From an uncultured Pseudomonadales bacterium (GTDB lineage: Bacteria > Pseudomonadota > Gammaproteobacteria > Pseudomonadales > Pseudohongiellaceae): a stretch of 37,235 bases of DNA. Below are positions 1 through 37,235 of this stretch, in pieces. Position numbers and translations under genes: made by a program. The number at the start of each line of letters is the position of its first letter. Within the stretch, counting starts at the first letter, position 1. Location: contig CASQMQ010000022.1 of assembly GCA_949430125.1 (NCBI GenBank), positions 1-37,235 of the forward strand. The letters run 5' to 3'. The notes beneath the pieces are model-generated. The model was not told the origin of the DNA. It did no database searches and saw nothing but the letters and a program-made list of their open reading frames with translations.

Positions 1-221
1 CTGTGAGCCGCTTTCTAGAAAAAGCGGGGGTTGCTATTCATTATGTATGCATTTGGGCTAAAAAATGGTGCGTTCAAGCATATCGAAATAAGCAGATTAC
101 GTGCACTTTCATTGAGTTGATTCGAAGCGATACCGGCTGGCGTCAACATTTTTTAATGTTATGAGTGTTGTTCTGTTGAGGGACTGGGAATGTATCTGTT
201 CTAAAAATTAGGAAATGAATC

Positions 222-253
222 TAAAAAAAAGGCGCAACAAAAGTTGCGCCTTG
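222..253 (-). terminator. Rho-independent terminator for the 281..823 minus-strand gene
   Basis: Perfect stem GGCGCAAC-aaaa-GTTGCGCC (231-250); on the minus strand it is followed by a run of T (aaaaaaaa on plus strand at 223-230). Confidence 0.85.
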
Positions 254-280
254 ATTCTTATGGATTGAAGTTAGTTAGAA

Positions 281-823
281 TTATTCTGCAACTCGCTTCA
301 TTGTAGTGTAGCGAACCGAAGTGACTTTGCCGCCGCCCCAGTTTTCAGTACGAGTTTCGTATGTATCCTCATCGATCATGCGCATGAAGCTGTGGTGAGC
401 ATGTGGGCTCGACTCGACGTCCATATTTGTACCCTTGGTGAACTGGAAGTCGATGACACCCTCTTCGCCGGAATCTCTGAAAGTCATTGATGGCTGATTG
501 CCAATAGCGCAGTAGTGAGTATGAATAAGCTCTTCTTTGCCATTTTGATGGTACATACTGACCATCTCAGCAGGAGTGCCGGCAGCAAACGTCTGCATCA
601 CTGAAGAATTACCGATGTTCTTAAACGAGACTGAAGTTGCGGCAACAGCGGCGTCATCCCTAGCTTGGCCAACTGGAACAACCTGAGCTTCGCCAGCCCA
701 TTTGCCCTCGAGTTTTAGCATAGTCTGAAAAGCTTCGTCAGGTGAGAAGCCGTCGCCTGCTAAGGCAGTAGAACTAAGCAATAAAGCGGCTGTGGAGAGT
801 GCAGCAAAGTGTAGTTTTCTCAT
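281..823 (-). CDS. Secreted DUF1579-like hypothetical protein
   Basis: 180 aa ORF with a clear signal peptide (MRKLHFAALSTAALLLSSTALA); lipocalin-like 'LEGKWAGEAQV...' start; terminator directly downstream. Confidence 0.75.
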   Translation of the reverse strand: MRKLHFAALSTAALLLSSTALAGDGFSPDEAFQTMLKLEGKWAGEAQVVPVGQARDDAAVAATSVSFKNIGNSSVMQTFAAGTPAEMVSMYHQNGKEELIHTHYCAIGNQPSMTFRDSGEEGVIDFQFTKGTNMDVESSPHAHHSFMRMIDEDTYETRTENWGGGKVTSVRYTTMKRVAE

Positions 824-952
824 GGATTCAGTCCTTGATGTATTTTTGATGTTGCAACAGACTATTCCTGCCCCCAGTGGTTGTCAACTCAGGAGTGGCA
901 ACATAGATGTAGGATGCGTTGTAACGGAAATCTCCCGATAGTTGAGGATTCC

Positions 953-2328
953 CTAGAGCGTTTGTTCGGTTTCCACAGGCAGCTCGCCTTCGCTAGTGTC
1001 TAGTTTGTGGATAAACTCTCTACGCACTAAAAGAAAGCTCACAATCGCCTGCGCTGTGACGGACAATATCGAAACATACCAGACCATATTGATACTGAAG
1101 TCTGGCTGATAGCGAAGATAGACGGCGATTGGAACGAAGATAAGTACGCGCACACCTGAGCTGAGCAGCGCTGGACGCGTATTGCCCAATCCCTGAAAGA
1201 CCCCAGAGCAGGTAAAGACTATGCCCTGCGCGACGAAGTTGAGAGAGATCAGTTGCAGGAAGACGGCTCCCACTTCAATCACTTCGGCATCTTCGGTGAA
1301 AAACATCACGAGTACTTCGGGTCGCCACTGCATGATAACTGTCGTGACAAACATGACTACACTGCTAAGAATGATGCCACTGTTGAAGGTCTCTCTTACT
1401 CTGTCGGTTTTACCCGCTCCGAAATTCTGGCCGATGATGGGTCCCACGGCGAACGCTATGGCCATAGTCGGCATGAATATGGACTGCATAATGCGCCCAC
1501 CGATACTAAATCCCGCCTGCGCTGGTGCGCCGAAGTCTTGAATCAGCCAATAAACCGCAGAGAAATAGACGAATAACAAAAGCATTTCGCCGCCCGCCGG
1601 AAGGCCGATGTCCATCATCTTCCTCCAGATATCGAATCGAGGACGCCACAGCGCTGGACTGAACGACACATACTTCTCTAACTTGAAGAAATACAGGGTG
1701 AGCAGGCCCACGCCGACTGTAATAGAAATAGTGCTAGCCAGACCTGCGCCAAGAACACCTAGCGCGGGCCCAGGGCCCCAGCCAGCGATCAGTATGGGGG
1801 CAAGAATCGTGTTCAGTACCACCGTCAAAACCTGCACGATCATTGCTGGCTTAACGATGCCGGTCGCTCTAAGCGAGGAAGCCATCGCCATCATCGCGAA
1901 CTGCAACGCCATGCCAGGTAGGAACCAGTACAGGAATGTCAGGCCTTCACGCAGTGCCGCATCGTCTGCGGTAATGCTGCCAGATAAGACTCAGCTAGTA
2001 AATAGCCGCCCAGAAGAGTAATCACGGCGCAGACGGCAGATAAAACTAAGGATTGATTGAAAACTAGATTCGCATGTTCCTGATCTTTACGGCCTACCGC
2101 CTGAGAGATTAGCGCAACCGCGCTGACCCCTAAAACCTGCGTCAATGCCATGATCATGAATAATAGTGTGCCTGCTGTGCCAACTCCGGCAACTGAGTCC
2201 TCTCCCAGCGCTGCGACGAAGTAGAGGTCTACTAGTAAATACAGAGTCTGAAAGATCATCCCCGCAGCTACCGGGATAGCCATAGCTAGAATTGCTTTGG
2301 TTGGGGAGCCGATGGTGAGATCTTTCAT
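953..2328 (-). pseudogene. MATE family efflux transporter, interrupted by a single frameshift
   Basis: ORF 1939..2328 (MKDLTIGSPTKAILAMAIPVAAGMIFQTLYLLVDLYFVAALG...) is the MATE N-terminus; ORF 953..1912 is the rest. The second frame reads upstream of its ATG as TADDAALREGLTFLYWFLPGMALQF..., joining the first frame near 1973. One added base gives a ~458 aa protein. Confidence 0.85.
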
Positions 2329-2636
2329 AGGGCATGATCCTTAGAGGGTGTAGTCGGGGACAAATGGCACCCTTGAATCTGCGCTCGTGAACAGGCTTTT
2401 CGGGGCGACTCTTGAACCACTAGGCTGGTCATTTCTGAAGCGGCGCTAAGAGTAGCACCAAACCGCGGGTACGCGTGCGCTTCGGGTTGAAATAGAGGCA
2501 CAAAAGCACAAATATTTTTGTTGACAGTTTTTAGCATTTCAACCGGTAGCAGAAATTCTATGATTCGCTATACTGACCACCGCGCCCCGGCCCAGGCCGA
2601 GATTCGCACTCTACAAAGAATTAGAAGGAAGCATTC

Positions 2637-3605
2637 ATGTCATCCAAGCTGTCATCTATTGTGTTATCGAAAACCCGCATCTTGCTCGCAATCTTTCTAC
2701 TGATTATTGCATCGGGCTCGTTCGCTCAATCCGTCACTATCGGCGTCTCAATACCTTCGGCGACTCATGGCTGGGCCGGAGGGCTGAATTTCCATGCAGA
2801 GCAATCCAAGGCACGTCTGGAAGCTGAAAACCCCGACTTGAATATTGTCCTCGTAACGGCAAACAGCGCTTCCGAGCAGGCAAACGATTTGGAGGACTTG
2901 GTAGCGATCCATAGTATCGATGCCCTGGTAATTCTACCTTTCGAATCGGCGCCTCTCACGGGCCCGGTCCGCAATGTTAAGCGTCGCGGTGTCTTTGTGA
3001 CTGTAGTCGATAGAGGGTTGAGCGAAGAGGGTATAGCCGACGTCTATGTGGCGGGCAACAATGCAGAAATGGGTCGCGTGTCTGCCGAGTATATTAAGGA
3101 AGCATTAGACAATACTGGCGACATCGTGGTGCTGCGTGGCATTCCTACTGTAATCGATACTCAGCGCTTCGACGGATTCATGACGGAGTTAGAAGGCAGC
3201 AACATCAATGTACTGGACCACAAATTCGCAAACTGGAACAGAGACGATGGTTTCAGTGTAATGCAGGACTTTCTTGCGCGCTTCCCGAAAATCGATGCGG
3301 TCTGGGCGCAGGATGACGATATCGCTATTGGTGTTATTCAGGCGGTTCGGCAGGCAAGACGTCAAGGCGATCTCTTTATCGTCGGCGGTGGCGGCATGAA
3401 AGATATGGTGAAGCGTGTTATGGATGGTGATGAACTAACTCCAGTCGATGTGCTGTATCCGCCAGCCATGATTGAGACTGCAATGGAGCTAACAGTATTA
3501 AAATTCACCTCACAGATTCCAGTCAGCGGGGAATATATTCTTGGCTCTCCTCTTATCACTCAAGAGAATGCTGCCGATTACTACTTTCCTGATTCGCCGT
3601 TCTAA
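2637..3605 (+). CDS. Periplasmic sugar-type substrate-binding protein (Peripla_BP_4-like)
   Basis: 322 aa; signal peptide ending ...SGSFAQ; SVTIGVSIPSATHGWAGGLNFHAEQSKARLE... matches the ribose-binding protein style; AVWAQDDDIAIGVIQAV. Confidence 0.85.
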   Translation: MSSKLSSIVLSKTRILLAIFLLIIASGSFAQSVTIGVSIPSATHGWAGGLNFHAEQSKARLEAENPDLNIVLVTANSASEQANDLEDLVAIHSIDALVILPFESAPLTGPVRNVKRRGVFVTVVDRGLSEEGIADVYVAGNNAEMGRVSAEYIKEALDNTGDIVVLRGIPTVIDTQRFDGFMTELEGSNINVLDHKFANWNRDDGFSVMQDFLARFPKIDAVWAQDDDIAIGVIQAVRQARRQGDLFIVGGGGMKDMVKRVMDGDELTPVDVLYPPAMIETAMELTVLKFTSQIPVSGEYILGSPLITQENAADYYFPDSPF

Positions 3606-3665
3606 AGATAGACGGCCTATAAATTTAATATTGCAATATTAGCGAAGAGATAGCGAAAGCAACCT

Positions 3666-4721
3666 ATGAAAACGATAAAAGGCCCAGCCGTTTTTCTGGC
3701 GCAATTTGCAGATGATGAATCACCTTTCAACTCACTCGATGCAATTGGCTCCTGGGTAGCAGAGTGTGGATTCAAGGGTGTTCAGATTCCTAGCTGGGAC
3801 GAACGTCTATTCGACTTAGCGACAGCAGCGCAGAGTGCAGATTACTGTGACGAGGTGAAGGGCACTCTCGCCGCGCACAACGTTGAGATCACAGAGCTTT
3901 CTACCCACCTTCAAGGACAGCTGGTAGCAGTGCATCCAGCCTACGATGAAATGTTCGACGGCTTTGCTGCCGAGCATGTCAGAGGCAATCCGAAAGCCCG
4001 ACAGCAATGGGCGGCTGAGCAGATGCTATTAGCGGCAAAGGCTTCCAAGAATCTCGGGCTTACCGATCATGCTACATTTTCTGGCGCGCTCGCTTGGCCT
4101 TACTTCTATCCCTGGCCACAGCGGCCCGCTGGCTTGGTCGAGGCTGCATTCGATGAGCTTGCCAAACGCTGGCTCCCCATACTGAATGCTTTCGACGATG
4201 CCGGCGTAAACCTATGTTACGAGATTCACCCCGGTGAAGATCTGCATGATGGAATCACTTTCGAGATGTTTCTCGAGAGAGTGAATAATCATTCGCGCTG
4301 CAATATTCTCTATGATCCAAGCCACATGGTTTTGCAGCAGCTGGACTATCTTGGGTTCATGGATGCTTATCAGGATCGGATAAAGATGGTACATATTAAG
4401 GATGCAGAATTCAATTCTACTGCCAAACAAGGAGTCTATGGTGGATATCAGAGTTGGGTAGATCGCGCAGGAAGATTTCGCTCGCTCGGCGATGGACAGG
4501 TAGATTTCAAGGCCATGTTCTCGAAACTAGCTGCTATGGACTTCGAAGGCTGGGCTGTATTGGAATGGGAGTGCTGCCTTAAGCATCCCGAAGACGGAGC
4601 CAGAGAGGGCGCTGCATTTATTCGTGATCACATCATCCACGTTACCGACAAGGCCTTTGATGACTTCGCAGATGGCGGCAGCGATGATGCGGCTAATAAA
4701 AGAATTCTAGGAATCGACTAG
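3666..4721 (+). CDS. Sugar phosphate isomerase/epimerase (xylose isomerase-like TIM barrel)
   Basis: 351 aa; NLCYEIHPGEDLHDG, LYDPSHM, MVHIKDAEF, GWAVLEWECCLK motifs of the AP_endonuc_2 family. Confidence 0.88.
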   Translation: MKTIKGPAVFLAQFADDESPFNSLDAIGSWVAECGFKGVQIPSWDERLFDLATAAQSADYCDEVKGTLAAHNVEITELSTHLQGQLVAVHPAYDEMFDGFAAEHVRGNPKARQQWAAEQMLLAAKASKNLGLTDHATFSGALAWPYFYPWPQRPAGLVEAAFDELAKRWLPILNAFDDAGVNLCYEIHPGEDLHDGITFEMFLERVNNHSRCNILYDPSHMVLQQLDYLGFMDAYQDRIKMVHIKDAEFNSTAKQGVYGGYQSWVDRAGRFRSLGDGQVDFKAMFSKLAAMDFEGWAVLEWECCLKHPEDGAREGAAFIRDHIIHVTDKAFDDFADGGSDDAANKRILGID

Positions 4722-4741
4722 CCCTTGATACGGATTACACC

Positions 4742-5908
4742 ATGACGGACAATACTTTAGTTCAGCCTAAGCTTAGACTCGGTATGGTAGGTGGCGGACA
4801 GGGCGCATTCATTGGCGAGGTGCATCGTATAGCCGCGAGACTGGATGATAGATACGAATTGCTAGCAGGTGCACTCAGCAGCGACTCAACAAGAGCGGCT
4901 GCATCGGCGGTTGAATTAGGCATAAACGCCGATCGAAGTTACGAAAGTTTCGAACACATGGCGGTGGCCGAGTCCGATCGAGAAGACGGTATAGAAGTCG
5001 CCACCATCGTCACCCCTAATCATCTGCATTACTCTGCCGCGAGCGCAATGCTGCGTGCTGGAATTCATGTCATCTGCGATAAGCCTCTTACGGCGACCCT
5101 CGCTCAAGCCGAAGAGCTTGCGGAGTTGGCAAATGCTAGCGGACTCTTGTTCGCGGTCACTTATAACTATAGCGCCTATCCTATGGTTCGATTGGCAAGG
5201 CAGCTAGTAGCACAAGGCAGGCTTGGCGAACTTCGTGTCGTGCAGGTTGAGTATCCGCAAGATTGGCTGGCTACTAATATCGAAGATGATGATCAGAAAC
5301 AGGCAGCCTGGCGAACCGATCCTGAAAAAGCTGGCGCGGGCGGCTGCATAGGAGATATTGGAACTCATGCGTTTCATCTCGTGGAATTCGTTAGCGGCTT
5401 GAAGACGACTGAACTACTTGCCGATCTGAACTCATTCGTAGGCAAGCGTAAGTTGGATGATAACGCCAATATTCTCCTGCGTTTCAACAATGGCGCCAAA
5501 GGCAGCCTCTGGTCTAGCCAAATTGCCACCGGCAACGAGAACGCGTTACGTATTCGACTCTATGGTGACAAGGCCGGCATCGAATGGTCGCAGGAGAATC
5601 CGAATTACCTGAACGTCACGACTCTCGGTGGAAGTAAGGAAATACTATCTAGAGCTAACGCTAGTATTCCCGGGACGACTGGGTATTCGACGCGTCTGCC
5701 TGCCGGGCACCCAGAGGGTTTTCTAGAAGCCTTCGCCACACTCTATCGAGATATCGCCGAGCAATTGAATGCGCGCAAAAGCAATCGTGAGTGTGACCCC
5801 CACGCAATGCTAGTCCCCGGCATAGCCGATGGCTTGCGCGGTATGGAGTTTATCGAGAAAGCAGTTGACTCGAATGTTGGAGGCAATACCTGGCAGAAGC
5901 TGAGTTAG
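4742..5908 (+). CDS. Gfo/Idh/MocA family oxidoreductase
   Basis: 388 aa; N-terminal Rossmann GMVGGGQGAFIG; VTPNHLHYSAASAMLRAGIHVICDKPLT; GGGCIGDIGTHAFHL-like motif. Confidence 0.92.
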   Translation: MTDNTLVQPKLRLGMVGGGQGAFIGEVHRIAARLDDRYELLAGALSSDSTRAAASAVELGINADRSYESFEHMAVAESDREDGIEVATIVTPNHLHYSAASAMLRAGIHVICDKPLTATLAQAEELAELANASGLLFAVTYNYSAYPMVRLARQLVAQGRLGELRVVQVEYPQDWLATNIEDDDQKQAAWRTDPEKAGAGGCIGDIGTHAFHLVEFVSGLKTTELLADLNSFVGKRKLDDNANILLRFNNGAKGSLWSSQIATGNENALRIRLYGDKAGIEWSQENPNYLNVTTLGGSKEILSRANASIPGTTGYSTRLPAGHPEGFLEAFATLYRDIAEQLNARKSNRECDPHAMLVPGIADGLRGMEFIEKAVDSNVGGNTWQKLS

Positions 5909-6265
5909 GGCTGCAGCGAATGCTCTGCACCCACTAGCTAACAAGAATCGTTAATAACAGAAACCTCCTCTCCAGTATTGGCAATAACGATAGATGGACT
6001 AATGGTTACGATCAATTAGTCTGAGGTGCTGGGAGCAACAGGTTAGATACTTTACTACGCGCCATTTCCCTTCCAGACACCTGTAGGGAAACTGGATGTA
6101 GGGCCCCTAAATACTCTATCAGGGAAACCCGAAGTGGGAACATCCCTCTATGTTGCAGCGCAACCTTATAATGCAGAAGGACTCGTAATTGGTCACTTTT
6201 TCGGCGATCGTTAGGGTAGAATGGCGACCCAGCAGCCACCAATATTTCATCTAAGTAATTATTCC

Positions 6266-8176
6266 ATGCCTCTAGTTCGCCTCGATAAAGTTGCTCTCAA
6301 TTTTGGTACTCATATCCTTCTCGATGAAGTCAACTTCACTCTGAAGAAGGGTAGTAAAATTGGATTGCTAGGCCGTAATGGTGCTGGCAAAACCACCTTC
6401 ATGAAAGTCATCGCAGGTTCGATGCAGCCCGACAGCGGCGAGCGCTGGCTTAGGCCTGGAGTAGAGGTGGCGTGGCTAGAGCAGTCATTACCCGAAGCCG
6501 ACGAGCAATCTGTCTATGACATGGTAGCAGGCGGCCTCTCTGAAGTGGGTGAGCTCCTAAAGCAGTACCATCACATGATTGCCGACTACGAGAATGCCGA
6601 CATGGCAAAACTCGAGCGCGTGCAGGGTGCGTTGGAAGCGAAGCAGGGTTGGAGCCTGGGACAAAAAGTAGATACAGTAATTACACAACTTCGATTGCCG
6701 GCAGACAAACTCATGTCGGAATTATCCGGTGGTTGGCGCAAGCGCGTGGCCTTGGCGCGCGCACTGGTAAGAGAGCCAGAATTTTTGCTTCTCGATGAGC
6801 CGACCAATCACCTCGACGTGCCGGCGATAGAATGGCTAGAGAAGCAACTGCAGGAATATAACGGCGCAGTCTTGCTCGTTACTCATGACAGAACCTTTCT
6901 GCAGAATGTAGTTAACAAGATCGTAGAGATCGATAGAGGACACCTATACGAATTCGAAGGAACGTTTCAGAAATTCCTAGACTTTCGCGAACAGCAGCTC
7001 GCCAGCGAAGAGAGAGCGAATAAATTATTCGATAAGAAACTGGCTGAAGAAGAAGTCTGGATCCGACAAGGAATCAAGGCGAGACGCACGCGTAACGAGG
7101 GTAGGGTTCGTGCATTAGAGGCTTTGCGACTGGAGAGGGGCGCGCGCAGAGAACTTGAGGGAAGTGCGAATTTTAAGCTGAACACCACTGAGAGTTCGGG
7201 AAAGATTGTGGCGGTGCTGGAAGACATCAGCCACAGTTTTGATGAGCGAGTTGTTATCAAGGATTTTTCTACTACAGTCATGCGTGGCGACCGCATAGGT
7301 ATCGTCGGTGCGAACGGCGCGGGCAAGTCGACGCTGCTGAAGATCTTACTGGGCAAACTGACTGCTCAGGAAGGCACCGTAAAACTGGGATCAAAATTAG
7401 AGGTTGCCTACTTCGATCAGTTACGCGAACACCTCGACATGGAAAAAAATCTGATCGATAACGTAAGCGGCGGTTCGGACTACATCGAGATCAATGGCCA
7501 GAATAAGCATGTGATCAGCTATCTCGGCGACTTCCTCTTCGCGCCAGATAGAATTCGCACACCGGCCAAAGCGCTCTCCGGTGGTGAGCAGAACCGGGCG
7601 ATACTCGCGAAGGTGTTTAGCCGACCAGCAAACATTCTGGTGTTAGACGAACCGACCAACGATCTAGATATCGAGACCCTGGAGTTGCTAGAAGACATAC
7701 TATTGAAGTTTGATGGAACCGTACTACTGGTTAGTCACGACAGGCAGTTCATGGACAATGTGGTTACTAGCCTTATGGTGTTTGAAGGTGATGGTAAGAT
7801 CGGTGAATATGTCGGTGGCTACAGTGACTGGGCGCGCAAAGGCGGCAAGTTATTTAGCTTCGAGGACAGTGAAAAATCCAGCGGTGGTTCATCGGCCACG
7901 CAGTCGACAGACAAGCCTGAGCCGAAAAAAGCTCCGAGCAAGAAACTCTCCTACAAGGACCAGCGCGAACTCGAGGCGTTGCCTGCAAAGATAGAAGCGC
8001 TTGAAATAAGTCAGTCTGAGTTAGAGCAGCGCATGTCTAAACCTGAGTTTTACGACAATCAGGACGACGGTGGAAAGTCTGTAGAGGAAACGCTGAAGCA
8101 AGTGGCGGAAGTGCAGAGCCAACTTGAGAAATCCTATGAGCTCTGGGAAGAGTTGGAGAAATTGCGAAATTCCTAA
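6266..8176 (+). CDS. uup: ABC-F family ATPase, Uup-like
   Basis: Two ABC cassettes (GRNGAGKTT / GANGAGKST; two LSGG and two LLDEPTNHLD/VLDEPTNDLD motifs) plus a C-terminal coiled coil typical of Uup. ATG at 6266 (MPLVRLDKVALNFG) preferred over the ORF start at 6221. Confidence 0.9.
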   Translation: MPLVRLDKVALNFGTHILLDEVNFTLKKGSKIGLLGRNGAGKTTFMKVIAGSMQPDSGERWLRPGVEVAWLEQSLPEADEQSVYDMVAGGLSEVGELLKQYHHMIADYENADMAKLERVQGALEAKQGWSLGQKVDTVITQLRLPADKLMSELSGGWRKRVALARALVREPEFLLLDEPTNHLDVPAIEWLEKQLQEYNGAVLLVTHDRTFLQNVVNKIVEIDRGHLYEFEGTFQKFLDFREQQLASEERANKLFDKKLAEEEVWIRQGIKARRTRNEGRVRALEALRLERGARRELEGSANFKLNTTESSGKIVAVLEDISHSFDERVVIKDFSTTVMRGDRIGIVGANGAGKSTLLKILLGKLTAQEGTVKLGSKLEVAYFDQLREHLDMEKNLIDNVSGGSDYIEINGQNKHVISYLGDFLFAPDRIRTPAKALSGGEQNRAILAKVFSRPANILVLDEPTNDLDIETLELLEDILLKFDGTVLLVSHDRQFMDNVVTSLMVFEGDGKIGEYVGGYSDWARKGGKLFSFEDSEKSSGGSSATQSTDKPEPKKAPSKKLSYKDQRELEALPAKIEALEISQSELEQRMSKPEFYDNQDDGGKSVEETLKQVAEVQSQLEKSYELWEELEKLRNS

Positions 8177-8193
8177 GCAGCGCAGATTTGCTG

Positions 8194-9126
8194 TTAGAGT
8201 GGGAGTCGCACACCTTCAGCTGCAAGATTGAATCCCTGCGATCGAACAAACCTACTCTCTTCACTCTCAGCATTCAGTAGGGGATTGGTATGGTTAAAAT
8301 GTATGAACCAAACCTTAGCGCGTTCTTCACTTGATAATTCGCTCAGCGCGCTCATGCTTTCCGAAACGAAGGGATGCGGAATCTGAGACATGTCGCGACC
8401 GGGCAACTCCTCATCGTCATAGAAAGTCGCATCGATCAGTGCATAGTCCACAGATCTCACCAGCTCGGCGAGGTCTGTATCCCACAACGACCACTTATTG
8501 ATATCTGGAATGAATACAGCGGTCTTATTCGGTCCTGCTATCTCATAGCCCACCGTCTCGGAAAACTCGTCTCTATGGGGAACGAGAAACGGTGTAACGT
8601 TGATTCCGGTAAAGCTCTCTGCCTGCGCCTCCTGCAGCGCCCCGAGTCGAATATTCTCGAACTCGACTAACTGGCTCCATGGACCATTGTTCTTTAGAAA
8701 GCCAAGCATGCGCGGCATGGCGTAGACCGGCTGATTGGAAGCTGACATCGCCTCGTGTCCGAAGAACATCAAGCCGGCATAGTGTCCGATATGAGCATGA
8801 GTCAGAAAAACGCCGGCAAGTCGAAAGTGCTCATTGGGTGCTTCTAGGTCTAACGCATACAATTGCGAAGGAAGATTCGGTGTAGCCTCGAAGAGAAATT
8901 TCTGTCCCGAGTCTGGATTGATAACAGCAATCGATGTTGCTCCTCTACGTAAGCTAGGATCAATCCAGCCAGGCAGGCAATGTTCTTCATAGCAACCTAT
9001 CTGTGGGTAACCAGCATCCTGTGCAACACCGAGTATGTAGATGTAAGGCTCGTCGGTCTGCGCTATGGCAACACCGCCATATAATACTGAGATGAAGACA
9101 GTGATAATTTTGGCAAGAGGTTTCAT
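8194..9126 (-). CDS. Secreted MBL-fold metallo-hydrolase, PqqB-like
   Basis: 310 aa; signal peptide; ILGVAQDAGYPQIGCYEEHC..., LTHAHIGHYAGL metal-binding motif, VFIPDINKW, ALIDATFYDDEELPGRD. ATGA overlap with the upstream gene. Confidence 0.8.
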   Translation of the reverse strand: MKPLAKIITVFISVLYGGVAIAQTDEPYIYILGVAQDAGYPQIGCYEEHCLPGWIDPSLRRGATSIAVINPDSGQKFLFEATPNLPSQLYALDLEAPNEHFRLAGVFLTHAHIGHYAGLMFFGHEAMSASNQPVYAMPRMLGFLKNNGPWSQLVEFENIRLGALQEAQAESFTGINVTPFLVPHRDEFSETVGYEIAGPNKTAVFIPDINKWSLWDTDLAELVRSVDYALIDATFYDDEELPGRDMSQIPHPFVSESMSALSELSSEERAKVWFIHFNHTNPLLNAESEESRFVRSQGFNLAAEGVRLPL

Positions 9127-9569
9127 TGGGACTCGGCAGTTTCAGCTGCTTTTTCTGCTGGCTTGAAATAGCTCGTTCTCCACAGTGCAACGGCTAAAGC
9201 AAGAAAGGGGATGGCAACCATCAGGCCGGTTGTTACTCCGCCGCCTCGCGCATCGAGAAAGCTCCAAACAGCCATGCCTGCTGCAATCTGTGCAGTGTAC
9301 AGAGCGGCCCATGGGAACATCCATGTACGCATTTTCCAAAATCCCCAGAAGCCCGCGCCGTAAACGTACCAGTGCAGTAAGCCGCCGGCCTTGGCAGCCC
9401 ATCCTGTAAAGAGTAGACCGAACCACACCTCTTGATCCTCAGACAGAGGCTTTAAGAGAACATCCCAGGGTAAATAAATGAACGTCATATACGCACAGAA
9501 CAGCATCAGTGCATTCATCCAGTGGGGGCGAGTCTTGAGGTTGGCTAGTAAGGAGTTCAAGAGTTGCAT
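9123..9569 (-). CDS. Hypothetical membrane protein
   Basis: Multiple hydrophobic helices; start set at MQLLNSLL (9569); 4-nt ATGA overlap with the MBL gene implies translational coupling. Confidence 0.75.
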   Translation of the reverse strand: MQLLNSLLANLKTRPHWMNALMLFCAYMTFIYLPWDVLLKPLSEDQEVWFGLLFTGWAAKAGGLLHWYVYGAGFWGFWKMRTWMFPWAALYTAQIAAGMAVWSFLDARGGGVTTGLMVAIPFLALAVALWRTSYFKPAEKAAETAESQ

Positions 9570-9570
9570 G

Positions 9571-10044
9571 TTAGTCACCAATCAATGTGATTGTGTCGCC
9601 GACTTTCAAATCGCCGTCTTCTAGAATAATCGCTCGCAGGCCGGCCTTCTCCTTCATCTCTGGTAGAACCGAACGATGGACGGTGGCGGCAAGAAAGACG
9701 CAGGGATCGCAGTCTTCAATGCCCTGACATAACGCGCTGCCTAGTTTAAATTGTCTACCAATCAGTTCGCGGAGATCGATGCCGCTGGTTAATACATTGC
9801 GTCGAAAATCCGCGTAGTCTATCTCGGCATTGTTGCGCTCTAGAAAGCCAGCGAGCTCTTCCTTGGAGATCACGCTGATGTGATTCGATGGCACTTGATC
9901 TCCCACGGCTAGAAATTCCAAGGCACGCTCGTGATAGCGATCGCCGACTATGCCTTTTCCGGCCTCGAGTTTCGCAGCCTCTATTTCGTGCGGCTGTTCG
10001 CGCCGCGTTTTTGTTATGAAGATGTTTTCTACTGTAGGGTTCAT
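9571..10044 (-). CDS. MOSC domain-containing protein
   Basis: 157 aa; GIVGDRYHE, DFRRNVLTSGIDLRELIGRQFKLG, and terminal GL(R)AIILEDGDLKVGDTITL are MOSC hallmarks. Confidence 0.88.
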   Translation of the reverse strand: MNPTVENIFITKTRREQPHEIEAAKLEAGKGIVGDRYHERALEFLAVGDQVPSNHISVISKEELAGFLERNNAEIDYADFRRNVLTSGIDLRELIGRQFKLGSALCQGIEDCDPCVFLAATVHRSVLPEMKEKAGLRAIILEDGDLKVGDTITLIGD

Positions 10045-10257
10045 GTTAATTAATTCTCTGTAGCGTAATTTAAAAAACTAGTTATTAGTCTCCATGCCCA
10101 GATCACCTAGCAATGTAGTTGCTATGATTACGCTCTTATGCTCGCAAAATAAACAATCACAACGATTGAGTACTTTTGGATCCTTTCTACTTTTGCGCCG
10201 AATTCGACCGATCCACAATGACATTTGCCTTTAAGTTTTTACACTATTTTTAGCTGA

Positions 10258-10683
10258 CTAATCCGATAGTAGAGCCATAACGGCGCCGGCTGGGTCTTTG
10301 ATCACGCAAAAATTGCTACCGCCCATTCTGCGTGGCCCATCCAACACTTCGCCGCCCATTTTTTTGCATCGCTCTGCGCTGTCTGCCACGCTTTCCACTC
10401 GAACATAGATTAACCACTGACTGGGTATATTGTCATTGTTGCTACGAGAATGACACACGCCGGCAATTGTATCTTCAGTCCCCGGTAAGTTTAGATTAAA
10501 GTCACTGTAGGAGCCCATGTCGACATCGTTGCTGGACCAGCCTACCACTGAGGTATAGAATTTTTGTAGCTGTCCGGCATCTGGAACAGTTAGGTCCATC
10601 CACTCGACCTTACCGACATTCGACGGTTTCTCTTCAGTAACTGTCTTAGGCTCTTCTGCTGTTTTTTCTGCTTCATCAACCAT
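10258..10683 (-). CDS. VOC (glyoxalase/bleomycin-resistance) family protein
   Basis: 141 aa; VEWMDLTVPDAGQLQKFYTSVVGW ... SNFCVIKDPAGAVMALL. Confidence 0.9.
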   Translation of the reverse strand: MVDEAEKTAEEPKTVTEEKPSNVGKVEWMDLTVPDAGQLQKFYTSVVGWSSNDVDMGSYSDFNLNLPGTEDTIAGVCHSRSNNDNIPSQWLIYVRVESVADSAERCKKMGGEVLDGPRRMGGSNFCVIKDPAGAVMALLSD

Positions 10684-10746
10684 AGGTTATTTATTCCTTA
10701 AGAGAGAATTTTCGTGAATTTTCTTTGGTGATCTGGCTAGGCGCAC

Positions 10747-11031
10747 CTACATTGACCCGGCATTTCTCATGCCAATAGTTTCCGATGTCTTTATTGTCCC
10801 GCGTTCATTCTGTGCCAGATGAGTAGCCGTCTCGTTCCCGCTTCCGGTGATGTTTAGCCACGCGATACGGTTAGTGAAAAGCACTCGCAGACTATCCCAA
10901 CCCTTGGGTGAAACATTGATGGTGCCATCGTTTGCCGCGGTACCGACAAAGAAAAGTTTCTGCTGCTTAATAAAGGTAATATGTTGTTTTTCTAGTTCAT
11001 CATAACGACGACCCCTAGGTGATAGGTCCTG
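10747..11031 (-). pseudogene. Truncated remnant of a pyridoxamine 5'-phosphate oxidase-like (PPOX) family gene
   Basis: Not in the ORF track (no start codon). Minus-strand translation: ...YDELEKQHITFIKQQKLFFVGTAANDGTINVSPKGWDSLRVLFTNRIAWLNITGSGNETATHLAQNERGTIKTSETIGMRNAGSM*; the NVSPKG...W(L)N(I)TGSGNET block is characteristic of this family. The family-typical start and C-terminal half are absent. Confidence 0.75.
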
Positions 11032-11108
11032 TTACTGGATCGCGAAAAAGTTAGTAGGGCGATAATTCAATCTGAGCGTGGCTTACTCGAATTGTTTGCT
11101 AACTGATC

Positions 11109-13214
11109 TTAGTCCGAAAGACTAAAAACGTACAGTGCGTTGCCATTGCCCGGATGCCTGATATCCGGCGCAACAACTCGTGGGACAGTCCGTGGACTAA
11201 CTCCGCGCGCACCCATTGCGGTAGTCACTGCAATATACTGCTTTCCGTCTATGGCAAAGCTAACAGGGTGACCCTGCACTGATGTGCCAAGCCGTGTCTC
11301 CCAGAGTATCTCACCATTACGCGCATCGAAGGCTCGGAAGCGCCGATCGAGGTCGCCGACGAACACAAGGTTTCCCGCTGTGGATATAGTTCCTGTCAAG
11401 AAAGCCGCTCGTTGTTCGTAACTCCAGACCTCTTCCATAGAATCTACGTTATATGCTGCGAGTTTGCCCATATTACCGTCTGAACCTGGCATTTCGAACC
11501 AGCGGCGATTTGCCGCTGTGCCACCGGCACCCTGCACAAGCGGCACTTCTCGTGCCGATATTTCCAAGCAAGACTGACTCAGAGGAATAATCAGATTCGC
11601 GCTAGGTTCGTGATAGGTCATGGAGTGCCAGTCTTTTCCACCGGCTGTGCTCGGGCAAACGCTTATCCATTCGTCCAGTTGCGCATTGGCAATGTCGTCA
11701 CGATAGGTTACAGCCCCAGTCACAGAGTCTATGTTAGTGAACGCGTTCTGGAAGATAGTCTCCAGATGGGAGATGAACTCACCACTCACTCTATCGTGCT
11801 TCCACAGAATGCCGTGCTTGCCGATTGAGAAAACGAGTTTGTCATCGCCACGGTCAATCAGGACACGTTCGAACACCTCGTCAAGATCCAGCGCCTCGGC
11901 GGGCACGTGCTGAAAAAACCAATCGAGAGAGCCGTCATCTACATTGATGGCTACGGTGGAATTGGTGAATAGACCGGTATCGAAGATGGAGAGATTTCGA
12001 CTGGCCGGCATCCATGGTTTTTGCTGTGCGGTTCCCCAATAGGTGATTTTTAGCTCAGGATCGTAACTTCCTGTAATCCAAGTTTCGCCGCCCGCACGAA
12101 ATATGTCATCTATGTTGCCCCAAGTATCACCGCCAGAATCACCACTTTTGGCTATGGTGTTGAAGCGCCATAGCACCTCACCATTGTCTGCATCTACTGC
12201 GCTGATATAGCAGTCTTCCTCGATGTAGCGAGAGCAACCTAACAGGCCTTGGATGATTTTACCGTCGGCTACTATAGGCCCGCTGGAATTCCCGAAGCCC
12301 TTGCTGCCATCGGCGATTTCTGTTTCCCAAACCGGCTCGCCTGTACGTGCATCGAGTGCCAACAATCGAGCATCGGTTGTGGCGTGAATAATCTTATCCT
12401 CATAGATCGCGATGTTGCGCATGTCCTCGCTATCCTCAGGACCCGCGTGATGCTCCCAGATTAGCTCGCCAGTCTTCCCATCCAATGCTTGAATTATGTT
12501 GCTAGGATTGATCAGATAGATGGTGCCATCGTATACCAGCGGCGAAGGCTCCGAGTCGCCATCGTGCATACTCCAGACCCATTCCAGTCGCAGGTCATCC
12601 ACGTTGTCCACATTGATCTGATCGAGAGGACTATAGCTCCAGGCCTGATAGTTGCGGCGCAACATCGGCCAGTCACCGGGAGCCGGGTTGGTGAGCATCG
12701 CATCGGGAATCGGCCGAAAATTTTCGACAGTGCCAGGAAGGATTACACCGGTAGGTGCAATGCTTGCCGGTGGGACAATCAAATTCGCTGCATTGGGAAT
12801 ATTGATCGCTAAGGGGTAATCGGAACTTGCTGTTAGCAGGGGATTGCTGTCGGCGACTCCGCTTCTGCGCATGACGTGAGCAACGATATTGATATAGTCA
12901 TTATCGCTAATAGCAGCATTCTCACCCGGAGGCATGTTCGCTTTGATGTAGTTATAGAAGTCACCCGGCGATTGCATCCCCCAACTTGCAAGAAATGCTT
13001 GCCCGCTTAGTATTGGGCCTAGCGCGCTGCCTTCGAGACTAGCACCATGGCAGGCCGCGCAGTTCGCGGAGTAAGCCCGGACTCCAGCTTCCGCTTGTGA
13101 GCTGAAGCTGGCAACAGAAGTGACTGCACTCTCTCCTTCAATCTCGTTCTCACCGCCGCAGGCAACGAGCAGGCCCAACCCAAGTATTCCTAATGCATGA
13201 TTTCTTAATTTCAT
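11109..13214 (-). CDS. Lipoprotein quinohemoprotein: N-terminal cytochrome c domain plus PQQ-dehydrogenase-type beta-propeller (paralog B)
   Basis: Start at MKLRNHALG (13214); lipobox GLLVAC; CAACH heme motif; [32 protein letters not shown]; propeller blades ...[12 protein letters not shown]...; [17 protein letters not shown]. Confidence 0.9.
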
Positions 13215-13274
13215 TTTTAGCAATACCCCTTGTGGTTGTAGGCGTTGAACTCTGCTCATGGCGACTAATCGCAT

Positions 13275-15374
13275 CTAGTCAGGAAGAGCAAATACATAGA
13301 CTGCATTTCCCGAACGCGGATACTTGATCTCAGTAAGAATTACACCTGGTACTGCACGCGGGCTAGTTCCACCAAGCGCTGCCGTTACCGCGATATATTG
13401 CTTGCCATCTACAGCGAAGGAAACAGGGTGGCCTTGCACAGACGTTCCTAGTCTAGTTTCCCAAACGATCTCGCCGGTAGTTACATCGAAGGCCTTGAAA
13501 CGTCGATCCAGATCGCCAACGAATACCAGATTGCCACCGGTTGACATCGTGCCAGTATGAAAAGAGGCGCGTTGCTGATGGCTCCACACTTCTTCCATGG
13601 TATCTACATTATAGGCGCCGATCTTGCCGAGGTTGCCATCCGTTCCGGGCATCTCGAAGAATTTACGGCTAGCAGCGAGTCCGCCACCGCCCTGTACTAG
13701 TGCTACTTCCCGCGCCGCGTTCTCTAGACAGGTCTGGCTAAGCGGTGCGATCATGGTTCCAGTAGGAGGATGGTAGGTCATCGAGTGCCAGTCCTTACCA
13801 CCGGCGCTACTTGGACAGGCTGATGTCCACTCGTTTAGCTTCGCATTCTGAATATCTTCTCGATAGGTAACCAGTCCAGTCTCATCGTCGATGTCGGTGA
13901 AGGCATTTTGAAAAACAGTTTCCTTGTAGTCCTGAAATTCACCCGAGACTCTATCGTTCTTCCACAGAATGCCGTACTTGCCTAACGAGAAAACCAATTT
14001 TTCATCGTCACGATTTACCAGAATGCGCTCGAATACTTCATCTAGATCTAGCGCCTCAGCTGGCACGTGTTGGAAGAACCAATCAAGTTCGCCCGTGTCG
14101 GTGCTCACAGCAACAGTCGAATTCGTGAACAGACCCACGTCATTGATCGTCAGGTGGCGACTAACAGGTACCCACGGCTTCTGCTGCGCGGTGCCCCAAT
14201 AAGTAAGCTTGAGGTCAGGATCGTAGCTGCCAGTAATCCATGTCTCGCCACCGGCACGGAACTGGTCGGGCAACTCACCCCAAGTGTCGCCGCCGGGCTC
14301 GCTTGCCTTGGCGATAGTATTGAAGCGCCATTCCAACTCGCCAGTGTTGGCATCGTGTGCGCTTATATAGCAGTCCTCAGGTATGTAGCGAGCACAACCC
14401 GCAAGTCCGAGAATGACCTTGCCATCGGCTACGATGGGCCCGCTGGAATTAGAGAAGCCTTTACTAGCATCGGCAACCTCTGTCTCCCAAACCTGCTCAC
14501 CGGTGCGAGCATCAAGCGCTACCAGGCGCGCATCGGTTGTAGCCTGAATGATCTTGTCGTCGTAGATAGCTATGTTACGCATGTCTTGACGGTTCGCCGG
14601 GCCTGCCCAGTTCTCCCAAATAAGTTCACCAGTAGCAGCGTCGAGAGCCTGAATGACATTGCCCGGGTTAATCAGATACATGATACCGCCATAAACTAGT
14701 GGGGCAGGTTCAGAATCGCCCTCATGCATATTCCAAACCCATTCAAGAGTCATGCCGCCGACGTTGTCGGTATTGATTTGACTCAGTGGGCTGTAACTGT
14801 GGCCGTAGTAGTTGCGGCGGTGCATAGGCCAATCGGCCGGATCTGGGTTCTCCAGCATGGCATCATTAACAGGAGTGAAGTTCTCTACGGTACCTGCGAT
14901 TGTTATGCCTTGCGGAGGCTCAGGCTCGGGGCGTGAGCGTCGTTCAACAACCTGCGAGATATTACCTGCAATTTCAAAATCTGTGCTAGCGGTTAGTGCG
15001 TCAGTAATTGCGTCTACACCATTGGAGGACAATATATGCGCGACAATATTGATGTAATCCTCATCGCTTATACCGTCGTTCCCGCCTGGAGGCATATTCG
15101 CTTGAATATTGTTCAATAACAGAGCTGGGGTCTGTGTACCCCATCGCTGCAGAAATGAGTTGCCGGAAAGTATCGGGCCCAGTGTCGTGCCTTCTAGACT
15201 CGCGCCATGGCAGGCAGCGCAATTGCTGGCAAATGAGGCCGCTCCCTCCTCCGCCTGCGAATTAAACGCCACAGAGGCTGCAGGCGCCGCGCTCTCTCCA
15301 CCGCAAGCAGCGAGTAGCAAAGCTAAGGCGGATGCGGAAAGTGCGCGAGTAGTGTTCTTATTGATTAATTTCAT
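13275..15374 (-). CDS. Lipoprotein quinohemoprotein: N-terminal cytochrome c domain plus PQQ-dehydrogenase-type beta-propeller (paralog A)
   Basis: Start at MKLINKNTT (15374); lipobox ALLLAAC; CAACH; extensive collinear identity with 11109..13214 (e.g. [39 protein letters not shown]). Confidence 0.9.
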   Translation of the reverse strand: MKLINKNTTRALSASALALLLAACGGESAAPAASVAFNSQAEEGAASFASNCAACHGASLEGTTLGPILSGNSFLQRWGTQTPALLLNNIQANMPPGGNDGISDEDYINIVAHILSSNGVDAITDALTASTDFEIAGNISQVVERRSRPEPEPPQGITIAGTVENFTPVNDAMLENPDPADWPMHRRNYYGHSYSPLSQINTDNVGGMTLEWVWNMHEGDSEPAPLVYGGIMYLINPGNVIQALDAATGELIWENWAGPANRQDMRNIAIYDDKIIQATTDARLVALDARTGEQVWETEVADASKGFSNSSGPIVADGKVILGLAGCARYIPEDCYISAHDANTGELEWRFNTIAKASEPGGDTWGELPDQFRAGGETWITGSYDPDLKLTYWGTAQQKPWVPVSRHLTINDVGLFTNSTVAVSTDTGELDWFFQHVPAEALDLDEVFERILVNRDDEKLVFSLGKYGILWKNDRVSGEFQDYKETVFQNAFTDIDDETGLVTYREDIQNAKLNEWTSACPSSAGGKDWHSMTYHPPTGTMIAPLSQTCLENAAREVALVQGGGGLAASRKFFEMPGTDGNLGKIGAYNVDTMEEVWSHQQRASFHTGTMSTGGNLVFVGDLDRRFKAFDVTTGEIVWETRLGTSVQGHPVSFAVDGKQYIAVTAALGGTSPRAVPGVILTEIKYPRSGNAVYVFALPD

Positions 15375-15386
15375 GCTAAACCTCAA

Positions 15387-15839
15387 TTAATTTCTGGCAA
15401 AAACCCAACCGCGTAACTCGCCGGGAGGATTTGTTTCGCTGTGCACTTGGATATACAGCTCGTTATTACGCAGTGCCGTGACCTGCTCATCGCTGAGCTC
15501 CAATATCGCGCTGATCTCGCCTCCAGTCATCTTTGTCACTTCGAGCTGATGTACGACAGGGCCGGGTTGAGCTGGCGGGCCATTGTGCACATGAGCCATG
15601 GTAGCCGCCGAGTTCATGCCAGCGAAATCGCCGGTGACTGTGAGGGTATTTCCGTTAAGAGTCAGAATTACTTCGCCCTCGCCAGTTATCGTAGTAACTG
15701 TCTGTGGTGTGGTGGGCATTGGTGAGAGTCTTGCCCGAAAGGTTTCCGACTGTGCCACTGCACTTACAGAAAAAATCAATGCAAGTGTGCAAGTTATGGA
15801 TGTTACAAGTATGGAAAAAGTCTTGTGGCCGAGTTTCAT
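15387..15839 (-). CDS. Secreted CHRD domain-containing protein
   Basis: 150 aa; signal peptide; AATMAHVHNGPPAQPGPVVHQLE... LYIQVHSETNPPGELRGWV is the CHRD signature. Confidence 0.88.
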   Translation of the reverse strand: MKLGHKTFSILVTSITCTLALIFSVSAVAQSETFRARLSPMPTTPQTVTTITGEGEVILTLNGNTLTVTGDFAGMNSAATMAHVHNGPPAQPGPVVHQLEVTKMTGGEISAILELSDEQVTALRNNELYIQVHSETNPPGELRGWVFARN

Positions 15840-16167
15840 AGTTACCTCTTGGCGCGTTTATTTTTATAGGGCTAGTGCTAGCAGTTAGATTAACTAAGGT
15901 TAGTAATAGAAATTACCATTAACTGAGGGAAATAGGAACGTATGACCGCTGTCTTGGGGCTGCGCGCTTATAAAGCGACTCTGTTTAAAGGTAGATAAAA
16001 GATGAATTTCAGAAAATGACGCCATCGGATATAAGAAATAAAATAGAAGATCGAACTAAACAACGCTGGCCGCTACCTTGTCAAAGTAGTGGCAGTCAAT
16101 AGTGAAAAGCATAGCGCTATATATGGTGCAATAGTGGCAATTAACTTTCCCATGGAACTCTCCTAGA

Positions 16168-16437
16168 TTAACCTGATTGTGATGGAGCTTCGCCACCCAC
16201 TTCAAACTTTATCCCAATTCGTGGCAGGACCATTACTGATAGAATTTTGCTGTTTTTGCGTGCCCGGCTGAGTGCGGTAACAAATCTTCGCATATCGGCT
16301 CGATTTCTTTTCACTCTGCTAATTGCAGGTCGGGAAATGTCGTAAGTTCCGCATTTTTTGCAGCTCAGAAGCAGTCGATTTCCTGCATCCATTTCTTTGC
16401 TCTCAACTTCAATACTACAACTAATACACTCAGCCAT
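16168..16437 (-). CDS. Small zinc-ribbon-like hypothetical protein
   Basis: 89 aa; MAECISCSIEV...LLLSCKKCGTYDIS contains two CxxC pairs compatible with a zinc ribbon. Confidence 0.55.
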   Translation of the reverse strand: MAECISCSIEVESKEMDAGNRLLLSCKKCGTYDISRPAISRVKRNRADMRRFVTALSRARKNSKILSVMVLPRIGIKFEVGGEAPSQSG

Positions 16438-16699
16438 TTCTAATACTCATTATGCGCACGTAGTGCTTGTGTGTTGATTATGTGTTGTATTCTACTCAAT
16501 TATCGACAATCTAAGTACTACAGAAACACTGATTTCGCCTTCCTCAATCGTAAACTCCGACTGACCGAATGATCTAGGGGTACTGATTTTCCAGTAAAAG
16601 CGTATACATGATTGCATTCGTAAAAGGTATTATCGCGTAATTAAGAGAGGCCGCTAGCGTGAATTCGTCTATTTCCATAGGCTCGAATAGCATAGAGAG

Positions 16700-16882
16700 C
16701 TAGTATTTCCCAAAGTCATGAGCTATTGGCTTGCCGAATTCTATGGGTGTTGAAGTCCGAATAAGCCATGAACTCCCGTTAACTTCATAAAATGTGCGCA
16801 TTGCCGTTGAATCATTAGTCGTAGCGGCAGACGTAAAAATCATGCCTATAAATATAGCGTTTAGTAGAAGCCCAAATCTCAT
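16700..16882 (-). CDS. Possible small secreted protein
   Basis: 60 aa ORF with an N-terminal hydrophobic signal-like segment (MRFGLLLNAIFIGMIFTSA); no family recognised. Confidence 0.3.
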   Translation of the reverse strand: MRFGLLLNAIFIGMIFTSAATTNDSTAMRTFYEVNGSSWLIRTSTPIEFGKPIAHDFGKY

Positions 16883-17013
16883 AGACTAAAAAAAGAGACA
16901 AGTTTGTATCCCAAGACACAGAGCGCCTGAACAATGAGACGTATGGCCAAGAGGGGACAAAAGGCGTTAGTGTGCGTTGAATTTGGATCGAGTCTCTCTG
17001 TTCTTTTAGATTA

Positions 17014-17304
17014 CTAATCAGTATCGCTTGATTTCACGCCTTCGTTCAAAAGAACTGATTGCGCGCCCGATCTTTCTATCATTTTTACTATTGCAGATTG
17101 GATAGTCTCATCCTCTCGTATATCACCTGCAGTGGTAAATCTTTCGGTTTGTGGCTGCGCCCCCTCTTCAGCGACAAGCTCAAGGAGAACTCCGTTTGCC
17201 GAGCAAGTGTTTGGCCCTAGATAGGTGATTTCAATCGTTGGATAACCCTGAAACCCCATTTTGGCTTTCTTAGATATTCTCTTTTTAGATTTTTCCAAAT
17301 TCAT
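17014..17304 (-). CDS. Hypothetical protein of the 'RISKKAKMGFQGYP' family
   Basis: Start at MNLEKSKKRISKKAKMGFQGYPTIEITYLGP; resembles a widespread small uncharacterised proteobacterial family recalled by its N-terminal motif. Confidence 0.6.
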   Translation of the reverse strand: MNLEKSKKRISKKAKMGFQGYPTIEITYLGPNTCSANGVLLELVAEEGAQPQTERFTTAGDIREDETIQSAIVKMIERSGAQSVLLNEGVKSSDTD

Positions 17305-17383
17305 AATTATTTTCTTTACCGGATATAACGCCCTTATTAGTAAGTGCTCAACGCACATGCACTGTTATCACTCCAACTGAATG

Positions 17384-17806
17384 CTAAGCGTCATTGGATA
17401 AGCGAAGTCGAACCGGGATCCCGTCGCAGCTTTCCCGACCACCACTAAACACCTCTATCAGCTGATCGGCCCAGCTATACTTTTGCCTACGAAGGTCATG
17501 GTAGAGGTCATGTGAGTCTGGATCTAGAGTGCCTTCATAAGATTGGGATTGACCCGCGCGATCTAAAACCACTTCGTTTGAGGTCTTCAGGTGATCCATC
17601 CAATAGGACTCTGAACCTCCATGCTCTATCCAGGATGCACCATCGTTATCAACAATCCAAATTCGAATTCGGCTAGACTCGCCATCTTCTTCGGCCCTCT
17701 CCAAAGTCACTACTTCTCCTCCGAGCTCAGAAGCGGCAATAGGAATTCCAATGAGCAGGACTGGTATTCCAACTAATAGTCCTAAAAACCAATAAGCGTA
17801 TTTCAT
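17384..17806 (-). CDS. Membrane-anchored nitroreductase/deazaflavin-dependent-like (split beta-barrel) hypothetical protein
   Basis: 140 aa; N-terminal TM; RIRIWIVDNDGASWIEHGGSESYWMDHLKTSNEVVLDRAG...LRRQKYSWADQLIEVF...IPVRLRL resembles the F420-dependent nitroreductase/PPOX-like superfamily. Confidence 0.6.
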   Translation of the reverse strand: MKYAYWFLGLLVGIPVLLIGIPIAASELGGEVVTLERAEEDGESSRIRIWIVDNDGASWIEHGGSESYWMDHLKTSNEVVLDRAGQSQSYEGTLDPDSHDLYHDLRRQKYSWADQLIEVFSGGRESCDGIPVRLRLSNDA

Positions 17807-18444
17807 AATTCCTGCCTCTTCATGTGTGTATTGAGATGCAGATAGAATTTATTGAAGACAGAACAGTTTCAAACGCGTCCATATCCAAAAAATCAACCTG
17901 TCCCCGCCGATGTGCACGTAGCTTCTCCTGGAAGCCACAACAATAGCTATTTCAGCTGCACACCATCCCATTATGACGAGACTCGTAAACAAGTCCCAAT
18001 TGGACGCTCTATAAATGAGCAAGAAGGGAAAGGTAGGGTGGAATGACAATATAAGAAGAATAACAGCGACGTAAATTGGAGTCTACGCCTTCATTCGCTA
18101 TGCATTGGTAATGTGGTTGGCAGGTGCTTCTTTCAGTTAAGTTTGGGTCGGATCATTCGAGAGCTTTGACAACAGATAAGTGCTCTTTCTAGGCCGGTAT
18201 TCGATTGGCTAGATTCACGTAAATATGGGACGAAATACGAGCATACTTATGCAAAGTATTTGGTAAGCGAGTGACGCCAGTAGGAATGATGAAGATAGTC
18301 AGCCATTGAAGGAGCAAGCAAAGCTGATTTTGACTCTGTCCTTTAGAAGTCACGTAGTCCAGATTTATCTCCCGGAGATGGGTCTGTAGCGATGTTTTTT
18401 GCTATGATGCGCTGCTTTCCCCTTAAACAGGTCGTTTAGCAAGC

Positions 18445-19584
18445 ATGAAAGCGTTCTATAAAGACTTCAAACTAGGCATTATTGGTGGCGGACAGCTTGG
18501 TCGAATGCTGCTGCAGGCCTGCCCTAATTTCAATTTGCATACCTGTGTGCTTGACCCTAGCAAGGAGGGTCCTTGCAGTGGTTTGGCGAGCGAATACACA
18601 CAGGGGTCTCTACTAGACTATGAGACTGTCTATGCTTTTGGAAAGCATGTTGATTTGATTACTATTGAGATTGAAAACGTTAATATTGACGCGCTCTACC
18701 AACTGGAGCGTGAAGGCATCCCTGTTTATCCACAACCGAGTGTGATAGAAATTATTCAGGATAAGCGGGTTCAGAAACAATTTTTTCTTGATCACGATAT
18801 ACCTACTGCTGAATTTATCCTGGTGAATAATCGTAAAGATATTAAAGCCAATGCTGAATTTCTGCCTGCTTTTAATAAGCTGGGGAAGGGCGGCTATGAT
18901 GGAGGCGGTGTATTAAGTTTGGAGAGCGTAGCAGATATAGATAAGGCTTTTGATGATTATGGGCTGCTAGAAAAAACTATTGATTTTGAAACTGAGATTT
19001 CTGTAATCGCTGCAAGAAACTCACTGGGAGAAATTGCCGTATTCCCTGCAGTTGAGTGTATATTTCATCCTGTCTATAATTTGGTAGATTATTTGATTGC
19101 TCCAAGTTCATTGTCAAAAGAGATTCAGCAAACTGCCGAAGAGCTTGCTAGAAAAGTCATCACAAATCTTGATATTGTAGGGCTCTTAGCGGTAGAAATG
19201 TTCGTCACTAAGACAGGTGAAGTACTGGTAAATGAAGTAGCGCCAAGGCCTCATAACAGTGGCCATCAAACAATTAGTGCTAATGACACTTCTCAGTATG
19301 AACAACATCTTCGCGCTATTCTTGGTTTGCCCTTAGGTGCAACTGCGATTATTAAGCCTTCAGCGATGGTGAATCTTTTGGGTGAAGAAGGTTATACTGG
19401 ACCAGCAATATATGAAGGCCTGGAAAAGCTACTGAAAATCGAAGGTTCAAAACTAATTCTATATGGTAAGAAAATCACTAAGCCTCATCGAAAGATGGGC
19501 CATATTATAATTCTTGATGATGATATGAACGCACTAAAAGAGAAAGTTCAATTGGTTAAAAAGGCGATCAAAGTACTAGCATGA
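18445..19584 (+). CDS. purK: 5-(carboxyamino)imidazole ribonucleotide synthase
   Basis: 379 aa; [63 protein letters not shown]. Confidence 0.97.
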
Positions 19585-20069
19585 CAAATTTACAGAATTC
19601 GAAAGTTGGCATCATTATGGGCAGCAGTTCCGATCTTAAGGTCATGGAAGCTGCAGCTGAAATCCTCAAGGAATTTGATATTGAGTATGAAATGTCAGTG
19701 GTATCTGCTCATCGGACTCCAGAGTCGATGATGGAATATGCAAAAAATGCGCGAGCTTTGGGCTTTACTGTGATTATTGCCGGTGCCGGCGGTGCTGCTC
19801 ATTTGCCGGGCATGGTTGCCGCTGTAAGCACTCTGCCGGTGATTGGTGTTCCCATTAAATCTACGAATTCAATCGATGGCTGGGATTCTGTTTTGTCTAT
19901 ATTGCAAATGCCTGCCGGAGTTCCAGTGGCAACAGTTGCCTTGGATGGCGCTAAGAATGCAGGAATCTTGGCGGCGGAAATCATTGGGACATTTGATGAG
20001 TCAGTTGCCGAAAAATTGGAGCAGCATAAAAACGCACTGAAAACTAAAGTTCAGGAAATGAAGATCTAG
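19581..20069 (+). CDS. purE: 5-(carboxyamino)imidazole ribonucleotide mutase
   Basis: 162 aa; [59 protein letters not shown] overlap with purK. Confidence 0.97.
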
Positions 20070-20097
20070 TAGAAATTAGTTTTATCACCAATCATTA

Positions 20098-20619
20098 TTA
20101 CGAATCTGAACTATCCAGAACTTGCTGTAAACGTTGTCGTGGCTCGCCTTTTACTATTTTATAGTCCAATTCGTACTCTTTAAGCTTTTTAAGATATAGA
20201 TCGAATAATTCGTCGCGGTTGTGCGGATTTTCTCGGCGTGGATCGGCTTGCCAAGGAATATTCGAATCACACAAATAATAATGCCTGCAAAAATTATTCT
20301 TTTTGATGTTATTTTCAAAAGTACTATAAATCCACGAGTCGCAGTATCCATACTTCACTTCGCTCCAGATCATAATAACCAGCAAATCAGTGTCGCAAAT
20401 AATTCTTTCTGGCAAGTGAGAAAGAACCGTTAGTTCCTGTTTGTGTTGTTGCTTGGCAATTTCTAATAAGTCGTGTTGCTGATAAGAACCGTTTCCTTTG
20501 AGATAATCTCTGGCAGCTTCTGCAACAAGAGGTGTTTTCCAGTAATTAGCAAGCTGGGTTGCGAGGGTAGTTTTCCCTGAAGATTCAGGGCCCGTAATAA
20601 CTAATATTTCAGTGCTCAT
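20098..20619 (-). CDS. NadR C-terminal-like AAA_28 ATPase/kinase
   Basis: 173 aa; ITGPESSGKTTLATQLA Walker A; EAARDYL; IICDTDLLVIMIWSEVKYG, as in the nicotinamide riboside kinase domain of NadR. Confidence 0.85.
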   Translation of the reverse strand: MSTEILVITGPESSGKTTLATQLANYWKTPLVAEAARDYLKGNGSYQQHDLLEIAKQQHKQELTVLSHLPERIICDTDLLVIMIWSEVKYGYCDSWIYSTFENNIKKNNFCRHYYLCDSNIPWQADPRRENPHNRDELFDLYLKKLKEYELDYKIVKGEPRQRLQQVLDSSDS

Positions 20620-20881
20620 TACAATAACTCTTGTGTACCGCTATAGTTCCCATGAAGGCTATTTCTGTTGTGATGATAACTAAAAAACTGTAAAAAATAA
20701 CTCCTAATAGAGATAACAGCCAGCTGCAAGAAAGTCGATTGGTAACTGCAAGAGTCCACTGCCAATTTTATTCGTGTGCCATTGATCATGGCTATGGAGT
20801 TACCAGCTGCTCAGCCATACCACCTACTATTTCCGGAAAAATCTCTCTAACTATTGCTTAAGTCAATGCTATACTAATCCC

Positions 20882-20975
20882 AGTTCCTTAGGGGTGGTCA
20901 ATTGACCTGAGATTCTGGTGAGAGCCAGTCAACCCTAGAACCTGATCCGGTTAATACCGGCGTAGGAAAAGGATG
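20882..20975 (+). promoter_or_regulatory. TPP (thiamine pyrophosphate) riboswitch, THI element
   Basis: ttccttAGGGGTGgtcaattgacCTGAGAttctggtgagagccagtcaACCCtaGAACCTGATCCGGttaataCCGGCGTAGGaaaagg contains the conserved THI-box cores in order; located ~65 nt upstream of the TonB receptor ATG. Confidence 0.96.
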
Positions 20976-21040
20976 CATACCACATCTCATCACACGTCCA
21001 AATAATACCGGGTCTCTTAAATTAATTTTTGGAGAGACTC

Positions 21041-23125
21041 ATGTCTAATGCTTTTTACAAACCTACTATAGCCTTACTCTTAGTCGCCCTTCTGAGCTCC
21101 ACGCGAGGTCTTGCTGCGGCCGCAGAAAATGCCATCGAAGAAATCGTCGTTACAGCAGATTTTAGAGCTAGAAGTGAGTTGGATATGGCGACTAGCGTCA
21201 CAGTGATGACGGAAGCAGTTATAAAATCTAGGTCAGCCCAGCATTTTGAGGAGTTGGCGAACGCCGTTCCCAATGTTAACTATGCTTCTGGGTCAAATCG
21301 CGCGCGTTTTTTCCAGATCCGGGGCATCGGCGAGCGTAGTCAATTTGTAGCACCCATTAATCCCTCGGTTGGCTTTCTCGTGGACAATGTAGATTTTAGC
21401 GGGGCGGCCACCATTGCTACCATGCTGGATGTTAAGCAGGTTGAAATACTGCGTGGACCTCAGGGAACGAGATACGGCGCCAATGCGCTAGCTGGCCTGA
21501 TCAACGTCAAGACTCACGATCCAGAGGATCAGTTTGCAGCGAGTTTGAAACTCGGCGCGGCAGATTACAATACACAAGCGATTACGGCAGTGGTAACCGG
21601 GCCGGTTACCGAAAGCGTTAGGGCTCGATTGGCGGTGGGGAGCCATCGATCCGATGGATACTATGAAAACTCATTTCTGCGAACAAAGAGAAATAATTCA
21701 CAAGACGAACAATCCATTCGTGGGAAATTAAGCGCAGAAATGTCTGCCAATTGGCAGTTGAATTTTTCTCTGTCCCACGTCGATATCGATAACGGCTACG
21801 ATGCATTTACTCTGGATAATTCACGTACCACGCTCTCTGATGAGCCAGGTCAGGACCAACAAGAATCTCTTGCATTGGCCATTGACAGTAGCTGGCAACT
21901 CGATAATTTTGATTTAAAGCTCATCGTGGGTCTCGCCGATTCCGATATGGAATATGGTTACGATGAGGACTGGACCTTTGCAGGCATACACCCAGATGGC
22001 TATATGTCACGAGACAATTACATCCGTGATAGGAAAACTCAGAGTCTGGAGTTCAGATTCCTATCCAACGATAGTAGCAGGCTGTTTGCCGATTCAACCG
22101 ACTGGCTGTTCGGTGTGTACACATTAAAAAGCAGTGAGTCATTGAAGCGAGAGTACACCTTCCTCGCTTCTGACTTTCGCAGCGACTACGATTTTGATAC
22201 TGCCGCGGTCTTCTTCCAATTGGATTCATCTCTTAGTGAAAAACTTACCCTGGAAACAGGTTTGCGAGTCGAAAGACGCGACACGATTTATAGAGACTCA
22301 GAATTGCTTGGCTTTTCGCCCACGGAAACTCTATGGGGCGGTAGAGTTGCTGCTAAGTACCTTTTAAATTCGAATACCATAGCCTACGCCAGTATTGCTC
22401 GGGGATATAAGGCCGGTGGGTTTAATACCGATGGTACATTGGATGCAGATTTACGAGAGTTTGGCGAAGAGTTCCTAGTTGAATATGAAATGGGAATTAA
22501 ATCGAGCTTACTCGAAAACAAATTACATCTTAAAGCGGCTTGGTTTCATGATGATAGGCACGAACAGCAGGTAAAGAGTTCCATTGGAAGAATTCGTGCC
22601 AACGGAAGTACTGAATTTGTCGATTTCATAGGCAACGCGGCCGAAGGGACAAATAACGGTGTAGAATTTGAAGCGGTTTGGTATCCCTCAGAGCAATTGG
22701 GTCTAACAGCCAGTTTAGGGTTGTTGGATGCGACCTTTGATTCTTTTGTGAATTCTGCAAATCAGGATCTATCAGGGCGTGATCAAGCCCATGCGCCGGG
22801 ATATATGGCACATTTGGCAGCTGATTATAATCTAGGTGCCTGGTCTCTTTCAGTTTCACTCGATGCGAAAGATGATTTCTATTTTTCCGACAGTCATAAC
22901 ATACAAAGCGATCCCTATGAGCTGTTAAATATGAACCTCAGCTATTCTAGCGAACAATGGACCCTGAGTTTTTGGGGACGTAATCTTACCAACCAAGATT
23001 ACGCTGTTAGGGGGTTCTTCTTTGGGGAGTTCGGCAATGATCCAAGAAAAGGATACGCCCCTGAGCCCTATGTTCAATTCGGTGAACCACGAATGGTTGG
23101 AGTTAGCTATGAGGTCCAGTTATGA
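21041..23125 (+). CDS. TonB-dependent outer-membrane receptor (putative thiamine/precursor uptake)
   Basis: ATG at 21041 with ggag SD; signal peptide; EEIVVTA TonB box; plug motif QVEILRGPQGTRYGANALAG; C-terminal ...VGVSYEVQL. Immediately downstream of a TPP riboswitch. Confidence 0.93.
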   Translation: MSNAFYKPTIALLLVALLSSTRGLAAAAENAIEEIVVTADFRARSELDMATSVTVMTEAVIKSRSAQHFEELANAVPNVNYASGSNRARFFQIRGIGERSQFVAPINPSVGFLVDNVDFSGAATIATMLDVKQVEILRGPQGTRYGANALAGLINVKTHDPEDQFAASLKLGAADYNTQAITAVVTGPVTESVRARLAVGSHRSDGYYENSFLRTKRNNSQDEQSIRGKLSAEMSANWQLNFSLSHVDIDNGYDAFTLDNSRTTLSDEPGQDQQESLALAIDSSWQLDNFDLKLIVGLADSDMEYGYDEDWTFAGIHPDGYMSRDNYIRDRKTQSLEFRFLSNDSSRLFADSTDWLFGVYTLKSSESLKREYTFLASDFRSDYDFDTAAVFFQLDSSLSEKLTLETGLRVERRDTIYRDSELLGFSPTETLWGGRVAAKYLLNSNTIAYASIARGYKAGGFNTDGTLDADLREFGEEFLVEYEMGIKSSLLENKLHLKAAWFHDDRHEQQVKSSIGRIRANGSTEFVDFIGNAAEGTNNGVEFEAVWYPSEQLGLTASLGLLDATFDSFVNSANQDLSGRDQAHAPGYMAHLAADYNLGAWSLSVSLDAKDDFYFSDSHNIQSDPYELLNMNLSYSSEQWTLSFWGRNLTNQDYAVRGFFFGEFGNDPRKGYAPEPYVQFGEPRMVGVSYEVQL

Positions 23126-23382
23126 AAGCATCAGTTGATATAAGCCTCTATCCATTGAAAGATGAATATATTCCCGCTATTAAGGAATTTATCGAAAGAG
23201 TGCAGCGATACCCCGAGGTCGCGGTGGTACGTAATGACCTATCGACGCAGCTCTATGGTAACTATGAGCTGATAATGGATCTTTTGAAGGTTGAGGTTAG
23301 GCTAAGCTGGGAGAAATACGGTAAAAGTATTTTTGTTATCAAACTACTGGGAGACGATCTCCGGGGTCTCTCAAGTGATTGA
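23122..23382 (+). CDS. Thiamine/HMP-binding YkoF/MTH1187-like single-domain protein
   Basis: 86 aa; MKASVDISLYPLKDEYIPAIKEFIERVQRYPEVAVVRNDLSTQLYGNYELIMDLL...FVIKLLGDDL; no signal peptide; ATGA overlap with the receptor gene. Confidence 0.8.
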   Translation: MKASVDISLYPLKDEYIPAIKEFIERVQRYPEVAVVRNDLSTQLYGNYELIMDLLKVEVRLSWEKYGKSIFVIKLLGDDLRGLSSD

Positions 23383-23989
23383 ATTTCTGAACACTGTCGG
23401 GGAACAATTCCTGCTAAATTCATTGCTGGAATTATCGGCAGTAGCGTTTGCGATTGCCTATCTTGTTCTGGCGGTCAGAGAAAATATTCTTTGCTGGTTA
23501 GCAGCCAGCGTTTCTACATTCATTTTCCTTTACATCTTCTGGGGTGTGAATCTCTACATGGAGTCTGGTCTGCAAGTTTACTATCTTGCGATGGCAGTCT
23601 TCGGCTGGTATCAGTGGCGAAGCGCCAAGGACGGTTCGACGAACTTACAGGTTTCGATGTGGAGCATGCGGCAGCATTTAACAGCCCTAACCCTTATCGC
23701 CTTGCTTACCTTTATATCAGGGTATCTGCTGAATTCTGGAACCGATGCTCAACTGCCATATTTAGATTCATTGACGACATGGGGAAGCGTTGTTACTACC
23801 TATATGGTGACGCGCAAGATATTGGAAAACTGGATCTATTGGCTGGTGATCGATTCTATTTCAATCTATCTGTATATCGACCGTGAGCTGTATTTCACCG
23901 CAATACTGTTTGCTGTGTATATAGTCATTATCTTCTTTGGCTGGCTCGCCTGGTCAAAAAGATACCAACCGAATATGAAAACCGCTTAA
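23375..23989 (+). CDS. pnuT: PnuC-family transporter, probable thiamine transporter PnuT
   Basis: GTG start at 23375 ((V)IEFLNTVGEQF); multiple TM helices; VYYLAMAVFGWYQW and ENWIYWLVIDSISIYLYIDRELYFTAILFAVY are PnuC hallmarks; TPP riboswitch operon context. Confidence 0.85.
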   Translation: MIEFLNTVGEQFLLNSLLELSAVAFAIAYLVLAVRENILCWLAASVSTFIFLYIFWGVNLYMESGLQVYYLAMAVFGWYQWRSAKDGSTNLQVSMWSMRQHLTALTLIALLTFISGYLLNSGTDAQLPYLDSLTTWGSVVTTYMVTRKILENWIYWLVIDSISIYLYIDRELYFTAILFAVYIVIIFFGWLAWSKRYQPNMKTA

Positions 23990-24206
23990 AGCAGGCCCTA
24001 GGCTCCTAGACAAGATGGTGGTCCATGGTCAATTTGTTATTAGGCTCACTAATAGTGAATTTCTATTTATCTTATCAATTTCGATATCTTGAATAATTCT
24101 TTCAAGATATAAATTAGCTAGTTCATTATTCTGAATTTCCTGGCGCCACTGCTCTGCTGCAAAAATACAGCGAGAATTGTTTCTGAGGAAGCGGGTATGA
24201 CGCTGT

Positions 24207-25907
24207 TTATTGGCAGCTGAAATTTGCGGCAATCCAATTGTCTGGATTGTTCTCTCCACCAATAGGGCCGCTGAATCTAGCCTGCTGTGGGAATGTGCAG
24301 AGCAGCCGCTCATCGTCGATGTCGCCGTCGGTGCTATGCGTCACTGTTAGTGATTCGGGTGCCATGCCATTCTCTACCCAGTCTACGAGTGGAACGAGTT
24401 TGTCCCAGTTGTTTGGGCCGGGGCCACCACCGCAGTGGCCCATGCCGGGGGCTAGGAATAGACGCGAGGAATCATTCGCATCGTTGAAGCTACCCTCGAA
24501 GGTAGTGTCTACCATATCGTTGAAGTAGTTCACTGTTGCGGTAGCGACAGAGAGAGCGTCGCTGAGTCCGTGATAGACGATGAGCTTGCCGCCGCGGGTC
24601 TTTAGGAAGCTGGAAAGGTCAGGATCGGTCGCGTCCATGATGGAGCTCATTAATTCAGCATCACCGTTGGTGAAATCATCTACGCTGAAATCTAGCCAGT
24701 GAAATTCCGGGTTCATACCACCGGCTCGCGCTGAGTAATTAGGGTCGTTTAGATTCGGTATCGTTACGCCGGGGTCTTGTTCATAGAAGAGGTAGTTAAC
24801 ATGGTCACCGGCGGGGCCTCGCAGCATGCCGGGTGCCATGCCGTTGCTTTCACTAGGAACGAATAAACTAATCCAGTCGAGTTCCGACCCCTTGGTCTTG
24901 CCAGGGTAAATGATGGTGCCGTTGCTGTCGGAGGGGCCGCTATAGAAGTCCGCGATGGTCTGGATTTGTGCTTGGTTAAAACATGCGCCACCGGTGGATG
25001 ATGAGGGGCACATGAAGTCGGATAGATCTGAGCTTGGATTGAAGTCGCAGGCTAGTGGATTGTTCAGCACGCCGTCACGTATACCATCGTTGGCATCGCA
25101 CTTCTGTAGAACTGCGTCATTGAGTAGTCGAATGAGTTCTACACTATCTCGTCGTCCGTCGCCGTTGCTATCGATCGCGAGATTTCCAGCGAAGTTGTCC
25201 TTGAACATGCGCTGCAGATTCCAGGTGCCTGCCGCATTCATCGCCTGATAGTAGTTAACTGGCGCGCCAGCGACGATGCCGTCGAAATCGTTCGGGTATC
25301 TCTGTGCCTCCATAAGGCCCTGGCGTCCGCCAGTGGAGCAGCCCTCGAAGTAGGAGTAGTCAGGGGCTCTATTGTAGTAGCTGTTTACCAACGTTTTACC
25401 GGCCATGACCGTCAAGTGCACTGCGCGGTAGCCGAAGTCGATCTCCGCCTGACGGTTGTTATAGCCGAAAGCTGAACCGGGTTCGGTGCCACTGTCGTGA
25501 CCGGTGTTGCTATTCGTCACTGCGTAGCCTTCGGCTACTCTGTGGTTGGCAAAGTCTAGATCGCCGTCCTTGCCGCCATCGCCCCACTGTAGAAAGCGCC
25601 CGTTCCAATTGCCGATCAGGGGCAGCTGTGCGTGGAAGTGAATGGCTGGAGAGATGATGCCGCGCACATAGCAATAGGGAGAACTCGATTGATCGTTTTC
25701 TCTCACGGTAGCTTCAGTGATGGTAAGATTACGAACTTGTTGCAACGCCTCACAAGCCTGACTTTGCCCTAAAGAAGCTGCCTGGGCCAAGCTACTGCTG
25801 GGCAAGGCCGTTAAACTAGCAGCTAGGCACAGTGCAGATAGATAGCTGTGCTTTAACCCGGTTAAAAGGGAATGGTAAGTGAAAGCCGAAGTCTCGATCT
25901 TAGTCAT
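24207..25907 (-). CDS. Tannase/feruloyl esterase family alpha/beta hydrolase
   Basis: Start at MTKIETSAF (25907); YFEGCSTGGRQGLMEAQRYPNDFDGIVAGAP; MGHCGGGPGPNNWD; LCTFPQQARF. Confidence 0.93.
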   Translation of the reverse strand: MTKIETSAFTYHSLLTGLKHSYLSALCLAASLTALPSSSLAQAASLGQSQACEALQQVRNLTITEATVRENDQSSSPYCYVRGIISPAIHFHAQLPLIGNWNGRFLQWGDGGKDGDLDFANHRVAEGYAVTNSNTGHDSGTEPGSAFGYNNRQAEIDFGYRAVHLTVMAGKTLVNSYYNRAPDYSYFEGCSTGGRQGLMEAQRYPNDFDGIVAGAPVNYYQAMNAAGTWNLQRMFKDNFAGNLAIDSNGDGRRDSVELIRLLNDAVLQKCDANDGIRDGVLNNPLACDFNPSSDLSDFMCPSSSTGGACFNQAQIQTIADFYSGPSDSNGTIIYPGKTKGSELDWISLFVPSESNGMAPGMLRGPAGDHVNYLFYEQDPGVTIPNLNDPNYSARAGGMNPEFHWLDFSVDDFTNGDAELMSSIMDATDPDLSSFLKTRGGKLIVYHGLSDALSVATATVNYFNDMVDTTFEGSFNDANDSSRLFLAPGMGHCGGGPGPNNWDKLVPLVDWVENGMAPESLTVTHSTDGDIDDERLLCTFPQQARFSGPIGGENNPDNWIAANFSCQ

Positions 25908-25999
25908 GGTAGTACCTTTCTTATTTTTAACTAGATTTAATAGGTTGTTTTCGGGCAATGATTCGACTCTACCATTTTAAGCACTAATGAGTAAAAGCC

Positions 26000-26677
26000 G
26001 TGTGTGGAAGATTTAATCTGATCGATAGCCCCGAAGTTCAGTGGCTCTGCAAGGCTCTGGGCATAGAACTCTATGATGAACATGTCAGTCACGATATCGC
26101 GCCGGGTGGCGACATCGCGATAGTTCATGAGCGCGCTGGAGAGCGCGTGGTTTCTACAGCCACGTGGTGGCTTTTTTTAGACAATAAGACGCTAAAACCC
26201 AACTACAAATACGCCAGCTTCAACTCGCGCTCAGACAAGCTCTCTAGCAAGCAGGCCCTAGCCTACAATCCCTTTCGGGAGTCGAGGTGCCTGATTCCTG
26301 CGAGTGGCTTCGTAGAAGGCTTGGGTGATAAAAAGACCTATCATAAGATCGAGTTAGAAGATTCAGCCATCGCGTTTGGCGGTTTGTTTAAAGAGTATCT
26401 AAATAAGGAAAGCGGCGAAGTAATCTATTCCGCGTCTATTATTACACTGCCGCCTCTGAGTCCGCAGTGGGACGAGATTCATCCCAAGTCACTGCCGTTG
26501 ATGATAGATTTCGAAGACGAAGACTTAGTCTCAAGATGGTTAGATCCTAGCAATAAGGATGTAGAGCAGTTCGAGGCCTTGTTAGAACCGACAGTTCTAA
26601 AGGCGATGAAGGTAACGAAAATCGACAAGCCTAGCCGCTGGAACCCAATTGAAGAAAGCTTCATGATTATGAAGTAG
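26000..26677 (+). CDS. SOS response-associated peptidase, SRAP (YedK/HMCES) family
   Basis: GTG start giving MCGRFN (catalytic Cys2); YASFNSRSDKL (N..R..E-type core), RCLIPASGFVEG. Confidence 0.92.
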   Translation: MCGRFNLIDSPEVQWLCKALGIELYDEHVSHDIAPGGDIAIVHERAGERVVSTATWWLFLDNKTLKPNYKYASFNSRSDKLSSKQALAYNPFRESRCLIPASGFVEGLGDKKTYHKIELEDSAIAFGGLFKEYLNKESGEVIYSASIITLPPLSPQWDEIHPKSLPLMIDFEDEDLVSRWLDPSNKDVEQFEALLEPTVLKAMKVTKIDKPSRWNPIEESFMIMK

Positions 26678-26717
26678 TCACAAACACCAGTCTGAATAAA
26701 GTAACCGAGTTGAAATT

Positions 26718-27557
26718 ATGGAAAGTATTGCGAGCAAAAAAATGTTCGGTGGTGAGCAACGCCGTTATAGACACAAGTCAGAAACGCTGTCCTGCGACAT
26801 GCATTTTTCGATCTACCTGCCGCCGCAGGTGAGCGAAGGGCCGGTACCGGTTCTGTATTGGTTGTCGGGGTTAACGGGGACTGACGAGAATTTCGTCATA
26901 AAGGCTGGCGCGCAGCGCGTAGCATCGGAGCTTGGGCTCGCCATCGTTATGGGGGACACCAGTCCAAGAGGCGAAGATGTGCCCGACGACCCAGAGCAGG
27001 CGTATGACTTTGGCCTTGGCGCAGGTTTCTATCTCAATGCTACTCAGGCCCCGTGGGACAAACACTACAAAATGTATGACTACGTCACTCAGGAGTTGCC
27101 TGCCCTCATCAATGATAACTTTCCCGTAGATCCATCGCGGCAGTCAATATTCGGCCACTCCATGGGAGGCCATGGCGCATTGAGCATAGCGCTGAAGAAT
27201 CCGGACAAATACAAATCGGTCTCTGCCTTCGCGCCGATAGTATCTCCCATCAACTGTCCTTGGGGATGCAAAGCTTTTAAGAGTTACCTAGGCGAGGACG
27301 TTTCTACATGGCAAGAATATGACTCCGCCGCTTTAATCGCCAAGGCCACAACCCATCTACCTATGTTAGTAGATCAAGGCACGGCAGATGAATTCCTCGA
27401 CAATCAACTCAAGCCCGAGCTTCTGCTAGAGGCGGCCGAGAAAGCGGGCTACCCGTTACAGTTCATTGAACGAGAAGGCTACGATCACAGCTACTTCTTC
27501 ATCGCCAGTTTCATAGAAGAGCACCTACGTTTTCACGAGAAAATTCTAAGCGCTTAG
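26718..27557 (+). CDS. fghA: S-formylglutathione hydrolase
   Basis: 279 aa; [82 protein letters not shown]. Confidence 0.95.
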
Positions 27558-27576
27558 TCCTGAGTAAATAGTAAGT

Positions 27577-29006
27577 TTACATTGCGAGCAAGATAACTAG
27601 GCCACATACAGCGGCGGTGATTTGGCTGCGGCGGTCTGTTAGTGCAAACAACACCGGGTCTTCATCTAGCTCTCCGCGCCGCGCGAGTGCCCAGATATGC
27701 CATAGCAAGAAGAGAAGAAGAGGGCAGATGGCCCACAACAGTAGGGGATTGTTGTAGAGCTCGGTTGTCGTGGGTTCGTTGATGTAGAACGCGAATACAG
27801 CCACAGCCAGTAGGCCAGAGCCGCCGCCGATGGTGACTAGAGTCTGCAGATTCTCCACGCTATAGCCCCTCCCTTCGATAGAAGACTTGCCCTGATTCTG
27901 TAGGTTCAGGAATTCCGTGTAGCGCTTCACCATTGCGAGCCCCAGAAACAGGAAGAACGAGAAGGCGAGCAGATAATAGGTGGTGACTACCGAGATAGCG
28001 GCTGAGCCTGCGATGATTCTCCAGGTATAAAGAGAAGCGAGGGTTAGCACGTCAATTAGAAACAGGCTTTTCAGCAGCAAGCTATACGCAGTTGTCATCA
28101 ACCAATAGGTGAGCAATACGAAAACAAATTCAGTAGGTAGCCACAACGCGATTAGGAAACCGAGAATCAGCAATGACGGCGCGCCTAGATAGCCATAGAT
28201 TAAAGACAGGTCGCCAGAGGCGAAGGGTCGCCGAAATTTTGACTGATGCTGTCGATCGCTATTTACATCGAGCATATCGTTCAGCAGGTACACGCTGGAC
28301 GCAACGAAGCTAAAGCTAAAAAATGCGACACAAGCTTGCAGCAGTAGATTCGGTTGATTCAATTGGTGAGAAAGAATCAGTGGCAGAAATATCAGTGCAT
28401 TCTTCAACCACTGATGCGGTCGTATCGCCTGCCAAAATTTCTTCAACGTCGATTGGGGTGCGTCGAAGTGCTGAATTTTCTCGCTCCCGTGCTGCAGATT
28501 TGCAGCGAGCGACTTTTTACAGTTGACGAGAATAACTTCGCTGGCTTCAGACCACACGGCGATATCGTCTTTCGAGTTTCCTGCGTAGACAAACTCGCCT
28601 CCCGGGTCTAGTTGCAGTATCCGTGTTACCTTGTTCTTCGATTTCAGGTTGTGATCTTCGTCGCTACCCATAGCGTCGATGAACAATCCCAGATGATCGC
28701 TCACCTGTCTTACCGGTAATTGACTTGATGCCGAAATAAGTACGATGTTGCGTCCGCGCTCTACTTCCTTTTTCAGGTAGTCGTTGAATTCGGTATTCAA
28801 GGCAGTAACTCTACGGGGATGTGAACGCGTTTGGATAATTGATGCTTTAGGTTCGCTTTTCCTTTAATTAGCCAAATTGGAATCAACAGCGCTTGGAAAA
28901 TACTCTTCTTGAGCAATAATAAAATCGACTCATACAGAAGGTCCGTTTTGATTACGGTGCCGTCGAGGTCGACGTAGAGCGTTGATTGGTTGAGTGAGTT
29001 TGGCAC
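27577..29006 (-). pseudogene. HAD-UbiA fusion prenyltransferase (DPPR synthase-like), broken by an apparent 1-bp deletion near 28800
   Basis: HAD start STLYVDLDGTVIKTDLLYESILLL lies in ORF 28797..29765; continuation NTEFNDYLKKEVERGRNIVLISASS and the UbiA domain (HQWLKNALIFLPL; NDMLDVNSDRQHQSKFRRPFASG) lie in ORF 27577..28800. Candidate GTG start at 29006; one added base gives 476 aa. Confidence 0.8.
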
Positions 29007-29029
29007 GTTAGTCTGAGGGACTTCTCTGT

Positions 29030-29765
29030 TTAGAATTTTAGCCGCTTGAAAACAAATTCTGGGATCGCGCTGACTACGAACATGATAACTCGCCAGTAGC
29101 CGGGAGCGTAAACGGTGTGACTGCCGCGGCGGATGCTTTTCACAGATTTTCTGCGCGATGCGTTCTGGGCTAGACCACAGTGGGCCTTTAGGGAACTGCG
29201 CTGTCATAGGCGAATCCACAAGACCCGGTCTTATGTCTACTATATTTACGTTGTGTGCCAGCAGCTTGCCGCGTAAGCCCTGTAGGTAGGTTGAAACAAG
29301 GGATTTCGCGGCGCCATAGACGAAGTTGGGCTGTCGGCCTCTGTCACCCGCAACGGAGGTAATGACAGCGATCGTGCCCTGCTGCTGTTCGATAAATTTC
29401 GGAGCGAGTTCGGTTAGCAAAGAGATAACACTAATTCCGTTTGTGTTTATCTCTTTCAGTGCCTGTTTGAAGTTTTGCTCAACTTTTTCTTGATCGGGCA
29501 GGGAGCCATGGCAGATGAGCGCAATATCGACGCCCCCTAGTTCAGTAAATGCGGCGTCCAGAGTTTTCTCGTGTTCCGCAAACTTATTGAGATCAAGCAT
29601 GCTATGACTTACCTTTGATGCTCCGCGCACGAGCAAGTCGCTGGCTAACAACGCTAACTGATCATCTCGGCGTGCAATTAGATGCAGCGAGCAACCCAGT
29701 TCCGCGTAAATTCTGGCGGAGGCTTTTGCGATTGCCGACGTCGCACCAATGATAAGAACCTTCAT
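29030..29765 (-). pseudogene. SDR-family oxidoreductase, DprE2-like, with an apparent 1-bp insertion in an A-run
   Basis: N-terminus MKVLIIGATSAIAKASARIYAELG; YGAAKSLVSTYLQGLRGKL. After RIAQ the alternative frame reads KSVKSIRRGSHTVYAPGYWRVIMFVVSAIPEFVFKRLKF*, a typical DprE2-like C-terminus; removing one base in the AAAA at 29147-29150 gives 244 aa. Confidence 0.82.
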
Positions 29766-31087
29766 TGGGTCAATCCCAGTCTGTTTGATTGTAACGACGC
29801 GAATCGATTGTCCGGGTCATATTTGTTCTTGATAGTCATAAACCTTTCCCAGTTCGGGTAGCTTGCCTTAAACACTTCCTCACTCATGCGGGCATCTTTC
29901 GCAAGATAGAGTCTACCATCGTGAGCCAATACGATCCGATCTAAATCTTCTAGTAGTGGAAATAGAGCGGGTTCATTTTTGAAGTCTAGGGTCAGCGTAT
30001 AGCCGGATCGCGCAAATGACAGTAGGTTCTCATTTGAGTCACCAAATTTCTTCAATACAGTAAGGAAGGAGCCTTTGCCTTTCTCAGCAATTTTTTCTAG
30101 AACAGATGTTATACCCTCAAGCGCGCCCTCATTGGGAATAACAAACTGGTATTGCAAGAAACCTTTCGACCCATATAGGCGATTCCAATTCGAGATGCTG
30201 TCTAGCGGGAAGAAGTAGTTATCACAACCTAGAGTAGTGTTGCTCTTCTTCCTTTTCTGCATGCCAAAGTAACTCGCGTTAAAGGAAGACACAGTCGTCT
30301 TGTTGAGCAGAAATGATGGAATAGAGAACGGAACGCCTAGGCCGGACCTCTCGCGGTACATGGTGTCGGTTTTTCTATTCTTCGATGCGGCGTGCTCACC
30401 TAAATACAAGACGGACCGGCCCAAATTTTTGTCAGTGGCTAGACAGTCCAGCCAGGCGACAGAGTATTTGCTGTCAGCGTTATCTTCAATGTGTTCGAAG
30501 CATTCGGCCAGATTGTTGGCGACAAGACTTCGTTGGTTGATGTAGCTACTAGGGATGGAATCCAGAGAGAGGGTCGCATCACTGATTACTCCGGTGAGCC
30601 CCATGCCTCCGCAAGTCGCGCGAAATAGCTCGGGGTTTTCTTGCTCACTACAAGTCACCAATTCACCTGATGCTAGCACGAGGCTGATTCTCTGCACGTG
30701 TGCGCAGAAGCTGCCGTCTATGTGGTGGTTCTTCCCATGCACATCGGCAGCTATGGCTCCGCCTACGCTTACTGCCTTTGTTCCAGGCAATACGGGAAGA
30801 AAAAGGCCACGAGGGATACAGATTTTGAGTATGTCGCCTAGCTTTACGCCGGCGCCACAGCGAAGGACATTCTGCTGTTGATCGAGTTCAAGGAAGTTAT
30901 CTAAGAATCGGCTACTGACTAACTGTTCAGCGAGTGCGCTGTCGCCGTAGCTGCGACCGGAACCACGGCCAATGCACGAGGCCGATTTCTTCTGCGACGC
31001 GATAAACTTCTGCAAGGCACGCGAATCCGCGGGCTGAATCAATTCTGCTGTCGTCTTGGGGTAACGCCCCCAGCCCATGGCTTCCAT
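29762..31087 (-). CDS. FAD-binding oxidoreductase, DprE1-like (decaprenylphosphoryl-beta-D-ribose oxidase family)
   Basis: Start at MEAMGWGRYPK; IGRGSGRSYGDSAL; GTKAVSVGGAIAADVHGKNHHIDGSFCAHV; CGGMGLTGVI; C-terminal YLAKDARMSEEVF. Confidence 0.88.
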   Translation of the reverse strand: MEAMGWGRYPKTTAELIQPADSRALQKFIASQKKSASCIGRGSGRSYGDSALAEQLVSSRFLDNFLELDQQQNVLRCGAGVKLGDILKICIPRGLFLPVLPGTKAVSVGGAIAADVHGKNHHIDGSFCAHVQRISLVLASGELVTCSEQENPELFRATCGGMGLTGVISDATLSLDSIPSSYINQRSLVANNLAECFEHIEDNADSKYSVAWLDCLATDKNLGRSVLYLGEHAASKNRKTDTMYRERSGLGVPFSIPSFLLNKTTVSSFNASYFGMQKRKKSNTTLGCDNYFFPLDSISNWNRLYGSKGFLQYQFVIPNEGALEGITSVLEKIAEKGKGSFLTVLKKFGDSNENLLSFARSGYTLTLDFKNEPALFPLLEDLDRIVLAHDGRLYLAKDARMSEEVFKASYPNWERFMTIKNKYDPDNRFASLQSNRLGLTQ

Positions 31088-31106
31088 TAAATTTATCCTG
31101 TCGCCC

Positions 31107-31505
31107 TCAGGCCTGCCGCGCAAATACATATCGCTTATCAAGCTGATACTTTACACCATATCCGATGGACAATCCGATGATGGCACCCGTATAGCGAGCG
31201 ATCTTGCCACCTATGAGCGTGTCGAAGCCGAGTTCGAAGCCCCAGAAGATTGCTGTAGTGGCAACCCCCGTAAGTCCGTACAAAGTAAACTTTCCCAAGT
31301 CTTCGCGATGTGATGTGGTGATGAGCTGGAAGATATATTTCTTATCGAGCAGATACTTGCTCACTAGCCCTGTGAGAGTGCCAAACGCCATCGCCAGATA
31401 GGTGGCGAAACTGCCATCGTAGGTTCGAACCACTACTTCCTGTGCTGACAGATTGAGCAGCGTTGCAAGAACGGCGAACAGGCTATATTTGAAGGCAATT
31501 GTCAT
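31107..31505 (-). CDS. GtrA-family membrane protein
   Basis: 132 aa, four hydrophobic helices; FGTLTGLVSKYLLDKKYIF and GVKYQLDKRYVF repeats typical of GtrA. Confidence 0.88.
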   Translation of the reverse strand: MTIAFKYSLFAVLATLLNLSAQEVVVRTYDGSFATYLAMAFGTLTGLVSKYLLDKKYIFQLITTSHREDLGKFTLYGLTGVATTAIFWGFELGFDTLIGGKIARYTGAIIGLSIGYGVKYQLDKRYVFARQA

Positions 31506-31635
31506 TGGTTGGAGTTGCAGTAAGTATCTTCGTAGCTATCTACACAGGTTATCGGCCCGAATGGAAAGACTGTTATGCTCAGAGTGCGCGCTACACTTAT
31601 AATTCTTATTTTACTAAACTCGCCCAGAAGGTTCT

Positions 31636-32439
31636 ATGTCAGATATTCTACTATTTACGCAGGCTCTCGCCCGAGATGCCGGCAAGTTGATCGTCGATGA
31701 GCGCGCCACTGCTGCGCTGACTCACGAGTATAAGAACGGTGATGAGCTAGTTACCAACGCGGATATCAAAGCTGATCAATTCATTTGTGAGGCGATTGCA
31801 CGGCAGTTTCCAGACCATCAAATTCTTTCGGAAGAATCATCACCAGATCTGGGTGCGGTTCAGAAAATCACGACTCCCCTGTGGATCATTGATCCTATTG
31901 ACGGCACAGTAAATTATGCGCATGGGCACAATCATTCGGCAATCTCCATAGCCTATGTAGAAGATGCCCAGACCAAGGTGGGTGTGGTGTATAACCCATT
32001 CAGCGAAGAGCTATTCTATGCGGAATCGGGCAAGGGGGCCTTTCTCAATGGCAATCCGATTTCTGTATCGAGCGAGGTCGAGCTTAGGCGTTCTTTGATC
32101 GCTACTGGGTTTCCCTATGACAAATCAACTCTAGCTCCCATGATCCCGCGTTTGCACGCGGTGTTGGCTAACTGTGCGGACATCCGCCGCATCGGGTCAG
32201 CGGCATTGGATATTTGTTTCTTGGCTATGGGCAGGCTAGAGGGCTACTACGAAAGCCTCAGTATTTGGGACTTCGCTGCCGCGCGTTTGATAGCTCAAGA
32301 GGCTGGTGCCGAATGCGGTCATTTCAGCGAGGTGCCGTCTGGCATCGATCCACAGTTCTATGACCGCGACATCTTAATCGCCAATCCCACTATCTATCCA
32401 TTGCTTAGGGCGCTGCTGCAAGAGGCTGATAACGCCTGA
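31636..32439 (+). CDS. Inositol monophosphatase family protein
   Basis: 267 aa; LSEESS, PLWIIDPIDGTVNYAHG, RIGSAALDICFLAMGRLEGYYE, SIWDFAAARLIAQEAG. Confidence 0.93.
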   Translation: MSDILLFTQALARDAGKLIVDERATAALTHEYKNGDELVTNADIKADQFICEAIARQFPDHQILSEESSPDLGAVQKITTPLWIIDPIDGTVNYAHGHNHSAISIAYVEDAQTKVGVVYNPFSEELFYAESGKGAFLNGNPISVSSEVELRRSLIATGFPYDKSTLAPMIPRLHAVLANCADIRRIGSAALDICFLAMGRLEGYYESLSIWDFAAARLIAQEAGAECGHFSEVPSGIDPQFYDRDILIANPTIYPLLRALLQEADNA

Positions 32440-32646
32440 GATAGCTGCTGCAAGGGGGAGTAATGTGCTTGATAAGACACACAATTTACTCGATGAAGCG
32501 AATTGGTTTTCGTTGACTGAAATCAGCTAAATTCGTAGAGTAGGACCTATGCTCGACGAGCTAGCTCTCGTTGTACCGTCTCGAATCTCCGAATCCCATG
32601 CGGCTTTCAGAGATAACTGATAAGTGAAAGTTGAGGAGAAAAACAA

Positions 32647-34357
32647 GTGAAGAACGTCAATTTATTAAAGGCAGCAATTGTAGCGCTTCTGTTGATTCCC
32701 GCAATCAGCAGCGCGGCTGACAGAGTGGGAGATTTTTCACTCCTTGACCAAGATGGCTATCACCACAGCATGAGCTGGTACGACGATCATAAAATGATTG
32801 CTCTACTGGTGCAGGCTAACGACAGCCAGGCAGCAGCAGATGCATTGCCGGCGTTCGATGCCTTGAAGGCAAAGTACGATGGCCAAGGCGTTGAGTTCAT
32901 GATGATCAACCCTATGGGAAAACACAATCGCAGCGCGGTACAAGCCAAAGCGGCAGTATACGCAGTAGACATACCCATCCTGATGGATGATGCACGTGTA
33001 ATCTCCGAAGCGCTCGGCATCGAGCGAGCCGGTGAAGTACTTCTTTATAACCCACGCTCCTTCATGGTTGAGTACCGAGGTAGCGTCGCCGCTTCAGAGA
33101 AAGCCATTCAAGAGATTCTGGCGGGTGAGGACGTAAGCGTAGCCTCGGTCGCAACAAGCGGCCCGGTAATTAGCTATGCTGCTACTGCAGTGCCTTCCTA
33201 CATAGCAGATATTGCACCGATACTGGCAGACAACTGTGCAACCTGTCACCGCGAGGGCGGCATCGCTCCATTCGCGATGGACAGCCATACAATGGTCCAG
33301 GGTTGGTCTCCAATGATTCGCGAAGTTTTGATGACTAAGCGCATGCCACCGGGTCAGATCGATGGTCATATCGGTGAGTTCATCAACGATCGATTGATCA
33401 CTGATGAAGAGGTTAGAAATGTAATCGCATGGGCCGACGCAGGCGCACCTAAAGACGGCGATACCGATCCTCTTACAGAATTAACTTGGTCCACGTCTAA
33501 GTGGAGCCTGAGTGATAAGCCTGACTTGGTACTCAAAGTGCCTTCGCAGCAGGTTCCTGCTACTGGTGTCTTGGCAGTACAGAGATGTTGCGGTGAAGAT
33601 TGATCTTGACGGTAAAGACCGCTGGATACGTGGCAGCGAGTACATTCCGGGTGATCGTACCGTGCTGCATCACACTATTAACTCTCTGAACTTTCCTGAA
33701 GAGGTTGGTAAGCGAATTGGAGCGCTAGGGCGCAACAACCCGGACAAGGGCAGCATTACCGCCTATATCCCAGGCGGCACGGCGGCATTCAACCCTCCTA
33801 ACACTGGCGGTCTTTTGAAAGACGGCTCAGTCTTGAATCTTAATCTTCACTACACAACCAATGGTCGCGAGACTGTCGATGAGAGTGAAATAGGATTGTG
33901 GTTCTACCCAGAGGGTGAAATACCGACAGAGAGAATGTCAGGTCGATGTGCCTGTATTTTTCCTAACACCTGGACGAATATTCCATCAAATGACCCTGCT
34001 TTCGAGCAGACGGCGACGATAACCATTGGCAAAGATGCCAACATCTATAGTTACTTGCCGCACATGCATTTCCGCGGGAAGTACATGCGTTTCTTCGCAG
34101 ACTACCCAGATGGCTCAAGTGAAGAGTTAATCAATATCGCTCAGTTCAACTATGCTTGGCAGATGAGCTACACCTATGCCGAACCAAAGTTTGTGCCAGC
34201 GGGTACTAAGATTACCGCGGTAGGCGCGTTTGATAATTCCGCGCAGAATCCTGCGAACCCTGATCCGGAGAGAACGGTTCCCTGGGGACAGCAGAGCTGG
34301 GACGAGATGTTTTTCGGAGCGGTTCAATGGAAAAACATAGATCAAGGTGGTAACTAG
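32647..34357 (+). pseudogene. Secreted redoxin-cytochrome c-PHM-like (copper type II monooxygenase) fusion, interrupted by an apparent 1-bp insertion near 33570-33582
   Basis: ORF 32647..33603: signal peptide, thioredoxin-like domain, NCATCHREGGIAPF cytochrome motif. ORF 33512..34357 continues: YRDVAVKIDLDGKDRWIRGSEYIPGD...YSYLPHMHFRGKYMRFFADYPDGS. Removing one base gives a 569 aa protein. Confidence 0.82.
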
Positions 34358-34385
34358 TACACGTTACTTAACTAGGTTCTAGATA

Positions 34386-34418
34386 AAAGCTCGGCCACGT
34401 AGGTGACCGGGCTTTTTT
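34386..34418 (+). terminator. Rho-independent terminator
   Basis: GCTCGGcCAC-gta-GGTGaCCGGGC stem followed by TTTTTT, shortly after the monooxygenase gene. Confidence 0.8.
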
Positions 34419-34521
34419 GTGGGTAGACGCAGCGCAGCAGAGGCTGAATTCCCTTAAAAGTCGGTTCGAAGCACTCTAACCCATTTGATCCCTCTCATTT
34501 TCTAATTTTCATGATCTAGTC

Positions 34522-34538
34522 ACTTGTAAAAAACAAGT
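34522..34538. promoter_or_regulatory. Candidate HxlR-type operator (upstream of the regulator gene)
   Basis: Perfect palindromic arms ACTTGT-aaaaa-ACAAGT, 20 bp before the regulator ATG. Confidence 0.6.
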
Positions 34539-34558
34539 CACTAAGCTACGCTTGCTCT

Positions 34559-34921
34559 ATGATTAAAAAGCTTTCAAGTTCGGTCGCTAAGCGGAGTCCC
34601 TGTCCTGTTGCCACGGCCTTGGATTTGGTTGGTGATAAATGGACGCTGCTAATTATCCGTGATATCGGGTTTTTTGCTCGTCACCGCAATAAAGATTTTC
34701 AGCAGGGGGTTGAGAGCATTCCAAGCAATATATTGGCCAGTCGTTTAAAAATGCTGCTGGAGAATAAGCTGATTCGCAGGATCCCTTATCAAAATAATCC
34801 ACTGCGATACGAATATTTCCTAACGGAAGCAGGTGAGGGCCTCCTGCCAGTGGTTAAAGCGATGGCAAAATGGGGCGAAGTTCATGTCGCTGGGTCCCGA
34901 ATGCCGCGCCGGCTGCAATAG
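34559..34921 (+). CDS. HxlR-family winged-helix transcriptional regulator
   Basis: 120 aa; SPCPVATALDLVGDKWTLLIIRDIGFF...FQQGVESIPSNILASRLKMLLENKLI...YFLTEAGEGLLPVV. Confidence 0.93.
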   Translation: MIKKLSSSVAKRSPCPVATALDLVGDKWTLLIIRDIGFFARHRNKDFQQGVESIPSNILASRLKMLLENKLIRRIPYQNNPLRYEYFLTEAGEGLLPVVKAMAKWGEVHVAGSRMPRRLQ

Positions 34922-34956
34922 GCATCACTGTTTTAAAACACGTGTTCACGTTAGAC

Positions 34957-34973
34957 ACTTGCATAATGCAAGT
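34957..34973. promoter_or_regulatory. Candidate HxlR-type operator (upstream of the DUF2306 gene)
   Basis: Palindrome ACTTGC-ataat-GCAAGT with the same 6-5-6 geometry as the 34522 site. Confidence 0.6.
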
Positions 34974-35038
34974 GACATGCTGGGGCCGGTATAAATGATC
35001 CTTACGGGTCTAGTAATTTAATAATTAAGGAAATTTTT

Positions 35039-35818
35039 ATGGTCGATATTTCAATTGCAGAGCTTCCGGCAAGAGCGGACCAGCATGATTTCAATACGCC
35101 TATGCGCCGAAAAATGCGAAAAATGCTAGACATAGTTGGCTGGACCGTTGTGTTGCTTCTGCTATTCGTCGGTCTAAGCTCCTTGGTTAGTCGGGTTGTA
35201 CTTCTAAATAGTGAATTTTCAAAGGAGGTAGTCAATATTGGAAATGGGGTCAGTAATTTTGATATCCGGTATATTCAGCACTATTTCGTTGCAGGGGTTC
35301 ACTTGCTATTTGGACTTATCGTCTATGTCTTCGCACCTTTTCAGTTCATGACGAGTATTCGTAAACGATTTATTGGCTTTCATCGCTGGTCCGGTAGAGC
35401 TTGGATGATTAGTGGTGCGGTAGCTGGATTCACAGGAGCATTCTTTGGAGTCGTTTGGCCGTTTACAGGTCATCAGGGGTTTGGGCTGCTGCAAACCGGT
35501 ATCAACGCTATTATTGGCCCTTACACATTATTCTGCTTGTATAAGGCTTATAGCAATATCCGGGCACGTAATTTTGGCGAACACAGAGAGTGGATGATCC
35601 GAACTTTTGCGTTAATGTTGGGTGTGGCGACGCAGAGAGTATTGATGATAATCCTCACCGTGCTTACGGGAATAGGTCGAGAACCCATGTTTGCGCCCGC
35701 CATGATTGCTGGCATGATTATCAATATTGTTGTTGCTGAATATTGGATCGCTTTGACTAAAACTCCTGGCAGCGGTCATCGGCACTGGAAAGATCTTGAT
35801 AGGAGAACGGCGTCTTGA
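35039..35818 (+). CDS. DUF2306-like multipass membrane protein
   Basis: 259 aa; hydrophobic helices; HLLFGLIVYVFAPFQFMTSIRKRFIGFHRWSGRAWMISG; FGEHREWMIRTFALMLG. Confidence 0.8.
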   Translation: MVDISIAELPARADQHDFNTPMRRKMRKMLDIVGWTVVLLLLFVGLSSLVSRVVLLNSEFSKEVVNIGNGVSNFDIRYIQHYFVAGVHLLFGLIVYVFAPFQFMTSIRKRFIGFHRWSGRAWMISGAVAGFTGAFFGVVWPFTGHQGFGLLQTGINAIIGPYTLFCLYKAYSNIRARNFGEHREWMIRTFALMLGVATQRVLMIILTVLTGIGREPMFAPAMIAGMIINIVVAEYWIALTKTPGSGHRHWKDLDRRTAS

Positions 35819-35873
35819 TTAAAGTGTTTGCAATTGAGCTAAAGGGAAATAGCGACAAATAAAGGAGTAAGCT

Positions 35874-36638
35874 ATGAAGCCAGTTTGTTTAGTTATCGGA
35901 GCGGGTGCTGGAATTGGCGGCACAGTTGGCAAGCGCTTTGCTCAGGAAGGTTATCACTCGGTACTGTGTCGGCGCAGTAATGAAGGGGGCCTAAATAAAC
36001 TGGTTTCGCAGATACAGGAAAATGGCGGAGAGGCGTCGGGGTTTCTCTTGAATGCCGTGGATGAAGGCAGTATTGAAGAACGTATAGCGGAAGTAGAATC
36101 TCAGATCGGACCGATAGAAGTAGTAGTCTTTAATCTTGGTGCGCAAATCGGCAATCGTTCTCTTCAAGATACTTCATATAAAGTGTTCGAACTAGGTTGG
36201 AAGATGGCAACATTTGCCCTATTTAGAACTGCATCCACACTGTTCCCACTCATGGAAAAACGCGGCAGAGGTACACTGTTGGTCACTTCATCCACTGCAG
36301 CTGTTCGTGGCAATGCCCAACAGCATTCGCATGCTGCGGCTATGGCTGGGCGACGTATGCTTTGCCAGTCCTTAAATGCAGAATATGCCAGTAAAGGTAT
36401 TCATTTGGCCCACATCGTCATTGATGGCTCTGTTGATGCGCCAGATACGCTGGGGAAAATGATGGGTGCTGAAAAATTTCAACAATTACGGCAAGAGAAA
36501 GGCATGGAGCACGATGGCTTGATGCTGCCGGAGAAAATCGCGGATACTTACCTCCACTTGCATCAGCAACACCGCTCAGTTTGGACACACGAATTGGATC
36601 TTCGTGCGTTCTCGGATCTTGCGTGGTGGAATCATTAA
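35874..36638 (+). CDS. SDR-family NAD(P)-dependent oxidoreductase
   Basis: 254 aa; VIGAGAGIGGTVGKRFAQEGY; LLVTSSTAAVRGNAQQHSHAAAMAGRRML. Confidence 0.88.
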   Translation: MKPVCLVIGAGAGIGGTVGKRFAQEGYHSVLCRRSNEGGLNKLVSQIQENGGEASGFLLNAVDEGSIEERIAEVESQIGPIEVVVFNLGAQIGNRSLQDTSYKVFELGWKMATFALFRTASTLFPLMEKRGRGTLLVTSSTAAVRGNAQQHSHAAAMAGRRMLCQSLNAEYASKGIHLAHIVIDGSVDAPDTLGKMMGAEKFQQLRQEKGMEHDGLMLPEKIADTYLHLHQQHRSVWTHELDLRAFSDLAWWNH

Positions 36639-36754
36639 GTACTGCGTCAGAATTTGGTACATCAGAATCGAAAAACCGTGACGATTCTGGCATTATGAGT
36701 TTGGTGCTATTTAACGAATAGCCTATCGCAAGCCAATTATTTAGAAGCCACATT

Positions 36755-37235
36755 ATGAGCGGAGCACAAATTACGCTTTGGGGTGCCGGGACCAGTCGCA
36801 CCATTCGACCGATCTGGGTCGCGGAAGAGCTAGGCCTTAGTTATGCATTGATACCAATTGGGCCTAGAACTGGTGAAACTCAAACCGAAAGCTATACAGA
36901 GTTAAATCCCAAGCAAAAAATTCCTTTTCTTGAAGATGGTAGCTTGCAGTTATCGGAAAGCGTCGCGATTAGTCGCTACCTGGTTAATCGTTATGGGACA
37001 ACAGCCACAATGGCGCCGCCGGCTTCTATTGAAGAGCAGGCGAAGGAAGATGAATGGCTTAGTTTCATTTACGGTGAACTGGACGAGACGAGTCTGTATA
37101 TCTTGAGACGCCACGGAGCACTGGCGGCCATCTATGGCGAAGCACCAACTGCTATCACCGCGGCAAAACAGTATTTTCAGAAGCAAGTGGCTGTTGCCGA
37201 TATGCACTTGCGAGAGACTCAGTACCTAGTCAATA
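36755..37235 (+). CDS. Glutathione S-transferase family protein (truncated by window end)
   Basis: Not in the ORF track because it runs off the edge. ATG at 36755: MSGAQITLWGAGTSRTIRPIWVAEELGLSYALIPIGPRTGETQTESYTELNPKQKIPFLEDGSLQLSESVAISRYLVNRYG. Confidence 0.88.
   Translation, partial: MSGAQITLWGAGTSRTIRPIWVAEELGLSYALIPIGPRTGETQTESYTELNPKQKIPFLEDGSLQLSESVAISRYLVNRYGTTATMAPPASIEEQAKEDEWLSFIYGELDETSLYILRRHGALAAIYGEAPTAITAAKQYFQKQVAVADMHLRETQYLVN

Follow-up and report, generated by a model that had tools for sequence, protein, structure and literature searches.

A TPP riboswitch-led operon and a divergent NadR-like kinase proposed to act together in thiamine scavenging

The DNA analysed here, referred to as the window, is a stretch of 37,235 nucleotides. 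At positions 20098-23989, the range already given by a first-pass annotation, it carries an operon led by a TPP riboswitch and a divergent kinase gene (Table 1), and both observations were confirmed. The kinase gene lies upstream, separated from the riboswitch by 261 nt, and is outside riboswitch control in the window.

Table 1. Features of the thiamine locus in the window
Feature	Position	Strand	Evidence
NadR-like P-loop kinase, proposed thiamine kinase	20098..20619	-	173 aa, PF13521 E 4e-25
TPP riboswitch aptamer (THI element), leads operon	20880..20985	+	RF00059 73.2 bits, E 9.8e-13
Possible expression platform hairpin GUCUCU/AGAGAC	21012..21038	+	Read from sequence
TonB-dependent outer-membrane receptor, proposed thiamine receptor (Omr1/OMthi type)	21041..23125	+	PF00593 E 1e-29, PF07715 E 7.5e-17
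Ykof-like single-domain protein, 86 aa, possible thiamine binder	23122..23382	+	PF07615 26.0 bits
PnuC-family permease, proposed PnuT thiamine facilitator	23375..23989	+	PF04973 E 4.4e-50

A covariance model search returned a complete aptamer (model positions 1-105; cut-off 54.3 bits), in agreement with the full THI element claimed beforehand. No other RNA family exceeded its cut-off within the window, and the 69% complete genome to which the window belongs gave no further RF00059 match. The hairpin listed in Table 1 was present in both the MFE and the centroid fold, with a total z of just -1.19. It would mask the ribosome-binding site GGAGAG (21031-21036) and might thus serve as expression platform, which is a reading and not a result. 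A search for an intrinsic terminator found none.

The first gene of the operon encodes a TonB-dependent receptor with plug (PF07715) and barrel (PF00593) domains, and such a gene comes after the riboswitch in relatives too. It shares a 4-nt ATGA overlap with the Ykof-like gene, as had been claimed. The second claimed overlap, of 8 nt between the Ykof-like and permease genes, exists only if the permease starts at GTG 23375, which is presumed here; the mechanical open frame begins at TTG 23333. The match of the Ykof-like protein to PF07615 covers residues 3-57 (cut-off 21 bits) and comprises a single domain only. No signal peptide was seen in this protein, which suggests a cytosolic location. 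Ykof domains bind HMP and thiamine. The gene is linked to pnuT in Gammaproteobacteria as well as in Bacteroidota.

The permease belongs to PF04973, and TIGR01528 names it PnuC. In a tree it fell into a separate, starred set relative to four NadR-linked PnuC references of the nicotinamide riboside (NR) type, which are themselves long-branched; type-B permeases adjoining the kinase branch nearer to the NR type. Clustering of the permease with NR-transporting PnuC had been named beforehand as an outcome that would refute the thiamine interpretation, and it was not seen with the references used. On the basis of its family, its position behind a TPP riboswitch and its distance from the NR-type references, we propose, as did the first-pass annotation, that the window permease is a PnuT, with thiamine as the predicted substrate.

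The best NCBIfam match of the kinase is the kinase part of NadR (TIGR01526), reached with 62 bits against a cut-off of 341 and over model positions 164-319 only, so that the protein does not qualify as a full NadR enzyme; in profile searches it lacked an NMN adenylyltransferase domain. Its predicted model (pLDDT 93.8) has a fold of the P-loop kinase type, like NadR and thymidylate kinase, and is closest to the NadR kinase domain (TM 0.82 to 8x7f_A). It shares the P-loop, a DTD motif and the lid arginine with NadR kinase domains (8x7f, 1lw7, 6gye) but differs from them in its lid motif, which is W-[EQ]-x-D-x-[LQ]-R-E as compared to V-x-D-G-[TS]-R in four NadR references, and in its thiamine rather than NAD context. 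Profile searches with the window kinase gave no match to TIGR02721, to APH or choline kinases, or to thiamine pyrophosphokinase (TIGR01378).

These relationships raise the question of whether the protein is an ordinary nicotinamide riboside kinase, with PnuC importing nicotinamide riboside and the riboswitch controlling the receptor only. In favour of this are the PF13521 membership, the NadR profile match and closest fold, the PnuC designation by TIGR01528 and the type-B permeases branching nearer to the NR type. PnuC is found near a NadR-family kinase, as in the window, in locus L114 of genome G002 and in phages KVP40, CcrBL9 and LysYB2. In those pairs, however, the kinase is a NadR of the full type, and the window permease does not group with their PnuC proteins. 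The missing adenylyltransferase domain, the deviating lid motif and the position of the window pnuC in an operon behind a TPP riboswitch speak against a role in nicotinamide riboside metabolism, as do the profile and gene replacement described below, and nicotinamide riboside as kinase substrate fits poorly. Overall, this explanation was considered improbable.

Gene content was compared in 137 genomes of the window's own family (Pseudohongiellaceae/OM182 type) and in 35 kinase-bearing Bacteroidota genomes (172 genomes from two phyla); many of these are draft MAGs, and absence calls hinge on their completeness. Within the family, the NadR-like kinase occurs in 47 genomes. ThiC and full-scoring ThiE were each found in none of these (0/47), and the TPP riboswitch in 46 of them. 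Fisher tests, which ignore kinship, gave p values of 7e-24 (kinase versus ThiC) and 2e-29 (kinase versus riboswitch). Weak ThiE-like matches in some kinase-bearing genomes, most of them in reading frames some 320 aa long, were below the cut-off and were not counted. Of the 92 good genomes, the kinase is present in 34 and ThiC in 56; none has both, and only two (G100 and G103) have neither. G100, 96% complete and devoid of kinase, ThiC, riboswitch and PnuC, is an exception that counts against the pattern. ThiL was detected in 135 of the 137 genomes at E <= 0.001 (124 above cut-off), while thiamine pyrophosphokinase was above cut-off in none, whereas the control search gave hits in 7 of the 14 known genomes.

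Absence of the kinase neighbourhood from relatives had been named beforehand as a refuting outcome; the neighbourhood was found to be conserved. The distance between kinase gene and riboswitch is at most 1.5 kb in 37 of the 47 genomes and at most 4 kb in 39, and the linkage occurs in several gene orders. Since the arrangement recurs in relatives, it is not due to chance. In some g2/g3 genomes the kinase and the riboswitch are on different contigs, and mutual exclusion with ThiC holds even where the kinase sits on another contig. A ThiL tree of 80 genomes, which contains long branches, was used as a stand-in for the species tree. Mapped on it, the kinase requires 12 changes of state, six of which are forced by well-supported branches. 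In five of six independent pairs ThiC changed opposite to the kinase, and in none the same way; the sign test on well-supported branches, which has five informative pairs only, gave p 0.06.

The same pattern was seen in Bacteroidota. All 35 kinase-bearing genomes lack ThiC and pyrophosphokinase, and a full ThiL is present in 29, plus one that is split. Many carry Ykof-PnuT-kinase operons. A riboswitch follows directly 3' of the kinase gene in five genomes, and in the four of these that were checked the gene behind it encodes a TonB-dependent receptor. A minority of loci, mostly from Saprospiraceae, have no PnuC beside the kinase. The kinase is the biologically important part of the locus, and its association spans two phyla. 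It could conceivably act elsewhere in metabolism and merely be carried along with the cassette, given that in the window its gene points away from the operon and escapes riboswitch control; linkage in several gene orders and two phyla, and exclusivity with ThiC across contigs, make such hitch-hiking extremely improbable. The riboswitch, the conserved Ykof-PnuT linkage and the joint occurrence with losses of ThiC and ThiE support the initial view of this operon as one for thiamine.

A single genome with the riboswitch and PnuT clearly lacks the kinase. This genome, G103, is 100% complete and has riboswitch, receptor and PnuT; its operon contains, overlapping pnuT, a ThiK-like APH kinase gene (TIGR02721 E 6e-26, under the curated cut-off of that model). 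No other genome of the family has a full-length one. In G112, which has the NadR-like kinase, a stop-riddled thiK piece lies directly 3' of pnuT (E 1.5e-6, best shuffled sequence 0.07), and G131 retains an in-register thiK trace. In the window itself, a few codons overlapping the end of pnuT resemble thiK, a likeness that was not significant. With the exception of G112, weak ThiK matches elsewhere in the family, which scored about 19-25 bits over 50-120 aa, were interpreted as APH-type relatives of a general kind.

With ThiC, full ThiE and pyrophosphokinase absent and ThiL, which converts TMP to TPP, retained, the missing step is therefore that from thiamine to TMP. The best explanation, in our judgement a very probable one, is that the locus is the thiamine scavenging cassette of an auxotroph and that the NadR-like kinase acts as a non-orthologous thiamine kinase feeding ThiL. 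The following scheme is proposed: (i) the riboswitch-controlled receptor would bring thiamine across the outer membrane; (ii) PnuT would let it cross the inner membrane by facilitated diffusion; (iii) the single-domain Ykof-like protein might serve as cytosolic thiamine carrier; (iv) the kinase would convert thiamine and ATP to TMP and ADP, thereby trapping thiamine in the cell and supplying ThiL; (v) ThiL would make TPP, which would shut the receptor-permease operon via the riboswitch. The receptor might also admit TMP, in which case no kinase would be needed, a point against the scheme.

The first-pass annotation had suggested that the kinase could trap thiamine or HMP. Phylogenetic profiles, the ThiK-like enzyme of G103, the decayed thiK fragment and the matching Bacteroidota pattern argue strongly for the predicted activity on thiamine. 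HMP was rejected: Ykof domains bind it along with thiamine, but joining the two halves of the molecule requires ThiE, and no kinase-bearing genome of the family has a full one, so that HMP-phosphate would be a dead end. Phosphorylation of HMP or thiazole alcohol taken up as precursors has accordingly an extremely low probability. Conversion of thiamine to TPP in one step by the kinase itself would agree with the lack of any other pyrophosphokinase in kinase-bearing genomes and with the equivalent place of tnr3 beside pnuT in Bacteroides (PMC5613172). It would, however, make ThiL redundant, yet nearly all these auxotrophs keep ThiL, those of the family without a full ThiE; this, together with a fold of the P-loop kinase type, renders a pyrophosphokinase role very unlikely.

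The Bacteroides omr1/OMthi-pnuT-tnr3 operons likewise unite in a single cassette a TPP riboswitch, a TonB receptor, PnuT and an enzyme that phosphorylates thiamine, but use pyrophosphokinase Tnr3 where the window has the NadR-like kinase with its proposed TMP route via ThiL; the Ykof-like gene is an addition of the window, and B. thetaiotaomicron, unlike the auxotrophs of the window type, keeps thiamine biosynthesis (PMC5613172). With E. coli ThiK/YcfN (TIGR02721, APH fold) the kinase would share the reaction from thiamine to TMP that feeds ThiL, whereas fold and sequence are unrelated. In G103 the operon holds a ThiK-like gene; in G112, a genome with the NadR-like kinase, such a gene has decayed. 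The NadR-like kinase would be a non-orthologous replacement for ThiK/YcfN and for thiamine pyrophosphokinase. Among the papers searched, none assigned a thiamine kinase role to NadR-like kinases, and none linked thiamin to COG3172 or PF13521.

Vitamin B1 is in short supply in the sea. ThiL is retained in the auxotrophs studied here, but all known enzymes for the conversion of scavenged thiamine to TMP are missing from them. A recent survey described MAGs of Flavobacteriales and Cytophagales in which ThiL and Omr1 are present and key enzymes of the biosynthesis are not (PMC12236431), and ThiL without ThiC, ThiE or ThiG has been scored simply as auxotrophy (PMC11346370). It is highly probable that one branch of the NadR kinase family, so far without an assigned role, consists of kinases dedicated to thiamine in Gammaproteobacteria and Bacteroidota. 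Such a kinase would have taken over the place of ThiK in an operon and would account for the way in which auxotrophs that have ThiL, but neither ThiK nor pyrophosphokinase, obtain TPP from thiamine. If so, the finding would supply a missing step in the B1 metabolism of many bacteria from aquatic, mostly marine habitats, provide a genome marker for thiamine salvage and allow genes annotated as 'NadR-like' or 'AAA family ATPase' to be renamed. It would also imply that the PnuC/PnuT transporters and their kinase partner both switched from nicotinamide riboside to thiamine as substrate.

Downstream of the TPP riboswitch in the window, and on the same strand, lie genes for a TonB-dependent receptor (TBDR), an 86-aa Ykof-like protein and a PnuC-family permease, the proposed thiamine transporter PnuT. 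A divergent gene, 261 nt 5' of the riboswitch, encodes a 173-aa P-loop kinase (PF13521); purK and purE are convergent to it. The genome is a 1.95-Mb draft, 69% complete, and its named relatives (OM182, Pseudohongiella, uncultured Pseudomonadales or Gammaproteobacteria) are for the most part MAGs. A hairpin possible 3' of the aptamer would mask the ribosome-binding site, and no intrinsic terminator was found, which together suggest translational control of the receptor-permease operon. The kinase gene is beyond riboswitch control in the window.

Features of the window and of two loci in other genomes
Location	Positions	Strand	Feature
Window	20880-20985	as receptor operon	TPP riboswitch, the sole one in the window
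Window	11109-15386	-	tandem pair of similar c-type cytochrome and PQQ-like dehydrogenase genes, apparently a duplication (read by eye)
Window	27577-31505	-	row of FAD oxidase-, short-chain dehydrogenase-, UbiA-type prenyltransferase- and GtrA-like genes, reminiscent of decaprenylphosphoryl-arabinose synthesis; dehydrogenase ORF seems to extend into the beginning of a HAD domain, which may reflect a frameshift (visual reading)
Window	32647-34357	+	two ORFs overlapping in different frames, resembling a single haem-binding, redoxin-like protein that a frameshift has cut in two (visual reading)
L114 (contig C100 of family genome G002)	3058-4931	-	full NadR (adenylyltransferase and kinase) overlapping a PnuC gene
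L291 (Persicobacter sp. JZB09, large plasmid)	6001-6483		kinase of the window's type, 38% identity, lid motif WVYDPLRE

Thiamine genes were profiled in 137 genomes of the family. The kinase was found in 47 of them (46 strong matches plus G067, where it is truncated by a contig end); a weak match in G002 is a full NadR adjoining its own PnuC and was left out. ThiC was present in 75 genomes, ThiE at full score in 76, PF04973 above cut-off in 48 and the riboswitch in 51, and ThiL in 135 (above cut-off in 124). Thiamine pyrophosphokinase scored above cut-off in none of the 137. The kinase never occurred together with ThiC or with a full-scoring ThiE, and exactly one of kinase and ThiC was present in 90 of the 92 genomes at least 90% complete. 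With ThiL kept and ThiC, full-scoring ThiE and pyrophosphokinase missing, kinase-bearing genomes would be able to convert TMP to TPP, and phosphorylation of thiamine would be their only known source of TMP. One genome (G100, 96% complete) carries ThiL and lacks kinase, ThiC, ThiE, riboswitch and PnuC, reflecting either a missing contig or another route to TMP.

The riboswitch was detected in 46 of the 47 kinase-bearing genomes and in five others, of which G002, G003 and G004 possess ThiC and G066 has a contig end close to the riboswitch. The fifth, G103, is rated 100% complete and contains riboswitch, TBDR and PnuT; the NadR-like kinase is missing, and a gene for an APH-fold kinase overlaps the end of pnuT. 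Among NCBIfam models this protein matches thiamine kinase ThiK best (TIGR02721, E 6e-26, below the curated cut-off), and no other genome of the family has the gene at full length. G112 carries the NadR-like kinase together with a thiK remnant, interrupted by many stops, at the same position 3' of pnuT (E 1.5e-6 versus 0.07 for the best of 30 shuffled sets), and G131 retains a trace in register (E 0.30). The simplest reading of these sequences is that the operon formerly included thiK and that this gene degenerated after the NadR-like kinase was in place.

Mapped onto a phylogeny of 80 ThiL proteins, presence of the kinase requires 12 changes, six of them forced by well-supported branches. ThiC differed in the opposite sense to the kinase in five of six independent pairs and in the same sense in none; the sixth, without a ThiC difference, involves G103 and is hence expected. 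As the ThiL tree has some long branches and serves as a proxy for species phylogeny, it supports repeated switching between kinase and ThiC rather than measuring its exact number.

Kinase and riboswitch lie within 1.5 kb of each other in 37 of the 47 genomes. Several layouts occur: (i) the divergent arrangement of the window, with riboswitch-TBDR-Ykof-PnuT; (ii) riboswitch-TBDR with PnuC-kinase upstream on the same strand; (iii) kinase and riboswitch-TBDR at one locus and PnuT at another (genera g2, g3 and g8), a Ykof-like gene adjoining the separate PnuT in three of four such loci examined. The link between kinase and riboswitch is steadier than the choice of partner transporter. In a tree, the window's permease clustered with other permeases linked to a riboswitch or a Ykof-like gene; four PnuC proteins of the NR (nicotinamide riboside) type, encoded near NadR-type genes, lay outside this group. 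Type-B permeases, whose genes overlap the kinase gene, were closer to these NR-type proteins; the permease tree by itself would therefore not settle the substrate. The NadR-PnuC pair of L114, in a ThiC-bearing genome of the family, likely serves nicotinamide riboside salvage.

The predicted structure of the window's kinase (pLDDT 93.8) was nearest to the NadR kinase domain (8x7f_A, TM 0.82), followed by 1lw7 and thymidylate kinases. P-loop, DTD and lid arginine are retained. W123, D126 and R129 were present in all 79 aligned thiamine-type sequences, and E130 in 77 of 79 versus none of four NadR references. With few exceptions, the lid reads W-[EQ]-x-D-x-[LQ]-R-E in the thiamine type, whereas the references have V-x-D-G-[TS]-R. 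Because this reference set is small and three of its four members are phage proteins, the motif is a candidate signature of thiamine-type kinases, not proof of substrate.

A scan of named genomes yielded 80 kinase loci, 35 of them from Bacteroidota, a non-random sample of the phylum since loci were chosen by similarity to the window's kinase. None of these 35 genomes contained thiamine pyrophosphokinase or ThiC; 29 had a full ThiL, and in one more ThiL was split across contigs. Ykof-PnuT-kinase operons occurred at several loci. A TPP riboswitch immediately followed the kinase at five of the 32 Bacteroidota loci scanned, and the gene 3' of it encoded a TonB receptor in all four cases checked. 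Records L155, L170 and L194, titled Klebsiella pneumoniae and Chryseobacterium gleum, are apparently mislabelled MAGs; L155 carries a Pseudohongiellaceae-type cassette (kinase identity 52%) with purE/purK close by.

The cassette is of the known omr1-pnuT-tnr3 kind (PMC5613172); its enzyme differs. No paper linking this kinase family to thiamine was found in the open-access literature searched. A 2025 survey described Flavobacteriales and Cytophagales that possess ThiL and Omr1 and lack key biosynthetic enzymes (PMC12236431); the NadR-like kinase would close this gap.
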